Notes under the pieces: generated by a model
What the model was told of the DNA's origin: nothing
Seen by the model: the letters and a program-made list of their open reading frames with translations, nothing else
Databases searched by the model: none
Part shown: positions 1 to 64,000 of the stretch, one piece after another
Numbering within the stretch: the first letter of the stretch is position 1
Layout of the letters: each line of letters opens with the position of its first letter
Made by a program: the position numbers and the translations under genes
From: Mogibacterium sp.
Lineage (GTDB): Bacteria; Bacillota; Clostridia; Peptostreptococcales; Anaerovoracaceae
Direction of reading: 5' to 3'
Assembly: GCA_017512365.1 (NCBI GenBank)
Contig: JAFWGQ010000031.1
Span: 62,001-126,000, forward strand
DNA: 64,000 nt

Positions 1-2
1 TC

Positions 3-737
3 ACCCACAAGGATTATGACGCGGTCACTGTCAGCGCGGAAGGCATACGCGGATTCTACGCCCACGCCCTCAGCCTCCCGGTCAGCAGGATAAAGGCGAC
101 CGGAGTGGCGAGGACGGACGACTATTTCGATCCCGGATACGCGGAGGCTGCGCGCAGGATGGTCTTTGAAAAGCATCCGGAACTTGAAGGACGGAGGCTG
201 ATCATGTACGCGCCGACGTTCCGCGATGTTCCGGGAGAGGGACGCAGGAGCTTCAGGCCGGACATCGACTTCGGCGAACTGTCGGAAGCTCTGCCTGAGG
301 ACTGCGTGTTCGTCATATGCCCGCATCCTGTGATGACAGAGAGGATACTGGACGGCGAATACGACAACATCCTCGAGCTGAGGGACATCAGCACGAAGGA
401 CATGATGTTCGCCTCGGATGTGCTCGTAACGGACTACTCTTCGGTGTTCTTCGAGTATTCTCTGCTCGACAGGCCGATGGCGTTCTACTGCTATGATTTC
501 GATACATATGAGCGGGACTTTTACATGGATTTTGAGAATGAGATCCCGGGCCCGCTGATGAAGACCAGAGAGGAATTCATGGATTACATCCGCAGGGGCG
601 AGTTCATCAGGACTGAGAGCTATGCCGGCTTCAGGGACAAATACCTCGGTGCGTGTGATGGACACAGCACGGAAAGAACAGTTAAAATGATAAAAGAGAT
701 GTTCGACGGAACATTCAGCGACCAGGAGGCAAAATGA
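3..737 (+). CDS. CDP-glycerol/ribitol glycerophosphotransferase family protein, 5' end cut by window
   Basis: The reading frame is already open at base 3 and runs without a stop to 737, so only the C-terminal 244 residues are present. A GTG at 105 lies inside the domain and is not the true start. The glycosyltransferase-B fold signatures of the TagB/TagF/TarL family are visible: MYAPTFRD near residue 70 of the fragment and the strongly conserved VTDYSSVFFEYSLLDRP block about 70 residues later. Family members polymerise or prime poly(alditol phosphate) wall polymers from CDP-glycerol or CDP-ribitol at the inner membrane face. It overlaps tarI by 4 bases (ATGA), so translation is probably coupled. 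Because tarI-tarJ follow, ribitol phosphate is the likelier substrate, but this is inferred from context. Confidence 0.88.
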   Translation, partial: THKDYDAVTVSAEGIRGFYAHALSLPVSRIKATGVARTDDYFDPGYAEAARRMVFEKHPELEGRRLIMYAPTFRDVPGEGRRSFRPDIDFGELSEALPEDCVFVICPHPVMTERILDGEYDNILELRDISTKDMMFASDVLVTDYSSVFFEYSLLDRPMAFYCYDFDTYERDFYMDFENEIPGPLMKTREEFMDYIRRGEFIRTESYAGFRDKYLGACDGHSTERTVKMIKEMFDGTFSDQEAK

Positions 738-1441
738 TATACGCAGCAGTTCTTGCCGGCGGCACGGGAAACCGCATGGGCAACGTCGACAAACCAAAAC
801 AGTTCCTGCATATCGGAAAGAAGCCGATCATCATCCATACAGTCGAAAAGCTGATCATCAATGAGCGCTTCGACAAGGTGATCGTGCTGTGCCCCGAGCA
901 GTGGATGACATACACGAAAGATATACTCAGCAAGTATCTTCCGGGAAACGATGCTGTGGTGGTCACGCCCGGGGGCGACACGCGCAACGGCACCATACTG
1001 AATGCCGTCAATTATATCGAAGAGAATTACGGCCTTGACGATGAGACCGTTCTGGTCACACATGACGCGGTAAGACCTTTCGTCACGCAGAGGATAATCG
1101 ACGAGAATATCGACAGCGCGGTCAGCGGCACAGCCTGCGATACGGTCGTCCCTGCCGCGGACACGATAGTCGAGAGCATCGACGGAAAGTTTATCAGCAA
1201 TATCCCGAACAGGGCTTATTACAATCAGGGACAGACGCCGCAGAGCTTCAGGGCAAAGCGCTTCAGAGAACTGTACGAAAGCCTGACGGATGAGGAGAGA
1301 TCGATCCTCACGGACGCCTGCAAGGTGTTCGTGGTCAAGGGAGAGCCGGTAGCCATCATAAGAGGAGAGACCTTCAACATCAAGGTGACGTATCCTTACG
1401 ATCTGCAGCTGGCCGAGACTCTGCTTGGAGGAGACAGGTAG
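734..1441 (+). CDS. tarI: D-ribitol-5-phosphate cytidylyltransferase (TarI; IspD-like family)
   Basis: The 235-residue protein carries the IspD/TarI nucleotidyltransferase signature at its N-terminus (AAVLAGGTGNRMG then DKPKQFL), HDAVRPF near residue 110 and TPQSFR in the second half. IspD makes CDP-methylerythritol; TarI makes CDP-ribitol from CTP and ribitol 5-phosphate. The next gene is a TarJ-type dehydrogenase overlapping by one base, which is the classical TarI-TarJ pair, so TarI is preferred. The start is the ATG in an ATGA overlap with the upstream transferase. A housekeeping IspD role cannot be excluded from sequence alone. Confidence 0.87.
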   Translation: MIYAAVLAGGTGNRMGNVDKPKQFLHIGKKPIIIHTVEKLIINERFDKVIVLCPEQWMTYTKDILSKYLPGNDAVVVTPGGDTRNGTILNAVNYIEENYGLDDETVLVTHDAVRPFVTQRIIDENIDSAVSGTACDTVVPAADTIVESIDGKFISNIPNRAYYNQGQTPQSFRAKRFRELYESLTDEERSILTDACKVFVVKGEPVAIIRGETFNIKVTYPYDLQLAETLLGGDR

Positions 1442-2466
1442 TGCTTAACACTGTATACAGACTTGTAGAGCCAAGAAGAATAGAGGCGGAGTTCTGCGAC
1501 ATCGATGTGAACGGCGACGACATCATCGTGCGGCCGACGCATCTGGCCATCTGCAATGCCGACCAGAGGTACTTCCAGGGCATAAGGCCGCCTGAAGTGC
1601 TCAGACAAAAGCTTCCGATGGCGCTTATACACGAGGGCATCGGCAGGGTCGTTCACGACCCGAAAAAGGAGTTCCCTGCCGGGACCTGCGTCGTCATGGT
1701 GCCTAATACCCCGGTCGAAGATGATCCGGTGGTCGCGGAGAACTACAGGAGAAGCAGCAGATTCCGCTCATCCGGCTATGACGGGTTCATGCAGGACGTA
1801 GTGTCCATGAGAAGGGACAGGGTCATCGCGCTTCCTGAAGGGATAGACAGGAACGTGGCGGCCTTTACCGAGCTCGTTTCGGTATCGCAGCACACCATCG
1901 ACAGGTTCATGGCAAAGGCTCATGAGCGAAGAGATGTCATCGGAGTGTGGGGGGACGGAAACGTCGCTTTCATTACGTCGCTTCTGCTCAAAAAGCGGCT
2001 GCCGGAGAGCAGGGTGTACATATTCGGCAAGCACGATTACAAAATGAACGATTTCATTTTTGCCGATGATGTTTATCATATAGACAATATCCCGGAAGGG
2101 ATGACGATCGACCACGGATTTGAGTGCGTGGGGAGGTCGGGCATCTCGGCTTCGATAAATCAGATGATCGACTGTATCCGTCCGGAGGGGTGCATCGCCA
2201 CGATGGGCGTATCCGAAGATAACGTGCCGATCAACACGAGGATGGTCCTTGAAAAAGGCCTGACGATATTCGGCAGCAGCCGCAGCGGAGCGGAAGATTT
2301 CAGAAGTCTGCTCGAGCTGTACCGGGAAAAACCTGAGATCGTCGAGTATCTTGCGAGGATAGTCAGAGATGTAATAGAAGTCCATACGATAGAAGACATG
2401 ATCATGTCGTTCGATACGGACATACAGAAAAGAGGCGGGAAGACCATAATGGTCTGGAAGAAATAA
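1441..2466 (+). CDS. tarJ: Ribulose-5-phosphate reductase (TarJ), zinc-type alcohol dehydrogenase family
   Basis: A 341-residue medium-chain dehydrogenase begins with GTG, overlapping the tarI stop by one base (TAGTG). An N-terminal catalytic region holds CNADQRYFQG near residue 38 and ALIHEGIG near residue 60, where zinc ligands lie in this family. A Rossmann segment GVWGDGNVAF lies near residue 178. TarJ reduces D-ribulose 5-phosphate to D-ribitol 5-phosphate with NADPH, the substrate of TarI. The stop overlaps the next start by one base (TAATG), so tarI, tarJ and the exporter form one translationally coupled operon. Identification rests on family signatures plus the tarI neighbour. Confidence 0.87.
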   Translation: MLNTVYRLVEPRRIEAEFCDIDVNGDDIIVRPTHLAICNADQRYFQGIRPPEVLRQKLPMALIHEGIGRVVHDPKKEFPAGTCVVMVPNTPVEDDPVVAENYRRSSRFRSSGYDGFMQDVVSMRRDRVIALPEGIDRNVAAFTELVSVSQHTIDRFMAKAHERRDVIGVWGDGNVAFITSLLLKKRLPESRVYIFGKHDYKMNDFIFADDVYHIDNIPEGMTIDHGFECVGRSGISASINQMIDCIRPEGCIATMGVSEDNVPINTRMVLEKGLTIFGSSRSGAEDFRSLLELYREKPEIVEYLARIVRDVIEVHTIEDMIMSFDTDIQKRGGKTIMVWKK

Positions 2467-3272
2467 TGGAAACGATAAAAACTATAATTCAGGAACACAT
2501 CCAGTACAAAGAGCAGATCAGGATGCTCGCAAGGTCGGATCTCATCAAGACCTACAGAGGGGCCGCGCTTGGCTGGGCGTGGGCTGTCGTCAAGCCGATG
2601 GTCACGCTTTTCGTATTCTGGTTCGCTTTTTCCGTAGGTCTGCGCGCCGGCAAGCCCATAGCCGGATATCCGTTCTTCCTCTGGCTCGTCGCGGGAATGC
2701 TGCCGTGGTTCTTCATGCAGGAACTCATAACAGGCGGCGCGGGATGCATCCGGAAATACAAGCATCTTGTGACAAAGATGAGATTTCCGATATCCATCAT
2801 CCCGACATATTACAATATCTCGCATCTTTATACGCACTTCATACTTCTGGGGATAACGATCGTGATCTTTGCGCTTTTCGGCCATCTGCCGGATATCTAT
2901 TATCTGCAGATACCGGTGTACATGCTCATGATGTTCGCCTTCTTTACCGTATGGGCGCTGCTGGCGGGACTGCTGTCCGCGATCAGCAAGGATTTCCAGA
3001 ACCTGGTGGCGGCTTTTTCGACGGCCATATTCTGGATGTCGGGCATACTGTACGACGTGGACAGGATCCGTCACTGGTGGGTGAGGCTCATACTCAAGTT
3101 CAATCCCGTGACCGTCATTTCCAGCGGCTACCGCAAATGCTTCGTGTATAAGCAGTGGTTTTTCGAGGATAAGATAGAGCTGTGCTGCTACATGACTACG
3201 CTCATAGTCTTCTCGCTGGCAGCGCTGTGGGCATATAAGAAACTGAGAAAAGAGATACCGGACGTGCTGTAG
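2466..3272 (+). CDS. tagG: ABC transporter permease, teichoic acid/polysaccharide export (TagG/Wzm type)
   Basis: The 268-residue protein has about six hydrophobic membrane segments and the N-terminal amphipathic region typical of ABC-2 polysaccharide exporters (RSDLIKTYRGAALGWAW followed by a long helix). With the ATPase encoded 25 bases downstream it would export an undecaprenyl-linked, completed polymer across the membrane. Start ATG overlaps the tarJ stop by one base. The TarIJ and transferase neighbours make a teichoic-acid-like cargo most likely, although LPS-type O-antigen permeases belong to the same family. Confidence 0.88.
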   Translation: METIKTIIQEHIQYKEQIRMLARSDLIKTYRGAALGWAWAVVKPMVTLFVFWFAFSVGLRAGKPIAGYPFFLWLVAGMLPWFFMQELITGGAGCIRKYKHLVTKMRFPISIIPTYYNISHLYTHFILLGITIVIFALFGHLPDIYYLQIPVYMLMMFAFFTVWALLAGLLSAISKDFQNLVAAFSTAIFWMSGILYDVDRIRHWWVRLILKFNPVTVISSGYRKCFVYKQWFFEDKIELCCYMTTLIVFSLAALWAYKKLRKEIPDVL

Positions 3273-3297
3273 AGATGTCCGGACGGAGATATCAGAC

Positions 3298-4026
3298 ATG
3301 GAAAACAAGGTCGTCGTAAGATTCGACAATGTTACAAAGCTGTACAAACTGTACAGGAGCGACAAGGCGCGGTTCAAGGCTCTGTTCAGAAAGAACATCC
3401 CGTACAAGGAGAACCGGGCGGTGAACGGGCTTTCGTTCGAGGTTCGCAACGGAGAAGCCGTCGCTCTGCTCGGGCGCAACGGCGCCGGCAAGTCGACCAT
3501 ACTCAAAATGGTCACGGGCGTGGCGTTCCCGACCGAGGGAGAGGTCTATGTGGACGGCAAGGTCAGCGCGCTTCTCGAGCTCGGAGCCGGCTTCGACGGA
3601 GAATCGACGGGCCGCGAGAACATCCACTTCAAGTGCAGCCTGATGGGCATGAGCGAGGAGGAGATCGCCGCCGTCGAGGACGATATCATCGCATTCGCGG
3701 ACATAGGCGAATATATCGACCAGCCTCTGAGGTCGTATTCGAGCGGCATGAAGGCAAGGCTCGGCTTCGCCATCAGCGTCAACTCGCAGCCTGACATACT
3801 CATAGTTGATGAGGCCCTGAGCGTAGGCGACAAGGTCTTCAAGAAGAAGTGCAAGGAAAAGGTCGCGGAGATAATGTCGGACGAAAACGTGACGCTCCTG
3901 TTCGTGACCCACTCCCTGCCTACGGCGAGGGACTTCTGCAAGAGGGGCATCGTGCTCGAAAAGGGAAAGAAGCTCTTCGACGGAGATATCGAGGAAGCGA
4001 TAAAATTCTATGACGCAGCGCACTAA
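3298..4026 (+). CDS. tagH: ABC transporter ATP-binding protein, teichoic acid/polysaccharide export (TagH/Wzt type)
   Basis: All ATPase motifs are visible: Walker A GRNGAGKST near residue 60, signature region SYSSGMKARLGFAISV near 145, Walker B ILIVDEAL near 165 and the switch histidine in FVTHS near 200. At 242 residues it has only the nucleotide-binding domain and lacks the C-terminal extension found in long Wzt or Bacillus TagH proteins. It pairs with the permease just upstream to power polymer export. Its last 17 bases overlap the start of the next transferase gene. Confidence 0.9.
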   Translation: MENKVVVRFDNVTKLYKLYRSDKARFKALFRKNIPYKENRAVNGLSFEVRNGEAVALLGRNGAGKSTILKMVTGVAFPTEGEVYVDGKVSALLELGAGFDGESTGRENIHFKCSLMGMSEEEIAAVEDDIIAFADIGEYIDQPLRSYSSGMKARLGFAISVNSQPDILIVDEALSVGDKVFKKKCKEKVAEIMSDENVTLLFVTHSLPTARDFCKRGIVLEKGKKLFDGDIEEAIKFYDAAH

Positions 4027-5092
4027 GGGAAGAGTAGCAATAATAAGCCGCGAAAGCGACAGCAGAACTCTGGATATTGCCATGCTGGAAGCAGAGCTTC
4101 GCAAGCGTGGCATTAATGTTAAAGTGCTGAGCAAGCTGCTGACCAAGGACAGGTCGCTGAAGATGCTCGGCTACGCCGGACATGTGCTGAAGCAGGAGGC
4201 CGCCATACTCGGCTCGGATGTAGTGGTGCTCGACACCTACTGCATACCGGCGAGCATGCTGCCGCACCGAAGGGGGACCGAAGTCATACAGATGTGGCAT
4301 GCGCTCGGAGCCATCAAGAAGTTCGGCTGGCAGACCGTCGGCAGGGACGGGGGCTCGTCCGGGACTGTGGCCCGCGTCATGAGGATGCATAAGGGCTATG
4401 ACCATGTGGTCTGCGCGAGCGATGTGACGGCGGAGCACTTCTGCGAGGCGTTCGGAGCTGATCGGGACAGGATAGTCAAGTACGGGCTCCCGCGGATAGA
4501 CTACATCAAGAGCGTCTCGAAGGGAGAGCGCAGGGACGACATGAGAAGGAAGATCTTCTCGCTCTATCCGGAGCTCGCCGAAGGCGGCCGGAAGATCGTT
4601 CTGTACGCCCCGACCTTCCGCAGGGACAGGGCCGTGGACGTGAAGAGCCTGACTGACGCGATAGACAGGGACAGGTACGCCGTCGTGGTCAAGCTGCACC
4701 CGCTGTACAGGGGAGATGTATCCGAAGCGGACGGGGTCATCTATGACGAGCAGCTGTCGTCCTTTGACTGGCTGGCGGCCGCGGACATCATCATAAGCGA
4801 CTACTCGTCGCTCGTGATCGAGGCGACCCTCGCGGACATACCGATGTACCTCTACGCCTATGACCTGGAGGACTACGAGGCCAATACCGGACTCAACGTG
4901 GACTTTGAGAAAGAGCCGATCGCTCCGTATGTGTTCAGAGACGCGAAGGCCCTTGCGGCCGTGATGGACGGGGATTACGACATGGATGCCCTGAGGGCGT
5001 TCAGGGACAGATACATAGACATAGATACAGATAACTGCACGGGGGCTCTCGCGGACTACATAGAATCTCTGATTAACAAATGTAAATATTAA
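4010..5092 (+). CDS. CDP-glycerol glycerophosphotransferase family protein (TagB-like)
   Basis: The 360-residue protein is a full TagB/TagF-type transferase without an N-terminal extension. It has a Rossmann-like first half including MWHALGAIKKFG near residue 95, LYAPTFRRDRA near 197, VVKLHPL near 225 and the family block IISDYSSLVIEATLADIP near 263. It probably adds alditol phosphate units, as a primase or short polymerase, to the lipid-linked linker. The gene overlaps the ABC ATPase gene by 17 bases in another frame. It is one of four family members in the window (3-737, 29185-30786, 33421-34671). Confidence 0.88.
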   Translation: MTQRTKGRVAIISRESDSRTLDIAMLEAELRKRGINVKVLSKLLTKDRSLKMLGYAGHVLKQEAAILGSDVVVLDTYCIPASMLPHRRGTEVIQMWHALGAIKKFGWQTVGRDGGSSGTVARVMRMHKGYDHVVCASDVTAEHFCEAFGADRDRIVKYGLPRIDYIKSVSKGERRDDMRRKIFSLYPELAEGGRKIVLYAPTFRRDRAVDVKSLTDAIDRDRYAVVVKLHPLYRGDVSEADGVIYDEQLSSFDWLAAADIIISDYSSLVIEATLADIPMYLYAYDLEDYEANTGLNVDFEKEPIAPYVFRDAKALAAVMDGDYDMDALRAFRDRYIDIDTDNCTGALADYIESLINKCKY

Positions 5093-5189
5093 CGGATATA
5101 CAGATTGATTGTTAGCCGGTCATACTTTCAGATAGAATAATCGGGACCAGCACAGACTGAAGAAGTGTCTTAACAAAGAGGAAAAAACC

Positions 5190-6812
5190 ATGAAAAAGCA
5201 TGTATTCGTAAGCAGGCTGACGGTCCTTGTCGTGACCCTGTGTCTCCTGCTGCCGGGAGTGAGCGTTTACGGCGCGTCCGCTAACGTGAAGAGTTCAGGA
5301 CTCAACGCCCCGAAGACCATAAAACAGGGCGAAAAATTCAGCGTAAAGGGAAAGATCACATCGGACATCAGGATCAAAAGAGTGGAGATCGGCGTCACCA
5401 CCCGCGGCGGAGGCAAATGGACCGCGCAGAAGTACGACAACAGGACGCTTGACACGAACTCATTTGATGTGAGCAAGGCCGCCTCTAAACTGAAGTTCAA
5501 CAAACTGAGCGCCGGCACTTACTTTTACAGGATATATGTGCATACTTCCGATAAAAAGGTCACGACTGTACTGAACAGGAAGTTCACAGTCAAAAGCACG
5601 GCCAAAGCGCCATACGCGAAGGGCTGCAATTATCCTTCGTCCATACCGAAGGGACGCGCGTATTTCATAAAGGGGACAGTCAAGTCATCGAAGAACATGT
5701 CGCAGGTCACCGTCGGCGTAGTAAAAAGGAGCAGCGGCAAGTGGACCGCGCAGAAAACCACTAAAAAGATCTACAGCAAGTCGTTCAATGTGGCCAGGGC
5801 AGACGCCAAAATAAAGTTCGGAAGCCTTTCCAAAGGCGATTACTATTACAGGATAGTCGCGAAAGTGGGAAAGAAGAACTATACGGTCCTGAACGAGCCG
5901 TTCACCGTCACTGCCCCTGAGACCGTGGAAAGCGACGGCAACGCCGGCGTTATCACGGACGGCAGCGTGAAACTCAGCAACTACACAGTGCCTTCAAATT
6001 ACAAAGTAGGCAAGAAGACTCCGGCCGAGGGGACCATCAGTTCCACTGAAAAGATCAACAGAGTTGAGATCGGTATCGTGTATGCTTCGACCAACAAGTG
6101 GACTTCGCACAAATATGATAAAAAGGGAGTGAATTCAAAGACCTTTGACATAGCAAAAGCGGATTCGAAGATCGGCTTCAGCACGCTTCCGGGCGGCACA
6201 TACCGCTACCGCATCTATGTGCATACCGCGAAGGGCGTCCGGCTGGCTCTCAATCACAAGTTCACCGTTACTCCGAGCGCAAAGCCGCAGCAGGCTGTGA
6301 AATGGGCGAAGAAGATCGCCGCCGACAACAGCTTCTCCTACGGAAAGAAGCCTCAGACATCAAAAGTCGGCTGCTACTTCTGCGGGACCAACAAGAAGCG
6401 CAAGCCGAAGGGATACGAAAAAACTTATGTGTGCATGACTTTTGCCCACGCCGCATATGCTCACGGAGCAAAGGATCCGGAACTGCTGAGAGACTGTAAA
6501 AAAGGATACACATGTCTTTCGACGACGGATGAAAACTTCACCGATTACACATGCTGGTTCAAGGTAGGATATACCAAAGATCTCGAGGTGGCGGACCTGC
6601 AGCCGGGAGACATCATATGCTACTATGCCGCAGACAACAGAAGCGGCCATCTGGCGATCTATGCAGGAAACGGCGACATAGTTGACGCGCAGGGCATAAA
6701 GGACTGCTGGGGACCGGATTCGATCGCCGTGAGAAAGGACAAGGCTTCCAACTATCTGAGGGGAGCGACAAGGTGCAGCAAAAAGAGTTATGTAATGAGA
6801 TACTGCAAATAG
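5190..6812 (+). CDS. Secreted NlpC/P60-type peptidoglycan hydrolase with three N-terminal beta-sandwich repeats
   Basis: A 540-residue exported protein with a signal peptide (basic MKKH, hydrophobic core, cleavage near VYGASA, residue 28). Three imperfect repeats of about 100 residues follow (roughly 30-135, 140-240, 255-365), each with a VEIGV or VTVGV strand, a KWT(A/S)xK segment and a YRI strand near its end. They are probably Ig-like wall-binding modules. The C-terminal domain (about 370-540) matches NlpC/P60 hydrolases: candidate nucleophile Cys415 in VCMTFAHAAYAHG and His487 in SGHLAIYAG. It is unusually cysteine-rich, including CYFC near residue 395. RBS is GAGG just upstream of ATG. 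A paralogous catalytic domain is encoded at 7870-9270. Confidence 0.8.
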   Translation: MKKHVFVSRLTVLVVTLCLLLPGVSVYGASANVKSSGLNAPKTIKQGEKFSVKGKITSDIRIKRVEIGVTTRGGGKWTAQKYDNRTLDTNSFDVSKAASKLKFNKLSAGTYFYRIYVHTSDKKVTTVLNRKFTVKSTAKAPYAKGCNYPSSIPKGRAYFIKGTVKSSKNMSQVTVGVVKRSSGKWTAQKTTKKIYSKSFNVARADAKIKFGSLSKGDYYYRIVAKVGKKNYTVLNEPFTVTAPETVESDGNAGVITDGSVKLSNYTVPSNYKVGKKTPAEGTISSTEKINRVEIGIVYASTNKWTSHKYDKKGVNSKTFDIAKADSKIGFSTLPGGTYRYRIYVHTAKGVRLALNHKFTVTPSAKPQQAVKWAKKIAADNSFSYGKKPQTSKVGCYFCGTNKKRKPKGYEKTYVCMTFAHAAYAHGAKDPELLRDCKKGYTCLSTTDENFTDYTCWFKVGYTKDLEVADLQPGDIICYYAADNRSGHLAIYAGNGDIVDAQGIKDCWGPDSIAVRKDKASNYLRGATRCSKKSYVMRYCK

Positions 6813-6831
6813 ACCGGTACAAAAAAGGCTG

Positions 6832-6875
6832 AAAAGAAAGAACGTCTGACGGGATGCGTCAGGCGTTTCTTTTTC
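6832..6875. terminator. Bidirectional rho-independent terminator
   Basis: An inverted repeat AACGTCTGAC / GTCAGGCGTT (one G-U pair) with a 7-base loop occupies 6841-6867, followed by TCTTTTT on the + strand and preceded by A-rich sequence that reads as a T-rich tract on the - strand. It lies between the convergent ends of the NlpC/P60 gene and the - strand membrane protein gene. The - strand stop codon (6859-6861) lies inside the stem. Confidence 0.8.
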
Positions 6876-7725
6876 CTCCTGCGGAGATGTTTTTGATGCT
6901 GTTGTCCATGATCCCGGAAAGCTCTTCGGCGTATTCGTCGTTATGACAGATGCCTTCGAGAACATATACATGTATGCCTTTTTTGTCCTGCGTGGCAAAA
7001 TAGTAGCTGTAGTTTTCGTATGATGTATCGGGATATCCTCCCTCAGTCTTTCCGGGAGTTATGTAGAATCCGTTTATATCGCCGGACTTCATCGGCTTCT
7101 GGCTCACCCCGTCGGAATCAGCGGCCTTCCAGCTGTCAAACCAGTTGTCGGCCGTCTTGCCCCTCGGGATCTTCTTCCGGGGGATGGTCTCGACGCGATA
7201 CAGAGACATTTCATACTTCGGCTTTTCGTCATCGTCTGTATAGAGGACGTTGGCGGCGTACGGTACTGAAGGATAATCCTTGTCTTCTTTTGCCCATGAG
7301 TATGAGATGCTGTATGACTCTCCTCCGTTTACAGGAACGGCCACATCGACGTCATTCACCACGAGATGCCCTTCGTCACAGAAGACATCGTCGACGCTTC
7401 TGGAGTACCGGATCGGGTCGTTGCCGTTTATCGACGCGCTCATGTATATCTTGACGACAGCCGTCACCAGAAGCAGGATCTCCAGCACGATCACAACGGC
7501 AAGCAGACGGCCGGACCTCCTGGCGCGGGCCCTTTTGCGCGGCTCATCTGACATGGACGCCTTTGCCTCTTCCGGAGTCAGCAATTCAGCATCCTCGAGC
7601 ATGCCGGTTATAAGGTTGTCGCTGAGCTTGTTGAATAAAAGGGCAAACTCATCAAAAGACAGCTTGCCGCCATGCTCCTGCCCCGACCCTTCTTTATCCT
7701 GTTTTGTATCCATATCATCTTTCAT
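6859..7725 (-). CDS. Membrane-anchored protein of unknown function, single transmembrane helix
   Basis: The 288-residue protein has a charged cytoplasmic N-terminus of about 75 residues, a basic RKRARARRSGR stretch, one hydrophobic helix (about residues 76-98) and an extracellular C-terminal domain of about 190 residues with no motif I recognise. The topology suggests a bitopic sensor-like or anti-sigma-like protein, but no catalytic or binding residues stand out. The ATG at 7725 has no Shine-Dalgarno sequence and lies 7 bases from a perfect TATAAT, so the mRNA may be leaderless. It is convergent with the upstream hydrolase and divergent from the next one. Confidence 0.7.
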   Translation of the reverse strand: MKDDMDTKQDKEGSGQEHGGKLSFDEFALLFNKLSDNLITGMLEDAELLTPEEAKASMSDEPRKRARARRSGRLLAVVIVLEILLLVTAVVKIYMSASINGNDPIRYSRSVDDVFCDEGHLVVNDVDVAVPVNGGESYSISYSWAKEDKDYPSVPYAANVLYTDDDEKPKYEMSLYRVETIPRKKIPRGKTADNWFDSWKAADSDGVSQKPMKSGDINGFYITPGKTEGGYPDTSYENYSYYFATQDKKGIHVYVLEGICHNDEYAEELSGIMDNSIKNISAGGKRNA

Positions 7726-7732
7726 CGCGAGG

Positions 7733-7762
7733 ATTATAGCATAAAAAATGCTCAGATTAAAG
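7733..7762 (-). promoter_or_regulatory. Promoter for the - strand membrane protein, predicted leaderless transcript
   Basis: On the - strand a perfect -10 TATAAT (plus-strand 7733-7738) lies 17 bases downstream of a weak -35 TTTAAT. Only 7 bases separate the -10 from the ATG at 7725, so transcription should start at or next to the start codon. No ribosome binding site is present. Confidence 0.55.
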
Positions 7763-7785
7763 TTGTGCCGCCTGCGTTAAGTTCG

Positions 7786-7814
7786 TTGTTAATCCATGTC
7801 CGATGTGATATCAT
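7786..7814 (+). promoter_or_regulatory. Sigma-A-type promoter of the second NlpC/P60 gene
   Basis: TTGTTA (7786-7791), a 17-base spacer and TATCAT (7809-7814), with TG one base before the -10 (extended -10). Expected transcription start is near 7821. This leaves almost no leader for the ATG at 7831 but a normal leader for 7867/7870, supporting the later start of the downstream gene. Confidence 0.65.
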
Positions 7815-7869
7815 ATATTACGTATGTTAAATGATGGAAAGAAAGGCATTGATTAAAAGGGGACGGATG

Positions 7870-9270
7870 ATGAAGGCCCGAAAACTGATTTTATTATTAA
7901 TGATGATCACGACTGTTCTTATCAGCACTCAGCTCGCGGCGGCAGAGGAGCCGGGGCTGATCGTCAATAACACCAGGATCATCACAAATGACAGAAGTGC
8001 GACCTTCATAGAAGGAGAGGTGTCATCTGCGAACGGGCAGATGTTAGTAGTCAAAGCCGGGCTTCGCACGATATCGGAAAAGAAGCTCCCGAATACCGGA
8101 GGCAGGGCAAAGTTCAAGATCAAGGTCCCGCCTAAGAACATCAGTGAAAAGAAGGTGACAGTCCTTTATGTTGCCGAACAGGGTGCGAAGAGCCCGAACA
8201 GCAAGCCTGTCAGGGTCGAGATAAACTGCGTTGAGAGAAAGACGCAGAAGATCAGGACGAGCAAAAAAGACTATTCTCTCACTTTCCCGGGAGAGGATGT
8301 TGCCATAAAAGCCACTGCGAGCTCCGGAGACAAGCTGATGTATAAGTCCAGCAACCCTGATGTGGTCCGTGTCGATGCTGACGGCCGCCTCTCCACGGTA
8401 GGCGCCGGATCGGCTGAGATAACCGTAAAGCAGATCGGAAGCAGTGCATATAAAAGGGCCGAGGAGACGGTAAAGGTATCCGTCAAGGACATAGACGCGT
8501 ATTCCATCACATACCATTCCGGAACTGATGAGAATGACGTATATAAACAAATCATCTATACCGGGGCAGACGAAAGCCTGAAAGAGAATACCTTTGAAAA
8601 CGAAAAGCATGAGTTCCTCGGATGGGCCCCTGACAGCGACGGGCTCATGGAGTATCTTGATACGGCGGATGTCAAGGACCTCGCGAAAAAGGGAGAGAAT
8701 GTCGATCTCTACGCCGTATGGTCCGGCGACGGCGCCAGAGCGGCCATCGCGTGGGCTATCAAGATAGCGGAGGACGATTCCTTCTCCTACGGGCAAAAGC
8801 CTCAGACGAGCAAGGTCGGCTGCTATTTCTGCGGAACCAATCAGAGGAGAAAGCCGAGAGGCTACGAGAAGACATACGTATGCATGACCTTCATTCACGC
8901 CGCCTATGCGCACGGAGCAGAGGATCCTGAGATGTATTACGACTGTTCAACGGGCAGAAACTGCATAGGCGAGACCAATACCAACTTTACAAACTACAGC
9001 TGCTGGCAGAAGGTGGGTCTGGCCAGGAATCTGTCTCTGAGCGATCTCGAGCCGGGAGACGTGATAGTCTATTACGCCGCTGACGATTACAGCGGTCACG
9101 TCTGCATGTATATCGGAGGCGACGAGATCGTGGATGCCGAGGGCATCAGAGACTGCTGGGGACCGAACTCCATAGCCGTAAGATACAATGACGCAGCCAA
9201 ATCGCTCAGGCAGGCCGGAAATTCCAGCAGCCAGAGCTACGTTATGAGATATGTCGGCCCGAACGCATAG
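7870..9270 (+). CDS. Secreted NlpC/P60-type hydrolase with Big-2 and InlB-like repeat domains
   Basis: The start is placed at 7870 (or 7867) because AGGGGA at 7858-7863 is correctly spaced and a signal peptide (KARKLILLLMMITT, cleavage after AAA near residue 26) begins there; an ATG at 7831 has no RBS. Domains: an Ig-like region (about 30-120), a bacterial Ig-like (Big-2) domain (about 125-205; KSSNPDVVRVD, GRLSTVGAGSAEITV), an InlB B-repeat-like segment (about 210-285, ending DLYAVW) and a C-terminal NlpC/P60 domain with candidate Cys338 (VCMTFIHAAYAHG) and His410 (SGHVCMYIGG). The catalytic domain is closely similar to that of the 5190-6812 protein, including CYFCGTN. A wall-remodelling role is likely. 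Confidence 0.8.
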   Translation: MKARKLILLLMMITTVLISTQLAAAEEPGLIVNNTRIITNDRSATFIEGEVSSANGQMLVVKAGLRTISEKKLPNTGGRAKFKIKVPPKNISEKKVTVLYVAEQGAKSPNSKPVRVEINCVERKTQKIRTSKKDYSLTFPGEDVAIKATASSGDKLMYKSSNPDVVRVDADGRLSTVGAGSAEITVKQIGSSAYKRAEETVKVSVKDIDAYSITYHSGTDENDVYKQIIYTGADESLKENTFENEKHEFLGWAPDSDGLMEYLDTADVKDLAKKGENVDLYAVWSGDGARAAIAWAIKIAEDDSFSYGQKPQTSKVGCYFCGTNQRRKPRGYEKTYVCMTFIHAAYAHGAEDPEMYYDCSTGRNCIGETNTNFTNYSCWQKVGLARNLSLSDLEPGDVIVYYAADDYSGHVCMYIGGDEIVDAEGIRDCWGPNSIAVRYNDAAKSLRQAGNSSSQSYVMRYVGPNA

Positions 9271-9305
9271 AGATACCGGCCCAGGAAGAGATGTGAACTG
9301 ACGGG

Positions 9306-10436
9306 ATGAAGAAAAGGATACTCATACTCGGAGCAGGCAATGCCCAGATCGACGCGATCGATTACTGCAGAGAAAGGGGATACGAGGTAGTCGGCTGCAG
9401 CTATACTACAGTTGACTGCGGTATCCCTCATCTTGATTTTTTTGAGCAGGTGGACATAAAGGATTTCAGCGGAGTCGCTGCCCTTGCCGAAAAGTACGGG
9501 GTCAGCGCTGTCTATTCGATAGGCTCGGATCTCGCGATGCCGACCGCGATGAAGGTGAGCGAGATGCTCGGTCTTCCGCACTTCATATCTTATGAAGCCG
9601 CGTCTGACTGCCACTCGAAGGGGCGCATGAGAAGCGCTCTGGGCGAGGGGTTCGAGGGCAACGCCCGGTTCACAGTATGCAGGACCCTTGAGGAGGCTCT
9701 TGCGTGGGATTCGTTCCCCGCGATGATGAAGCCCGTGGATTCGCAGGGACAGAGAGGCTGTTTCAGGGTCGGGTCCGCTGAGGACATAAGAAAGCATTTT
9801 GATACATCCCTCGGCTATTCCATAGAAGGCAGCGTAATAATCGAAGAGTACATAGACGGCCCCGAGATATCCGTGAATGCGTACATGCAGGACGGAGTGA
9901 TGAAGTTTGCCGTCGTAAGCGACAGATATGTGTTCGATGAATACCCGGGAGGGATCATAAGGGAGCACAGGATACCTTCGTCGTTCGCGGACAGGGCTGC
10001 CGAAGAAAAGACGCTGGATCTTGCGGGACGCGCCGCAAAGAAGCTCGGCATCCAGGACGGTCCCTGCTATTTCCAGATAAAGCTCAGGGACGGAAAGGAT
10101 CCTTTCATGCTTGAGGTGACTCCGAGACTGGACGGCTGCCACATGTGGAAGCTGATAAAGTATTACTGCGGAGCAGACCTGCTGGACGCCTGCTTCAGGC
10201 ATCTGCTGGAGGGAGAGCAGGTCCTGGACGAGTCTTACGAAATGACGGGAGATGAGTACAGCCTGGAGTTCATGAGCCGGGAGCCTAACACTCCGTTCCG
10301 CAGGTCAGACTTCGATACGGACGGCGCAGAACACGTCTGCTATTACTACGATGAAGGGGACAGGGTGCTGAAGATAAACGGATACATCGAAAAATGCGGA
10401 TACATCATCCGCAGGACCGGGAAAAAGCTTTTCTGA
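9306..10436 (+). CDS. ATP-grasp domain protein (carboxylate-amine/thiol ligase family)
   Basis: The 376-residue protein begins with a pre-ATP-grasp Rossmann-like domain (KKRILILGAGNAQIDAIDYC) and continues with an ATP-grasp fold: PAMMKPVDSQGQRGCFRV near residue 140, IIEEYIDGPEISVNAYM near 180, and the metal-binding strand PFMLEVTPRLDGCHMWKL near 262. ATP-grasp enzymes join a carboxylate, through an acyl-phosphate, to an amine or thiol. The substrate is not evident. It lies 35 bases after the hydrolase gene and starts the run ATP-grasp, CapK-like, SDR, MBOAT, SGNH, so it may prepare an acyl or aminoacyl group for a cell-surface polymer. Confidence 0.85.
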   Translation: MKKRILILGAGNAQIDAIDYCRERGYEVVGCSYTTVDCGIPHLDFFEQVDIKDFSGVAALAEKYGVSAVYSIGSDLAMPTAMKVSEMLGLPHFISYEAASDCHSKGRMRSALGEGFEGNARFTVCRTLEEALAWDSFPAMMKPVDSQGQRGCFRVGSAEDIRKHFDTSLGYSIEGSVIIEEYIDGPEISVNAYMQDGVMKFAVVSDRYVFDEYPGGIIREHRIPSSFADRAAEEKTLDLAGRAAKKLGIQDGPCYFQIKLRDGKDPFMLEVTPRLDGCHMWKLIKYYCGADLLDACFRHLLEGEQVLDESYEMTGDEYSLEFMSREPNTPFRRSDFDTDGAEHVCYYYDEGDRVLKINGYIEKCGYIIRRTGKKLF

Positions 10437-10449
10437 CGGAGGACAGCGG

Positions 10450-11757
10450 ATGAGTCTTCAAAAGAAACTGAAAAACGTCTATACAGTCTGGTATCTGCTT
10501 ACGTTAAAGAGATCTCTTGACGGTGATCCGAAAAAAATAAAGAAGGATCAGAACAGGAAGATACACGCCCTGATGAAAAGAGCATACAGGATACCTGTGT
10601 ACAGGGAAAAGTTCGAGGCGTCGGGAACGACACCGGATGACTATCACTGCAGTGAGGATCTGGTGAAGTTCCCTGTGCTGACCAAGCCCGAACTCAGGCT
10701 GTGGATGCAGAAGGAATGGGACGAGCATCCTGAGATACATGACGATGTCAACATCCTGAGCACCAGCGGTTCTTCCGGAACGCCGCTCAGGATGCTGTAT
10801 ACCCAGAAGGAGCAGGCATGCAGCGACGCTAACTGGGCAAGGGCCCTGTCGGCTGCAGGATACAGGCCGCTTCGCGGCAAGATGTATTCCTTTTCCACCA
10901 GCCATAAGGGACCGAGAAAAAAGGACCGGGATTCGATCATCCAGAAATTCGGTCTCATGAGGCGAAAGGTGGTCGGAGAGGACCATATCGTGGGCGACGG
11001 GATCGCCGATCTGATCGCGGACATCAACGATTACAAGCCTGATCTCATCTGTCTGAGACGCAACGTGATGGTCAGGATGGTGGCGTACGCCGAGTCACAC
11101 GGACTCAAAATACATAGACCGGATTTCTATGCGCCTATAAGCGAGATGGTGGACGACGTGACGCGCAAGGCGCTGGCGGCGGCTCTCGGACCCGGACTCA
11201 TCGACGCTTACGGAGTGTCGGAAATGGGGAGCTTCATCTATCAGTTCCCGGGAAAGGAATACAGGGTCGTGGCCAATGATATCGCGGTCGCCAATGTCTA
11301 CAATGACAGAAACGAGCTGTCGGACGACGGCAGGATCATAGCCACTTCGCTTTATAAGCACACATATCCTCTCATCAACTATGAAACGCTCGATCTCGGC
11401 AGATCGTATGTAAAGGACGGCGTCAGATACTTTACCGATATCGAAGGGCGCATGAACGACCTTGTAAAGCATGAGGGAGGAGCGGACTCTTCAGCGCTTC
11501 AGCTCATGAGGATCGCCAATCACACGGTAGGGCTCTCGCAGTTCAGGTTTATCGAAGAGACCTATCATGACATGAAGGTGGAACTGGTGGCGGATCCGCT
11601 GAATACGAGCATGAGCAGAGAGGAGATCGAGGAGAGGTTCATCTCCGAGATAAAGAAACTGTACGGGGACGAGTTCAGGATCACGATAGAGTGGCTGGAG
11701 GAGCTCGAGCCGGACAAGACCGGCAAGCAGAGATGCTTTGTATGTAATGTTGAATAG
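10450..11757 (+). CDS. Phenylacetate-CoA ligase/CapK-family adenylate-forming protein
   Basis: The 435-residue protein has the adenylate-forming core STSGSSGTPLRMLYT near residue 100, an acidic DAYGVSEMG motif near 255 and a PaaK-like C-terminal portion. Homologues called CapK or PaaK are common in capsule and polysaccharide clusters, where they are thought to activate acids for attachment to sugars. The substrate cannot be read from the sequence. It begins 13 bases after the ATP-grasp stop, with a GGAGGA-like RBS before ATG. Confidence 0.85.
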   Translation: MSLQKKLKNVYTVWYLLTLKRSLDGDPKKIKKDQNRKIHALMKRAYRIPVYREKFEASGTTPDDYHCSEDLVKFPVLTKPELRLWMQKEWDEHPEIHDDVNILSTSGSSGTPLRMLYTQKEQACSDANWARALSAAGYRPLRGKMYSFSTSHKGPRKKDRDSIIQKFGLMRRKVVGEDHIVGDGIADLIADINDYKPDLICLRRNVMVRMVAYAESHGLKIHRPDFYAPISEMVDDVTRKALAAALGPGLIDAYGVSEMGSFIYQFPGKEYRVVANDIAVANVYNDRNELSDDGRIIATSLYKHTYPLINYETLDLGRSYVKDGVRYFTDIEGRMNDLVKHEGGADSSALQLMRIANHTVGLSQFRFIEETYHDMKVELVADPLNTSMSREEIEERFISEIKKLYGDEFRITIEWLEELEPDKTGKQRCFVCNVE

Positions 11758-11793
11758 CCGCTTTTGCGGTGATGAGCGGGAGACAGCTGATAT

Positions 11794-12693
11794 ATGAAAA
11801 TTGCAGTGACCGGTGCCGGCGGCTTTATCGGAACAGAGGTCCTGGCCTCCCTGAGCGGCGTGCGGGACGTTGAGACGATCGCGCTGTCAAGAAGAGCGGA
11901 CGGGGTCGACAATGATCTGCCTCGCTGCGAGCTGAGGACGACGGACTGGTCTTATGAAAGCCTTGCGGAGTCTCTGCGGGGTGCAGACTGCGTCATCCAT
12001 CTGGCCGGGACCAGGGGAACAGCCCCTGACCCGGAGCTTTACAGTATCAACGAGCGCATGACGCGTACCCTCCTCGATGCAATGAAGGCTGCGGGAACGG
12101 GGCGCATCGTCTTTGCCTCCTCCGTGTCGGTCTATGATGACGAAAGTCTTATCCCGTGGACGGAGGATTCGCCTCTGCACGGAAGGACTGCCTACGGGGA
12201 TTCCAAGATCAGGTGCGAGGAGCTGATACGCGGTTGCTCGGGGAGATACGGTTACTCATACGCCATCGCCCGCATCGCCCAGGTGCTGGGGTCCGGAGAA
12301 AGAAGACCCGGCATGATGAATGCCTTCATTGATGCCGCCATGGAAAAAGGCACGCTGCATGTGATGGGAGAAAGCAGGGCAAAAAGACAGTACATCTATG
12401 TCAGAGACCTCGCGAACATTCTGGTGTATCTGTCCACGGGCAGGAACAAGGTAAAAAATGACAGCAGCATCACGGTCAATGCCGGCATGCGCAGGGCATA
12501 TACCAATATCGAGATCGCGAGGATGGTCAACAGCGCTTTCGGCAATGACACGCCGATCGACTATGACGACTCCTACCCTGAAACGATAAGAGGTTTTCAT
12601 ATGGACATCTCCAGACTGAGAGATGTTCTTGATTACGAGCCTGTGGACATGGAAGAGGCTCTCAGAGATCTGCGAAAAGGAATCAAAGCATGA
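11794..12693 (+). CDS. NAD-dependent epimerase/dehydratase (extended SDR family)
   Basis: A 299-residue extended short-chain dehydrogenase: NAD-binding GAGGFIGTEV at residues 7-16, SSVSVYD near residue 110, and the catalytic YxxxK in TAYGDSK near 131-137. It probably epimerises, dehydrates or reduces a nucleotide sugar for the surface polymer. The substrate is unknown; resemblance to UDP-glucose 4-epimerase is only at family level. Its last four bases overlap the MBOAT start (ATGA). Confidence 0.85.
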   Translation: MKIAVTGAGGFIGTEVLASLSGVRDVETIALSRRADGVDNDLPRCELRTTDWSYESLAESLRGADCVIHLAGTRGTAPDPELYSINERMTRTLLDAMKAAGTGRIVFASSVSVYDDESLIPWTEDSPLHGRTAYGDSKIRCEELIRGCSGRYGYSYAIARIAQVLGSGERRPGMMNAFIDAAMEKGTLHVMGESRAKRQYIYVRDLANILVYLSTGRNKVKNDSSITVNAGMRRAYTNIEIARMVNSAFGNDTPIDYDDSYPETIRGFHMDISRLRDVLDYEPVDMEEALRDLRKGIKA

Positions 12694-14312
12694 CTTTTAC
12701 TTCTCTAATATTCGCTATTTTTGCCGCAGTCACGATCCTGCTGTATTTCGCGCTTCCTCTCGGACGGAACCGCTGGGTCGTTCTGCTGGCCGCGAGCTAT
12801 TTTTTTTATGTGTACAACAGCTATAAATACACGGCGTTCATACTGCTGACAACGGCCACGATCTACGCGGCCGCAGTCAGGATGGAATCGATCTCCGAAA
12901 AGACAAAGGCGCTGATAAAGGAAAAGAAAGCCGAACTGTCCAGGGAGGAAAGGAAGGCGCTGAAGAAGCAGGCTGAAAGCAGAAGGAAGACTCTGCTCGC
13001 GCTTACCCTGCTGCTGAACTTCGGCATACTCTTCATGCTCAAGTACCTGAATTTCCTCGCGGGCGGCCTCATGAGCCTGCTCGGAGGAGCTGACCGGTCA
13101 GGCGGCACCGAGATCATACATCTTCTGCTGCCGCTCGGGATATCCTTCTATACATTCCAGGCTACCGGCTATCTGATAGACGTTTACAGGGAAACTGTCC
13201 GCGCCGAGAGAAATCCGGCGAAATTCGCGCTCTTCGTATCGTTCTTCCCGCAGATAGTTCAGGGACCGATAAGCACGTTCGAACATCTCGGAGAGCAGCT
13301 GTTCGCTGACAGGAAGCCTGAGTGGATAAGGTTCAAGACAGGCGGCGAGCTGATACTCTGGGGCATGTTCAAAAAGCTCATAATAGCCGACAGGGCTGTG
13401 AATGCCGTCACGACGGTTTCCGGAGACTACTGGTCATATTCCGGAGAGATGATACTGTTCGCGGCTCTTCTCTACGCCTTCCAGCTGTATGCTGATTTTT
13501 CCGGAGGCATAGATATCGCAAGGGGAGTTGCGAGGATACTGGGCATAGACCTTGAAGTGAACTTCCGCCAGTCGTACTTTTCCAGATCAATAAGCGAGTA
13601 CTGGAGACGCTGGCACATCACACTGGGCGCGTGGATGAAAAAGTACGTATTCTACTCGCTTGCCGTTTCCAAAGGATTCATGAACATGAGCAAGGCGATC
13701 GGAAGCGGGAAATACAAGGATTCGCCTGTGGTGAAGCATATAGCGAAGACCCTGCCTACGGCGCTCGCTTCGTTCATAGTGTTCCTGCTGATCGGCATAT
13801 GGCACGGAGCCAACAGCAGATACATAGGCTTCGGTCTGTGGAACGGCGCCGTGATCGCGTTTTCCGCCCTGATGATGCCGGTATACGAGCGTGCTCTGAA
13901 GGCTCTCAGGATCCGTGCTGAGTCATGGATCTGGCAGGGCTTCCAGATGCTGAGAACATTCGTCATCATCCTGGTCGGATACTATTTCGACATCGCGCCG
14001 GATCTCAGAGGAGCGATCGACATGATGAAGCGTTCGGTCTTCGACCTGCACGGCGTACCTGCGCTCAGCCAGCTGAGAGAGCTCGGGCTCTACCGTTCGG
14101 ATCTGCTCGTTCTTGCGTACGGATTCGTCATCATGCTGTTCTTCAGCATCAGGCTGGAGAAGACCGGGATCGAGACCCCGGGAGATCTTCTCTGCCGCCG
14201 CCCTGCGTGGATACAGTGGATCGCGATCTTCATCGGAATAATGTCGCTGCTTCTTTTCGGAATGTACGGATCAGGATATGACGCGGCAGACTTTATCTAC
14301 ATGGGTTTCTGA
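12690..14312 (+). CDS. MBOAT family O-acyltransferase (DltB/AlgI-like), first copy
   Basis: The 540-residue polytopic protein has about 11-12 membrane segments and the MBOAT hallmark: YWRRWHITLGAWMK near residue 305-318 and the catalytic histidine in GIWHGANSRYIGFGLWNG near residue 371. DltB/AlgI proteins transfer acyl groups from a cytoplasmic donor to an extracellular polymer. It overlaps the SDR gene by 4 bases and is followed by a DltD/AlgJ-like partner. It is paralogous to the protein at 35897-37549. No carrier protein gene lies in this cluster, so the acyl donor is an open question. Confidence 0.92.
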   Translation: MTFTSLIFAIFAAVTILLYFALPLGRNRWVVLLAASYFFYVYNSYKYTAFILLTTATIYAAAVRMESISEKTKALIKEKKAELSREERKALKKQAESRRKTLLALTLLLNFGILFMLKYLNFLAGGLMSLLGGADRSGGTEIIHLLLPLGISFYTFQATGYLIDVYRETVRAERNPAKFALFVSFFPQIVQGPISTFEHLGEQLFADRKPEWIRFKTGGELILWGMFKKLIIADRAVNAVTTVSGDYWSYSGEMILFAALLYAFQLYADFSGGIDIARGVARILGIDLEVNFRQSYFSRSISEYWRRWHITLGAWMKKYVFYSLAVSKGFMNMSKAIGSGKYKDSPVVKHIAKTLPTALASFIVFLLIGIWHGANSRYIGFGLWNGAVIAFSALMMPVYERALKALRIRAESWIWQGFQMLRTFVIILVGYYFDIAPDLRGAIDMMKRSVFDLHGVPALSQLRELGLYRSDLLVLAYGFVIMLFFSIRLEKTGIETPGDLLCRRPAWIQWIAIFIGIMSLLLFGMYGSGYDAADFIYMGF

Positions 14313-14325
14313 GGGGGACGAAGCA

Positions 14326-15471
14326 ATGAGTACTGTTTTTAAGAGAACCTTTGGAATAATAAGCCTCATCATCGCGGTACTGGGCTCGGTGCTGGTCCTT
14401 GAAGAGTTCGTGACGAAGCGCTACGATCTGGAGGCCCTCCTCCTCAAGGGCTTTTACGAAGAGAAAAAGGACACCATCGACGTGGTCGTCATGGGCGCCA
14501 GCGAGATAACTCTCGGATACTCAGCCCCTGAGGTATACCGGAACTTCGGATTCACCAGCTATCCGTATGCCTTTACCATCAATCCCGTACCGCTCTGGAA
14601 GTATGAGATGCGAGACATCGAAAGGACCCAGCATCCGAAGGTGCTGGTCGTCGAAATAAACGGGGCCATTTACCTGGAGGACAAGTACATACACAGGAAG
14701 GGCTCCTTCACCAGGCTTGTCGAGAACATGCCGCTTTCGATGAACAAGATCGAGATGATAAATGAAATGTCGGATGATCCTGTTGAGAGCTACTTTCCTA
14801 TCTGCAAATACCACGACAGCTGGAGCGAGTTCCCGCAGGAGGATGTTCCGGACATACTCATGCTCAGGAAAAAGGGGCACGCGGTGCTGAGGGGCGCTCA
14901 GAGCAATCTGTACAGACAGAAGATAGATCACTACCCGTACTATCCTTCAGAGGATGAAATGATGGATCTGAATCCGGACGCCGAGGCGGCGCTGCGCGAT
15001 TTTATAAAGGAATGCAAGGACTCGTCCATCGAGCATGTGCTCTTCATATGCTATCCGCATATCATGGCTAAGGAAGAGTACTACGAGCGCCAGATGCGCT
15101 GCAACCGCGCTGGGGAGATCATCCGCGAAGAGGGGATGGACTATGTGGACTTCGACCGCATGCTGGATGAGATAGGACTGGATGAGTCGGATTTCTTCGA
15201 CGATCATCACATGAACGCGCCGGGACAGAGGAAGTTCTCCAACTATCTCGGCAAATATCTGCAGGAGAAGTATGATCTGCAGCCTACCGAACTGTCGGAA
15301 AAGGACAGGGAGGAATGGGCTGAGAGCGTGGACTACATAGACCGCTTCTACAGATACTATGACGAGTATACAAAAGCGCACGCGGACGACCCGTACACCA
15401 AGCCCGACATCAAGCTGAGGGACAGGGTCAGGGCGATAAAAGTACTTGATGAAATGAAAGATGCAGGCTGA
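14326..15471 (+). CDS. DltD/AlgJ-like SGNH-fold membrane-anchored protein, first copy
   Basis: The start ATG at 14326 is chosen because GAGGGGGA lies just upstream and the hydrophobic anchor (about residues 8-27) begins there; an in-frame ATG at 14278 lies inside the MBOAT gene and lacks a signal. The 381-residue product has SGNH block I VVMGASE with candidate nucleophile Ser59 and a block V-like FFDDHHMNAPGQ near residue 290. DltD-type proteins work outside the membrane with the MBOAT partner in acyl transfer to the polymer. It is paralogous to 34668-35843, sharing the C-terminal pattern LGKYLQ then ELS then EW. Confidence 0.82.
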   Translation: MSTVFKRTFGIISLIIAVLGSVLVLEEFVTKRYDLEALLLKGFYEEKKDTIDVVVMGASEITLGYSAPEVYRNFGFTSYPYAFTINPVPLWKYEMRDIERTQHPKVLVVEINGAIYLEDKYIHRKGSFTRLVENMPLSMNKIEMINEMSDDPVESYFPICKYHDSWSEFPQEDVPDILMLRKKGHAVLRGAQSNLYRQKIDHYPYYPSEDEMMDLNPDAEAALRDFIKECKDSSIEHVLFICYPHIMAKEEYYERQMRCNRAGEIIREEGMDYVDFDRMLDEIGLDESDFFDDHHMNAPGQRKFSNYLGKYLQEKYDLQPTELSEKDREEWAESVDYIDRFYRYYDEYTKAHADDPYTKPDIKLRDRVRAIKVLDEMKDAG

Positions 15472-15484
15472 TGACCTGCATCTT
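15458..15484. terminator. Perfect inverted repeat between convergent genes, probable bidirectional terminator
   Basis: AAGATGCAGG / CCTGCATCTT forms a perfect 10-bp stem with a 7-base loop between the SGNH gene (its TGA at 15469-15471 lies in the loop) and the - strand glycosyltransferase gene. The T tract is short in both directions, so efficiency is uncertain. Confidence 0.6.
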
Positions 15485-15513
15485 CGTTCAATATCGGTAT
15501 CTGTTCTGAAGCA

Positions 15514-16452
15514 TCAGTCTTTGCTCTGCCTGTATACTTCCCTGACCACGAACTGAGGATAATTGCCCATGGTCAGGAACATCCGGCCGACGTACTCTCC
15601 TACGACTCCGAGCGACAGCAGTATGATGCCCGCGAAGAAGATGATGGTCATCATCGTGGATGTCCATCCGATGATCTTGGTCTTGCTGATGATCTTGCGC
15701 ACCAGCAGCACTATCATGCCGATAAAGCCGGCGACGCTTATGAGAAAGCCCATGCGCTTGGATACCTGAAGAGGCACTATGGAGAAGCCCGAGATGTTCG
15801 ACCAGAGCGACAGCAGCTTTTTGAGAGTGTAGCCCGATTTACCATAAGCCCTTTCGAAATGTTCTATAGGTACGCTCGCGATCCTTTCAGGCGAGACGGC
15901 TCTCAGTATCAGACCCTGCATCTGGGTGTACTGGGCAGGATACCGGATTATGCTGTCCTTTACGTATCCCTTCATCACAACGAAGCTGGAGGTCCTCATA
16001 TCCTTAGGCTTTCCTATCAGAAGGCGGACGCTCGTATGAACGAACCAGGAGCCGAAGTTCCTGAAGATGCTGTGCTTCTTTTCGGGATAGTAGCCGTAAA
16101 CGACATCGTGGTCGTCATCGAGGGCCGATATCATGGTATCCAGCTGGGACGGATGGGTCTGCATGTCATCGTCCATCAGGATGATGACGTCTCCCTGTGC
16201 GTAGTGGAGGCCTGCCATGATGGCATTGTGCTGACCGGCATTCCTGGCAAGCTCAAGGACGGTGACATTGCTGTAATCATCCGCGATGCTCCTGAGCTCC
16301 CTGACGGTAGCGCCTTCATCGGGAGAGAAGTCGTCAACGAGGACGAATTCGAATGGGACTCTTCCGAGTCTGTCCATCTCGGCGGATGTCTCTGTCACCA
16401 TCTGTCGTATGGTGTGTTCAGATCTGTAACATGGTATTACGATAGAATACAT
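15514..16452 (-). CDS. GtrB/CsbB-like family 2 glycosyltransferase (undecaprenyl-phosphate sugar transferase)
   Basis: The 312-residue protein has an N-terminal GT2 domain (SIVIPCYRSEHTI at residues 3-15, FVLVDDFSPD near 38, metal-binding LMDDDMQTHPSQ near 93) and two C-terminal transmembrane helices (about 230-252 and 265-287), the layout of GtrB, CsbB and DPM1-like enzymes. These load a sugar from a nucleotide donor onto undecaprenyl phosphate at the inner face for extracellular glycosylation. RBS GAGGTGA precedes ATG. It is paralogous to the protein at 20105-21040 and reads against the flanking + strand genes. Confidence 0.9.
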   Translation of the reverse strand: MYSIVIPCYRSEHTIRQMVTETSAEMDRLGRVPFEFVLVDDFSPDEGATVRELRSIADDYSNVTVLELARNAGQHNAIMAGLHYAQGDVIILMDDDMQTHPSQLDTMISALDDDHDVVYGYYPEKKHSIFRNFGSWFVHTSVRLLIGKPKDMRTSSFVVMKGYVKDSIIRYPAQYTQMQGLILRAVSPERIASVPIEHFERAYGKSGYTLKKLLSLWSNISGFSIVPLQVSKRMGFLISVAGFIGMIVLLVRKIISKTKIIGWTSTMMTIIFFAGIILLSLGVVGEYVGRMFLTMGNYPQFVVREVYRQSKD

Positions 16453-16523
16453 AAAATCACCTCATATACAAACGAATTTTAATATGTTTGGAGGTCAAAC
16501 GCAAGGATTCTGCCATCATACTG

Positions 16524-16555
16524 TTTACATATGAGGGGCGTTTTGATAGTATAAT
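16524..16555 (+). promoter_or_regulatory. Probable promoter of the L,D-transpeptidase gene
   Basis: TTTACA (16524-16529) is followed by TAGTAT (16547-16552) with a 17-base spacer, overlapping a TATAAT at 16550-16555. A GAGAGGAAA ribosome binding site and the ATG at 16596 follow after a short leader. The promoter supports the start at 16596 rather than at 16488. Confidence 0.5.
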
Positions 16556-16595
16556 CGGTGCAGACAGGACTCACAGATACAGAGAGGAAAGCGTT

Positions 16596-17642
16596 ATGAA
16601 GAAGAAAGTGATTTCTATACTGCTCAGCGTGATCATGGTGTTGAGCGCCTGCACGTTCGCTTTTGCCGAAGATACGGTGGCGGCACCGCAGAAACCGGGG
16701 GCCATCACATGGTTCAATACCTATTCGGCATGCCATAGCGTCGTACTGGAGTGGAAGAAAACGAATCCTGCGGCTACGGAATACAGGATCTACCGCGACG
16801 GTAAATGCATTAAGAAAGGAGATGCATCGAAATTCACGAAATCGGCGTATGACAAAAAACACAGGCTCGTCTACAGGGACAAGGGAGCAAAGGACGAGAA
16901 GTGGCACACATACTATATCGTGGCTGTGAACGAGGCGGGTTCGACAAAATCAGAAGTCAAAAAAGACCAGAGCGTGATTCAGATGTACATCAAGTTTACA
17001 TTCGGCAGGACCCGCAGTCTGACGTCCCATGACGGTAAAAACATAACGAGGACCTTCCCGAAGGGAACGACGATGAAGGCCACAGGCTATTCGATGGGTA
17101 CCTACAGGTTTTATGACAACAGGAAACACTATTATCATGTAAACTACATGTCGGTCAGAGACCAGAAGGCTCTTTACACAAAAAAATTCAACTATTCAAA
17201 AAGAGAGGCTGAGTATTTTGCAAACACCAGCGGAATAGCCAGCAATACCAAACATCTGGTCTGGGCCAGTCTCTATACTCAGCACATATATGTCCTCCAG
17301 GGAAAGAAAGGGAAATGGAGGATCAACTCAAAGACGAAATATGACGGAAAGGCGTATAAGGACTGGGAGATCTCTTCCGGTACGCCGTACACTCCGTCGC
17401 CTTGGGGAATCAATCTGAGGTACAGAGGCAAGCTGAGCACTATTTACAGAAAACAAAGATACAATCCGGAGGGCGGCGCAAGCCTGTGGAACTTCTATCA
17501 TTCACAGACTGCCCTGCACGGACCTGCCGGCAGCCAGGGATACGGCGATCCTCATTCGCACGGCTGCATCAGGAACCCGCAGGATTGTGCCGAGTTCCTT
17601 TTCAACAAGATCCCTAGGGGGACGAGAGTCGTTATATACTGA
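16596..17642 (+). CDS. Secreted L,D-transpeptidase (YkuD domain) with fibronectin-like N-terminal domain
   Basis: The start at 16596 has a GAGAGGAAA RBS and begins a clear signal peptide (MKKKVISILLSVIMVLSACTFAFA). The 348-residue product has a fibronectin type III-like domain (about 35-125) and a YkuD catalytic region near the end: HGPAGSQGYGDPHSHGCIRN, with Cys324 as the nucleophile in the SHGC motif. L,D-transpeptidases cross-link stem peptides 3-3 or attach proteins to peptidoglycan. An in-frame ATG at 16488 would give a 36-residue charged extension before the signal peptide and is rejected. Confidence 0.9.
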   Translation: MKKKVISILLSVIMVLSACTFAFAEDTVAAPQKPGAITWFNTYSACHSVVLEWKKTNPAATEYRIYRDGKCIKKGDASKFTKSAYDKKHRLVYRDKGAKDEKWHTYYIVAVNEAGSTKSEVKKDQSVIQMYIKFTFGRTRSLTSHDGKNITRTFPKGTTMKATGYSMGTYRFYDNRKHYYHVNYMSVRDQKALYTKKFNYSKREAEYFANTSGIASNTKHLVWASLYTQHIYVLQGKKGKWRINSKTKYDGKAYKDWEISSGTPYTPSPWGINLRYRGKLSTIYRKQRYNPEGGASLWNFYHSQTALHGPAGSQGYGDPHSHGCIRNPQDCAEFLFNKIPRGTRVVIY

Positions 17643-17665
17643 TATCCGCGGCATTTAAGATGATC

Positions 17666-17713
17666 GCACCATACGCAGATGCCCTGACATGCATTCCGCG
17701 TATGGTGCTTTTA
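17666..17713 (+). terminator. Rho-independent terminator after the L,D-transpeptidase gene
   Basis: GCACCATACGC (17666-17676) pairs perfectly with GCGTATGGTGC (17698-17708), an 11-bp stem with a 21-base loop, followed by TTTTAC. It lies 24 bases after the stop codon. Confidence 0.8.
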
Positions 17714-17726
17714 CTGTCATAAGCTC

Positions 17727-19007
17727 ATGTTGGAAAAGCAAAAGAAACTCTTTCTGAACAGCAGGAATATCCAAAAAGACAGCTATGTCTGGAACATGAT
17801 CCAGAGCATACTTTTTGCCATGCAGTCAGCAATAATGCTGATAGTGATGAACAGGACAAACGGTCTGGAAGATGCGGGAGTATTTTCCATCGCCTATGCG
17901 ATAGGCAGTCTCGTTTATTACGCCGGCGAGTTCGGCGTCAGAAAATACCAGGTGACCGATGTCCGGGAAAAAGCTTCTTTTGGCGATTACCATACCCACA
18001 GGATCGCGACATGCCTGATCGCGCTGGTATTCGGGATATTGTATGCGTTCAGAGGCTTTTTGACGGGACAGTATTCCAGCAGCAAATACCTGATAATTAT
18101 CATAGTGTCCGCCGTAAAGGTGCTGGAAGCCTACTGCGACCTGTACTTTTCAAGGTACCAGCAAAAGGGAAGGCTGGACGTCGCTGCCAAGGCGAGCGCC
18201 TACAGACTGACACTGCCGCTCATCTGCTGCATCATATCGCTGATCGTGAGCCATGACCTGCTGATATCGATGATCGTGTGGCTTCTTGTCACCATATTCG
18301 CCATGCTCACATCATTCGTGCTGCTGGCTCCGGAATTCGGCGGGCTGTGGCTGAGATTCAACAAAAGCATTTTCCTGATGATCACAAGAGAATGCTTTCC
18401 TCTCTTTGCGGGCAGCTTTTTGCTGCTGTATGTGGGAAATGCGCCGAAATACGCCATAGACGCGATCATGGACGACAAGGCGCAGGCATGTTTCAATTTC
18501 ATTTTCATGCCGGTGTTTGCCATAGGCCTGCTGGCCAATTTCATTTTCAATCCTATTCTGGTAAGGCTTGCCGAAGACTGGGCCGGAGGAGACTACCCGA
18601 GATTCAGGAGTACTGTGCTCAGGCAGATGCTGGTGATAGGCGGGATCACTCTGCTGGCTGTGGCCGTGGCTCTGACGATAGGCTGTCCGGTGCTGGGGGC
18701 TCTGTTCGGAACAGATCTCAGCGGCAGCAGGATGAGTCTGACCATATTGATGGTGGGCGGCGGCATGCTGGCGCTGGCCAACTTTCTCATAGTGGTCGTG
18801 ACCGTGGTAAGAGGCCAGAAATATCTGCTCCCGGGATATCTGGGGGCCGCTGCCTGTGCAAAGCTGCTGTCTGCCCGTTTCGTAAGGATGTACGGGATAC
18901 CGGGAGCTGCGGCGCTTTATACCGCGCTCATGAGCCTGACGGCGCTGATGTTTGCCGCGGCGCTCATATACTGCGTGAAAAAGGAGAGAGGTATCAGAAA
19001 GATCTGA
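17727..19007 (+). CDS. Wzx-like polysaccharide flippase (MOP/oligosaccharide exporter superfamily)
   Basis: The 426-residue protein has about 12 hydrophobic segments in two halves and the general make-up of Wzx/RfbX lipid-linked oligosaccharide flippases (early GVFSIAYAIGSLVYYAGEFGVRKY segment split over helices 2-3). It probably moves an undecaprenyl-linked glycan across the membrane. No Shine-Dalgarno sequence is visible before the ATG at 17727, which lies just after a terminator. Its last 14 bases overlap the end of the convergent aminotransferase gene. The substrate is unknown. Confidence 0.82.
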   Translation: MLEKQKKLFLNSRNIQKDSYVWNMIQSILFAMQSAIMLIVMNRTNGLEDAGVFSIAYAIGSLVYYAGEFGVRKYQVTDVREKASFGDYHTHRIATCLIALVFGILYAFRGFLTGQYSSSKYLIIIIVSAVKVLEAYCDLYFSRYQQKGRLDVAAKASAYRLTLPLICCIISLIVSHDLLISMIVWLLVTIFAMLTSFVLLAPEFGGLWLRFNKSIFLMITRECFPLFAGSFLLLYVGNAPKYAIDAIMDDKAQACFNFIFMPVFAIGLLANFIFNPILVRLAEDWAGGDYPRFRSTVLRQMLVIGGITLLAVAVALTIGCPVLGALFGTDLSGSRMSLTILMVGGGMLALANFLIVVVTVVRGQKYLLPGYLGAAACAKLLSARFVRMYGIPGAAALYTALMSLTALMFAAALIYCVKKERGIRKI

Positions 19008-19971
19008 CAGCTTCGGCGATCGCGCGCATTTCCTCAGGTCCGTAGCGCTGATCCACAGGCAGAGGAAGTATGTTGGCCGACCATTCATGAAGGAGGCTGT
19101 CCTCAGGAGATCCGTTCAGCAGGTACGACCAGTTGGTCGGGACGAAGATGTTCCTCTCTGCCAGATGCTTTCTGAGAGCGACGCCGTCCGGATGATGATA
19201 CGGGTACGCAAAAGGCGCCGACGGGAAAACCTTTGTGAACGGGTTGCAGCCCGGCAAAAGGCGGCTGAGCTCCCTGTAATTGCTGCGGCGCTGCTCGCAT
19301 ACATGATCGTAGTCGATCCCGCGAAGCATGTTCTCTGTAAACAGGGACATTTTTTTTGGCGTTTCGGACGAAAAGTCCGATGATACATCCAGCATTTCGC
19401 TGTAGTGATCCCTGGCAGAATCCTCAAGCCTGCCGGCGAGATAGGATATTCTGCCGACGGAGCGGTCACGCTCGAGAGAGTCGTAGTCAGAGGCGATATC
19501 GGCAGCCAGGTATGCTCCGTCGCTGAGGCCGAAGAATTTACGGGCTGTGTAGATGGTGTACACGCCCGGCAGATCAGCAGGCGCGTCAAAAAACGCCTGG
19601 GCGTTATCGACTATGAGCATGGGATACGCCTCGTGATATCTGAGTATCTCGTCCGCGGTGAGCTGGCCGTAATAGCTGACCAGATAAAGGATGTCGGAAT
19701 CACTCGGAGCATCCGCTCCGTTCCATACGGGACGCAGCGACTCGTCAAGAGCGTATCTCACAACATCATAGCCTGCCGACTCCGCGATATTCGGGACGGA
19801 ATCACATATGTATTCCGGGATGAAGACTCTCCTGTGCGGAAGCCTTTCAAGAAGCCATAAGAAGGCCGTTCTTCCGAGATTGAATCTGAGAAGATCACCG
19901 TAAAGCTCACGTCCGCGGAGCTGCTCGATTTCCATGTAGCCGCCGATTTCCTTTGTCATGCTGTCATCCAC
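18994..19971 (-). CDS. DegT/DnrJ/EryC1/StrS-like PLP-dependent aminotransferase family protein
   Basis: The 325-residue protein shows the fold-I pattern of the DegT family: Asp in LIVDNAQAFFD near residue 121 and a candidate PLP lysine in YTARKFFGLSDGAYL near 143. It is shorter than the usual 370-400 residues and divergent, so aminotransferase activity is less certain than for the 28046-29179 protein. Sugar aminotransferases of this family work on nucleotide-linked keto sugars. The start is uncertain; ATGs at 19959 and 19935 are also in frame, and GAGGTGG lies directly before 19971. The 3' end overlaps the convergent flippase by 14 bases. Confidence 0.72.
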   Translation of the reverse strand: MDDSMTKEIGGYMEIEQLRGRELYGDLLRFNLGRTAFLWLLERLPHRRVFIPEYICDSVPNIAESAGYDVVRYALDESLRPVWNGADAPSDSDILYLVSYYGQLTADEILRYHEAYPMLIVDNAQAFFDAPADLPGVYTIYTARKFFGLSDGAYLAADIASDYDSLERDRSVGRISYLAGRLEDSARDHYSEMLDVSSDFSSETPKKMSLFTENMLRGIDYDHVCEQRRSNYRELSRLLPGCNPFTKVFPSAPFAYPYHHPDGVALRKHLAERNIFVPTNWSYLLNGSPEDSLLHEWSANILPLPVDQRYGPEEMRAIAEAVRSF

Positions 19972-20044
19972 CTCGCCATCACTTCAGCCGATAAGTGCCG
20001 GATCCTGAGATCGTCAACAAAAGTATACCAAATCGCACCGTTAA

Positions 20045-20053
20045 TGATATAAT
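20045..20053 (+). promoter_or_regulatory. Extended -10 promoter of the second GtrB-like gene
   Basis: TGATATAAT (TG at 20045-20046, perfect TATAAT at 20048-20053) lies 51 bases before the ATG at 20105. No good -35 hexamer is seen at 17 bases, as is common for extended -10 promoters. Confidence 0.5.
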
Positions 20054-20104
20054 AAGTGAGAAAATTTTTGCAGATCCGGACGGGACTGCGCGACAGGAAG
20101 ACAT

Positions 20105-21040
20105 ATGCTTGTAAGTATCGTAATACCTTGCTATTATTCGGAAAAGACCATACATAAAGTTGTCGACATGGTCACTGAGGAATTCAGCAGCCATGAGGGA
20201 TACGACTGCGAATTTGTATTGGTGAACGACGGATCCACGGACGGGACGTTTGAGGAGATCCGAAGACTCAGCATGGAAAAAGACAATGTCAAGGGCATCA
20301 ACCTGATGAGGAATTTCGGTCAGCACAACGCCATAATGGCGGCGCTCCAATACACGGAGGGAGACTATGTGCTCGGCATGGATGATGACATGCAGACGCA
20401 TCCGTCACAGATATTCAAGCTGATCAAAAAAATCGAAGAGGGTTACGATCTGGTATACGGCATCTATCCCAAGGTAAAGAATTCGGCCATCAAGAACCTG
20501 ACCAGCAAGATAAACCGAAAGACTTCAAGGATCATGCTGAGCAGGCCGAAAGACATCGAATCCAGCAACTTCTGGATCATCAACAGAACAGTCAGGGACG
20601 AAGCGGTAAAGTTCGACACGTTCAATCCGTATGTAGACGCCATTTTCTACAGGATAACGAATAATATCGGCATGGTTCCCGTGGAGCATTTCAAGAGGGA
20701 ATACGGTCATTCCGGCTATACCTTCAGAAAACTGCTCAAACTCTGGCTGGCATACTGGAATTTCTCGGTCATCCCTCTGCGCATATCCTTCTTCTTCGGA
20801 CTGTTCTCGTTTGCGGCCGGGATACTGTTCACGGTATATATCATTATCAACAAGATACTCTCTCCGGACCTGCCTGTAGGATGGTCATCCACGATGTGCA
20901 TCATAGCGCTGCTCTTCGGAGTCGTACTCATGGTGCTGGGCATAGTGGGAGAATATCTGGGCAAGATAATCCTGATCCTGAACAACACGCCGCAGTTTGT
21001 GGTGCGCGAGACAGTCGGGATCAGTCAGGAAAAGAGGTAG
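20105..21040 (+). CDS. GtrB/CsbB-like family 2 glycosyltransferase, second copy
   Basis: The 311-residue protein has the same plan as the 15514-16452 product: GT2 domain (SIVIPCYYSEKTI at the start, FVLVNDGSTDGTF near 39, GMDDDMQTHPSQ near 94) and two C-terminal membrane helices (about 228-252 and 263-287). It likely charges undecaprenyl phosphate with a sugar. AGGAAG precedes the ATG. The next gene starts 4 bases after its stop, so it is the first gene of an operon with an ATP-grasp enzyme, two SMR-like proteins and a polytopic protein. Confidence 0.9.
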   Translation: MLVSIVIPCYYSEKTIHKVVDMVTEEFSSHEGYDCEFVLVNDGSTDGTFEEIRRLSMEKDNVKGINLMRNFGQHNAIMAALQYTEGDYVLGMDDDMQTHPSQIFKLIKKIEEGYDLVYGIYPKVKNSAIKNLTSKINRKTSRIMLSRPKDIESSNFWIINRTVRDEAVKFDTFNPYVDAIFYRITNNIGMVPVEHFKREYGHSGYTFRKLLKLWLAYWNFSVIPLRISFFFGLFSFAAGILFTVYIIINKILSPDLPVGWSSTMCIIALLFGVVLMVLGIVGEYLGKIILILNNTPQFVVRETVGISQEKR

Positions 21041-21044
21041 ATCC

Positions 21045-22256
21045 ATGGACAAGATCATGATACTCGGAGCCAGCGTATATCAGGTTCCGCTTATCCGCAC
21101 GGCAAAGAAAATGGGACTATATACGATAGTCGCGAGTATCCCGGGGAACTACCCGGGCTTTTCTGATGCAGATGAGATCTGCCATATAAATACCACGGAC
21201 AAAGAAGCCATCCTGGAAGTGTGCGAGAGAGAGAAGATCAGCGGGATATGCACATCCGGGACCGATGTCGCGGTGGCCACCATAGGATATGTCAATGAGC
21301 ACATGGGCCTTGCAGGCATTTCCGAGCAGGCAGCGGAGAATGCCTGCGATAAGTCTGCCATGAAAGAGGCGTTCAAAAGGGGAGGCGTGGCTGCGTCGGA
21401 ATTCCTGAAAGTCTGCTCGTATGATGAAGCATGCGACGCTGCGGATAAGATCGGTTATCCGGTAGTCGTGAAATGCGTTGACAGCTCGGGAAGCCGCGGG
21501 ATCAATGTCGTCAATGACCGGAGCGGCCTGAAAGAAGCCTATGAAGAGGCTGTCAGATATTCCAGGAAGGACTATGTCCTGATAGAAGAAAAGCTGTCCG
21601 GCACAGAGATCGGCGTGGACGGAATGATACAGGGCGGGGAAATACTGCTGATAGCACCGCACCGGAAATATACCTACACGCTCAACGGCGCCACCATGCC
21701 CGCCGGTCATTCGTTTCCGTATTACTGCACGGATGATGTGAGAAGAGAGATCGAAAAGCAGATAACGCTGGCCGTAAGGGCCCTTGGCCTTGACAACTGC
21801 GCGTTCAACTCGGATGTATTCGTGGACGGCGACAATGTGTATATAATCGAGATGGGCGGAAGAGCAGGAGCGACGGGAATCCCGGAACTGATATCCATAC
21901 ACTACGGCTTTGATTTCTACGAAAAAATGATCGAGAACGCGCTGGGGCGCAAAGTGGATCTCGGCCGGTGCAGCAGCAGGACGAAATGCATGTCCAGACT
22001 TCTGATGAGTCCGGTGGACGGACGCATCACCGCTATTGATGAGGACAGACTGGACGAGCTCAGGTCCCGCGGGAATGAGATAAGGACAGACTACGGTCCG
22101 GGCAGCGAAGTGGAGCACATGTACAACGGGACCACAAGAATAGGGGATGTGATAACGAAGACAGATGACGGGCCTGAAACGGACGCGCTGCTCAGAGAGA
22201 TATACAGCGCCATATTTGTGAACGGCAGATCCCTGGAGGAATTATGGGAAGGATAA
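21045..22256 (+). CDS. ATP-grasp domain ligase, carbamoyl-phosphate synthase/biotin carboxylase-like
   Basis: The start is set at ATG 21045 with GAGGTAG upstream; an in-frame ATG at 20997 lies inside the previous gene. The 403-residue protein has a pre-ATP-grasp domain (MDKIMILGASVYQVPLI), the ATP-grasp core (PVVVKCVDSSGSRGINVV near residue 140, LIEEKLSGTEIGVDGMI near 181, metal-binding IIEMGGRAGATGIPEL near 269) and a C-terminal extension. It would ligate an unknown carboxylate to an amine. Flanked by a GtrB-like transferase and flippase-like genes, it may modify the amino sugar that is then exported; this is inference. It overlaps the next gene by 13 bases. Confidence 0.85.
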   Translation: MDKIMILGASVYQVPLIRTAKKMGLYTIVASIPGNYPGFSDADEICHINTTDKEAILEVCEREKISGICTSGTDVAVATIGYVNEHMGLAGISEQAAENACDKSAMKEAFKRGGVAASEFLKVCSYDEACDAADKIGYPVVVKCVDSSGSRGINVVNDRSGLKEAYEEAVRYSRKDYVLIEEKLSGTEIGVDGMIQGGEILLIAPHRKYTYTLNGATMPAGHSFPYYCTDDVRREIEKQITLAVRALGLDNCAFNSDVFVDGDNVYIIEMGGRAGATGIPELISIHYGFDFYEKMIENALGRKVDLGRCSSRTKCMSRLLMSPVDGRITAIDEDRLDELRSRGNEIRTDYGPGSEVEHMYNGTTRIGDVITKTDDGPETDALLREIYSAIFVNGRSLEELWEG

Positions 22257-22612
22257 AGGATTATCTGCTGCTGCATGTATGCGTGCTGCTCTTTTCTTTC
22301 ACAAGTGTATTTGCCAAGTTCGCAGCCAACAGTTATAACGAGGGAGGACTGAATAACCCCAAGCTGTATCTGTTCGTTTTTATGATGCTCGCGATATGCG
22401 TCGTCTATGCGTTTTTCTGGCAGATAGTCATAAAAAAGGTGGACCTTCATGTAGGATATGCCAACCGAAGCGTCTATCTGATATGGGCCCAGATCTGGGC
22501 TGTGGCCATATTCGGGGAGCAGCTGAGCCTCAGGAATGTGATCGGGCTCATGACAGTACTGACGGGAGTCCTTGTGGTCACGATGAATACGGATTACGAG
22601 GAGGGGGAATAA
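22244..22612 (+). CDS. SMR/EamA-like small membrane protein, first of a pair (ArnE/ArnF-like)
   Basis: The 122-residue protein has four predicted membrane helices, the size and pattern of small multidrug resistance half-transporters, ending in IGLMTVLTGVLVV. It is directly followed by a second SMR-like protein with no gap. Pairs of SMR-like proteins next to a GtrB-type transferase (as in ArnE/ArnF) are thought to flip undecaprenyl-phosphate-linked sugars. It overlaps the ATP-grasp gene by 13 bases, indicating coupling. Confidence 0.75.
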   Translation: MGRIKDYLLLHVCVLLFSFTSVFAKFAANSYNEGGLNNPKLYLFVFMMLAICVVYAFFWQIVIKKVDLHVGYANRSVYLIWAQIWAVAIFGEQLSLRNVIGLMTVLTGVLVVTMNTDYEEGE

Positions 22613-22948
22613 ATGAATCCATATCTTCTGGTACTTTTCATTGCAACGATATTCTCGGCGTTTTCGCAGGTGCTACTCAAGCAAAGCGCACGGCTTGAGC
22701 ATAAAAGCTGGATATATGAATACCTTAACTGGAGGGTGATCACCGCATATGCGATAGCTTTTGCCGTGCTCTTTTCCACCACATATGCCTATACCAGGGT
22801 GGATATGAAGTACGGGCCTGTGATCGATACCTTCACCTATGTATTCGTGATGCTGTTCTCATACTTCATGCTCAAAGAGAAATTCACAAAAGGACAGCTG
22901 GCGGGCAATCTTATCATCATTGCCGGAGTGCTTATCTATACGCTTTAG
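22613..22948 (+). CDS. SMR/EamA-like small membrane protein, second of a pair
   Basis: The 111-residue protein has four membrane helices with a typical SMR start (FIATIFSAFSQVLLKQSA) and a final helix LIIIAGVLIYTL. The start codon directly follows the stop of its partner (TAA then ATG), with AGGAGG-like sequence inside the partner gene. The two probably form a heterodimeric flippase for the lipid-linked sugar made by the upstream GtrB-like enzyme. It is less likely to be a drug exporter given the glycan context. Confidence 0.75.
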   Translation: MNPYLLVLFIATIFSAFSQVLLKQSARLEHKSWIYEYLNWRVITAYAIAFAVLFSTTYAYTRVDMKYGPVIDTFTYVFVMLFSYFMLKEKFTKGQLAGNLIIIAGVLIYTL

Positions 22949-22961
22949 ACAGGAGACCAAA

Positions 22962-24179
22962 TTGCTGAACGAAAAGACAAGATACAGAAATCTGCTGATT
23001 GACCTTGCCTGGCTGCTGATAGTCCTGGCGATCTGCTATGCGTGCTTCAATCTGTTCTCGTGGATGATAATCAACAGGGACGGCAATTACAGAGCGGACA
23101 TAACGGCGTACATAAATTACGCGCTTGACGGAGACAACAGAAAACACAGGCTGGTGCTTGTCCTGTTCAGGTTCCTGTACGGGATCACGGGTACGGATCT
23201 GATGATAAGGGTATATCTTGCCGCAGAGATAGGACTCATCATTTTTACAAATTATTTCTATATCAAAGACTACTCAGGGGCTGACGCGGAGAACTCCTTC
23301 AACAGACTTCTCATGAGGGCGTTTTCGCTGGCGCTGATCTTTTCGGGACCGATCTACGTACTTAAGATACACAGGCACTTTTATAAGGATACCTTCCCTG
23401 TATTCGCCTGGCACTCGCCTACTCAGCAGATGATGACGCTGTTCTCGCTTGCGGGCATGCTTTTCTTCTGCAGGGTGATCGCGAACTACGAGAAAGAGAT
23501 AAAGATCAGTGACTGCCTGATCGCTGCGGTCTGCTTCATGCTGTCTGCATATTCCAAACCGAGCTTTATCATAGATCTGGTCCCGGCGATAATCGTCCTT
23601 TTCCTGATCGAGCTGTTCAGAAGCGGCACGGACGGCATGTGGCAGAGATTCAAAAAGCTCTTTATCATGGGAATGTTCGTGGTCCCGAGCGGCATCTACC
23701 TGATCGTGCTGAATTACATCATATATGCGAGATCTGACAGAAAAGGGGACAGCGACATAATAGTCAATGCATCGAGGTTCAACGGCATAGTGCCGCTGAT
23801 CATAGCTGTCGCATGCTCGATAACTCTTCCTCTGATAGTATTGCTGTTCAACATGAAAAAGATCCGCACAGACAGACGGTTCCTGCTGTCATGGCTGACA
23901 GCGCTGATGGGCCTGCTGCAATGGGGTCTCCTGTCCGAGACAGGCAGCAGGGCAAGTCACGGCAATTTCACGTGGGGCAGTACGATAGGCGGATACATCC
24001 TGTACGCGACGAGCCTGGCGGTCGTGATGGAAAACATAAATGACGAAAACTTCCTGAGCGGCAGGAAACAGATGAAAGGATTGTACTATCTGCTGCTGGC
24101 CGGTTCGCTCGGGCTGTCCGTGGCCAGTCAGGTATATTACTTCTGCACCATGTACAGGGGAGCAGGCTTCTGGCGGTAG
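22962..24179 (+). CDS. Polytopic membrane protein, putative GT-C-like, function unknown
   Basis: The start is assigned to TTG 22962 because AGGAGA lies 5 bases upstream; an in-frame ATG at 22920 lies within the previous gene and has no RBS. The 405-residue product has about 10 hydrophobic segments. After the first helix comes a polar stretch NRDGNYRADITAYINYAL. No family signature is recognised with confidence. Position after a GtrB-like enzyme and an SMR pair suggests the extracellular glycosyltransferase step or a related role. Its stop is 3 bases from the end of the convergent 24183-26273 gene. Confidence 0.72.
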   Translation: MLNEKTRYRNLLIDLAWLLIVLAICYACFNLFSWMIINRDGNYRADITAYINYALDGDNRKHRLVLVLFRFLYGITGTDLMIRVYLAAEIGLIIFTNYFYIKDYSGADAENSFNRLLMRAFSLALIFSGPIYVLKIHRHFYKDTFPVFAWHSPTQQMMTLFSLAGMLFFCRVIANYEKEIKISDCLIAAVCFMLSAYSKPSFIIDLVPAIIVLFLIELFRSGTDGMWQRFKKLFIMGMFVVPSGIYLIVLNYIIYARSDRKGDSDIIVNASRFNGIVPLIIAVACSITLPLIVLLFNMKKIRTDRRFLLSWLTALMGLLQWGLLSETGSRASHGNFTWGSTIGGYILYATSLAVVMENINDENFLSGRKQMKGLYYLLLAGSLGLSVASQVYYFCTMYRGAGFWR

Positions 24180-24182
24180 CAA

Positions 24183-26273
24183 TTACTGCTTTACCTCATA
24201 TATATCCATTTCCGGGTTCTGATAACACAGCCGGTAATCATCATTGCTCAGATCAGCTGTGCTGCTGAACCTCTTTGATACCACGACATAATCGACTCCC
24301 AGTTCTCTCGCGATGCTGCCCCGGTCTTCATTTCCGGGATCATGCATCGCTTCGTTATTCTCAAGCATGTTCCTTCTCCTGCCGAAGCCTCCCGGTCCTA
24401 TGCTGAAGCCGGAACCCTCGATGTACTGATTGCGCCTTGAATATACGGCATACGCGAAGTGCGTGTTGCTCGCTCGCTCGGTAAGCTCGTATTTACGCAG
24501 AGGAATGCTGTAATAGCGGTCTGATGCTATCAGGGAATCCTTCGGAGTGTTGTCCCTCAGCCACAGCAGACCTTCGTATTCCGCGGCGGATACCCCTTTG
24601 TATACATGGGTGTCGATATTGTGCGATTCATAGAAATCCCCGGTCGATGCCAGGGCGTTCGCTATATAAAGACCGTAGGTGCAGGCAAAAAAGAATATAT
24701 TCAGAGCAAATACTCCCCTAACAAGTCTGACGCCGACGGAGCGGTTTTCGCGGAGATCTTCAAAGAACCAGAAGGATACCATCGGAATCAGGGCGCAGGC
24801 CGTAAAGCCGAAATAGACCTGACTGTGTCCGTTGAAATTGAGGAGCATCAGCCCAAGGAAGCCCACCGTACAGAGCGCATAGACGGTGACTCTGCTGAAT
24901 ACGAATTCTTTCCGGCCGGTCAGTACAAGGAACAGCTCGCGGACATATCCTGCGATAAACGGCAGGAAAAACGCAGTGAAAAAGAAGACTGCGAATACAG
25001 CGAAGAGGAGCAGCCAGGAACCGTACTTCGGGAGACCCAGAGCCATAATGTCTTCCTTGGCGAAGAAAATATCGGTGATCTCTCCCATGTTCAGGACCGA
25101 GCCGCCCTTGGTGTTTGAGTGCTGGGCTCCGAGCACATACATGTATATCAGGACAAAGGATATCCCTGACAATACAACGAGAGCAAAGGCTCTCGCATCG
25201 ACCTTCCTTAATATGAGACCCAGAGCCAGAGTTCCGACGGTCCCCGCGACCAGCGCGGCTGCTATCGGGCCCTTGATGCCTGTAAGCAGCATCACAAACA
25301 AGGCCAGCAAAAGCATCTCCCGGGTGTTGAAGCGGTCTTTCCGTGAATCCGAGTCCCTGTCCCATATCTTAAGAAGAGGCAATATGGTCAGAAGGCAGGC
25401 TATGGCGACTCCGACATTGTTTATATTGCTGTAGAGCTGATATAAAAACCATGAATCCGCAAACTGCTTGAGGATAAACAGATTTGAAAGATGCAGAGAC
25501 AGGCAGTAAAGGCCGGCTCTTTCCGGCATCCCGGAGAATTCCTTAAAAAAGCTGTAAAAAGAGACAGTCAGCAGCGGGGTGATCAGATACGGAGTGCCGC
25601 TTAAGATCAGCTCTTCCGAAGGAAGCCCGAACAGCCTGACCGGAATGGACAGGAGCATCTCCGTAAAGAAGTGATACTCTATGCCGAGACCGTTCACCCA
25701 TGGATCTGCCGGAGGATAGCCAAGCGCCAGGGCGTTGACGATCCCGGCATGGTAGGCGAAGTCGATCTTCATAAATGAGAATGCGCTGTTCGCAGGCGAT
25801 ATGTACGTGTACTGAGTCGCGAGCATGGAAAAAACGAAAGTCAGGGCAGCGAACAGATACAGAGATGAAGGAGCGTTCGCAAGGGAACGTCTGCAGTCCT
25901 GCAGGAACGATGCGATGCCGTTCCGGGCTGTCTGAGTGATCCATATCACCGACAGCAGCGGACCCGCTGCATAGAGCAGGATATCGGTACCCATGATGAC
26001 TGATAAGTAATACAACAGGATGTTGAATGCAAATCCCGTGAAAAACGACCTTGACAGCTGAGTGGCTCTTATATCCGACCTTAGACCGAGATTGTCCATT
26101 ATCAGCGTTCCCGGCACCAGTACGTAAAAAATCAGAAAAACAAAATAGACCGCCAGCGTCCGCAGATCCGCCCTGAAATATACAAAGGCGATCAGCGATG
26201 CGATAAGCATGCAGATGACGGAGGCAGTCTTTATGATAATTTGAACTTGCTTTGAATGAATGAAATCACTCAT
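24183..26273 (-). CDS. Large polytopic membrane protein with C-terminal extracellular domain, putative GT-C-type glycosyltransferase (YfhO-like architecture)
   Basis: The 696-residue protein has about 13 hydrophobic segments followed by a soluble C-terminal region of about 130 residues (beginning near YEGLLWLRDNTPKDSLIASDR). That segment type is common after the membrane part of GT-C glycosyltransferases. GT-C enzymes take sugars from polyprenyl phosphate and add them to polymers or proteins outside the cell. Its start overlaps the stop of the upstream small protein gene by one base (TAATG on the - strand). Family membership is inferred from architecture, not from identified catalytic residues. 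Confidence 0.75.
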   Translation of the reverse strand: MSDFIHSKQVQIIIKTASVICMLIASLIAFVYFRADLRTLAVYFVFLIFYVLVPGTLIMDNLGLRSDIRATQLSRSFFTGFAFNILLYYLSVIMGTDILLYAAGPLLSVIWITQTARNGIASFLQDCRRSLANAPSSLYLFAALTFVFSMLATQYTYISPANSAFSFMKIDFAYHAGIVNALALGYPPADPWVNGLGIEYHFFTEMLLSIPVRLFGLPSEELILSGTPYLITPLLTVSFYSFFKEFSGMPERAGLYCLSLHLSNLFILKQFADSWFLYQLYSNINNVGVAIACLLTILPLLKIWDRDSDSRKDRFNTREMLLLALFVMLLTGIKGPIAAALVAGTVGTLALGLILRKVDARAFALVVLSGISFVLIYMYVLGAQHSNTKGGSVLNMGEITDIFFAKEDIMALGLPKYGSWLLLFAVFAVFFFTAFFLPFIAGYVRELFLVLTGRKEFVFSRVTVYALCTVGFLGLMLLNFNGHSQVYFGFTACALIPMVSFWFFEDLRENRSVGVRLVRGVFALNIFFFACTYGLYIANALASTGDFYESHNIDTHVYKGVSAAEYEGLLWLRDNTPKDSLIASDRYYSIPLRKYELTERASNTHFAYAVYSRRNQYIEGSGFSIGPGGFGRRRNMLENNEAMHDPGNEDRGSIARELGVDYVVVSKRFSSTADLSNDDYRLCYQNPEMDIYEVKQ

Positions 26274-26767
26274 TATTTTTTGGTCAGGACGACATTTATA
26301 AACTCACCGGTACCGTCGCGGTCCTCCTGCATGATGAGCTTGCCGTCCGTGGTGAAGGAAAGCTTGACGTTGAAATTTTCGCTGTTCAGCAGCATGGAAT
26401 TTCCCCCATAGGTCCAGGTGCCCGATATATTTTCTTCAGCGACATTTCCTTTCCATTTGCCGTCCTCGCCGATCAGCAGATCAACATTGCCGTACATGTA
26501 TTCCGACTGTCCGGATGTAGCTGTCCATTTGCCGTAGAAGTCTTCCTGCTTTGCATCCCCGAATTTCAGCTCTGCGCCTTCGAGTTCTTCGTCATAAGAG
26601 ACGCGGCTTCCCTGGTCTGAAGAAGACTGCTGCTTGCCGGAGCTGCTGCTGCCGCCGCCGCTGCCGCTGCCCGGTGTGATCGAATCATCCTTGCCCATCA
26701 AAACGAAAAAGCCCACGATCAACGCGGCAACAACCAGTATCACGATTACAGGTTTTATTTTTTCCAT
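26273..26767 (-). CDS. Membrane-anchored small extracytoplasmic protein of unknown function
   Basis: The start is ATG 26767, preceded by GAGGAGGA at ideal spacing; an in-frame ATG at 26788 is upstream of that RBS and is rejected. The 164-residue product has an N-terminal membrane anchor (residues 5-25), a low-complexity Gly/Ser linker (about 28-50) and a compact beta-rich domain of about 110 residues with GKWTATSG and ISGTWTYGG segments, resembling lipocalin-like or DUF-type binding domains. Function unknown. It is co-transcribed with the polytopic protein, overlapping it by one base. Confidence 0.72.
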   Translation of the reverse strand: MEKIKPVIVILVVAALIVGFFVLMGKDDSITPGSGSGGGSSSSGKQQSSSDQGSRVSYDEELEGAELKFGDAKQEDFYGKWTATSGQSEYMYGNVDLLIGEDGKWKGNVAEENISGTWTYGGNSMLLNSENFNVKLSFTTDGKLIMQEDRDGTGEFINVVLTKK

Positions 26768-26834
26768 GATTCCTCCTCTGTCTGACAAGTCTGTAAGTGA
26801 GTCGGATGACCAGTGAAACTATCCAACAAATTGA

Positions 26835-26863
26835 AGTATAATGTATCGGAAGGTATTTGTAAA
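26835..26863 (-). promoter_or_regulatory. Promoter of the 26767-24183 operon
   Basis: On the - strand TTTACA (plus coordinates 26858-26863), a 17-base spacer and TATACT (26835-26840). Expected start of transcription is near 26828, giving a leader of about 60 bases with a strong GAGGAGGA site. Confidence 0.65.
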
Positions 26864-26883
26864 TATATAGCCGATAATATACA
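26857..26883 (+). promoter_or_regulatory. Candidate promoter of rmlB, overlapping the divergent promoter
   Basis: TTGTAA (26857-26862) and TATACA (26878-26883) with a 15-base spacer, which is short. The -35 region overlaps the -35 of the divergent promoter, so the two may compete for RNA polymerase. Confidence 0.35.
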
Positions 26884-26954
26884 ATTACTATGTCTAAGCG
26901 TTTTTCGAAACGGGATCCGCGACGGAAATAATACTGACAGAAAGGTTTGAAATA

Positions 26955-27977
26955 ATGAAAAAGATACTTGTCACCGGAGCTGCCGGCTTCATCGGGAGCA
27001 ATTTCGTATTCCACATGCTCAAAGCCCATCCTGACTACGATATCGTGGGACTCGATGCGCTTACATACGCAGGCAATCTCGAGACGCTCGCGCCTGTCAT
27101 GGATGAGCCTCATTTCAGATTCGTAAAGGCGGACATCACTGATGCTGCGGCCATGGACAAGCTGTTTGCAGAGGAGAAGTTCGACGTGGTCGTCAACTTC
27201 GCCGCGGAGTCCCATGTGGACAGATCGATCGAGGATCCGGGAGTATTCCTCAGGACCAACATCCTCGGCACCCAGGTGCTGATGGGCGCCTCCATCAAAT
27301 ACGGAGTAAAGAGGTTCCATCAGGTAGGCACTGACGAAGTGTACGGAGACCTGCCTCTCGACAGGCCTGACCTCTTCTTTGTAGAAACCATGCCGCTGAC
27401 GGCTTCGAGCCCTTACTCGGCGTCCAAGGCATCGGCCGACCTTCTTGTGATGGCGTATCACAGGACCTACGGACTGCCTGTGACGATCAGCAGATGCTCG
27501 AACAACTACGGGCCTTACCAGTTCCCTGAAAAGCTTATCCCGCTGATGATCGCGAACGCCAGAGCGGACAAGCCGCTGCCGGTATACGGCGAGGGGCTGA
27601 ACGTCAGGGACTGGCTCTATGTGGAGGATCACTGCAGGGCGATCGACCTCATTCTCGAGGGCGGCAGGGTCGGCGAGGTATACAACATCGGCGGCCACAA
27701 CGAGAAGGCCAATATTGAGGTCGTAAAGATCATACTCGACCAGCTCGGCAAGCCTGAGAGCCTCATCACGTACGTGACTGACCGCAAGGGCCACGACCAG
27801 AGATATGCGATCGATCCTACCAAGATCCACGACGAGCTCGGATGGCTGCCTGAGACGAAGTTCGAGGACGGCATAAAGAAGACCATACAGTGGTATCTCG
27901 ACAACGAGGCATGGTGGAAGAACATCATAAGCGGCGAGTATCAGCAGTATTACGAGAAGATGTACGGAAACCGGTAA
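26955..27977 (+). CDS. rmlB: dTDP-glucose 4,6-dehydratase
   Basis: A 340-residue extended SDR with NAD-binding GAAGFIGSN at residues 7-15, the dehydratase-specific TDEVYGDL near residue 121-128 (Asp and Glu of the catalytic set), YSASKAS with Tyr and Lys near residue 155-159, and [18 protein letters not shown] near 180. Length and motifs match RmlB/RffG. It turns dTDP-glucose into dTDP-4-keto-6-deoxyglucose. No rmlA, rmlC or rmlD is in the window, and the next gene is an rffA-type aminotransferase, so the product is more likely a 4-amino sugar than rhamnose. Confidence 0.95.
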
Positions 27978-27982
27978 GATCC

Positions 27983-28016
27983 GTACATGAGCGGCGCCGG
28001 CATTCGCGCCGCTGTA
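27983..28016 (+). other. Intergenic hairpin between rmlB and rffA
   Basis: AGCGGCG (27990-27996) pairs with CGCCGCT (28007-28013), flanked by GTAC repeats, in the 68-base gap between the two genes. No T tract follows, so it is not a clear terminator; it could be an RNA processing or stability element within an operon. Confidence 0.45.
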
Positions 28017-28045
28017 CATTCAAAAAACTGAAAGGGTAGCAGAAG

Positions 28046-29179
28046 ATGAAGATCAGTTTCAATGTCCCTCCGTATGTCGGCAAGGAACAGGACTACATAC
28101 TGGAATCCATAAAGTCGCATAAGATCTGCGGCGACGGTGAATTCACGAAGAATTGCAACAAGTGGATCGAGGACAGGACCGGCGCTGCAAAGGCCCTTCT
28201 GACCACGGCCTGCTCGACCGCCCTTGACATGGCGGCTATACTGAGTGAAGTCGGTCCGGGAGACGAGGTCATACTGCCTTCGTTCACGTTCGTGTCGACG
28301 GCGAACGCCTTCGTGCTCAGAGGCGCGACTTTAGTGTTCGTCGACATAAGGCCGGATACACAGAACATCGACGAAAAGCTGATTGAGGACGCGGTCACGG
28401 ACAGGACGAAGGTCATAGTTCCCGTCCACTACGCGGGCGTGGGCTGCGAGATGGATACCATCATGGACATCGCGAAGCGCCATGATCTGCTCGTGGTCGA
28501 GGACGCCGCACAGGGCGTCATGTCGACGTATAAGGGCAGAGCTCTCGGCAGCATGGGCGACTACGGATGCTACAGCTTCCACGAGACCAAGAACTACAGC
28601 ATGGGCGAGGGCGGAGCGCTTCTCATCAGGGACGAGGCAAAGGTCGACCGGGCTGAGATCATCAGGGAAAAGGGCACCGACAGGAGCAGGTTCCTCAAGG
28701 GCGTCGTCGACAAGTACACATGGGTGGACATGGGATCGTCCTATCTCCCGAGCGAGATGAACGCGGCTTATCTCTGGGCGCAGCTTGAGATGGCTGAAGA
28801 GATAAACGAGGACAGGCTCGCGAGCTGGAACGCATATTACGAGCAGCTCAGACCTCTGGCGGACGAGGGGCTCATAGAGCTTCCTGTCATACCGGCTGAG
28901 TGCGCTCACAACGCCCACATGTTCTACATAAAGACAAGGGACATCGAAGAGAGGAGCGCTCTGGCGGCTCACCTCAAGGAGAACGGCATACTCGCAGTGT
29001 TCCACTACGTGCCGCTCCACAGCGCGCCTGCGGGCTCGAGATTCGGAAGGTTCCACGGAGAGGACAGGTATACGACGAATACGTTCGAGCGCCTGCTGAG
29101 GCTCCCGATGTACTATGATCTGGGTCTCGATAATGTCGAAAAGATCTGCGACAGGATAAAGGAATTCTACGGAAAGTAA
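28046..29179 (+). CDS. rffA: dTDP-4-amino-4,6-dideoxygalactose transaminase (RffA/WecE)
   Basis: The 377-residue protein matches Escherichia coli RffA/WecE strongly along its length: KICGDGEFT near residue 26, LPSFTFVSTANAFVLRGA near 77, VPVHYAGVGCEMDTIM near 125, EDAAQGVMSTYKGRALG near 152 (PLP-binding Asp153) and FHETKNYSMGEGGAL with PLP lysine Lys182. RffA transaminates dTDP-4-keto-6-deoxyglucose to dTDP-4-amino-4,6-dideoxygalactose, directly downstream of RmlB. An AGGGTAGCAG site precedes the ATG. The amino sugar could be the substrate for an N-modifying enzyme such as one of the ATP-grasp ligases, but that link is speculative. Confidence 0.93.
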   Translation: MKISFNVPPYVGKEQDYILESIKSHKICGDGEFTKNCNKWIEDRTGAAKALLTTACSTALDMAAILSEVGPGDEVILPSFTFVSTANAFVLRGATLVFVDIRPDTQNIDEKLIEDAVTDRTKVIVPVHYAGVGCEMDTIMDIAKRHDLLVVEDAAQGVMSTYKGRALGSMGDYGCYSFHETKNYSMGEGGALLIRDEAKVDRAEIIREKGTDRSRFLKGVVDKYTWVDMGSSYLPSEMNAAYLWAQLEMAEEINEDRLASWNAYYEQLRPLADEGLIELPVIPAECAHNAHMFYIKTRDIEERSALAAHLKENGILAVFHYVPLHSAPAGSRFGRFHGEDRYTTNTFERLLRLPMYYDLGLDNVEKICDRIKEFYGK

Positions 29180-29184
29180 ACTGA

Positions 29185-30786
29185 ATGGCAGTAAAACCAC
29201 TTATAGCGGTCATCGATCTCAAAGTATCTGAAGAACCCGGCTTCGTCACAGCCGGGGGCCGTTGTGTTATAAAACTTGTCGGCAGCAGAGAAAAAGTCGA
29301 TACCGATAAATTCCGCATCGATTTCCCGCTGAGGGAGAACGCCGCTGAGATAAGCTTCGGCTCGAGGTACGGAACTCCGCTTCCGGGAGGGATATGCCTC
29401 AACAGCTTCAGGCTCAGGATCAGCATGGATGACGCAAAGGAATTCGACATCCAGAACAAGGTGATCCCGGTATACGGAAACAGCGACGGCGGCAGATTCC
29501 TCTACGACCTGCGCGACCTCAAACGGGGGCGCAACAGGCACAGCAGGATAATAATCAGGGACGGGATGTCGATGTACTTCAGACAGACCGTCTACAATAC
29601 GCTCACCTTCACTGTCAGGGAATCCAACATCTACGACACGGAGGAGGGCGACAGGAGGCTCGAGGAAGCCCGCAAAAGAGCGAAGGCCCTGAAGGGCAGG
29701 GACATCATACTGATGTATGAGAAGAACTGCTCGAGATATGAGGAGAGCGCTTCGCATCTGTACGAAAAGCTCATGGACGCGGGATATGACAACGTCTATT
29801 TTATCGTGGACACGGGCATACCGGCGGTTCAGGACCTGGATGAGAAGTACAGGAGGAACCTGATCGAAAAGGACAGCGACAGGCATCTCGAATACTTCTT
29901 TGCCTGCGACAAGTTCATCTCGTCAGAGACCATAGATCACGCTCTCCAGCTCAGGATAGCGAACACGCATGTGCGCAACAAGCTGACCGGCAGGGGACTG
30001 AGCTATGTCTTCCTCCAGCACGGGGTCATGTACATGGTGTCGCTCAACTCGAAGCTGAGGACGGGATTCAAGAAGAACGACAACTATAAACTGTACAGGA
30101 CGGTGGTATCGTCCGAGGCGGAGGCCCGGCATTTCATCGACATGGCGGGAATGCTGCCCGAGGACCTCTACATAACGGGCCTGGCGAGCTTCGACACCTC
30201 CTACAGGCACGATGACGCAGATAAGATAATTATCATGCCGACATGGAGGCGCTGGGAGACCAATCAGGCGAGAGACGATGTCGAGCAGACAGGATACTTC
30301 AGGATGCTCGGACGCATGTACGACGCCGTGCCGGATCATCTGAAGGACAAGGTGGTGATACTGCCGCATCCTCTCATAGCCGAAAAGTTCAGAGGGGAGC
30401 ACGCCTTCGGGGATCACTTCATGATGGCGGACAGCTACGATAAGGTGTTCAGGGACTGCGCTCTTCTGATCACGGACTACTCGTCGATAGCCTATGACGC
30501 CTTCTACAGAGGCGCCAATGTGGTCTTCGACTGGATGGACCTCGACGAGTGCATGGAGCATTACGGAGAGGACACGCATCTCATGCTCAACGACGAAAAC
30601 GTATTCGGCAGGGCGTGCAGGAGCGAAGACGAGCTGAAGAAGGCCGTGAAGGAAAGTTACGGAAAGCCTCAGAGAGAAGAGGATATCGAAAGGTACAGAC
30701 ATATAGTCGAGTTCCATGACGGAAAGAACTCGGAACGCATAATGAAGAAGCTCATTGAAGACGGCATCATAGAAAGCAAAGCCTGA
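29185..30786 (+). CDS. CDP-glycerol/ribitol glycerophosphotransferase with N-terminal beta domain
   Basis: The 533-residue protein has an extra N-terminal region of about 150 residues with beta-sandwich character, then a TagB/TagF-type domain: VFLQHGVMYMVSLNS near residue 275, IMPTWRRWETNQ near 350, VILPHPLI near 392 and LLITDYSSIAYDAFYRGANVV split around residue 430. It probably builds the alditol-phosphate chain. It starts 5 bases after the rffA stop and is followed 4 bases later by the initiating transferase gene, so it is part of the same operon. Confidence 0.88.
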   Translation: MAVKPLIAVIDLKVSEEPGFVTAGGRCVIKLVGSREKVDTDKFRIDFPLRENAAEISFGSRYGTPLPGGICLNSFRLRISMDDAKEFDIQNKVIPVYGNSDGGRFLYDLRDLKRGRNRHSRIIIRDGMSMYFRQTVYNTLTFTVRESNIYDTEEGDRRLEEARKRAKALKGRDIILMYEKNCSRYEESASHLYEKLMDAGYDNVYFIVDTGIPAVQDLDEKYRRNLIEKDSDRHLEYFFACDKFISSETIDHALQLRIANTHVRNKLTGRGLSYVFLQHGVMYMVSLNSKLRTGFKKNDNYKLYRTVVSSEAEARHFIDMAGMLPEDLYITGLASFDTSYRHDDADKIIIMPTWRRWETNQARDDVEQTGYFRMLGRMYDAVPDHLKDKVVILPHPLIAEKFRGEHAFGDHFMMADSYDKVFRDCALLITDYSSIAYDAFYRGANVVFDWMDLDECMEHYGEDTHLMLNDENVFGRACRSEDELKKAVKESYGKPQREEDIERYRHIVEFHDGKNSERIMKKLIEDGIIESKA

Positions 30787-30790
30787 GGGA

Positions 30791-32041
30791 ATGATAGAAA
30801 GCAATTATTATCTGAGCAGAATATGTGAAGCCCTGCTGATAAGCATTGCGGTCGCGGCTCTGGCCACGCCCCTGTCGATCAGGCTGGCGCACAGACTGGG
30901 AGTTATAGACAGGCCCAAGGACGGGAGACGCATGCACAGAAAGCCCATCCCGCGCTTTGGCGGCATGGCTATCTTCCTCGGGTCGATGGTGGCGATGACC
31001 ATACCTGCCGGCATGAACGGTCAGATCAAGACCGCCATGTTCGGAGGTCTGCTTATGTATGCTCTCGGCGTTGCCGATGATATACTCGACATCAGGCCGG
31101 TGGTCAAGTTCGCAGGGCAATTCGCGATAGCCACTGTCGTCTATGCTCTCGGCATAAGGATCACTTTCCTGAGTAATTTTTTCGGCAATGCGGTGATCAC
31201 GGATGAATACGCCAACGTCATACTTTCGGGAGGACTGGCTTATCTGATCACGGTGTTCTGGATAGTCGGCATCACCAATGCAGTGAACCTCATGGACGGG
31301 CTGGACGGCCTCGCAGCGGGCTCGGTGGCCATAATGTGCATGTCTCTGGCGTACATAGCCTACATACACGGCACAAGGCTCGGATCGATGCCTGTATGCA
31401 TAGCCCTCGTGGCCGTGGCCGGAGGATGCATCGGTTTCCTGCCGTATAATTTCTCTCCGGCAAAGACCTTCATGGGTGACGGCGGGGCGCTGTATCTCGG
31501 CTACATGATAGCGGTACTGTCGGTCATATCGCCTCTCAAACAGGCAACGGTGGTCGGAGCCCTCATACCTATGCTGACTCTTGCGGTCCCTATCTTCGAT
31601 ACGGTGTTCGCGATGCTGAGGAGGATCCTGAACCATGAATCCATAATGCACGCCGACAGAGGCCACCTGCATCATCATCTGATGGCAGCAGGCTTCGGGC
31701 AGAGGCGCTCGGTGCTGATAATGTACGGCATAGTCGGCATCATGGGCATAGTAGCCGTACTGATCAGCAGAGAGCTGTATAAGGATGCGTTTGCGCTCTT
31801 CCTTATTGCCCTGCTGTATCTGAGCATCATAATCGTGCCTAAGAGACCGAAAAAGAACCTGAGAACGATCATCACACAGGACGCGGTCGAGGCTCAGAAG
31901 GAAAACTTCGTGGACTACCTGAACTACGAGAGGGAGAGAAGAAAGCAGCTGAAGGAGACGGGGCACGCGGAGGATCCGTCGCTGTTCATAAACGCCGATC
32001 CCGAGGAAGGCGGATCGACGCACAGAAAAAAAGACAAATAG
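30791..32041 (+). CDS. tagO: Undecaprenyl-phosphate N-acetylhexosamine-1-phosphate transferase (TagO/WecA family)
   Basis: The 416-residue protein has about 11 membrane helices and the MraY/WecA family cytoplasmic motifs: DRPKDGRRMHRKPIPRFGG near residue 38-56, NLMDGLDGLAAG near 165, FMGDGGALYLGYM near 228, and the C-terminal loop DRGHLHHHLMAAG near 290. These enzymes start wall polymer synthesis by moving HexNAc-1-phosphate from a UDP donor to undecaprenyl phosphate. A hydrophilic C-terminal tail of about 70 residues is an addition. It sits directly between a polymerase-like transferase and an LCP gene. The sugar (GlcNAc or GalNAc) cannot be read from the sequence. Confidence 0.92.
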   Translation: MIESNYYLSRICEALLISIAVAALATPLSIRLAHRLGVIDRPKDGRRMHRKPIPRFGGMAIFLGSMVAMTIPAGMNGQIKTAMFGGLLMYALGVADDILDIRPVVKFAGQFAIATVVYALGIRITFLSNFFGNAVITDEYANVILSGGLAYLITVFWIVGITNAVNLMDGLDGLAAGSVAIMCMSLAYIAYIHGTRLGSMPVCIALVAVAGGCIGFLPYNFSPAKTFMGDGGALYLGYMIAVLSVISPLKQATVVGALIPMLTLAVPIFDTVFAMLRRILNHESIMHADRGHLHHHLMAAGFGQRRSVLIMYGIVGIMGIVAVLISRELYKDAFALFLIALLYLSIIIVPKRPKKNLRTIITQDAVEAQKENFVDYLNYERERRKQLKETGHAEDPSLFINADPEEGGSTHRKKDK

Positions 32042-33421
32042 ATGACTCTGAAGGAAGAAATAAAGGACATATACGATAACAGGCCGACTCCGGAAGAAAG
32101 AAAGAAGGAGAAGCTGGAGGCAGGGCAGAGCAGTGCGTATAAAAGAGGCAGACGCGGCCTGACCGCGGAGGATCCGCTCAGGCCTGCAGCAAGAAGAGCG
32201 TACATGATACTGACTCTGCTGCTCGCACTGGCCGCAGCCGCCTTTTTTGTGATGCTCATTGTAATAAACCCTCTGCCGGCCGACCTGACCATAGTTGTCT
32301 CGATCCTCATACTGGGCCTGCTGACGGCTTCGGCGCTTCTTTTCAGGAAGCGCAGAAAGTGGAAACGCATCGCAGGCTTTGTCCCTGCGCTGACGCTTGT
32401 GCTGATCGTGGCGCTCGGCATGAATTTCATGGTAAATACCTACGCGATGCTCAACAGGATAGTCGACAGCGGGGTATCCGCCACAGGACCTGCGGCGAAG
32501 ACCGTAGATGTGGTCAATGAGCCGTTCAACATATACATCACGGGTATAGATCAGTGGGCGTACGAAAAGGGCATGGACCTTGAGAGAAGCGACGTCAACA
32601 TGATCATAACGGTCAATCCGGTGACAAAGAAGGTGTTGATCACATCGATCCCGCGCGACACTTATGTCGAGCTGTATACCGCAAGGCAGATGGACAAGCT
32701 GACTCATACCGGGGTGTACGGAGTTGACGAGACTCTCAATACGGTCGAGAAGTGGCTCGGTGTGAAGCTGAACTACTACGTTAAGATGAACTTTACCGGA
32801 GCCAGGGACATAATCAATGCAATGGACGGCATCGAGGTCTATTCGCCTGTGGCGTTCGAAAGCAGCCTGGCGGGATATGAATACCAGAAAGGCTGGAACT
32901 TCATGTACGGGAAGAAAGCCCTGTATTTCGCGCGAGAGAGGCATGCATTTGAAGGCATGGATTCCGTCAGGGTCGAGAACCAGCAGAGAGTGGTCGAGGC
33001 CATCATCAAAAAAATGACATCCTCCAGAGTGCTGCTGACGAAATACGGCGACATCATGGATGCTGCCGGAGAGCAGATGTCCACAAATATCTCTACTGAT
33101 GAGATGACTGCGCTCGCGAAGATGCAGATCTCGGAGCTCGCCTCATGGGATGTCGAGATGCAGAAGATAGAGGGCAAATATGACCAGGACTACGTGGCTT
33201 CGCTGACGCAGTCCAGAAAATTCGACGTATACAGGCCGGATCCGGCATCCGTACGCAGCTGCGTGGACAACATCGATTCGGTGATGAACCCGTCCCTCAG
33301 TGAACTCAGTGAGGCGAGGAAGAATGCCAGTAAAAGCTTCTTCGTCAATGCGGTGAAGAGGCTCGCCGGCGGAGGCAGCGGAGAGGAAGAACCGGAAAAC
33401 GGCGGACAGGAAGGAGAATAA
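32042..33421 (+). CDS. LytR-CpsA-Psr (LCP) family polymer-to-wall attachment protein
   Basis: The 459-residue protein has a charged N-terminal tail, three hydrophobic segments (about 55-80, 82-102 and 112-132) and an LCP domain: NIYITGIDQWAYEKGMDLE near residue 160, RSDVNMIITVNP near 182 and the Arg-rich active-site segment SIPRDTYVEL near 203, then LNYYVKMNF. LCP enzymes move teichoic acids or capsule from the undecaprenyl carrier to peptidoglycan. The start follows the TagO stop immediately. The C-terminus carries about 40 extra residues ending in a Glu/Gly-rich tail. Confidence 0.93.
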   Translation: MTLKEEIKDIYDNRPTPEERKKEKLEAGQSSAYKRGRRGLTAEDPLRPAARRAYMILTLLLALAAAAFFVMLIVINPLPADLTIVVSILILGLLTASALLFRKRRKWKRIAGFVPALTLVLIVALGMNFMVNTYAMLNRIVDSGVSATGPAAKTVDVVNEPFNIYITGIDQWAYEKGMDLERSDVNMIITVNPVTKKVLITSIPRDTYVELYTARQMDKLTHTGVYGVDETLNTVEKWLGVKLNYYVKMNFTGARDIINAMDGIEVYSPVAFESSLAGYEYQKGWNFMYGKKALYFARERHAFEGMDSVRVENQQRVVEAIIKKMTSSRVLLTKYGDIMDAAGEQMSTNISTDEMTALAKMQISELASWDVEMQKIEGKYDQDYVASLTQSRKFDVYRPDPASVRSCVDNIDSVMNPSLSELSEARKNASKSFFVNAVKRLAGGGSGEEEPENGGQEGE

Positions 33422-34671
33422 TGGGAAGAGTCTCAGGATTCAAACGTCTGGTATTTGACGTAGCCAAGAAGAACAGACTGTTCCGCATAGCGGGAAGGCA
33501 TGCCAGGGATGCGGTATACAGGGCCAAGATGGTCATCGACGAGCCCTTTGCCGGCATCGATGACAGACTGGTCTATTTCCAGACCTTTTCGGGAAGGAGC
33601 TACAGCGATTCTCCCAAGGCGCTGTACGAGTACATGCTGAACGCTCCGGAGTACGCCGGCTACAGATTCGTGTGGAGCTTCAAGGAGCCCGAAAGATTCA
33701 GCGGGCTTCTGGAAAACGGGCGCACCGAGATCGTGAGGTTCAGATCGAAGGCCGACAACAGAGCTCTGAGAAGGGCGAAGTACTGGATCTCGAATTACAG
33801 GATGCTCGACTACCAGCATCCGCGAAAGGACCAGATATACGTGCAGTGCTGGCACGGGACTCCTCTGAAGCGGCTGGGATACGACATCGCTGAGAGCGAC
33901 AACGCCATGAATTCGCTTTCAGAGATAAAAGAGAAGTACAGGACGGACGCGAAAAAGTTCAGATGGCTGCTTTCACCGTCTCCGTTCGCGACAGAAAAAT
34001 TCACCACGGCATGGAACCTGCGTGAGACCGGACAGGAGTACAAGATCCTGGAAACGGGTTATCCGCGAAATGACAGACTCGCGAAGGCGGGCGCTGAAGA
34101 GAGTTCCGCGATGAAGGATAAGCTCGGCGTCGCCGGCAGGAAGGTCATACTCTATGCGCCGACATGGAGGGATAACCAGCACGTGAGCGGCGAGGGCTAT
34201 ACGTATAAAACGGAAGTGGACTTCGACAGGCTCCGGAGTGAGCTGGGCGGAGAATACGTCATTCTTTTCAGGGCGCATTACCTCGTGGCAAACAGCTTCG
34301 ATTTCGCGCGCTACGAGGGGTTTGTAGTGGATGTGAGCTCGTATCCGGACATAAACGACCTGTATATCGCTTCCGACATACTCGTCACGGACTATTCCAG
34401 CGTCTTCTTCGACTGGGCCATACTCGGGCGCCCGGTCATATTCTACATGTACGATCTTGAGGAGTACGCGAACGGCATGAGGGGATTCTACCTCTCGACT
34501 GACGACCTGCCGGGACCGGTCGTCAGGGATGAGGACGCCCTCATAAGGGAGATAAGGGCCGCGGACGGCCGGAAAGCCGATGAGGCATATAAAAACTTCG
34601 TAAGGACATACGATCCCTACGAAGACGGCGAGTCATCCAGGCGCGTGCTCGAGCGTATCCTGGAGCGCTAG
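33421..34671 (+). CDS. CDP-glycerol/ribitol glycerophosphotransferase family protein (TagF/TarL-like)
   Basis: The 416-residue protein has the complete family set: VQCWHGTPLKRLGYDI near residue 140, ILYAPTWRDNQHVSGEG near 243, LFRAHYLV near 281 and LVTDYSSVFFDWAILGRPV near 322. It probably polymerises alditol phosphate. Start overlaps the LCP stop by one base (TAATG). Its TAG stop is shared in a CTAG palindrome with the TAG stop of the convergent dlt-like operon. It is the last gene of the operon beginning at rmlB. Confidence 0.9.
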   Translation: MGRVSGFKRLVFDVAKKNRLFRIAGRHARDAVYRAKMVIDEPFAGIDDRLVYFQTFSGRSYSDSPKALYEYMLNAPEYAGYRFVWSFKEPERFSGLLENGRTEIVRFRSKADNRALRRAKYWISNYRMLDYQHPRKDQIYVQCWHGTPLKRLGYDIAESDNAMNSLSEIKEKYRTDAKKFRWLLSPSPFATEKFTTAWNLRETGQEYKILETGYPRNDRLAKAGAEESSAMKDKLGVAGRKVILYAPTWRDNQHVSGEGYTYKTEVDFDRLRSELGGEYVILFRAHYLVANSFDFARYEGFVVDVSSYPDINDLYIASDILVTDYSSVFFDWAILGRPVIFYMYDLEEYANGMRGFYLSTDDLPGPVVRDEDALIREIRAADGRKADEAYKNFVRTYDPYEDGESSRRVLERILER

Positions 34672-35843
34672 GGTTGCTCAACAAGAGGAGCCAGTTCTCT
34701 TATGCGGGCAGGCGAATCATAATATTCCTCTCTGGCATTATCTTCGATCTGCTTTTCCGTGACCTTATAGTATTCGTGTAGGTAAGCGACCGCAAGATCC
34801 CATTCCGCCCTGACGCTGTCGCTGAGTTCTGAACGGCCGATCCCTGCCTCATCCTGTATGTATTTTCCAAGATATTCCGTTACCTTTCGCTGACCACGGG
34901 TGTTTGTGTGTCCGTGGTTGTAGAAATCCTCCTGCTCTTTGAGACCGATGTCGTGAAAATGCTTCTGCATGTTGAAGGCGCGGCATCCGTTTTCCTCCGC
35001 GATCTCCAGTATGCGGTTTGCACGCATGTTGACCTCCATCTCGTCAGGATAACCGTCCACGAGGACCGAAGGGAACTTTACAAAGAGGACCTCGATATCC
35101 TCGGACTTGCAGTAGTCTATGAAGTCGAGGATGATCTTTTCAGTCTTCGCGTCAAGAGGAAGCGCTTCATCCGTAAAGCTCTCAGCCTCCACATCCGCCA
35201 GCCAGCGGATCCTGGTTTTTGTGAAATTGCCCTTGAGAGGCGAAGGTCCGGCAAACTCGAGCCTGAGCCTGTCAGGCAGGGAAGGGAGGCATGCCGGAAC
35301 GTTGTTGTGATACTTGATGAACGGGAAGAGGAAGCTTGCCGCGCTGGTCCCGTCAACGAGACTGCTGAGCTCCTCTGCCGTTTCGACTCTTTCTGCGGAC
35401 CACTCAGTGTGGCTCATGACGATCGACAGCTGGTTGCTCCTGGTATCGATCATATCGCGGTCATAGCCGCCCCCGAACACATCGACGACGACGAGCTTCG
35501 GCCTCTGGGTCTTCAGTGCGTCCTTTAAAGCCGGCGTCCACATGGTGCAGGTGGATCCGCCTATCGCATAAGGATAGGAGGTGTATCCGAATTTCTCGTA
35601 GGCATATGCGGACGAAAAGTCGGAATATGCCGCGCTCGAACCGATCAGAAGCACGTCGATGCTGTTTTCAGGTTCCTTATGGAAGTTGATGATCCTTATC
35701 TCATCGCAGGAAAACGGGATGCACATGAACTTCTGCATGAACCATGCCGAAAAGAGAAGAAAGGCGATCATCAGCACCACCGCGGCGATCCTCAGTCCGG
35801 ACTTCTTCGTGTTATTGATTTGTTCTTTAGCAGAGTCATTCAT
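34668..35843 (-). CDS. dltD: DltD-like SGNH-fold membrane-anchored protein, second copy
   Basis: The 391-residue protein has one N-terminal membrane helix (about residues 17-36), SGNH block I LLIGSSAAYSDFSS with candidate nucleophile Ser70, and a block V-like region FYNHGHTNTRGQ near residue 307. In the first copy the corresponding site reads FDDHHMNAPGQ, so the catalytic Asp may be replaced by Asn here. It is the last gene of the dlt-like operon; DltD helps hand the acyl group to the polymer outside the cell. No ribosome binding site is visible before the ATG, while TAATAT lies 6 bases upstream. Confidence 0.82.
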   Translation of the reverse strand: MNDSAKEQINNTKKSGLRIAAVVLMIAFLLFSAWFMQKFMCIPFSCDEIRIINFHKEPENSIDVLLIGSSAAYSDFSSAYAYEKFGYTSYPYAIGGSTCTMWTPALKDALKTQRPKLVVVDVFGGGYDRDMIDTRSNQLSIVMSHTEWSAERVETAEELSSLVDGTSAASFLFPFIKYHNNVPACLPSLPDRLRLEFAGPSPLKGNFTKTRIRWLADVEAESFTDEALPLDAKTEKIILDFIDYCKSEDIEVLFVKFPSVLVDGYPDEMEVNMRANRILEIAEENGCRAFNMQKHFHDIGLKEQEDFYNHGHTNTRGQRKVTEYLGKYIQDEAGIGRSELSDSVRAEWDLAVAYLHEYYKVTEKQIEDNAREEYYDSPARIRELAPLVEQP

Positions 35844-35896
35844 ATCGGTATATTACGTTTTGTATAAATATATTCTGAATATCCTGTCCTGCCGGG

Positions 35897-37549
35897 TCAG
35901 AACTGCTGGTAAATGAATTCCGCAGGGTCGGACATCGGCCCGTAGCAGCCTATGATCAGTATGCACATCAGAAGCAGGGCGAGAGCCGCCCACTGGACGA
36001 ATCCCCTGTGCCTGACTATGATCTCGGCAGGAGTATCCACCGACTCCTTTTCCATCCTGACGCTGAAATACAGCAGCACGAGAGTGCAGATAAACATGGC
36101 TGCATATTCCGCCTTCGTCAGCCCGAGAGTCGGAAGCTGCTCTCTGAAGACGGACAGCGACTGATCCGTCAGCGTGAGCCACAGCATCTGCAGGGCGTTC
36201 GTGAAGTTCTCGGCGATGTCGAACACATAGCCCACGAGAACTATGATGAATGTCCTCAGCATCTGGAAGAGATGCCACCATGCGGCATCCTCTTTTATGT
36301 GCAGGGCGTTTCTGGACTTTTCATATACAGGCCCGATAAGAGCCGAGATCATGATGATGATGCCGTTCCAGAGACCGAAGCCAATGTATCTGCTGTTGGC
36401 TCCGTGCCATATGCCGATAAGCATGAATACTATGAACGACGCCATGGCCGTCGTGAACACCTTCGCCGTGTGTCTGCCTGCGGCAGTCTGCCCGAAGCGC
36501 GATCTCGCTATGGAGGCGCTGACGCGCTTTGACCACTCGGACATCGCTATAGGGTAGAAGACGTAGTTCTTCATCCACGCTCCCAATGTGATGTGCCACC
36601 TGCGCCAGTACTCGCTGATGGTCCTGGAGAAGTAAGGCCTTCTGAAGTTGACTTCAAGCTCGATGCCCAGCACTTCGCATATGCCCCTCGAGATGTCGAT
36701 GCCGCCCGAGAAGTCCGCATACAGCTGCAGGGCGTAGAGAAGCACTACGAAGAGCACGGCCGTGCCCCCGTATCCGGCGAACTCCTCTCCGTCGAACATG
36801 CCTCCGTGTATGCCGCCGTTCTCGTTGTACGCCTTGATAGCGATCCAGACCCTGTCTGCGATGACCATCTTCTTGAATACTCCCCAGCTGATGTTCATCA
36901 CGCCCTTCTTGAAATTGTCCCATTCGAAGTCGTGAGCTTCGATCAGCTGATGCTGGAGCCTGCCGAACTGTGAGATCGGTCCCTGGATTATCTGAGGGAA
37001 GAAGGATACGAAGAGTGCGAATCTGAATATGTTCCTCTCAGGTTCGACCGTCTCCCTGTATACGTCGATCAGATAGCCCGTGGCTATGAAGGTATAGAAG
37101 GATATGCCGAGAGGCAGCAGCAGGTGTATCTGCGGCGCGCCGTCCGGGTCCGCTCCCATGAGCGACGCGATGCTGCCAGAGAGGAAGTTGAAATACTTGA
37201 GAAAGAAGAGTATGCCGAAGTTTAGAAGGAGCACTGCTGCGAGCACGCCCTTCTTTTTCTTCTGCGCGGCCTCCTTAAAAGCCTTTTTCTCTTCTTTCGA
37301 CCACTCGGCCTTATGCTCCCTGACGGCTGCTTTCGTCTCTTTCGAGATATCCGCCATCCTGTTTGCAGCCAGGTATATCGTGATTATCGTGACCAGGATG
37401 AAGGCAGTATACTGAAAGCTGTTGTAAACATAAAAAAAGCCGCTCGCGATCAGAAGCACCACCCAGCGGCAGTCCTTCTTCGGGAGAGCAAAGTAAATCA
37501 TGCCCGTTATGATCGCAAACAGAGCGAATGGAAGAGACGTCAGAGCCAT
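35897..37549 (-). CDS. dltB: MBOAT family O-acyltransferase (DltB-like), second copy
   Basis: The 550-residue polytopic protein carries the MBOAT motifs YWRRWHITLGAWMKNYVF near residue 318 and GIWHGANSRYIGFGLWNG near 383 with the catalytic His. In the Dlt pathway DltB takes the aminoacyl group from the carrier protein and, with DltD, moves it across the membrane. Its first 10 bases overlap the decarboxylase gene, so translation is coupled. It is paralogous to the protein at 12690-14312. Confidence 0.92.
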   Translation of the reverse strand: MALTSLPFALFAIITGMIYFALPKKDCRWVVLLIASGFFYVYNSFQYTAFILVTIITIYLAANRMADISKETKAAVREHKAEWSKEEKKAFKEAAQKKKKGVLAAVLLLNFGILFFLKYFNFLSGSIASLMGADPDGAPQIHLLLPLGISFYTFIATGYLIDVYRETVEPERNIFRFALFVSFFPQIIQGPISQFGRLQHQLIEAHDFEWDNFKKGVMNISWGVFKKMVIADRVWIAIKAYNENGGIHGGMFDGEEFAGYGGTAVLFVVLLYALQLYADFSGGIDISRGICEVLGIELEVNFRRPYFSRTISEYWRRWHITLGAWMKNYVFYPIAMSEWSKRVSASIARSRFGQTAAGRHTAKVFTTAMASFIVFMLIGIWHGANSRYIGFGLWNGIIIMISALIGPVYEKSRNALHIKEDAAWWHLFQMLRTFIIVLVGYVFDIAENFTNALQMLWLTLTDQSLSVFREQLPTLGLTKAEYAAMFICTLVLLYFSVRMEKESVDTPAEIIVRHRGFVQWAALALLLMCILIIGCYGPMSDPAEFIYQQF

Positions 37550-38733
37550 CCGGCAAGATCCTCCGCCATGTTGAAACGGGCCGTCTCGATACGGCTCCTC
37601 ATCAGTCTCAGATCATTGTTTTTGTCGAGCATGTAAACCGAAGGAAGATCCCTTGAAAGGAACATCGAAAAGCCTTCGTATACGGAGTACGCGCCCGTCC
37701 TGTGGAATACCACGCGGTCGCCTTCGCTGAGGCCCGTGAACGAGGCGCCCCTTGCGATGACATCGGCCGTTGTGCAGAGGCTGCCGCAGAGGGTCCACTT
37801 TTCCGCCTCTCCGTCCTTCGATCCGCCGGAGCCGATATGCGTTATGACAGGGATCTGCATGCCCTGTATCTGCCCGTCGTATTTCATCATATGCAGGCCG
37901 CCGTCGAGTATGGCGTAATGCGCCCCGTCGTTGAACTTGGTATCGACGACCGTATTGACAAGCCAGCCGCACGGCGCTGCGAAGAACCTGCCCATCTCGA
38001 CCGTGAGACGGACTCTCTCCGAGAATTCCCTGATGCAGCCGGATATCTCATCCAGCCGGGACTTTTCCTTATCGTCGGCGTCAGACGCGAAGTAGTCGAC
38101 CGCGAGACCGGTGCCGTATTCGACGCGTTCCGCCGTGAACCTGAGTTCTTCTTCGAGCTCGTCGAGGAACTGATTGAGGCGCGCGATCTCCTTTATGATC
38201 TCTTTCGGACGCGTCTTCTGCGTGCCCGTAAAGTAGTGTATGCCCTTTATCTCCGTTCCCGGAAATGACGCTCTGTCAGCGATGAGCCTTTTCACGTCGC
38301 TTCTGTCCATGCCGAACTGGCTCTCGCACGAAAGCCTGATCAGAACTTCGGCTGCGACGCCGCGCTCCGCGGCCGCGTTGCTTATGTATCTGAGGTGGTT
38401 CTCGCTCTCGGCTGTCAGTATCCTGACTCCGTAGTCCATGGCGGTGTCCACCTCGGCCTGCGACTTGTTGACTCCGCTGAATATGATCTTCGCGGGGTCG
38501 ATCCTGAGCGCTCTGCAGATCTCGAGCTCGCCCGGGCTGCAGACTTCGATCTTCGAAAATTCTTCAGGCAGAGCGGCAAGCAAAAACGGATTTGCCTTTA
38601 TCGAATAGCAAATATCAGTATCTTCTCCGAAGGCTTCCTTTACCATCCTCGCCCTTCCGGCGAATGCGTCTGCCGAGAAGATGTATGCTGGGGAAGCGAC
38701 TTCCCGGGCTGCCGTGATCAGAGCGCTGTGCAA
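37540..38733 (-). CDS. Fold-type III PLP-dependent amino acid decarboxylase in dlt-like operon (BtrK/DAP decarboxylase family)
   Basis: The 397-residue protein starts at TTG 38733, with GAGGAG 7 bases upstream inside the end of the carrier gene. All hallmarks of alanine-racemase-fold decarboxylases are present: PLP lysine Lys46 in CYSIKANPF, VEYGTGLAVDY near 205, EMGRF (Glu246, Arg249), LCTTADVI with Cys320 and Asp324, and TGAYSVYEGFSMF near 346. Family members decarboxylate diaminopimelate, ornithine or lysine, and BtrK acts on glutamyl attached to an acyl carrier protein in butirosin synthesis. Its place between the carrier and MBOAT genes suggests action on the carrier-bound aminoacyl group. 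Substrate unknown. Confidence 0.88.
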   Translation of the reverse strand: MHSALITAAREVASPAYIFSADAFAGRARMVKEAFGEDTDICYSIKANPFLLAALPEEFSKIEVCSPGELEICRALRIDPAKIIFSGVNKSQAEVDTAMDYGVRILTAESENHLRYISNAAAERGVAAEVLIRLSCESQFGMDRSDVKRLIADRASFPGTEIKGIHYFTGTQKTRPKEIIKEIARLNQFLDELEEELRFTAERVEYGTGLAVDYFASDADDKEKSRLDEISGCIREFSERVRLTVEMGRFFAAPCGWLVNTVVDTKFNDGAHYAILDGGLHMMKYDGQIQGMQIPVITHIGSGGSKDGEAEKWTLCGSLCTTADVIARGASFTGLSEGDRVVFHRTGAYSVYEGFSMFLSRDLPSVYMLDKNNDLRLMRSRIETARFNMAEDLAGWL

Positions 38734-38737
38734 TGTA

Positions 38738-38968
38738 TCACTCCTCGTCCTGAAGTTTTTCGATCAGCGCATACATGGCCTCTGCCGAGTCGAAGTTCTC
38801 CGGCACGAGGTTTGCAGGCCTGATCGTGATATCGAATTCGTCGTTCAGAGTGCTGACCAGCGAAATGATGTCGAACGAATCGAGTATGCCGCCCGTTACG
38901 AGCTGCTTCTCGTTTGCGAAATCCACATCCGGTCTCATCTCTTCGAGTATCTCCATTAACTGTTCCAT
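38738..38968 (-). CDS. dltC: DltC-like aminoacyl carrier protein
   Basis: The 76-residue protein is a phosphopantetheine-type carrier: the attachment serine is Ser31 in ILDSFDIISLV, followed by an acidic recognition helix. It would be loaded as a thioester by the ligase encoded upstream. AAAGGA precedes ATG. Length and motif match DltC, but the attached acyl group may not be D-alanine given the neighbours. Confidence 0.88.
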   Translation of the reverse strand: MEQLMEILEEMRPDVDFANEKQLVTGGILDSFDIISLVSTLNDEFDITIRPANLVPENFDSAEAMYALIEKLQDEE

Positions 38969-39009
38969 CGTATCGTATCCTTTCTGTTCAAAGATGCCTT
39001 TCAGGCATT

Positions 39010-40533
39010 TTACTTTTTCATCATTTCCCTGAGCTCGCTCATGGCTATCTTGCCGTTCGGCAGATGAGGCAGCTCTTCGAGTCCGACCAGTTTGCGCGGC
39101 ACCATGAAGGCCGGCATGTCGGCTCTGAAACTGAGCGTGATTTCCTTTGCAGCCGCCGGGCCGGCATAGAAGAGCCAGATAAGCTCACGCCCCTTGTCGT
39201 ACAGCGATGCGCACTCCGTGATGCCGTCTATGCTCAGGGCATATGCCTCGACCTCAGCGAGCTCGACACGGTGACCCATGTGCTTTATCTGCCTGTCCTT
39301 CCTGCCGTGGAAGTACAGCTCGCCGTCTTCTCCGATATGTCCGAGGTCTCCCGTGAGATATATCCGCTCAGGGTAATCTTCGTTCAGAGGGTTCTGCATG
39401 AAGACAGCCTCGGTTTGCTCCTTCGATCTGTAGTAGCCTGTAGCCAGGCACGGACCCTTGACGCAGATCTCGCCGATCTCGCCGGCCGGAGTCTTCGACC
39501 ACGCGCCGCTTTCCCCGTCGTGAGTCAGCAGCAGTATCTGGTAGTGTTTGTACGGCTTTCCGATCGGCAGGACCGTATCGTCAGTTACCGTCTCATCGAG
39601 CACATAGTATGTGCAGGACGCTGTCGCTTCCGTCGGACCGTACTGGTTTATGAATGTCACATCCGGAAGGTTCTCCTGCCAGATGCGAAGGTATTTGTTC
39701 GAAATGACCGAGCCGGAGAACACGACCGTTCTGAGGTGCTCCGGCCTGGCGTCGGCGAAGCCTCCCAGCCTGGCCGGAATCTCGAGGCCCGCGCAGCTCC
39801 AGCACAGGGCCGTGACGCCCTTTTCATTCAGCGTTCTGAAAAGCGCGTCAGGCATCGCGAATTCGTTCTTCGGTATGATGACCGTGCTTGCTCCCGTCAT
39901 GAGAGGCAGGTACATGTCCCTGATGGCCGCTATGTAGTCGAGAGGAGCCTGGTTGCCGAGCACATCGCTCTCGCCGAGATGCATAACTTCGTTCAGTCCC
40001 TCGAGATAGCAGATGAGCGAGCGGTGCGAGGTCAGCACGCCTTTAGGCTTTCCGGTCGAACCCGAGGTAAAGATCATGTACAGCGGCGAAGCCTCAGTGA
40101 CCGAAGCTTCTCTTTCCGCGACGATATCCTCATCCGCCGGAGCTTTGAGCAGGTCCTCCATAAGAGCGATCTCGCAGCTGCCCGCGATCTCCTTCGCTGT
40201 CTCCAGATGGTCCCTGTCGACGATCAGGATCTCCGGCTCTGCGACGCTCATGATCTGCTCGAGTCTCTGACGCGGAACATCCCCGTCCATCGGAGCATAA
40301 AAACAGCCCGCGCGCGCGACTCCCATGTAGCACGCAGGGGTATATGCGTTCCGGCCTGTCATCACGGCAACAGGGCGCTCGATCTCAGAGCGCTTTGCGA
40401 CCCATGCCGCGACCGCTGCCGAAAAACGGTCCAGTTCTTCAAATGTTACGGACCCTTCTTCTCCGGAATAGACGGCGCGGCCTCCGTATAATGCTGCCGA
40501 CCGCCTGATCCAGTCGAATACCTGTGATGCCAT
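39010..40533 (-). CDS. dltA: DltA-like aminoacyl:carrier protein ligase (adenylate-forming)
   Basis: The 507-residue protein is an adenylation domain: A3 motif MIFTSGSTGKPKG near residue 153-165, NQYGPTEAT near 296, YLTGDLG near 373 and the C-terminal lysine region HLPNGKIAM near 492. Asp199 in PLDY probably binds the substrate alpha-amino group, as in DltA. At the place where I recall D-alanine ligases reading FCGE, with a cysteine linked to D-alanine selectivity, this protein reads FSGS (Ser273). The substrate may therefore differ. It is the first gene of the five-gene - strand operon; GTAAAGGA precedes the ATG. Confidence 0.87.
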   Translation of the reverse strand: MASQVFDWIRRSAALYGGRAVYSGEEGSVTFEELDRFSAAVAAWVAKRSEIERPVAVMTGRNAYTPACYMGVARAGCFYAPMDGDVPRQRLEQIMSVAEPEILIVDRDHLETAKEIAGSCEIALMEDLLKAPADEDIVAEREASVTEASPLYMIFTSGSTGKPKGVLTSHRSLICYLEGLNEVMHLGESDVLGNQAPLDYIAAIRDMYLPLMTGASTVIIPKNEFAMPDALFRTLNEKGVTALCWSCAGLEIPARLGGFADARPEHLRTVVFSGSVISNKYLRIWQENLPDVTFINQYGPTEATASCTYYVLDETVTDDTVLPIGKPYKHYQILLLTHDGESGAWSKTPAGEIGEICVKGPCLATGYYRSKEQTEAVFMQNPLNEDYPERIYLTGDLGHIGEDGELYFHGRKDRQIKHMGHRVELAEVEAYALSIDGITECASLYDKGRELIWLFYAGPAAAKEITLSFRADMPAFMVPRKLVGLEELPHLPNGKIAMSELREMMKK

Positions 40534-40568
40534 AAATGATTTTCCTTTACAATTAATATGCTGTGTAG

Positions 40569-40597
40569 ATGGTACACCAACGGATGATTTTAATCAA
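40569..40597 (-). promoter_or_regulatory. Promoter of the dlt-like operon
   Basis: On the - strand TTGATT (plus coordinates 40592-40597), a 17-base spacer and TACCAT (40569-40574), followed about 35 bases later by the ATG at 40533. Only this promoter is evident for the five genes, whose gaps are short or negative. Confidence 0.6.
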
Positions 40598-40640
40598 GGC
40601 GCAGAAATTTCCTGATATTACTGAATTTTACTGAGTTTAG

Positions 40641-40649
40641 TGGTAGAAT
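40641..40649 (+). promoter_or_regulatory. Extended -10 promoter of the polysaccharide deacetylase gene
   Basis: TGGTAGAAT (TG at 40641-40642, TAGAAT at 40644-40649) lies about 80 bases before the ATG at 40731. No strong -35 is present. It faces away from the dlt-like operon promoter. Confidence 0.4.
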
Positions 40650-40730
40650 TTTCAGGACTGAAAAGGTATTCGGACCGAATACCGGCGACGCGTTGCAGCA
40701 GACCGCGGGAGGATGAAGGAGACCGAATAA

Positions 40731-41714
40731 ATGAGACAGATCACAGGAAGAGCTTTATCGATGATACTGGCGCTGACGCTCATGCTGTCGGCAGGTCTTG
40801 CAGTACCTGTAATGGCGGGAGATGACACGCAGAGCGGAAAGCAGCCTGATGCAGCCGAAATACTGCAGCCTGAGGGGTCAGGGCAGTCGCAGCAGTCTGA
40901 CGAAGAAAAAACGCAGCAGCCTGCCGAAATCAAGACGAAGACCGGAAAGACCAAGGCCCTCACGCCTGCGCAGAAGGAAGCTCAGGAGATAAAGGAATAC
41001 GGTAAATACAAAGGAAAGAATGCGAAAAAGATCCCCGTCATCACGTACCATAATGTCGTTACCGACAGGCAGAAGAGATCGGAACGGTATCGCTATGATT
41101 CGATCGTCATATCGAAGAGCGATTTCGAAAATCAGATGAGATGGCTCAAAAAGAACGGGTACAGGACGATCAGCTGCGAGGAGCTCTATCTGTGGCACAA
41201 GGGCAGGATAAAGCTCCCGAAGAAGAGCGTTCTCATCACGCTTGATGACGGCCGCTTCGGTGTTCCGAAGAATGCTTATCCGATACTGAAAAAATACGAT
41301 CTCAAAGCGACGTGCTTCGTGATCGGTTCATATACCATGAACAACAAGCCTGAATACATGAAGTACAGGGAGATGAAAAAGATACAGAATGATTATCCGA
41401 ATCTGGAATTCCAGAGCCACACGTGGAAGCTCCATTACAGGTTCAGCCTCGATAAGGGCGTGTATTCAAAAGTGCTGAAGGACGCTAAAAAACAGAAGGC
41501 GAAATACGGCTTCGAGTATCTGGCGTATCCGTACGGAAGAAACAATGACCAGATGATAAAGGCGTATAAGAAGGCCGGCATCAAAATGGCTTTTGCGTAT
41601 CGTCAGTACGGGGACGGCTACGCAACGAGAGATCAGAACATCTACAGGATAAAGAGGATCAAGGTGCAGGGCAACGGCTCGATGTACCAGTTCAGAAGCA
41701 TCTTCAGATACTGA
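40731..41714 (+). CDS. Secreted polysaccharide deacetylase (NodB/CE4 domain)
   Basis: The 327-residue protein has a signal peptide (LSMILALTLMLSAGLAVPVMA), a Gln/Glu-rich linker (about 30-95) and a CE4 domain: PVITYHNVV near residue 101, LITLDDG near 171 (metal and base Asp), the zinc pair in FQSHTWKLH near 230 and YPYGRNNDQMIKAYKKAG near 265. It likely removes acetyl groups from peptidoglycan or a surface polysaccharide. AAGGAGA precedes ATG. A terminator follows, so it is monocistronic. Confidence 0.88.
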   Translation: MRQITGRALSMILALTLMLSAGLAVPVMAGDDTQSGKQPDAAEILQPEGSGQSQQSDEEKTQQPAEIKTKTGKTKALTPAQKEAQEIKEYGKYKGKNAKKIPVITYHNVVTDRQKRSERYRYDSIVISKSDFENQMRWLKKNGYRTISCEELYLWHKGRIKLPKKSVLITLDDGRFGVPKNAYPILKKYDLKATCFVIGSYTMNNKPEYMKYREMKKIQNDYPNLEFQSHTWKLHYRFSLDKGVYSKVLKDAKKQKAKYGFEYLAYPYGRNNDQMIKAYKKAGIKMAFAYRQYGDGYATRDQNIYRIKRIKVQGNGSMYQFRSIFRY

Positions 41715-41729
41715 GCAGGACTTTGACAG

Positions 41730-41777
41730 GACGGGCGAACGCAGGACAGACAGGAGAGGCGCCGCCCGTCTTTTTAT
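41730..41777 (+). terminator. Rho-independent terminator after the deacetylase gene
   Basis: GACGGGCG (41730-41737) pairs perfectly with CGCCCGTC (41763-41770), followed by TTTTTAT. The loop is long (25 bases) but the stem and T tract are good. Confidence 0.7.
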
Positions 41778-41808
41778 GCGACGAAAGAGGCTGACGGGAA
41801 CATATTAC

Positions 41809-41837
41809 TTGAGGAAAGATGCGTTCGAATATACAAT
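41809..41837 (+). promoter_or_regulatory. Promoter of the metallophosphoesterase gene, predicted leaderless transcript
   Basis: TTGAGG (41809-41814), a 17-base spacer and TACAAT (41832-41837). The ATG begins at 41844, only 6 bases after the -10, so the transcript should start at or beside the start codon. No Shine-Dalgarno sequence lies in between. Confidence 0.6.
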
Positions 41838-41843
41838 CAAAGC

Positions 41844-43145
41844 ATGAAACTATCCAGATCGGGACTTATCTTAATGACCATCCTGCTTTCGGCAGCTCTG
41901 CTTCTGCAGGCATGCTTTTCAGTAAAGGACACAGCGGACAGAGGGCCGGATGAAGGCTCCGCAGGGCAGACAGCAGTAGAAGAGACTGCAGACGCGGAGC
42001 AGGACGGGCCACTATGCACGCTGCTGATGGCTTCGGACTACCAGGCGGAACCGGGATTCGACGATCCCGCAGAGACCTTCGAGGGGCTGCTCAGGGCGGT
42101 GAAGGCTGACGGAAGGACGCCAGATAATGTGATCATCTGCGGCGACTACACGAACGACGAGAACCTGTACGACTATCAGCTCAGTCCGGACGATTCCATC
42201 GAGGAGATCCGGGGGCTGATCGCGGGCGAGCTGGGGGCTGTGCCGCAGGAGGACATCATCTTCGTGCAGGGCAATCACGACGCGCTGACGGACGCTGTCT
42301 CGGAAAGCGGCCTTCACGAATACGATGATTATCTTGTGTATGTGCTGAACACCCAGTACGACTTCCCGTGGAAGCAGGGAAGGGACACGGAGTTCAGGGA
42401 CAGGGTCATAAGAGCGTCCGAAGAGATGAAGGAGTGCTTTGACGGGCTGATCGAGAAAGGGGAGACAAGGCCGGTGTTCATCGCGGGGCATGTGCCCCTG
42501 CACTTTACGGCGAGGACTTCCTCAAGGCACGGCTCGGGCGACAACATGTACTCGGGATACGTCTTCGATGTAGTCAACGAAGCCGCAGAGGATCTGGACA
42601 TCATATATCTGTTCGGGCACAATCATTCAAAGGGCTGGGACTGCTATCTCGGCGGAGCGAGCATATACAGGGCCCCCGGAGACAGCATACTGATCCCGGA
42701 CGCTGAGGGAAGGACGGGCAATACCGACGAATACACGGAAGAGACTCTGAACTTCACGTACATGACCGCGGGCTACACAGGCTACTACATGAACTGCGAC
42801 TCCGAAGATATGGCGGCAGGCGAGGCCGGCATGTATCACGCGGCGGACGAGGCTCTGACATGCACCGTGGCTGAGATTTATGAAGACAAGGTGGTCGTTA
42901 CAAGGTACGATACCGGCGGGACGCATGTGCTCGGCGCGGCCGGGGAGGCCGATCCGTACAGGGGAGGCATAGACGAGGGACTCATCGGCCCTGAACATTA
43001 CAGCAAAGAGACCGCCGGTCCCGCGGCGATGAAAAGAATGAGCGCGTTCAAAAGTGGTACAATCAGGGCAGACGGGAAAAACGTGGACGAAGAGAAAGAA
43101 AAGGATAAAGACAAAGATAAAGAAAAAGAGAAAGACGCGGCCTGA
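41844..43145 (+). CDS. Metallophosphoesterase lipoprotein
   Basis: The 433-residue protein begins with a lipoprotein signal (basic MKLSRSG, hydrophobic core, lipobox LLQAC with Cys24). The calcineurin-like phosphoesterase motifs appear in order: LMASDYQAE near residue 62 (first metal Asp), ICGDYTND near 98, VQGNHDALTD near 139, IAGHVPLH near 212 and LFGHNHSKG near 256. It probably hydrolyses a phosphoester outside the membrane; the substrate is unknown. The C-terminus is an extremely charged Asp/Lys/Glu tail (about 415-433). It is followed 20 bases later by an acyltransferase gene. Confidence 0.87.
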   Translation: MKLSRSGLILMTILLSAALLLQACFSVKDTADRGPDEGSAGQTAVEETADAEQDGPLCTLLMASDYQAEPGFDDPAETFEGLLRAVKADGRTPDNVIICGDYTNDENLYDYQLSPDDSIEEIRGLIAGELGAVPQEDIIFVQGNHDALTDAVSESGLHEYDDYLVYVLNTQYDFPWKQGRDTEFRDRVIRASEEMKECFDGLIEKGETRPVFIAGHVPLHFTARTSSRHGSGDNMYSGYVFDVVNEAAEDLDIIYLFGHNHSKGWDCYLGGASIYRAPGDSILIPDAEGRTGNTDEYTEETLNFTYMTAGYTGYYMNCDSEDMAAGEAGMYHAADEALTCTVAEIYEDKVVVTRYDTGGTHVLGAAGEADPYRGGIDEGLIGPEHYSKETAGPAAMKRMSAFKSGTIRADGKNVDEEKEKDKDKDKEKEKDAA

Positions 43146-43165
43146 CAGGCCCGCAGGGAGGACCC

Positions 43166-44305
43166 GTGAAGCAGAGGATCTATAAATACGATAATGTAAA
43201 AGCTTTCCTGATATTTCTGGTCGTGATCGGACACATGACGACGGACTACGTATCCGACTCATTCCTGGTCAGATGGACGACGCTGTGGATATACCTGTTC
43301 CACATGCCGGCGTTCATATTCATCTCAGGCCTGGTGCATAAGCACTACATCACAGAGGAGCAGGTGTCGCTCGGGACAAAGGGCGAGACGAGGATGCGCT
43401 GGGACAAGTTCTGGGGATTCTTCCTCTGCGGATACAGTCTCAAGATATTCCTGCAGTTCACGCGGACGCTGATGGGACAGAACCCGACCTGGCACTGGAT
43501 AGAAGAGCCGGGCATCCCGTGGTATCTCTTCGTCATGGCGGAGTACGAGCTGCTCTTTTATCTTATGCGCAGGATCGACGCGAAGGCAAAGCCGTGGATG
43601 ATGATCACGGGAGCTTTTGCGCTCTCGGCCGTCATCGGATACTTCCCGGCCATAGGAGACGCGTTCTGTCTGGCGAGGATGATCAATTTCCTGCCTATAT
43701 ACATGCTGGGCTACTATCTCGACATGAAGACCTTCCCGGAGATGATCAACAGGACGAAGTACAGGGTGATATCCGCCGTGATAGTCATCGGAACCATCCT
43801 GATGTGCGCTCTGGGGCCGTGGGAGATGTACTCGCTGCGCAAGCTGTTCACGGGAAGACGCTCCTACGAGTTCCTGGCGGATTACTTTCCGCCGGCCATG
43901 ACCTGGGGCTGGGCGATGAGGCTGGCGGCATGGGCGTTCGCCCTGGTGCTGTCTCTTGCCGTCATCATACTCATTCCGGACAGGGACATGGGCTATATCA
44001 CGAAAACAGGCTCGAGGACGCTGAACATATACTTCTGGCACAGGCCGGTCTGCTACCTGTTCAGGAACTGGGCGGTGCTGCCTAAGCTCTACGTGCTCTT
44101 CGGAGGGACATATAACGCCGCGGCCGCGGGCGGACTGAAGGGGCACGCGTTCGAAGAAGGAGGAGCGATGATCGCGGCGTATATAGTCTACTGGCTGATC
44201 GGCGCGGCGATGACGGCGTTCTTCGCCCTGAAGGTATTCGAGCACCCTTGCTCAGACCTCATGAAGCTCGGAGCGAAGATAGCAGGCACAGGAAGAAAGA
44301 AATAA
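43166..44305 (+). CDS. Acyltransferase family 3 membrane protein (OafA/WecH-like)
   Basis: The 379-residue polytopic protein has about 10 helices and the acyltransferase-3 opening: a charged YDNVKAFLIFLVVIGHM with the conserved His near residue 22, then YLFHMPAFIFISG near 43. Such proteins O-acetylate surface sugars or peptidoglycan. GGAGGACCC precedes the ATG. It is probably co-transcribed with the phosphoesterase. The acceptor is unknown. Confidence 0.85.
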   Translation: MKQRIYKYDNVKAFLIFLVVIGHMTTDYVSDSFLVRWTTLWIYLFHMPAFIFISGLVHKHYITEEQVSLGTKGETRMRWDKFWGFFLCGYSLKIFLQFTRTLMGQNPTWHWIEEPGIPWYLFVMAEYELLFYLMRRIDAKAKPWMMITGAFALSAVIGYFPAIGDAFCLARMINFLPIYMLGYYLDMKTFPEMINRTKYRVISAVIVIGTILMCALGPWEMYSLRKLFTGRRSYEFLADYFPPAMTWGWAMRLAAWAFALVLSLAVIILIPDRDMGYITKTGSRTLNIYFWHRPVCYLFRNWAVLPKLYVLFGGTYNAAAAGGLKGHAFEEGGAMIAAYIVYWLIGAAMTAFFALKVFEHPCSDLMKLGAKIAGTGRKK

Positions 44306-44365
44306 ACAGCCCGCGTATGCGGAGCTGCAGCTGCGGACATACAAAGATCAACAGGAGGAAAAGCA

Positions 44366-45949
44366 ATGGCTGAATGGAAAAATCTTGATACGCTTAAAGC
44401 TTATGAGGCACTCGAGGCATCGGGACGCCGCGTCGATCTGAGAGAGGTGCTTGCGGGTGATGCGGGCGCGAAACGCGTGAGGGAATACAACGTACCAATG
44501 GCCTGCGGACTCAGTTTCAACTACGCCTGCAGACAGGTAGATGAAGAGCTGCTTGGCATGCTGGCTGATCTGGCTGAAGAATCGGATCTTAAGGGCAAGT
44601 TCCGCGATCTGTATAACGGCGGGGTGATCAACACGGGCGAGAAGAGGCTGGTGCTCCATCATCTGACACGCGGACAGCTGGGTGATGACGTGACCGCCGA
44701 CGGCAAAGACAAGAGAGAATTCTACAAAGGCGAGCAGGATAAGATCGCTGAGTTTGCGAATAAAGTGCATTCCGGTGAGATCAGCAACGAGGCCGGAGAG
44801 AAGTTCACGACTGTGGTCCAGATCGGCATAGGCGGAAGCGACCTCGGACCGAGGGCCATGTATATTGCGCTCGACAACTGGGCGCGTGCTGAAGGCTGCC
44901 ATCTGATGGACGCGCACTTTATTAGCAATGTCGATCCTGATGATGCGGTCAGTGTGCTTGACGCCGTCGATGCGGAGCATTCGCTGTTCATACTCGTTTC
45001 CAAGTCCGGCACCACGCTCGAGACTCTTACAAACGAGGCTTTCGTGAAGGATGCGCTCACAGATATGGGACTTGATCCTTCAAAGCACATGATAGCGGTC
45101 ACAAGCGAGACCTCGCCGCTCGCGAAGAGCAGCGATTATCTCGCGGCGTTCTTCATGGACGACTATATCGGGGGAAGATTTTCTTCGACGTCCGCGGTGG
45201 GCGGTGCGGTGCTGTCGCTCGCGTTCGGGCCGGAAGTGTTCGGCAGCTTCCTGAGCGGCGCTGCGGAGGCTGACAGGCTCGCTGCATGCAAGGCTCCGCT
45301 GGAGAACGCGGCAATGCTCGACGCCCTGATCGGCGTATACGAAAGAAATATCCTGGGCTATGAGACGACCGCGGTCCTGCCTTACGCACAGGCGCTCGCG
45401 AGATTCCCGGCTCATCTTCAGCAGGCGGACATGGAGTCAAACGGCAAATCGGTCAACAGATTCGGCGAGCCTGTGGCGTACAAGACGGGGCCGGTGATCT
45501 TCGGTGAGCCGGGCACAAACGGGCAGCATTCTTTCTATCAGCTGCTCCATCAGGGCAAGGAGACAGTACCTCTGCAGTTCATCGGATTCAGGGAGAGCCA
45601 GACCGGCAGGGATGTGGATATCCAGGGAAGCACGAGCCAGAAGAAGCTCGGGGCCAATGTGGCGGCTCAGATCGTGGCGTTCGCATGCGGCAAGGAGGAC
45701 AGCGATCTCAACAGGAACTTCGACGGAGACAGGCCTTCGAGCATAATCGTGGGTGACAGGCTTACCCCTGAATCTCTCGGAGCTCTGCTCGCCCATTATG
45801 AGAACAAGATCATGTTCCAGGGATTCCTCTGGAATCTCAACAGCTTTGACCAGGAGGGCGTACAGCTCGGGAAGCTGCTGGCAAAGAGAGTGCTGGCTCA
45901 CGAGACCAACGGAGCTCTGGCTGAGTTTGCCGAAATGCTCGGCATCTGA
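44366..45949 (+). CDS. pgi: Glucose-6-phosphate isomerase
   Basis: The 527-residue protein is a complete phosphoglucose isomerase: GIGGSDLGPRAMYIAL near residue 151, SKSGTTLETLTNEAF near 211, QADMESNGKSVNRFG near 351 with the catalytic Glu, and the His motif in GQHSFYQLLHQG near 386, with a final Lys near residue 510. It interconverts glucose 6-phosphate and fructose 6-phosphate in glycolysis and feeds nucleotide-sugar supply. A strong AGGAGG precedes the ATG. The 44306-44365 gap holds only a short palindrome. Confidence 0.96.
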   Translation: MAEWKNLDTLKAYEALEASGRRVDLREVLAGDAGAKRVREYNVPMACGLSFNYACRQVDEELLGMLADLAEESDLKGKFRDLYNGGVINTGEKRLVLHHLTRGQLGDDVTADGKDKREFYKGEQDKIAEFANKVHSGEISNEAGEKFTTVVQIGIGGSDLGPRAMYIALDNWARAEGCHLMDAHFISNVDPDDAVSVLDAVDAEHSLFILVSKSGTTLETLTNEAFVKDALTDMGLDPSKHMIAVTSETSPLAKSSDYLAAFFMDDYIGGRFSSTSAVGGAVLSLAFGPEVFGSFLSGAAEADRLAACKAPLENAAMLDALIGVYERNILGYETTAVLPYAQALARFPAHLQQADMESNGKSVNRFGEPVAYKTGPVIFGEPGTNGQHSFYQLLHQGKETVPLQFIGFRESQTGRDVDIQGSTSQKKLGANVAAQIVAFACGKEDSDLNRNFDGDRPSSIIVGDRLTPESLGALLAHYENKIMFQGFLWNLNSFDQEGVQLGKLLAKRVLAHETNGALAEFAEMLGI

Positions 45950-45989
45950 CCTCATCACAGGATAAACACATAATCTTTTCTGATACCCC

Positions 45990-46018
45990 TTGCGTCGCCG
46001 GGGGTATTAGCATATAAT
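45990..46018 (+). promoter_or_regulatory. Promoter of the rpsF-ssb-rpsR operon
   Basis: TTGCGT (45990-45995), a 17-base spacer and perfect TATAAT (46013-46018). The -35 lies in the loop of an inverted repeat ATACCCC / GGGGTAT (45983-45989 and 46001-46007), which has no T tract and may be a weak pgi terminator. Expected transcription start is near 46025. Confidence 0.65.
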
Positions 46019-46039
46019 AATCGAGCGCGTCAATTCGGG

Positions 46040-46085
46040 CGGGCATGCCAACTGCGCAGGGAGAACCTGCGCCGCAAAGACCACA
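46040..46085 (+). promoter_or_regulatory. Possible S6:S18-binding leader of the rpsF operon
   Basis: The roughly 70-base leader contains a strong hairpin GCGCAGG / CCTGCGC (46054-46060 and 46066-46072, loop GAGAA) followed directly by CGC, just before the AGGAGG site. Bacterial rpsF operons often have an autoregulatory leader bound by the S6-S18 complex, with CCG-containing bases beside a hairpin. Assignment is by position and general form only. Confidence 0.4.
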
Positions 46086-46097
46086 GGAGGTGTCAAC

Positions 46098-46385
46098 ATG
46101 AGAGATTATGAACTTCTATTCGTGCTTGATCCGAGCCTGGACGAAGAAGCCAAGGCAGGCCTCATTGAGAAAGTCAAAGAGGTCATCAGTGCCGGCGGCG
46201 AAGCCGGAGAGGCCGACGTATGGGGCGACAGAAAGCTCGCATACAACATCGGCAAGAAGAGCACCGGCTACTATGTAGTCCTGCCGTTCAAGGCTGACGC
46301 CGAGCTGCCTAAGGAGCTCGACAGAAGACTCAGGATCAACGAGAACGTAATGAGGCATATCATCGTCTGCCAGGACGAGGAGTAA
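46098..46385 (+). CDS. rpsF: 30S ribosomal protein S6
   Basis: The 95-residue protein has the S6 start MRDYELLFVLDP, the KLAYNI segment near residue 54, and the ending LRINENVMRHIIV. It forms part of the 30S platform and pairs with S18, encoded two genes downstream. AGGAGGTG precedes the ATG. The gene order rpsF-ssb-rpsR is conserved in Gram-positive bacteria. Confidence 0.97.
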   Translation: MRDYELLFVLDPSLDEEAKAGLIEKVKEVISAGGEAGEADVWGDRKLAYNIGKKSTGYYVVLPFKADAELPKELDRRLRINENVMRHIIVCQDEE

Positions 46386-46404
46386 CAGGCAGGGAGGTAA
46401 GATT

Positions 46405-46938
46405 ATGAACAGCGTAATACTTATCGGAAGACTTGCCAGAGATCCGGAACTTAGCTATACGCCGAATACTCAGACTGCTGTATGCCGCATGACTGTTGCT
46501 GTCGACAAGCCGAGAAGACAGGACGAAGACCAGGGCGCTGACTTCATCAGAGTCACGGTCTGGGACAGACAGGGTGAGAACTGCGACCGCTATCTGTCAA
46601 AGGGAAGCCAGGTCGCCGTGCGCGGCAGGATAGAGACAGGAAGCTATACCAACAGAGAAGGTCAGAAGGTATACACGACGGAAGTCGTGGCTGACAGATT
46701 CAATGGCGTAGAGTTTCTGGGAAGCAAAGGCAGCGGCGGCGGTCAGGGCCAGGGCGGTTCGTACCAGAGCCAGGGCGGCTCGTATCAGAACGGACAGAGC
46801 TCGTTCGGCGGCGGAAGCAATAACGGCTTCGGCGATACGCAGGGCACCGGATTCAGCGATGCGCCTCAGGATACGGTAGGCGGTTTCGACGACCTGCCGG
46901 ATACGTTCCAGGCGGCTGAGGATGATATTCCATTCTAA
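46405..46938 (+). CDS. ssb: Single-stranded DNA-binding protein
   Basis: The 177-residue protein has an N-terminal OB fold ([19 protein letters not shown], then [15 protein letters not shown] near residue 49 and [21 protein letters not shown] split near 70), a Gly/Gln/Ser-rich linker (about 110-155) and the acidic protein-interaction tip DDIPF at the end. It protects single-stranded DNA and recruits repair proteins. GGGAGG precedes ATG. Confidence 0.97.
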
Positions 46939-46958
46939 GAAAGGGGAAAGCACGAATC

Positions 46959-47210
46959 ATGGAAAGAAACAGCAGACCTAAGCGCATGAACACAGGCATG
47001 AGAAGACGCAAAGTATGCCAGTTCTGTGCAGATCAGGACAAGAAGATCGACTACAAGGATGCTGAGACTCTTAAGAAGTATATAACCGAGAGAGGTAAGA
47101 TCCTTCCTAGAAGAGTTACAGGAACTTGCGCTATGCATCAGAGGGCCGTTGCAAGGGCCATCAAGAGAGCAAGGGTAGTCGCAATACTGCCGTTCGACGC
47201 AGATCAGTAA
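46959..47210 (+). CDS. rpsR: 30S ribosomal protein S18
   Basis: The 83-residue protein has RRRKVCQFC near residue 15 (a CxxC, zinc-binding-type form), [19 protein letters not shown] near 31, and [22 protein letters not shown] near 50 (motif split across lines here). It is the last gene of the rpsF operon and binds S6. AAAGGGGA precedes the ATG. Confidence 0.96.
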
Positions 47211-47253
47211 ACATCTGACGGAAAACGCAGGATCACAGAGATCATAATCAGGG

Positions 47254-47284
47254 AGCCGGTCCGTCAGGATCGGCTTTCGTTGTT
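47254..47284 (+). terminator. Rho-independent terminator of the rpsF-ssb-rpsR operon
   Basis: AGCCGGTCC (47254-47262) pairs with GGATCGGCT (47267-47275, one G-U pair), loop GTCA, followed by TTCGTTGTT. Confidence 0.75.
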
Positions 47285-47311
47285 ACACGGGACAGAGGCA
47301 CAGCGGCAGCA

Positions 47312-48829
47312 ATGTCACCTAACAAACGCAGACTCAAGACAAAAAAGGAAACAGTCAGGGTCAGGAAGGCGCGGACGAATTTCCGCTACCTGAAGAACCT
47401 CGAAATGAACCTGCATCAGTGGATCAGGCTCTTTTCCGCTGTGTCCGTTGTCGTAATGCTGGTGGTGACTATAGCGGGCATAGTCCTTTACAATCACTAT
47501 CACGAATATCCGGGAAAGGTGCAGAGAGACACTGTTACGATCGCTGACAGAGGTGCGGACTATATAGACATCAAATGGGAAGAGCCTCACAATGTGGATG
47601 AGTACAAGGTCTTCTTCAGGGAGTATGATCCGAAGACCGATGAAGAAGAGATCGAAAAAAGCGTAGAAGGCAAACAGCCTGATGACAGCTGGCACACGGC
47701 CACGACGCACAAGGGAGAGATAAAGATCGAAGGGCTGGTTGAAAACACGAAGTACGCCTTTGTCATCAGAGGAGACAACAAAAAGCACTCGGGCCATCCG
47801 ACGAAGCACAGGGACTTCAGGACCAAGAAGTCGCAGGAGATAAAGGTCGACAAGAACATCATGAGGTTCACCTTCAGTGAGCCGTTCAGGATCGACCCTG
47901 AAGCCAGCACCGCGACAACGTTCAGGTCCGATAATGAAGAGGTCGCGACGGTCAACGAGGCAACCGGGGAGGTAACTGTAAGAGGGGCCGGCGAGGCGAA
48001 CATCAGCATTAAGGCTGCTGAAAGCAAGGAGTACGAAGGGGCCAGCGAGGTCGTCAATCTTAAGGTCATCGAATCCGAGCCTGTCGACTCGGGCGGAGCG
48101 CCTCTCAATGTTATCTACTGGCTTGACGCCGACAACTGCGAGGTCGTAAAGACCATCACGGGCGACGGCGCGGCGGATATCCCGCAGGGGCTTGCGTATA
48201 CCGGAGACAAGTACATAGTCGCATACGGAATGGGAAGCCCGAATCGCATCATCAGCTTTGATGTGGAAGGGGACGGCAAGGAGGTATCCGTTCCGGGGAT
48301 CGACCTGGGCAAGCCGAACGGCTTTGCTTATTCGGATGCCAAGAAGCTCTGCTACTGCGTGAAGGGGTATTCGAGCAGGGCTGTTACCTACGACCCGGAA
48401 ACGGGGGAGTATGATGCCATGAGCTTTGCATACGGATGCTCAGGCATAGGATACGACAGAAAAAACAAGTGGATGTACACGAGCTCGTTCACGGTGATGG
48501 CCGCGTACAGCGCGGATGATTATTCGGTGCTCCATACGACGCGTACTGCCAGACATTCGGGACATGTCTATTCACAGGACTGCTGCGGTCACGGAGGGAT
48601 CCTGATGCACGCCGTATCCGGCAGCAACAGGCACGGCGTCAACTACATAGATCTCTATGATATCGAGAAGGGCAAATACCTCGGCTCATTCGGCTGCGAC
48701 CTGAGCGAGGTCGAAAGCTGCATAGTCGACAAAGAGGGCTACCTCGAGATCATGGCCAACAACACCAGCAGCACCGATTACATCTGGAAGACACCTATAA
48801 ACATAGACTCGCTGAGCGACGGACTGTAG
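47312..48829 (+). CDS. Membrane-anchored extracytoplasmic protein: FnIII-like, Big-2-like and beta-propeller-like domains
   Basis: The 505-residue protein has a strongly basic N-terminus, a single helix near residues 40-60, a fibronectin type III-like domain (about 70-170; DYIDIKWEEP, TKYAFVIRG), a Big-2-like domain (about 172-255; SDNEEVATVNEATGEVTVRGAG) and a C-terminal region of about 235 residues with repeated YWLD, YTGDKYIVAYG and GIGYDRKNKWMY strands suggesting a beta-propeller. The last region is clearly related to the C-terminus of the 49820-51202 protein, sharing IPQGLAYTG/VPQAFTYTG, QDCCGHGG/QDCGASNG and DYIWKTPIN/DYVWKTPLN. Function unknown; a surface binding role is plausible. Confidence 0.78.
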   Translation: MSPNKRRLKTKKETVRVRKARTNFRYLKNLEMNLHQWIRLFSAVSVVVMLVVTIAGIVLYNHYHEYPGKVQRDTVTIADRGADYIDIKWEEPHNVDEYKVFFREYDPKTDEEEIEKSVEGKQPDDSWHTATTHKGEIKIEGLVENTKYAFVIRGDNKKHSGHPTKHRDFRTKKSQEIKVDKNIMRFTFSEPFRIDPEASTATTFRSDNEEVATVNEATGEVTVRGAGEANISIKAAESKEYEGASEVVNLKVIESEPVDSGGAPLNVIYWLDADNCEVVKTITGDGAADIPQGLAYTGDKYIVAYGMGSPNRIISFDVEGDGKEVSVPGIDLGKPNGFAYSDAKKLCYCVKGYSSRAVTYDPETGEYDAMSFAYGCSGIGYDRKNKWMYTSSFTVMAAYSADDYSVLHTTRTARHSGHVYSQDCCGHGGILMHAVSGSNRHGVNYIDLYDIEKGKYLGSFGCDLSEVESCIVDKEGYLEIMANNTSSTDYIWKTPINIDSLSDGL

Positions 48830-48839
48830 ATCGCGGTAT

Positions 48840-48866
48840 AAAAAACTCCGGCACCCCGGAGTTTTT
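48840..48866. terminator. Bidirectional rho-independent terminator
   Basis: ACTCCGG / CCGGAGT (48845-48851 and 48856-48862, loop CACC) is flanked by an A run upstream and TTTTTGATT downstream, so it can stop both convergent transcripts. It lies 16 bases after the + strand stop and just before the - strand panE stop. Confidence 0.88.
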
Positions 48867-48870
48867 GATT

Positions 48871-49797
48871 TCAGGCTTTTCTCAGCTCAGAGATCTTTTC
48901 CCTTGCGGTGATCGCGAGATAGAGTATCTCGTTGGCAGGGGTCGGTATGCCGTGCTTTCTGCCGAGCCGGACGACCTCGCCCGCGTACTCGTCTATCTCG
49001 ATCGGTCTGCCGGCCTCGACGTCCTGCAGCATGGACATCTTCTTGTCAGGAGGGAAGTTTACGAGCATTTCGATGATCTCGTCCCTGTCGTCTTCATTTA
49101 TGTCGACTCCCTCGGCTCTGCCGACTGCGATGATCTCGTCCATCAGCATCGCCATCAGCGACCTGACCTCTTCGACCTGTCCGAAGAATCCGCACTCGGC
49201 CTGGACCTCTACTGCCGTCTGGCTCGCGCCTGTATTGAGCATCCACTTGCGCCACTTGGCTCTGCGCATGTCTTCGTATATCCTGACATTGACCCCGAGC
49301 TCTCTGAGCCTTTCGTAGGCTTCCTGAACTTCAGGCTTCACCTCGTGATTGTCCGCGTAGCCGATCTGCATCTCTCCGAGGGTGTTGAAGTAGACCCTGC
49401 GGCTCATGCGGTGGGCATCGGTCCTGAGGACGACACCGTAGAAAACCCTGTTGTCCGGGAATTCCCTTTCGAACAGCTGCGTGGTGGTGATGCCGTTCTC
49501 TATCGGGAGGATGAGAGTATCCCTGTCGAGAAGAGGGCGGATGTCGTTTATCAGAGATTCGAGACTGTACGTCTTGACTGCGATAATGACGAGGTCGAGA
49601 TGCACTCCCTGCGACCTGTCAGAATAAACCTTCGGGAAGAAGATCTCATTGTTGACGGAGATGCCCTTTTCCCGCATGCGCTCCGCACGTTCGCCCGTGG
49701 CGACCAGATAGACGTTTTCCGGGTCCTTATGATACATCTCGTACATAAGGGCGCTTCCTACCGAACCCGCGCCCGCGATACCTACTGTTTTGATCAT
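48871..49797 (-). CDS. panE: 2-dehydropantoate 2-reductase family protein (ketopantoate reductase)
   Basis: The 308-residue protein starts with the NADP-binding GIAGAGSVGSALMYEM, followed by LVIIAVKTY near residue 72, LPIENGITT near 97 and a helical C-terminal domain with KWRKWMLNTGASQT near 185. PanE reduces ketopantoate to pantoate in coenzyme A synthesis. Many family members have other 2-keto acid substrates and no other pantothenate gene is nearby, so the specific role is less sure than the family. Confidence 0.85.
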   Translation of the reverse strand: MIKTVGIAGAGSVGSALMYEMYHKDPENVYLVATGERAERMREKGISVNNEIFFPKVYSDRSQGVHLDLVIIAVKTYSLESLINDIRPLLDRDTLILPIENGITTTQLFEREFPDNRVFYGVVLRTDAHRMSRRVYFNTLGEMQIGYADNHEVKPEVQEAYERLRELGVNVRIYEDMRRAKWRKWMLNTGASQTAVEVQAECGFFGQVEEVRSLMAMLMDEIIAVGRAEGVDINEDDRDEIIEMLVNFPPDKKMSMLQDVEAGRPIEIDEYAGEVVRLGRKHGIPTPANEILYLAITAREKISELRKA

Positions 49798-49819
49798 TTT
49801 CGTATCCTCGCTGCTGCAG

Positions 49820-51202
49820 TTATTTCAGATCCTTTACGTTGAGCGGAGTTTTCCAGACATAGTCAGTGCGCTGATCGGTATTGATTATGAGCTGCAGATA
49901 TCCGTCATTGCCGACCACTATGCTCTCTATCTCATCCATGGTGACTTTTATGGACCCCAGATACCTTCCGTCCTTAGCCCGGTAGACATCCAGGTAATTC
50001 AGGAAACGGTTCTTCCTGCTGGTAATGCCGTGGAAGACAAATCCATTGGAAGCTCCGCAGTCCTGCACGGAATGATCAATGCCCGGACTGCATCTGTAGA
50101 TCTTTCCGAGATAGCCGAATTTCCCGTCAGCGGTGTATTTCCTGATGCAGGATTCCGATGACGCATAAAGGGTGTCCGTGACATTGTCGTATCCTGCGCC
50201 GGAAGAAGAATATTTTGTCTTTGCCTTTCCGAATTTGCCGCTCGCAGGATCCCATGTATATATCGTCGTCTGATACCCTTTAAAAATATAGCATAATTTT
50301 GTCTTCGGGTCCCATGTTATGCCGTTGAGATGCCCGTAATTTTTCGGGAACGGAGTTACTTTGAGCCTCTTGCCGTCAGCGCTGTATGTGATGATACACT
50401 GGGAAGTATACATCCCATAGAGAATATAGTATTCCTTGCCTGTATAGGTGAATGCCTGAGGCACCTGGGTATTGCCGAAGCCTGTTATCGCAAAGAGCCT
50501 CCGGCAGTTTTTGCTGTTGAATGTATATACGACTCTCGTTTTGCCTCCGACTGTCGCCTTTTTGCTGAGCGCTTTGGCAGGCGTAGTCCTGATGCTGTTC
50601 AGGAGCTGCACAAATTCGTTTTTGAAGGTCGCGGCGATGCCTGTCTCGATGCTGTCTGTACTGCCTGTGATGTTTACGTAGTCGCCGTGCATGTATCCGG
50701 TCTTTCCGTTCACCCTGACCTTGTACCATATGGCGCCGCCCGGCTGCATCGCCGGGAGAAGCACGGTCACTCCGGTGCCGCACGGTACTGTGCCGAGCCT
50801 TTTGAAACCCGTGCCCGGGCCTTTTCTGTAGTTGACAGAATCGGTGGTACAGGCGGGCACGTTCGCCCAGCTGTTCAGTCTGACCCTGCTGACCTTTACA
50901 AAGCCTGATTTCCCGCCTTTGCTGACAGCGTACCAGCGCGATGCAGCGGAGGTTTTTGATCCGGAGGTGAAGACCTCATACATCACGGTAAGAGAGCTGT
51001 TCTTCTTCAGCTTTCTGAGGCTTTTCGAGGAAGTGCTCCAGGACTTTCTCAGGTTCACGCCGGCCTTGAGCTTTCCCCTGACGTTCAGCGATGCCGCGTC
51101 AGCCGTACCGCCGCTCAATACAGGAAAAGCAGCCGCGCACACCAGAGCGATAAGTGCAGTTGCAAGAAATCTTTTAAGTCTGTTGCCCCTGAGGCTTTCC
51201 AT
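49820..51202 (-). CDS. Secreted protein with two SH3b domains and beta-propeller-like C-terminal domain
   Basis: The 460-residue protein has a signal peptide (LKRFLATALIALVCAAAFPV, cleavage near residue 36), two bacterial SH3-like wall-binding domains (about 37-100, RGKLKAGVNLRKSW; about 108-178, VNYRKGPGTGFKRLGTVPCG) and a C-terminal region of about 260 residues that is paralogous to that of the 47312-48829 protein. GGGGAGG precedes ATG. The SH3b domains indicate cell-wall targeting. The propeller-like region may bind or process a wall or extracellular ligand; no catalytic residues are evident. Confidence 0.78.
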   Translation of the reverse strand: MESLRGNRLKRFLATALIALVCAAAFPVLSGGTADAASLNVRGKLKAGVNLRKSWSTSSKSLRKLKKNSSLTVMYEVFTSGSKTSAASRWYAVSKGGKSGFVKVSRVRLNSWANVPACTTDSVNYRKGPGTGFKRLGTVPCGTGVTVLLPAMQPGGAIWYKVRVNGKTGYMHGDYVNITGSTDSIETGIAATFKNEFVQLLNSIRTTPAKALSKKATVGGKTRVVYTFNSKNCRRLFAITGFGNTQVPQAFTYTGKEYYILYGMYTSQCIITYSADGKRLKVTPFPKNYGHLNGITWDPKTKLCYIFKGYQTTIYTWDPASGKFGKAKTKYSSSGAGYDNVTDTLYASSESCIRKYTADGKFGYLGKIYRCSPGIDHSVQDCGASNGFVFHGITSRKNRFLNYLDVYRAKDGRYLGSIKVTMDEIESIVVGNDGYLQLIINTDQRTDYVWKTPLNVKDLK

Positions 51203-51336
51203 AAAGCAAACCTCCCCATTTTTACCGTATGCAGATTATATGCATTGGCATGAGGAGGCTCAAGGATTCTGTACATATTTTATGCTGTCTGGAAGTAGGG
51301 CTTGCATTCAGACATATCTTAGTATCATCTGTAACA

Positions 51337-52857
51337 TCACGCCCCTGCTGGTATTTCTTTGTAGTATGGAAGATCCGGAAGCTCAACCCCCAGATCGCGG
51401 GCTGCATCAAGGATATCTTCATCCGTGATGGAGCTATTTTCATACAGGTATCTCAGCAGAATCAGTCTATAAACACGCCGACCATTATCGTCACAGCTTG
51501 GAATTAAGACTATTGTTCCATTTGGGTATTTTGAGCGTAATGCTTGTCTATTCTCATCTTTGTTCTCATCAAAGTCATCGTAATCATCAATGCTGATGAA
51601 TACATAATCACTATCTCCAACTTCTTCGAGTTTTTTCTTTCGGACCCCTTTGACTAAGTCTGCATCGCTGTTGTTGGCATAGAAAGGCGTGTTGAAGTCT
51701 TTGTTATTACTTGCTTCATCATACCGGTTTTTCCAATGATCTTCATAAGATTCCCATTTAGCGGTCAAAGGAGTTTTTCCTCTGCTTTCCTGGCCTCCTT
51801 CAACCTTGTCATTCCCGATATACCATCCTTTGAAATAACTGCCGTCCTTCGTAGGTGTCGGAAGAGGATCAGGATACCTGCCGTCCTTGACTCTTATGGA
51901 CGTATCTCCTTTGCCGCCGTCAAGATCCAGCGTTACATCGTAATCCTTTTCCTCTTTAGGCTGATCAGACGCTTTCCAGTGGGCGTATACGGTAGTGTTC
52001 TTGGTGATCTTCTTCTTCGGGTCGATCTCGCTGCCGCCGGTCTTCTTTGTGAACCATCCGACGAAAACCATGTCGCCCCATTCGACGGATTCCGGTTTCG
52101 GAAGGACTTTGCCGAAGGTAGTGTTCTTTGCGACCTTCTTCGTTTTTTTAGTTCCGTGGCCGTCGTTGAGATCGAGCGTGATGGTGACCTTCTCCGCATC
52201 GTTTTCCGATTCCTTCCAGTGGGCGTAGAGGGTATGGGCGGTGCTTTTTGTGACTTTGGTCGAGGACATCACCTTGCTTCCCTTGCCGTCCTCCTTTTCG
52301 GTATACCAGCCCTGGAAATCATAGCCTTTGCGATTCGCGACCGGAAGACCGCTGTAGGTCGAGTTTTTGCTGACCCTTATCGAAGTCGGAGTGACAGAGC
52401 CCCCGTTCGGGTCGAGCGTCACGATTATATTGCCGGTAGTGGTGGTACTCTGGCGGCTCGGAAGGCTTGGCCTGGTCGTGGTTGTACTGCTGCCCGGAGT
52501 CGGACTGGCGGTGTCGGAAGTGTCATCGTCAGTGGTGTCGGAAAAGTCATCAGACTCATCCCATCCGTCGTCATATGTATCATCGTAGTTGTCGAACGAG
52601 CCGTCGTCGGCGTAATCATAGCTGTCATCATCACCGCTGCCCCAGCCCGTGAACAGAGGCTTCTGCGCAACAGGTGAATCCAGATCGTACCGGCGCATTT
52701 CGTATTCTTCAGTAAGATATCCGTCCTCGTCGTTGATGGTCGCGACTACATCGGTGTTATTCGTGAGTCTCGATCTGCAGCCGCACAAAACCAGCATCAG
52801 CATCAGAACTGATATCAGCATCAGGTATTTCTTTTTCGAGTCTGTAGTTCTTTTCAT
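51337..52857 (-). CDS. Lipoprotein with three InlB B-type (Listeria-Bacteroides) repeats
   Basis: The start is taken at ATG 52857, which gives a compact lipoprotein signal (basic KRTTDSKKK, hydrophobic LMLISVLMLMLVLCGC, lipid cysteine probably Cys27); ATG 52875 lies in the previous gene. Of 506 residues, an Asp/Tyr-rich disordered stretch (about 60-140) is followed by three beta-grasp B-repeats of about 65-70 residues, each with ITLD or VTLD at the start and YAHW or TAKW at the end (about 145-360), then a C-terminal domain of about 145 residues I cannot assign. It is the last gene of the moxR operon and overlaps no gene downstream. Confidence 0.75.
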   Translation of the reverse strand: MKRTTDSKKKYLMLISVLMLMLVLCGCRSRLTNNTDVVATINDEDGYLTEEYEMRRYDLDSPVAQKPLFTGWGSGDDDSYDYADDGSFDNYDDTYDDGWDESDDFSDTTDDDTSDTASPTPGSSTTTTRPSLPSRQSTTTTGNIIVTLDPNGGSVTPTSIRVSKNSTYSGLPVANRKGYDFQGWYTEKEDGKGSKVMSSTKVTKSTAHTLYAHWKESENDAEKVTITLDLNDGHGTKKTKKVAKNTTFGKVLPKPESVEWGDMVFVGWFTKKTGGSEIDPKKKITKNTTVYAHWKASDQPKEEKDYDVTLDLDGGKGDTSIRVKDGRYPDPLPTPTKDGSYFKGWYIGNDKVEGGQESRGKTPLTAKWESYEDHWKNRYDEASNNKDFNTPFYANNSDADLVKGVRKKKLEEVGDSDYVFISIDDYDDFDENKDENRQALRSKYPNGTIVLIPSCDDNGRRVYRLILLRYLYENSSITDEDILDAARDLGVELPDLPYYKEIPAGA

Positions 52858-52864
52858 TGGTCGT

Positions 52865-54367
52865 TCACAGCGCATATTTTATAAGGGCGCCGAGCCTTTC
52901 CTTGAATGTGAGTTTTTCCTTGACCATGGCTGTGGTGTCCTTGAGGAAGCTTTCCATATCGGCCCTGGAGGCCTCCTCTACCGCATGATCGCTGTATGCG
53001 GCCTCGCGCCACAAAAGATACATGTCGCGGTAGCGGTCCGCGTAATCCTGCGTGAACTCGGAAGCAACGACAGGAGTCAGTTCGCCGAAGATCGAAGCCC
53101 CGACGTCTACTCCCCCGGCTCTCAGCCACCTTACGGAATAAGGGAACATGGCCGTTACGGCTTCCCGCGGATCACTGCTGTCGATGCCTGCCCGCAAAGC
53201 CATCCGCCTTTTATTGAGCCGCTTCCACAGCAGATACGCCGCTGCGGCGATGACGATGACTATCAGAACTGCGATGGCGATGCCTGCATATCCGGCAATG
53301 CTGCTTTCGGAGCCGCTGTCATCAGTTCCGTCCTCGGTATTCGGATCGTTCATATCCTCAAGACCGCTGAGGTCGTCGGGCGTCGTTTCATCTCCCTGTA
53401 TCAGCAGGGAGTTGAAAGCAAATCTGTCTCTGAAGTTCTCGTCCATCCTCGAGATGCTGTAATTCTCGCCGGGATCGATAAGGACGATCGCGCCGAATAC
53501 CAGCATGACGGCCAGAAGCAGCGGAAGGGAGGACAGAGCGTTGCTCCCGGATAAAGCTATCAGAAGGGCTGCCAGCAGCACGGCGACGCATATCCAGTCA
53601 GGTATGAGTCCGTAGTATGCGAACGCGAACATCGTTGCCATCGTGATGCCGTAATACATGCCTTTCCTTGCTCTTGCAGGAGGAAGGGCTGCCAGAAGTC
53701 CGATCAGGCAGGAGAGCCATAACATCCCGAGGCCCGGTTTGCCTCCGCCTCCGGGAACCCTTTTATATACATATGCCTGAGCCTCTTCGCAGATATCATA
53801 GAACTGGTTGATGAGATCCGCCAGCCCCCCGCCTATGGCGCTGTGGAACACAGCCATGGACGCTGCCAGCAGCACGGCTATGACGCCTGCGGCGATCCAC
53901 TTCGGCTTGCCCGGCTTTATGGCTCCGAGCATGGAAAGACCGGCAAAGACCAGTGCTCCGGGTACTGTGAAAGGCATGACCTCATAGGAATCCGTTGCCA
54001 TGCAGAAAAGACACATGAACGCCACCAGCAGCAATGCACCCGCCGCAACAGGCACGATCTCGCGTTTCCATCCGCCGCCTGCAGCAGCTTCATCTATGCT
54101 GAGCACAGGTTCGGCGGAGCGGACGCCCGCGACGAAGCCGTCGCCTTCGCTCTCGAAGGCAGATCTGAAAGAAGGAGCGTTATCGGCCGTGACCGCGCCG
54201 AATACTACCTCAGAGCCTTCGGCTGCAGAAGCTTCTTTTTTGCGCCCGAAAGAATTCAGCGAGAAGGCTTTGCGACCGGCTTTCTGCTTTTTTTCCTTTG
54301 GTTTCCTCTCCTTAGGCTTTTTTTCCTTAGGTTTCTTTTCGCTTTTCTTTTCTTTTCTCAGTGCCAT
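52865..54367 (-). CDS. Polytopic membrane protein with DUF4129-like C-terminal domain
   Basis: The 500-residue protein begins with a Lys/Glu/Pro low-complexity tail (about 1-35, repeated KEKKPKE units), has about eight membrane helices (about 110-300), an extracellular acidic loop, a further helix near 350-372 and a soluble C-terminal domain (about 385-500; REAVTAMFPYSVRWLRAGG). That layout matches DUF4129 or transglutaminase-associated membrane proteins that accompany MoxR and DUF58 genes, but no transglutaminase Cys-His-Asp set is seen. It abuts the DUF58 gene with no gap. Confidence 0.75.
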   Translation of the reverse strand: MALRKEKKSEKKPKEKKPKERKPKEKKQKAGRKAFSLNSFGRKKEASAAEGSEVVFGAVTADNAPSFRSAFESEGDGFVAGVRSAEPVLSIDEAAAGGGWKREIVPVAAGALLLVAFMCLFCMATDSYEVMPFTVPGALVFAGLSMLGAIKPGKPKWIAAGVIAVLLAASMAVFHSAIGGGLADLINQFYDICEEAQAYVYKRVPGGGGKPGLGMLWLSCLIGLLAALPPARARKGMYYGITMATMFAFAYYGLIPDWICVAVLLAALLIALSGSNALSSLPLLLAVMLVFGAIVLIDPGENYSISRMDENFRDRFAFNSLLIQGDETTPDDLSGLEDMNDPNTEDGTDDSGSESSIAGYAGIAIAVLIVIVIAAAAYLLWKRLNKRRMALRAGIDSSDPREAVTAMFPYSVRWLRAGGVDVGASIFGELTPVVASEFTQDYADRYRDMYLLWREAAYSDHAVEEASRADMESFLKDTTAMVKEKLTFKERLGALIKYAL

Positions 54368-55510
54368 CTATAACTCTACTCCCGCGATATCAGCAGCGGC
54401 GGTATCCGCGCTGAATCCTGCGACTGTAAGGTTCTTGTCTGTGAAGCTCTGACCGCCGCCGTACATGAGCACGGTGACCTGACATCCGTTGGTGATGTCT
54501 TCTATGTTTTCGGGGATGCGCGAGCCCACGATGATCACGTGAGCGTAGCGGTCCTCGATGAGATCCCTTTCGATCTTGCGGAAGGCGCTCGGCATGGCCG
54601 CCGGCACCGCGAGATATTCGTCCGCCGCAGCGGAAACGTCTTCGTCGGTGATTATCCTGCGAACCGCCGCCTCGCCCGTCATCGGATCGGTCCAGCCGAC
54701 GGATATTATCATGTCGTTCTCGCGCATCGCCTTTATGAGCGAAGCGTATACTGACGCGACCGAGTCAAGGGCCACAGGGTCCTGCGCGATGTCTGCCGCG
54801 CTGTCGAGGAGCAGCAGGTACTGGTCCGTTACAGGATCGCCGAGCTCCTTGACGAGCATTTTGTCGGTCTTTTCCGAAAGCTTCCAGTGTATGTTCCTGA
54901 CGGGATCTCCCGCCACGTATTCTCTTATGCCTATCATGTCGCCGGCGACCGCGCCCTTTGTCCTGTGGGACTGGGTATCGGCTTCAGGCATGGCGGAGAC
55001 TCCGGCAGGGATGATGCTTATCCCGAAAAGCTCCGGCAGGACAGTCAGATATCTGCTGTCCCTGCAGGCGATCTGTCTCTTCCATACACCGAGAGCGTCG
55101 GTCACTACGGCAGCCGATACGGTAAGCTCATATCTGCCCGGGTGGCCCGGCTTGACATCCACGGGTATCTCGACCGTGCCGCGCGGCATCAGGCTCCTGC
55201 TGACGGTATATATGTCCGAATCACCGACCCTGAGGTTGCCGCAGAACAGCTCCATCCCGACCGAAGGTACAGGCAGCAGGCCTCTGTTGTGCAGCTTAAG
55301 AACGAAGCTGCTCTTCTCTGCGGAGATGAGCTTGTCCTCGAGCGATACCTCGACCTTGCCGGCGGTGTACCTGAGCAGGAAAAACGATACCGGCAGCGCG
55401 ATGATAAGCGCAACCAGCAGTGCAAGCGTCACCGTCTCGTTCGAGAACAGATACAGGATGATCGCGAATAATATCAACAGGCCCCATACGGCCGCTGCTT
55501 TTCTGTGCAT
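54368..55510 (-). CDS. DUF58 domain-containing membrane protein
   Basis: The 380-residue protein has two N-terminal helices (about 7-50), a beta-rich middle region and the DUF58 signature GDPVRNIHWKLSEKTDKMLVKE near residue 208, followed by a von Willebrand A-like region (LLLLDSAADI near 233). DUF58 proteins are regular partners of MoxR ATPases and are thought to work in assembly or maturation of membrane or secreted complexes. It starts 16 bases after the moxR stop. Confidence 0.88.
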   Translation of the reverse strand: MHRKAAAVWGLLILFAIILYLFSNETVTLALLVALIIALPVSFFLLRYTAGKVEVSLEDKLISAEKSSFVLKLHNRGLLPVPSVGMELFCGNLRVGDSDIYTVSRSLMPRGTVEIPVDVKPGHPGRYELTVSAAVVTDALGVWKRQIACRDSRYLTVLPELFGISIIPAGVSAMPEADTQSHRTKGAVAGDMIGIREYVAGDPVRNIHWKLSEKTDKMLVKELGDPVTDQYLLLLDSAADIAQDPVALDSVASVYASLIKAMRENDMIISVGWTDPMTGEAAVRRIITDEDVSAAADEYLAVPAAMPSAFRKIERDLIEDRYAHVIIVGSRIPENIEDITNGCQVTVLMYGGGQSFTDKNLTVAGFSADTAAADIAGVEL

Positions 55511-55526
55511 CCCGATCCTTTCGTTC

Positions 55527-56486
55527 CTATACTGCGTAAGGCGACTTGACGCTGTTCATTATCTGTGTGAGCGCGTCGCGCGGCGAAGTGCCGGCAGCAC
55601 GCGTTTTCTGTGTAAGTATTATCCTGTGCGAGCACACGTCGCAGAACACCTCGCGGATGTCCTCTTCGGCCACATAGTCTCTGCCGTTGATGAGAGCGCA
55701 GGCCTTGGCCATGTGGCTCACGGCGATGGAGCCTCTCGGGCTGATGCCGAGCTCTGTCATCTGGCTCGAACGCGTCGCGGCGATGAGGTCGGTGATGTAT
55801 TCGACGAGAGGTTCCTTGATAGTGACGGCAAGCGTCGCGGCCTGCAGATTTTTGACTGTATCTGTACTGACGATGGTCCTTACCGCCGCAAACGGATCTT
55901 CGCTCTGCCTGAGCATGATGATCTTCATCTCGCTGTCCTTGTCAGGGTAGCCGAGGCTGAGCCTCACGAGGAACCTGTCCATCTGAGCATGCGGCAGCAC
56001 CTGCGTACCCGCAGCGCCGACCTGGTTCTCGGTGGCGATGACTATGAAAGGCTCCCTGAGGGGGTGTGTAGTGCCGTCGACAGTAACCTGCTTTTCTTCC
56101 ATTGCCTCGAGCAGGGCCGCCTGGGTCCTGCTGGATGTACGGTTGATCTCATCCGCGAGGAGCAGGTTGGTGTCATTGATGACTCCCGGCATGTATGTGA
56201 AGGAATCCTTGTCCTTGTTGAAGACCGAAAAACCCACGATGTCCGACGGCAGCACATCAGGAGTGAACTGTATCCTGTTGTAGTTCATCCCCAGAGCCTT
56301 GCCGAAAGCGACCGCGAGGGATGTCTTGCCCACGCCCGGTACGTCGTCGAGCAGGATATGGCCGTTGGCCATTATGCTCATCAGCACCTTGCGGATGACA
56401 TCGTCCTTTCCGATGATCACCTTCCCAATCTCTGCGGTGATGGCATTGGTTGCATTATATATGGCTTTTAATGTATCTTCGTGCAC
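55527..56486 (-). CDS. MoxR-family AAA+ ATPase
   Basis: The start is GTG 56486, chosen because AAGGAGG lies 8 bases upstream; the frame stays open to an ATG at 56630 but that extension has no RBS and lacks family similarity. The 319-residue product has Walker A DDVPGVGKTSLA near residue 50, Walker B LLLADEINR near 112, sensor region IATENQ near 150 and an arginine-rich lid (SPRGSIAVSHMAKA near 245). MoxR proteins act as chaperone-like ATPases with DUF58 partners. Confidence 0.9.
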   Translation of the reverse strand: MHEDTLKAIYNATNAITAEIGKVIIGKDDVIRKVLMSIMANGHILLDDVPGVGKTSLAVAFGKALGMNYNRIQFTPDVLPSDIVGFSVFNKDKDSFTYMPGVINDTNLLLADEINRTSSRTQAALLEAMEEKQVTVDGTTHPLREPFIVIATENQVGAAGTQVLPHAQMDRFLVRLSLGYPDKDSEMKIIMLRQSEDPFAAVRTIVSTDTVKNLQAATLAVTIKEPLVEYITDLIAATRSSQMTELGISPRGSIAVSHMAKACALINGRDYVAEEDIREVFCDVCSHRIILTQKTRAAGTSPRDALTQIMNSVKSPYAV

Positions 56487-56590
56487 TTTTACTGCCTCCT
56501 TGATGTTTTGACTTATACCCAAAGTAATATAACACAAGAGGCCTTGAAATACCAGTAAATCGGGGCATTCTGAACAAAAAGAAAGGGTAG

Positions 56591-56620
56591 AAAAAAGGCC
56601 GCGGCGTCCCTGCCGCAGCC
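56591..56620 (-). terminator. Rho-independent terminator of the 57455-56637 gene
   Basis: On the - strand GGCTGCGGC pairs with GCCGCGGCC (one G-U pair) around a 6-base loop, followed by a six-T run (plus-strand 56591-56596 are A). It begins 17 bases after the stop codon. Confidence 0.85.
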
Positions 56621-56636
56621 CTGTGGTCATGATATG

Positions 56637-57455
56637 CTATTTAAGCCTCATGGTCTTCTTCCATGCAGGCGAGTATCCGCCCCAGTTTTTGCTCTGTCCC
56701 GACTGTACATTGACGGTGTATTTTATGCGTCCGCGCGGATGTTTGACCGATATGTTGTATGGAGAAGCGATCTTGAAAGTGGTCGTGTATTTCTTCTTGT
56801 TGCCTCTGAGCCAGCGTCCGTTGACATAGATGCCCTTCGTGCCCGGCTTCTTTTTGAGCTTGACCGTAACCTTGACATTGTACGTATAGTACTTCATTAT
56901 ACCGCCCCTGATCCAGACGTAATGGTAGCCTGTCCAGTAGTAGTAGCCGGATCTGTATGTCTTGTGGTATCTGACGTTCACAGCCTTGCAGGTCACTTTT
57001 TTGATCGCCGGCTTTTTCTTCATGCCGGTCCTGATGGTAGGTGTAGTGCGGTACGGGCTCAGCGGAACGCCGTTTTCACCGTAGTAGATCCTGGTCCTGT
57101 ATACGGTGTTTGGCTTCAGACCGCCTATCCTGTATCTCGCCGCCAGCGGACCTGATACAGATTCGCACTGCATGTAACCCGTACGGGTCCAGTTAACGCC
57201 GTCGGCACTGTATTCCATGTACACTTTAGGCGAATAGAATCTTGTCCAAGCCCATGGGTTGTTGAGAGATCCGACGCCGAACGGAGCGTAATTGAAGTAA
57301 GTGGAATAGACTTCGAATACGCCGTTGTAGTTCGGCTGCGGCAATGTCGTTTCAGCATTCGCCTCGGCTGCCGTGAAAGGCAGGCAGGCCAAAACGAGAG
57401 CAAATGACAGAAGTGCAGAGACGATCCTTCTGCGCGTGTTGTGTTTCTTTTTCAT
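56637..57455 (-). CDS. Secreted basic protein of unknown function, FnIII-like
   Basis: The 272-residue protein has a clear signal peptide (MKKKHNTRRRIVSALLSFAL, cleavage after AEANA near residue 34). The mature part is basic and rich in Tyr and Lys. A fibronectin type III-like or coagulation-factor-like beta region (about 45-140; VYMEYSADGVNWTRTGY, TVYRTRIYYGE) is followed by a second beta-rich domain with many aromatic residues. No catalytic motif is seen. It has its own promoter with a 5' hairpin and its own terminator. Confidence 0.75.
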   Translation of the reverse strand: MKKKHNTRRRIVSALLSFALVLACLPFTAAEANAETTLPQPNYNGVFEVYSTYFNYAPFGVGSLNNPWAWTRFYSPKVYMEYSADGVNWTRTGYMQCESVSGPLAARYRIGGLKPNTVYRTRIYYGENGVPLSPYRTTPTIRTGMKKKPAIKKVTCKAVNVRYHKTYRSGYYYWTGYHYVWIRGGIMKYYTYNVKVTVKLKKKPGTKGIYVNGRWLRGNKKKYTTTFKIASPYNISVKHPRGRIKYTVNVQSGQSKNWGGYSPAWKKTMRLK

Positions 57456-57475
57456 AACAATTCTCCGTTCCTTCT

Positions 57476-57518
57476 GATCCGCAGGGCACAGACCGACGTC
57501 TGCGGATCATCCCCCTGT
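57476..57518 (-). promoter_or_regulatory. 5' untranslated hairpin of the secreted protein gene
   Basis: GATCCGCAG / CTGCGGATC (57476-57484 and 57510-57518) forms a perfect 9-bp stem with a 25-base loop. It lies at the predicted 5' end of the - strand transcript and ends about 20 bases before the start codon, close to the ribosome binding region. It may stabilise the mRNA or affect translation. Confidence 0.5.
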
Positions 57519-57531
57519 GATTATTGTCTCC

Positions 57532-57560
57532 ATTATATTGTATACAAAGAAATACAACAA
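57532..57560 (-). promoter_or_regulatory. Promoter of the 57455-56637 gene
   Basis: On the - strand TTGTTG (plus coordinates 57555-57560), a 17-base spacer and perfect TATAAT (57532-57537). The expected start near 57525 gives a leader of about 70 bases containing the hairpin at 57476-57518. Confidence 0.7.
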
Positions 57561-57696
57561 GGAATTAGATGAAATAATATTAAAGTAAATGCTCTCAAAG
57601 CTGTCGTTGTTGTATTATATATATTGACTAAGAATGTGGTACTGAAAGTGCCGGAATACACAGAAAGACATAAAAACAGAAAGACAGGAAAGACTT

Positions 57697-58125
57697 ATGT
57701 ACGATATCATATATAAATTCACTACCCTGGCAGCGAGACTGCACGAACAGATCCTCAGCATCAATGATTCGGGAGGATACTACTTCGATGACAAGCAGCT
57801 GCATTTCATCACGATGGGCATCTTCGGAATGCTGCTGATCTTCATCATATACCCGGTATTCAAGATGCTCGCGAACACCGGGCACACGATGGTCATAACG
57901 TGGATCTATGTATTCACGGTCATACTGGTGCTGGCCTTCGCTATCGAGATCGGTCAGTGGTATACGGGCACCGGGGTCATGGACTCGCAGGATCTTGCCT
58001 ACGGCATAACCGGTTTCCTCGTCATGTTCCTCATCTTCGCGATAGTGAGAGGGACATATCTGGGGATAAAACAGCTTGTCAGAAGGGACGACCGCGATGC
58101 GGGGAGGTACGCAGATGGCAGATAA
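57697..58125 (+). CDS. VanZ-like small membrane protein
   Basis: The 142-residue protein has three membrane helices and a VanZ-type pattern: DDKQLHFITMGIFGMLL near residue 32, AFAIEIGQWYTGTG near 85 and MDSQDLAYGITGFL near 101. VanZ-like proteins are associated with glycopeptide or lipoglycopeptide resistance in some contexts, but most have unknown roles. It overlaps purN by 11 bases and is probably co-transcribed with it. AGGAAAG lies before the ATG. Confidence 0.7.
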   Translation: MYDIIYKFTTLAARLHEQILSINDSGGYYFDDKQLHFITMGIFGMLLIFIIYPVFKMLANTGHTMVITWIYVFTVILVLAFAIEIGQWYTGTGVMDSQDLAYGITGFLVMFLIFAIVRGTYLGIKQLVRRDDRDAGRYADGR

Positions 58126-58738
58126 GGCAAGAGTAGCCGTGATGGTGAGCAGCGAAGGCACCAATCTGCAGGCGCTTATAGACGCCCAGAGAGCCGGCCT
58201 CATCGACAGGGGTGAGATCGCGCTCGTCATCTCCAACAAAGAGGGAGCCCGCGCTCTGCAGAGGGCCGAAAAGGCGGGCATCGAGACAGCAGTGATAAGG
58301 CCGAAGGACTGCGGCGGCCAGAAGGGCTTTGAGGATGCCTGCAAGAAAGCGATCGATTCGAAGGACATCGACCTCATCGTTCTCGCGGGCTTCACGATCA
58401 TACTCAGCAGGGATTTCGTCAATTACTACAATCACAAGATAATAAACATACATCCGTCGCTCATCCCGGCGTTCTGCGGGGACGGATACTACGGACTGGT
58501 GCCGCACGAGGAGGCGCTGAAGCGCGGAGTCAAGGTGACGGGCGCGTCGGTGCATTACGTGAACGAGGTCGCCGACGGAGGAGAGATCATCGCACAGAAG
58601 GCGGTGAACGTTGAAGAGGGAGATACGCCTGAGACGCTGCAGAGGCGCGTCATGGAACAGGCCGAATGGCTCATACTTCCGGTGGCGGTCGCGAAGATCT
58701 GCCGCAGGATAGTCAAGGAACGACAGAAAAGAGGATAA
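58115..58738 (+). CDS. purN: Phosphoribosylglycinamide formyltransferase
   Basis: The start is ATG 58115, with GGGGAGG 7 bases upstream; an in-frame ATG at 58076 lies inside the previous gene. The 207-residue protein has the substrate-binding SSEGTNLQALIDAQ near residue 10, the catalytic NIHPSLIPAFCGDGYYG near 108 (Asn and His of the triad) and HYVNEVADGGEII near 144 with the catalytic Asp. It transfers a formyl group from 10-formyl-tetrahydrofolate to GAR in purine synthesis. A PurL-like gene follows 21 bases later. Confidence 0.93.
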   Translation: MADKARVAVMVSSEGTNLQALIDAQRAGLIDRGEIALVISNKEGARALQRAEKAGIETAVIRPKDCGGQKGFEDACKKAIDSKDIDLIVLAGFTIILSRDFVNYYNHKIINIHPSLIPAFCGDGYYGLVPHEEALKRGVKVTGASVHYVNEVADGGEIIAQKAVNVEEGDTPETLQRRVMEQAEWLILPVAVAKICRRIVKERQKRG

Positions 58739-58759
58739 TGCCGGAGCAAGGAGGCAGAG

Positions 58760-61700
58760 ATGGCCAGGATATTCACAGACAGGAATGCGGGCGCTGACGG
58801 GAACGGCAGGACCGGCAGGACCGTGCTGACCGGTTTCACGGGCATGGACGAAAGGAGCTTTGCGGACTGCATCGAAAAGCTGAAGCTTTCGATGGACGAG
58901 GCTGACCTCGCGCTTTGCGTGGAATACTTCAGGGACGCCGAACAGAGAGACCCGTCCGCGGCGGAGCTCAGGATCATAGACAGCTGCTGGTCCGAGGAGA
59001 TCAGACACTCGCTGCTCAATACCGTGATCGACAGCGTCACATGTCCGGACTCGCTGCTCGAAAAGGCGTATATAGACTACCTCGCGGCAAGGAAGGCGCT
59101 CGGCAGGAACAGGCCGGTCACGCTGAAGGACATCGGGGAGATGGCTGCCAGATACCTGAAAAGCGGAGGGATACCGGAAAGACCTGATGAAGCTGACGAG
59201 GGCGGAGACTTCACGCTGAATATCGACGCGGAGGTCGACGGCGAGAAAGAGCCGTGGGTGCTCTTCCTGAACAAGGACGGAGAAACGCTTTCCGGAAGAG
59301 CATATACATTCTCGGTCATGAGGCTCATGGCGGAGGCCGGGCCGGGAGCCGGAGACATACCGGGAGAGGATTCCATGGTGTGCACTTCCATGGCGGACAG
59401 GATATATCACCGGGGATATAAAGGAGCGTCTGTCATCGCGGACATATCTTTTGCCGCGGCGCCGTATGTCAACCTCAGAGACGAAGAGCCTGAAGAGGGA
59501 GACGAGGTGATGCTGCTCGGAGGCCGCGGAGACGGAAGCGCCGCCGCGGAGGAACACAGGATACAGAATTTCCTGAGAAGCGCGATGGTCAGTCGCATGA
59601 TCAAAAGATGCGCGGTCATCGGAGAGGCCGGCATCTGCGGAGCGGTATGCGGACTGGCGGACGGCCTTGAGATAGATATAGATCCTCTCCTCGAAAGCGA
59701 GGGAGGGATGCTGTGCGTAGTATCGGCGGGAAGCGCGAAGATGCTTGCGGACCGCGCGTCGGATGACGATCTGGGCTGCCTCAGGGTGGCGTCGGTCACT
59801 GATTCAGGGCGCCTGGTGATGCAGACCAGAGGCGAGATCATCGCAGACCTGTCGACAGGATTCCTCAGGTCGACGGGCGCATCGAAGCACGCAGATATCG
59901 AGACTAAGGCTGCGGGCGAGTGGGACAGTAACGATCTGTACGGCGATACAGGGAGCTTCAGCGCCTCGATGAGGACCATGGCACAGGATGTGAACGTGTG
60001 CTCGAGAAGAGGTCTCGCCGAAAGATATGACACGAGCGCCGGAGCGGGAGCGGTCATGATGCCGTACGGCGGGAAGAACCAGCTGACGCCTGCCCAGGCG
60101 ATGGCATGCAGGCTGCCGCTCGAAAGAGGAACAACGGAGGACTGCGTCATGGCAGCGTGGGGCTTCAACCCGAAGATCGCGGAGGCTTCGCCTTATCACG
60201 CGGGATATCTTGCGGTGGTCGAGGCGGCGTCGAAGCTCGTGGCGGCCGGGGCGTCTCCGGACGGGATATTCCTCGCGATGCAGGGGAGATTCGCTTCGCC
60301 GGATAAGGATCCTTCGGGACTGGCAAAACCTCTTTCGGCGATGCTCGGAGCCTTCGAGGCTCAGATCGGGCTCGGGACGGGATCTCTGGGGACCAGCGAA
60401 AAGTGGATGGATGAGGCGGATCCGGAAGGAATGCCTCCGACGCTTGTCGCGGTAGCGTCATCTATGACGAAGATAAGAGAGACGGCCACGCCGGAATTCA
60501 AGGAGGCGGGCCATAAGGTCGTGATAATAAGGCCGCTCATCGACGAGTACGGCAGCGGCGTGGGCCTCGGTCTTCCTGAGCCGGCCTCGGTTGTAATGGT
60601 ATGGCAGAAGGCGTACGAGCTGCTGCATTCCGGAGAGGCCGTGGCGGCGTATGCGCCGGGCTTCGGAGGCATAGGCGAGGCCGTCATGAAGATGTGCTTC
60701 GGCAACGGCGTGGGCTTTAAGTTCGAGCCTGAGGTCCTGGATTACGAGGGCAAAGAGCGCAGCAGCTACGCGGTTTCGGCGCGCAAGGCCGCAGCGATGA
60801 AGGACATATTCGGATACTGCTACGGCAGCATCATTCTCGAACTCGAGGAGGACGCCGAGATCCTGGGCCGCTCGATAAGCATCGAAAGGCTCGGGCACAC
60901 GACGGAAGAGCAGACGATAGAGCTCGAGGACGAGAGCGTCGAGATAGGAGAGCTTCTGCTGCAGTACGAGGGCAGGCTCGAGAATATATGGCAGACAAAA
61001 GCGGCCGGAAGCACCGGCGGAGCCCCGAACATAAAATACAGCGCACGCAGCTGGCACGCGCCTATATTCAAGCGTACCGAGCCGAGAGTTCTCATACCGG
61101 TATTCGGGGGAACAGGCTGCGCGGGCGATGTCGCCCGGGCCGTCAGAGAGGCCGGAGGAGTTCCGGGCATCATGGCAATAAAGGACTATCTGCCTCAGGA
61201 CGGGGAGCGTTCGGCGCTGCAGTTCGCCGGCGCGCTGAAGGACGCGCAGATGGTGTTCGTGCCGGACGGATCCAATGCCGGATTCTTCAGACATGAGGCG
61301 GTCAGGGAGGGCATCACGAGCCTTCTTGAGAAGCACGACGGGCTCATCTGCGGAACGGCGGGAGGATTCAAAACGCTGCTCGAGCTGGGGCTCGTGCCTT
61401 ACGGCAGATACGCCGAGGAAGGCGAGGAGATACTTTCACTGGAGGCCAATCCGGTCGGAAGCAGGCGCTCGGGCATAGTACGGGTCAGGATATCGTCCAA
61501 CAAGTCGCCGTGGCTGAGGGACTGCGGTACGGGAGAAGTCAGGCTGCTGCCGTTCTGCTGCGCCGAGGGCAGGTTCTCGGCGTCGGATGAGATGATGAAG
61601 CATCTCGCGGGAGCGGGTCAGATCGCTACGCAGTTCGCGGATCCTGAGGGCGACGCTTCATGCGACATACAGTTCGATCCGAGCGGATCAATGATGGCTG

Positions 61701-61840
61701 TCGAGGGCGTCACGTCGCTCGACGGCAGGGTCTTCGGACGGAGCGGATACGCCGAGAGGACCGGCAGAGGTCTGTACAGGAATGTCGAGGGAAGGTATTT
61801 CGGCAACATGTTCGAGAGCGCGGTGCGCTACTTCAAATAA
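58760..61840 (+). CDS. Degenerate PurL homologue (phosphoribosylformylglycinamidine synthase family)
   Basis: The 1026-residue protein aligns by motif order with large clostridial PurL: RDPSAAELRIIDSCWSEE near residue 63, AGAGAVMMPYGGKNQLTPAQ near 430, GFNPKIAEASPYHAG near 470, PPTLVAVA near 556, and a C-terminal glutaminase-like domain from IPVFGGTGCAGD. Key positions depart from the family as I know it: WSEEIRH (77-83) for WSDHCRH, a shortened LGGRGDG near 253, GTSEKWM (544-550) for GGKDSMS, GTAGGF with Ala867 where the nucleophile Cys of GICNGF should be, and CAEGRF (934-939) for HGEGRF. It is also about 200 residues shorter than usual. Either a pseudoenzyme or a repurposed paralogue. Confidence 0.8.
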   Translation: MARIFTDRNAGADGNGRTGRTVLTGFTGMDERSFADCIEKLKLSMDEADLALCVEYFRDAEQRDPSAAELRIIDSCWSEEIRHSLLNTVIDSVTCPDSLLEKAYIDYLAARKALGRNRPVTLKDIGEMAARYLKSGGIPERPDEADEGGDFTLNIDAEVDGEKEPWVLFLNKDGETLSGRAYTFSVMRLMAEAGPGAGDIPGEDSMVCTSMADRIYHRGYKGASVIADISFAAAPYVNLRDEEPEEGDEVMLLGGRGDGSAAAEEHRIQNFLRSAMVSRMIKRCAVIGEAGICGAVCGLADGLEIDIDPLLESEGGMLCVVSAGSAKMLADRASDDDLGCLRVASVTDSGRLVMQTRGEIIADLSTGFLRSTGASKHADIETKAAGEWDSNDLYGDTGSFSASMRTMAQDVNVCSRRGLAERYDTSAGAGAVMMPYGGKNQLTPAQAMACRLPLERGTTEDCVMAAWGFNPKIAEASPYHAGYLAVVEAASKLVAAGASPDGIFLAMQGRFASPDKDPSGLAKPLSAMLGAFEAQIGLGTGSLGTSEKWMDEADPEGMPPTLVAVASSMTKIRETATPEFKEAGHKVVIIRPLIDEYGSGVGLGLPEPASVVMVWQKAYELLHSGEAVAAYAPGFGGIGEAVMKMCFGNGVGFKFEPEVLDYEGKERSSYAVSARKAAAMKDIFGYCYGSIILELEEDAEILGRSISIERLGHTTEEQTIELEDESVEIGELLLQYEGRLENIWQTKAAGSTGGAPNIKYSARSWHAPIFKRTEPRVLIPVFGGTGCAGDVARAVREAGGVPGIMAIKDYLPQDGERSALQFAGALKDAQMVFVPDGSNAGFFRHEAVREGITSLLEKHDGLICGTAGGFKTLLELGLVPYGRYAEEGEEILSLEANPVGSRRSGIVRVRISSNKSPWLRDCGTGEVRLLPFCCAEGRFSASDEMMKHLAGAGQIATQFADPEGDASCDIQFDPSGSMMAVEGVTSLDGRVFGRSGYAERTGRGLYRNVEGRYFGNMFESAVRYFK

Positions 61841-62064
61841 TAGTGATCCCAGTGCTCCGCTCGCTGATTTTCGGATCTGCCATTGCATCCTCAGTAATGC
61901 TTTCTCCGAATCATACGGCGTTGCCGTAATGACGAAAGCATTGATCTACGGAGGCATTGCTCCTCCGATAGCCGCTTGCGAGCGCGGGGAGTTTTCACCG
62001 ACGTATTGGGTACCGGGACGTCGTTTCAAACGTCCAGCCGCTTCGCGTCGCACTGTGATCACTA
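61841..62064. mobile_element. 224-bp structured element with terminal inverted repeats, MITE-like
   Basis: The 15-base arms 61841-61855 and 62050-62064 are inverted copies with one mismatch, and each ends in TA, the pattern of IS630/mariner-type insertions. Inside are nested inverted repeats: CGCTCGC/GCGAGCG (61858-61864, 61978-61984), AATGCTTTC/GAAAGCATT (61896-61904, 61934-61942), TACGGC/GCCGTA (61914-61919, 61923-61928), CGGAGG/CCTCCG (61949-61954, 61962-61967) and GGACGT/ACGTCC (62016-62021, 62030-62035). It begins on the base after the PurL-like stop codon and carries no convincing gene. It could be a MITE, a repeat-encoded structured RNA or a large terminator. Confidence 0.6.
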
Positions 62065-62082
62065 TCAACAGGGGAGCTATAA

Positions 62083-62685
62083 GTGAACGAACGATATAAA
62101 AATACCAGCATAGAAGATTTTGTGGAGGGGCTCGGGTCGGCTGCGCCGACCCCCGGCGGCGGCGCCGCCGCAGCGCTGGCCTCAGCGCTGGGAGCCTCCC
62201 TTGTGATGATGGTCGCGAATCTGACGGTCGGAAAGCCGAAGTACGCCGAATTCGAGGAGCTCAATAAAGACATACTCGGGGAGGTCCGGATACTGAAGGA
62301 CAGCCTTCTTGATGGGATGGACAGGGACAGCGAAGCCTTCGCAAAGGTCATGGCCGCATACTCCATGCCCGAAGGCAGAGACCGGACGGAGGCGCTGTTC
62401 ACTTCCTCGGTCGAAGCGACGGAGGCGCCGCTCGCTGTCATGGAGGATTCGCTCGCGGCGCTGAGGCTCGCCGCGACCATGAAGGGCCGGTCGAACAGGT
62501 CCCTCGAAAGCGATCTCATCTCGGCTATGCATCTTCTCCGCGCGGGGATCGTATCGGAGAGCAGCAACGTGACAGCGAACCTGCCTGTCATAGAAAAGAA
62601 GGACGGCGCGATGGCGTCAGGCCTGCGGGACCGCGCCTCTTTCATCATCTCGGAAACGAAGGAACTCACTTCAGATATCATCTGA
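62083..62685 (+). CDS. Cyclodeaminase/cyclohydrolase family protein (FTCD_C; FchA-like)
   Basis: The 200-residue protein starts at GTG 62083 with AGGGGAG 6 bases upstream. The N-terminal SIEDFVEGLGSAAPTPGGG followed by AAAALASALGASLVMMVA is the hallmark of the formiminotransferase-cyclodeaminase family, all-helical enzymes including FchA (methenyl-tetrahydrofolate cyclohydrolase). It would convert 5,10-methenyl- to 10-formyl-tetrahydrofolate, the PurN co-substrate, which fits the neighbourhood. Glutamate formiminotransferase partners are absent here. Confidence 0.87.
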   Translation: MNERYKNTSIEDFVEGLGSAAPTPGGGAAAALASALGASLVMMVANLTVGKPKYAEFEELNKDILGEVRILKDSLLDGMDRDSEAFAKVMAAYSMPEGRDRTEALFTSSVEATEAPLAVMEDSLAALRLAATMKGRSNRSLESDLISAMHLLRAGIVSESSNVTANLPVIEKKDGAMASGLRDRASFIISETKELTSDII

Positions 62686-62694
62686 CATATCATC

Positions 62695-63678
62695 ATGCTG
62701 GAAAGATTCAGGGAAACAAGCTTCAGAAACAGAATAATATGGATAGTTGCAGTATTCCTCCTGGGCATCGTTGCAGGAGACGCCGCGGCGGCTTTCGGGC
62801 TGCTGGCGTTCGAATATCTGGTAGATATCAGATCCCCGGCGGTGTTGTTCATCACGGAGAACTATGCGCCGATAGCATTATCTGTCCTGGTGTTCGTACT
62901 GTTCTGCCGCTTCACCCGGAAAAACCGCTTCATCCTTGAGGGGATGCTGCCGAAGAACGACAGAAAGTATCTGAGCAAATTCGGCATCGGGCTCCTGCTC
63001 GGGTTCCTCAGCAACTTCTTCTGCATACTCTGCGCGCTGCTGCACGGGGACATAAAGCTGGTCTGGAACTTCAGCCTCGCAGGCGTCCCGGTCATGCTCT
63101 ATGCTTTGATCGCCGTCTTTTTCCAGTGCGTCAATGAAGAGGTCTGGTGCAGGGGCTTCCTGTACGAACGCATCAGCATCCACTATCCGCTGTGGGTCGC
63201 CATACTGATCAACAGTGCGGTGTTCGGGCTTCTCCACATCTTCAACGACGGCGTCACGCCGCTCGCGATCGCGGACATCATCATATGCGGCCTGGCGTAT
63301 TCTCTTCTGCGCTGGTATACGGGCAGCATATGGGCGGCCTTCGGGATACATACGATGTGGAACTTCACGCAGAACTTCATATTCGGACTTCCGAACAGCG
63401 GCCTTGTATCCGAGGTCTCGATGTTCCGCCTGGACGCGGCAACGGGCATAAGCAACCTCATATACAGTTACGAATTCGGAGTCGAAGCGGCTCTGCCGGC
63501 GGTGGTCATCGACCTGCTGATCGCGGTGGTCATAATCGCTCTGGCGTGCCGGAACGGCCGCATCAGCGAGCTGAAGCTCTCAAAGGAGATGTGCGGATAT
63601 ACAGAACCGGAGCTGCGGCGCATCAGGCGAAAAACCGCAGGACAGGAAGACAAAAATACCGGTGGCAAAGACAGCTGA
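62695..63678 (+). CDS. CPBP family intramembrane metalloprotease (Abi/Rce1-like)
   Basis: The 327-residue protein has about eight hydrophobic segments and the three CPBP motifs: NEEVWCRGFLYER near residue 147 (EExxxR), FGLLHIFNDG near 180 with His, and FGIHTMWNF near 220 with His and Asn. Such proteases process prenylated or membrane proteins and some give bacteriocin self-immunity. The substrate is unknown. It begins 9 bases after the previous stop and has a C-terminal charged tail (about 290-327). Confidence 0.88.
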   Translation: MLERFRETSFRNRIIWIVAVFLLGIVAGDAAAAFGLLAFEYLVDIRSPAVLFITENYAPIALSVLVFVLFCRFTRKNRFILEGMLPKNDRKYLSKFGIGLLLGFLSNFFCILCALLHGDIKLVWNFSLAGVPVMLYALIAVFFQCVNEEVWCRGFLYERISIHYPLWVAILINSAVFGLLHIFNDGVTPLAIADIIICGLAYSLLRWYTGSIWAAFGIHTMWNFTQNFIFGLPNSGLVSEVSMFRLDAATGISNLIYSYEFGVEAALPAVVIDLLIAVVIIALACRNGRISELKLSKEMCGYTEPELRRIRRKTAGQEDKNTGGKDS

Positions 63679-63752
63679 ATAATTGTAAAATGCAGATGTA
63701 GGCAGACGGGAGGATCGTCCCGTCATGAAAGAGGAATAACAGGAGGACTATT

Positions 63753-63911
63753 ATGGAAAAGTATGTATGCAGCGTATGCGGATATGTTTATGACCCTGCA
63801 GTCGGCGACCCTGACAACGGCGTGGAACCGGGCACAGCATGGGCTGATGTTCCTGAAGACTGGGTATGCCCTCTCTGCGGCGTAGGCAAGGACAGCTTCG
63901 AAGCTGAATAG
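63753..63911 (+). CDS. Rubredoxin
   Basis: A 52-residue protein with both iron-binding CxxC pairs, Cys6/Cys9 ([12 protein letters not shown]) and Cys39/Cys42 ([13 protein letters not shown]). AACAGGAGG precedes the ATG. Rubredoxins carry single electrons, in anaerobes mainly to oxygen- and peroxide-detoxifying enzymes. It is typical of strict anaerobes. Confidence 0.97.
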
Positions 63912-63949
63912 AAAACAGCGAAAAGAACAGAACGATCGAGGAGGAAGTT

Positions 63950-64000
63950 ATGTGCTTCACGAAAAAGGCAGAAAAACCGGTCTCTGAAAATGAAGAAAAG
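63950..64000 (+). CDS. Start of an unidentified gene, cut by window end
   Basis: An ATG at 63950 preceded by GAGGAGGA opens a frame that stays open for all 17 codons available (MCFTKKAEKPVSENEEK). The good RBS and position 38 bases after rubredoxin suggest a real gene in the same operon. The fragment is too short to identify. Confidence 0.5.
   Translation, partial: MCFTKKAEKPVSENEEK

Follow-up and report, generated by a model that had tools for sequence, protein, structure and literature searches.

A dlt-like operon with an added decarboxylase suggests decoration of the Mogibacterium cell surface with a trimmed amino acid

D-alanine is the textbook amino acid of teichoic acids, where it bears on charge, on autolysis and on resistance to cationic peptides. 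In an assembly of Mogibacterium sp. (GCA_017512365.1, contig JAFWGQ010000031.1, positions 62,001-126,000; this whole stretch of 64,000 nt was analyzed and is called the window here), five linked genes on the minus strand at 34668-40533 resemble a D-alanylation operon and include one for a decarboxylase. What could a decarboxylase contribute to an operon of this kind? Our analysis suggests that the operon is a variant of the D-alanine wall-decoration system that places a different, trimmed amino acid on the cell surface. We assign a probability of roughly 0.56 to carrier-dependent envelope acylation with an added tailoring step, in which a dicarboxylic amino acid is loaded onto a carrier protein, decarboxylated there and passed outward to a polymer of the envelope, which is probably teichoic acid. 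A literature search covering titles and the openings of abstracts, with few subscription papers, returned no dlt-like operon with a decarboxylase and no GABA-substituted teichoic acid.

The first gene encodes LIG, a stand-alone amino acid adenylating ligase of 507 aa that is DltA-like but differs in its pocket residues (39010..40533, minus strand; PF00501, 204 bits). After 41 bases follows ACP, a carrier protein of 76 aa with its phosphopantetheine serine at Ser31 (38738..38968, minus strand; PF00550, 20.8 bits, a score equal to the cut-off). DEC, a BtrK-like fold-III PLP decarboxylase of 397 aa (37540..38733, minus strand; PF02784, 79 bits; PF00278, 45 bits), starts with TTG 4 bases past the carrier stop, with GAGGAG upstream, and its gene overlaps by 10 bases that of an MBOAT acyltransferase of 550 aa (35897..37549, minus strand; PF03062, 41 bits). 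A gap of 53 bases separates the latter from the gene for an SGNH (DltD/PatB-like) transferase of 391 aa with an N-terminal helix (34668..35843, minus strand), identified from an AlphaFold model and Foldseek; the overlap and the two larger gaps were taken from the coordinates. The original prediction had placed five ORFs at these positions on this strand, had counted the decarboxylase as part of the unit and had credited it with a full catalytic set. All five ORFs were recovered with concordant domain matches, the spacing on either side of DEC bears out its membership, and K46, H166, E246, R249, C320 and Y349 are present.

DEC had also been likened to BtrK, which, according to the available part of PMC7857480, converts glutamyl-S-BtrI to GABA-S-BtrI in butirosin biosynthesis. 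This likeness held, in that the best match among solved structures was BtrK both by sequence (phmmer, 4e-30) and by fold (Foldseek, 3.3e-31), but the lead of BtrK over LysA structures among the DEC structure matches was slight, which counts against our reading. Against the lysA equivalog DEC scored 178.9 bits, below the cut-off of 297.9. The R-x-x-L-Y motif, which in LysA binds the distal carboxylate, was absent from all 27 DEC rows and present in 20/22 comparator rows, and the residue after the catalytic Cys was Thr or Ser in 27/27 DEC rows (Thr in BtrK) versus Glu in 21/22 comparators. The comparators were 17 LysA-like matches, two of them near-copies left out of the tree, plus 5 further proteins (L107 gave no usable row); the DEC rows of this alignment omit L053, L054 and L123. 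A usually invariant His is replaced by Gln in 10/27 DEC rows, again a point against our reading, although the DEC of the window keeps the His. In the tree, the 27 DEC rows (26 loci, with the duplicate L123 kept and the fragment L051 omitted) formed one clade of their own, separate from LysA, with support of 100/100. BtrK did not group with DEC, another point against our reading; on a long branch it joined a protein from locus L132 (96/70) on the LysA side of this midpoint-rooted tree.

That the ligase is unlike a typical D-alanine-specific DltA, as originally proposed, is supported both by its score and by its pocket. LIG reached 237 bits against the DltA model TIGR01734, short of the equivalog cut-off of 559.85. 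In a pocket alignment that included 14 of the 30 classical DltA loci fetched, and for which we mapped the position numbers ourselves, the 26 DEC-linked ligases all had Asp at position -2, Arg or Lys at position 239 and Ser at position 301, whereas the 14 classical DltA sequences all had Ser, Met and Cys, respectively; in this alignment the pocket of the window LIG shows D199, I201, R205, S273 and K495. The basic residue at 239 suggests a second carboxylate in the LIG substrate, but Lys239 was also found in 5/5 related ligases without a DEC nearby, which weakens our reading. The division of ligases into types A and B matched the DEC tree in 26/26 loci. The window-type ligase has Ile201 where Asp is usual (Asp235), and in the pocket of adenylating ligases this Asp as a rule binds the amino group adjacent to the carboxylate that is activated. 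Its loss is not decisive, because McyG activates L-Phe with Val at the same position, according to the available text of PMC11253843.

From these features we infer a pathway in which LIG would adenylate a dicarboxylic amino acid and load it onto ACP through a carboxylate that is not lost later, and DEC would then strip the free alpha-carboxylate on the carrier, as BtrK does on glutamyl-BtrI, to give an omega-aminoacyl-ACP. The same decoration would arise if the order were reversed, with DEC acting on the free amino acid, LIG loading the omega-amino acid directly and the MBOAT and SGNH proteins exporting it, so that the carrier would never hold the precursor. Ile201 in place of the amino-binding Asp would fit an omega-amino acid too, and L134 and L135, two ligases that share this pocket signature, lack a neighboring DEC; since only a LysA-like decarboxylase was found in the genome of L135 (G038, 98% complete), loading is not always coupled to decarboxylation, a point against our reading. 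We nevertheless regard the reversed order as unlikely, given the second carboxylate suggested by position 239 (with the qualification above), the proximity of DEC to an enzyme with a carrier-bound substrate and its place outside the LysA rows, and the fact that the ACP and DEC genes are, across loci, either adjacent or parted only by LIG.

Our survey covered 27 distinct loci that carry an ortholog of DEC, after exclusion of L053 and L054 (near-identical to L040 or on its contig) and of L123 (on the contig of L056). A carrier lay inside the cluster in 27/27 loci, with the phosphopantetheine Ser aligned in all 27 carriers, and a ligase lay on the same contig in 26/27; LIG, ACP and DEC were together on one contig in 26/27 loci, which counts in favor of our reading. 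A chance grouping of these genes is very unlikely, because they occur together repeatedly, at 27 distinct loci of which 3 belong to other families. The expectation of a conserved gene order was borne out in part: the same gene set recurs, but in four arrangements (LIG-ACP-DEC-MBOAT-SGNH, LIG-DEC-ACP-MBOAT-SGNH, MBOAT-SGNH-LIG-ACP-DEC and MBOAT-SGNH-LIG-DEC-ACP), and in 4/27 loci (L042, L044, L055 and L131) no MBOAT was found near the trio. These four count against our reading, and they may instead indicate that LIG, ACP and DEC supply an aminoacyl block for some other product, such as a capsule sugar, a small molecule or a protein, with the link to MBOAT and SGNH being secondary. The trio of L055 adjoins ATP-grasp, glycosyltransferase and MATE genes, and that of L044 adjoins pyruvyltransferase and glycosyltransferase genes. 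However, MBOAT and SGNH genes are contiguous with the trio in 22/27 loci spanning three families, and we consider such a use of the window trio quite improbable.

The reading of the last two genes as an export pair is supported by an MBOAT with an acyl-shuttle motif beside an SGNH protein. The operon MBOAT scored 143.5 bits against the DltB model TIGR04091 (cut-off 375) and ends in FIYQQF, which corresponds to the FXYXXF shuttle motif defined in the accessible part of PMC12148441. Among 26 MBOAT ORFs in 22 loci, this tail was exact in 20 and had Leu or Pro as first residue in 5; the remaining one is the N-terminal piece of a broken gene. All 22 loci with an MBOAT had an SGNH-family gene beside it, the weakest scoring 60 bits (L129). 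The operon SGNH protein had no Pfam or NCBIfam match, but its AlphaFold model (mean pLDDT 94) has an SGNH fold, for which the best Foldseek match by E-value was DltD of E. faecium (1.1e-5, with a TM-score of only 0.37). No ORF of 25-95 aa with an FXYXXF tail was found in 33001-41500, a scan with a weak control in that a DltX-like ORF was detected upstream of dltA in only 3/30 classical loci, whose flanks were short; the same scan of DEC relatives gave chance-like candidates in 7. In the proposed pathway, the MBOAT would take the acyl group onto the tyrosine within its C-terminal FXYXXF, and the SGNH protein would esterify it to a polymer outside the cell, for which the teichoic acid produced by the neighboring genes is the likeliest candidate.

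These neighbors, all on the plus strand, include teichoic acid genes, in line with the wall polymer of the original prediction and in favor of our reading. A TarF/TagF-like CDP-glycerol glycerophosphotransferase, whose gene converges on the end of the operon (33421..34671; PF04464, 365 bits; TarF NF041712, 320.5 bits versus a cut-off of 550), is likely part of the acceptor pathway. Beyond it lie genes for a LytR-CpsA-Psr glycopolymer-peptidoglycan ligase (32042..33421; PF03816, 130 bits), a TagO/WecA-like undecaprenyl-phosphate sugar-1-phosphate transferase (30791..32041; PF00953, 131 bits) and a second CDP-glycerol glycerophosphotransferase-like protein (29185..30786; PF04464, 70.7 bits). Among the selected neighbors scanned, however, teichoic acid genes were near only four relatives (L048, L056, L059 and L125), which counts against this acceptor.

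The window also holds a second MBOAT/SGNH pair at 12690-15471, which has no donor genes and did not figure in the original prediction. It comprises an MBOAT of 540 aa that is 55% identical to the operon MBOAT and ends in FIYMGF (12690..14312, plus strand), and an SGNH-family protein of 397 aa that is 29% identical to its operon counterpart (14278..15471, plus strand). This pair may use the same donor.

An ordinary D-alanylation operon into which a lysA gene had been displaced would fit the finding that the Mogibacterium genome (92.9% complete) has no other fold-III decarboxylase and no classical DltA, but it is very improbable given the low DltA score and replaced pocket of LIG, the missing LysA motif of DEC, the above-cut-off LysA that 4/13 genomes keep in addition to DEC, and the classical dltA that one relative (G276) also retains.

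For on-carrier decarboxylation by the window-type enzymes, conversion of gamma-Glu to GABA is our tentative favorite, at clearly less than even odds; beta-Asp to beta-Ala, diaminopimelate to Lys and aminoadipate to 5-aminovalerate are also possible. The product had been contrasted with D-alanine as a cationic group without a free carboxylate. This contrast was mistaken, as D-alanyl esters likewise lack a free carboxylate and are likewise cationic; the difference would lie in the position of the amine (omega versus alpha), not in charge, and probably also in ester stability. More broadly, the operons may represent a decoration class of Firmicutes that builds on carrier-bound decarboxylation of an acidic amino acid: carrier-dependent fused-shuttle MBOATs would esterify the omega-aminoacyl product (GABA, beta-alanyl, 5-aminovaleryl or lysyl) to teichoic acid, and a single donor trio would supply two MBOAT/SGNH pairs, a generalization to which we give somewhat less than even odds. 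If true, a cationic ester, perhaps chemically more stable than that of D-Ala, would replace or supplement D-alanylation, and classical dlt genes alone would be insufficient for reading the wall chemistry of these gut bacteria. The Dlt chassis would then serve generally for aminoacyl export, with tailoring enzymes that can be exchanged, and would connect the starter-unit chemistry of natural products to the cell envelope.

Several known systems share parts of this arrangement. As far as the available text of PMC11284099 describes them, VinN/VinL/VinO and FlvN-type trios consist of the same three kinds of protein, an adenylating ligase, a free-standing carrier and a PLP decarboxylase acting on a loaded aspartate-type amino acid, but make macrolactam starter units, a polyketide use rather than the envelope decoration proposed here. 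VinN-type ligases have a beta13-beta14 loop one residue shorter, in the part of PMC11253843 available; the LIG loop showed no gap relative to DltA or LgrA in an alignment that did not contain VinN itself. The exosortase-A-associated ligase and decarboxylase models (TIGR03098 and TIGR03099) also match LIG and DEC, the latter as its second-ranked model, both far below cut-off (163.8 versus 592.35 bits and 168 versus 478.45 bits, respectively). The BtrJ/BtrI/BtrK system contains the best structure match of DEC, but BtrJ is an ATP-grasp enzyme, whereas loading here would be by an AMP-forming ligase and the predicted recipient of the product is an envelope acyltransferase, not an antibiotic. PatA/PatB-type MBOAT-SGNH pairs carry the fused FXYXXF tail, as the accessible part of PMC12148441 describes; the operon differs in using a carrier protein and the associated ligase as donor. 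Like the Dlt system (DltA, DltB, DltC, DltD and DltX), the operon combines ligase, carrier, MBOAT and SGNH genes beside teichoic acid genes, but it has an extra decarboxylase and replaced DltA pocket residues, its shuttle motif is fused to the MBOAT C-terminus, apparently in place of a separate DltX, and its ligase, carrier (32.3 bits versus 68 for the DltC model NF003464) and MBOAT are all far below the Dlt cut-offs. Judged by its sequences, the operon is a hybrid of a Dlt-type carrier donor and a PatA-type fused shuttle.

All five genes that the original prediction had placed in a dlt-like operon at 34668..40533 are present at those positions. Read along the minus strand, the adenylating ligase gene (LIG, 40533-39010) comes first, followed after 41 bases by the carrier protein gene (ACP, 38968-38738) and by the fold-III PLP decarboxylase gene (DEC, 38733-37540), which has a TTG start behind GAGGAG. 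DEC lies only 4 bases behind ACP and overlaps the MBOAT gene (37549-35897) by 10 bases, which supports its membership of the gene unit, and the SGNH gene (DltD/PatB-like, 35843-34668) follows MBOAT after 53 bases. The end of the SGNH gene is convergent with a TarF-like gene (33421-34671), beside which we found an LCP ligase, a TagO/WecA homolog and another CDP-glycerol transferase-like gene; two further TarF-like matches are located at 3-734 and 4004-5089 of the window. Because of these neighbors, we place the operon at the edge of a cluster for teichoic acid or a related glycopolymer. Among named contigs, the closest matches come from uncultured Clostridiales and from Mogibacterium sp. MAGs of goat gut. 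The same surface-polymer region contains a YkuD L,D-transpeptidase (16488-17642, + strand) and an ATP-grasp, L-amino acid ligase-like protein (20997-22256, + strand).

DEC orthologs were detected in 13 of 148 genomes of the family sample (E 1e-37 or better), where other decarboxylase matches had 22-37% identity, second pieces of DEC genes aside, and in 14 of 297 and 5 of 398 genomes of the order and phylum samples (E 1e-35 or better), the Mogibacterium assembly (92.9% complete, 6.94% contamination) being included in each count. After duplicates were dropped, 27 loci remained. ACP is present in all of them, LIG is on the same contig in 26, and MBOAT and SGNH adjoin the LIG-ACP-DEC trio in 22. 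The locus without LIG (L051) is on a contig whose start falls within DEC, and that genome has a ligase and a further part of DEC on a different contig; a second locus (L049) is cut by a contig end, with a 31-bit SGNH tail visible. In four loci (L042, L044, L055, and L131) no MBOAT was found near the trio, though the contig has room. The trio adjoins a carboxylesterase gene in L042, pyruvyltransferase and glycosyltransferase genes in L044, and ATP-grasp, glycosyltransferase, MATE and PIG-L genes in L055. When gene order was checked across genomes, the set was seen to stay together in four of the sampled families (f1, f14, f15, and f51), with its genes arranged in four different orders; this pattern is better evidence of function than one order passed on by descent would be. 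Sensor histidine kinase genes adjoin the operon in two relatives (L043:11172-12716 and L045:5321-6940, both - strand) and may hint at control by envelope stress, judging from the gene neighborhood.

Two BtrK entries, BtrK being the decarboxylase of glutamyl-carrier in butirosin synthesis, were the best PDB matches of DEC by sequence (4e-30). BtrK was also best by fold (7ru7 E 3.3e-31 and 2j66 7.6e-31; model pLDDT 91.9), with a slight lead over the diaminopimelate decarboxylase LysA (1twi, 6.7e-30). We compared 27 DEC proteins with 22 comparators of the same family. Lys46 is present in all DEC proteins except one fragment (26/27), Cys320, Glu246, Arg249, and Tyr349 are kept, and DGG-x-[HN]...Y-x-GQ is common to all 27. 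R-x-x-L-Y occurs in none of the DEC proteins vs. 20 of the 22 comparators, and the residue after the Cys is Thr or Ser in DEC, Thr in BtrK, and Glu in 21 of 22 comparators. Position 166 is His in all comparators and in the window DEC, and Gln in 10 of the 27. Phylogenetically, the 27 DEC rows, which represent 26 loci, group as a single clade (100/100) separate from LysA, with BtrK outside it. A decarboxylase from another family (L132:7915-9201, + strand), in a genome counted among the five of the phylum sample (G415), groups with BtrK (96/70); neither a LIG nor an ACP gene was found near it. In a tree from the literature, BtrK clusters with DAPDC as well as with decarboxylases that act on conjugated substrates (PMC7857480). 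Of the 13 DEC genomes, 4 also encode a LysA that passes the curated cut-off, and 8 have no LysA-model match above 140 bits besides DEC itself; in the Mogibacterium assembly no other fold-III decarboxylase was found.

LIG scored 317.1 bits against the generic amino acid adenylation model (cut-off 317.4) and 237 bits against the DltA (D-Ala ligase) model, below its cut-off of 559.85. In a pocket alignment of 26 distinct DEC-linked ligases and 14 classical DltA from the family, all 26 have Asp two residues before canonical position 235 (Ser in DltA), Arg or Lys at 239 (Met in DltA) and Ser at 301 (Cys in DltA). Type A ligases (the window ligase and 12 others) have Ile at 235 and type B ligases (n = 13) retain Asp235; in 26/26 cases ligase type tracks the DEC tree, type A ligases pairing with one clade (98/97) and type B ligases with the remaining DEC proteins. 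From these residues, we infer that the type A pocket would suit a substrate activated at a carboxylate distant from its amino group, gamma-Glu being one example, and that beta-Asp or diaminopimelate are possible type B substrates. Val occupies position 235 in an enzyme that activates Phe (PMC11253843), so loss of Asp235 should be read with caution. Lys239 is also found in 5/5 related ligases without DEC nearby (L133, L136-L138, and L140), and the type A Asp and Arg in two more (L134, beside methyltransferase and formyltransferase genes, and L135, near a carrier/MBOAT/SGNH set). L133, L136, L137, and L138 are Dlt-like sets of ligase, carrier and MBOAT, three with a visible SGNH, lacking a nearby decarboxylase, and their MBOAT tails are FIYQQY, FIYNRF, FIYQGF, and FIYNQF, respectively. 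Their ligase codes are DAK or DGK, in two cases with V-D, which we take to resemble glutamate codes rather than those for D-Ala; other aminoacyl decorations may therefore exist.

The operon MBOAT ends in FIYQQF, and the exact FXYXXF acyl-shuttle motif terminates 20 of 26 MBOAT ORFs of DEC loci; five others end in L/P-I-Y-A-G-F and the last is a fragment from a broken gene. The MBOAT gene at L057:4922-6396 is split into two frames. The SGNH partner has no family match but an SGNH fold. The window contains a second MBOAT (12690-14312, + strand; 55% identity to the operon MBOAT, tail FIYMGF) and, immediately behind it, a second SGNH-family protein (14278-15471, + strand; 29% identity to the operon SGNH). 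No second LIG, ACP or DEC was found within the window, and after LIG the strongest DltA-like match of the genome scored only 111 bits. Two loci of relatives (L052 and L056) each have two MBOAT/SGNH pairs and one trio. The simplest reading is that one donor trio supplies both export pairs in the window.

The most economical account, to which we assign a probability only slightly above one half (roughly 0.56), is that LIG would load a dicarboxylic amino acid on ACP, DEC would decarboxylate it there, and the acyl group would reach the polymer by way of the tail tyrosine of the MBOAT and, after it, the serine of the SGNH protein; substrate, step order and acceptor are what we infer. Because decarboxylation would take place on the carrier, attachment through another carboxylate would be needed, which agrees with the extra cation predicted in the ligase pocket. 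The fuller reading, in which omega-aminoacyl esters made by on-carrier decarboxylation decorate Firmicutes teichoic acid and one trio serves two export pairs, is more tentative and falls somewhat short of even odds. The precedent of McyG, an L-Phe-activating enzyme, and the position of BtrK outside the DEC clade weigh against both readings. While the observation behind the original prediction is confirmed, its interpretation is supported in part. The proposed contrast with D-alanine is partly wrong, as both esters would be cationic and without a free carboxylate; the expected differences are the distance of the amine and, on general grounds of ester chemistry, probably stability.

A literature search of titles and abstract openings returned no description of a dlt-like operon with a decarboxylase or of teichoic acid substituted with GABA. 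A scan around the window operon, for which the control was weak, detected no DltX-like ORF. What appears new is a putative Dlt-like system for the export of aminoacyl groups, in which a BtrK-like decarboxylase is combined with a fused shuttle. The window system shares its type of carrier donor with Dlt and its type of shuttle, fused to MBOAT, with PatA, and therefore joins a Dlt-type donor to a PatA-type fused shuttle.
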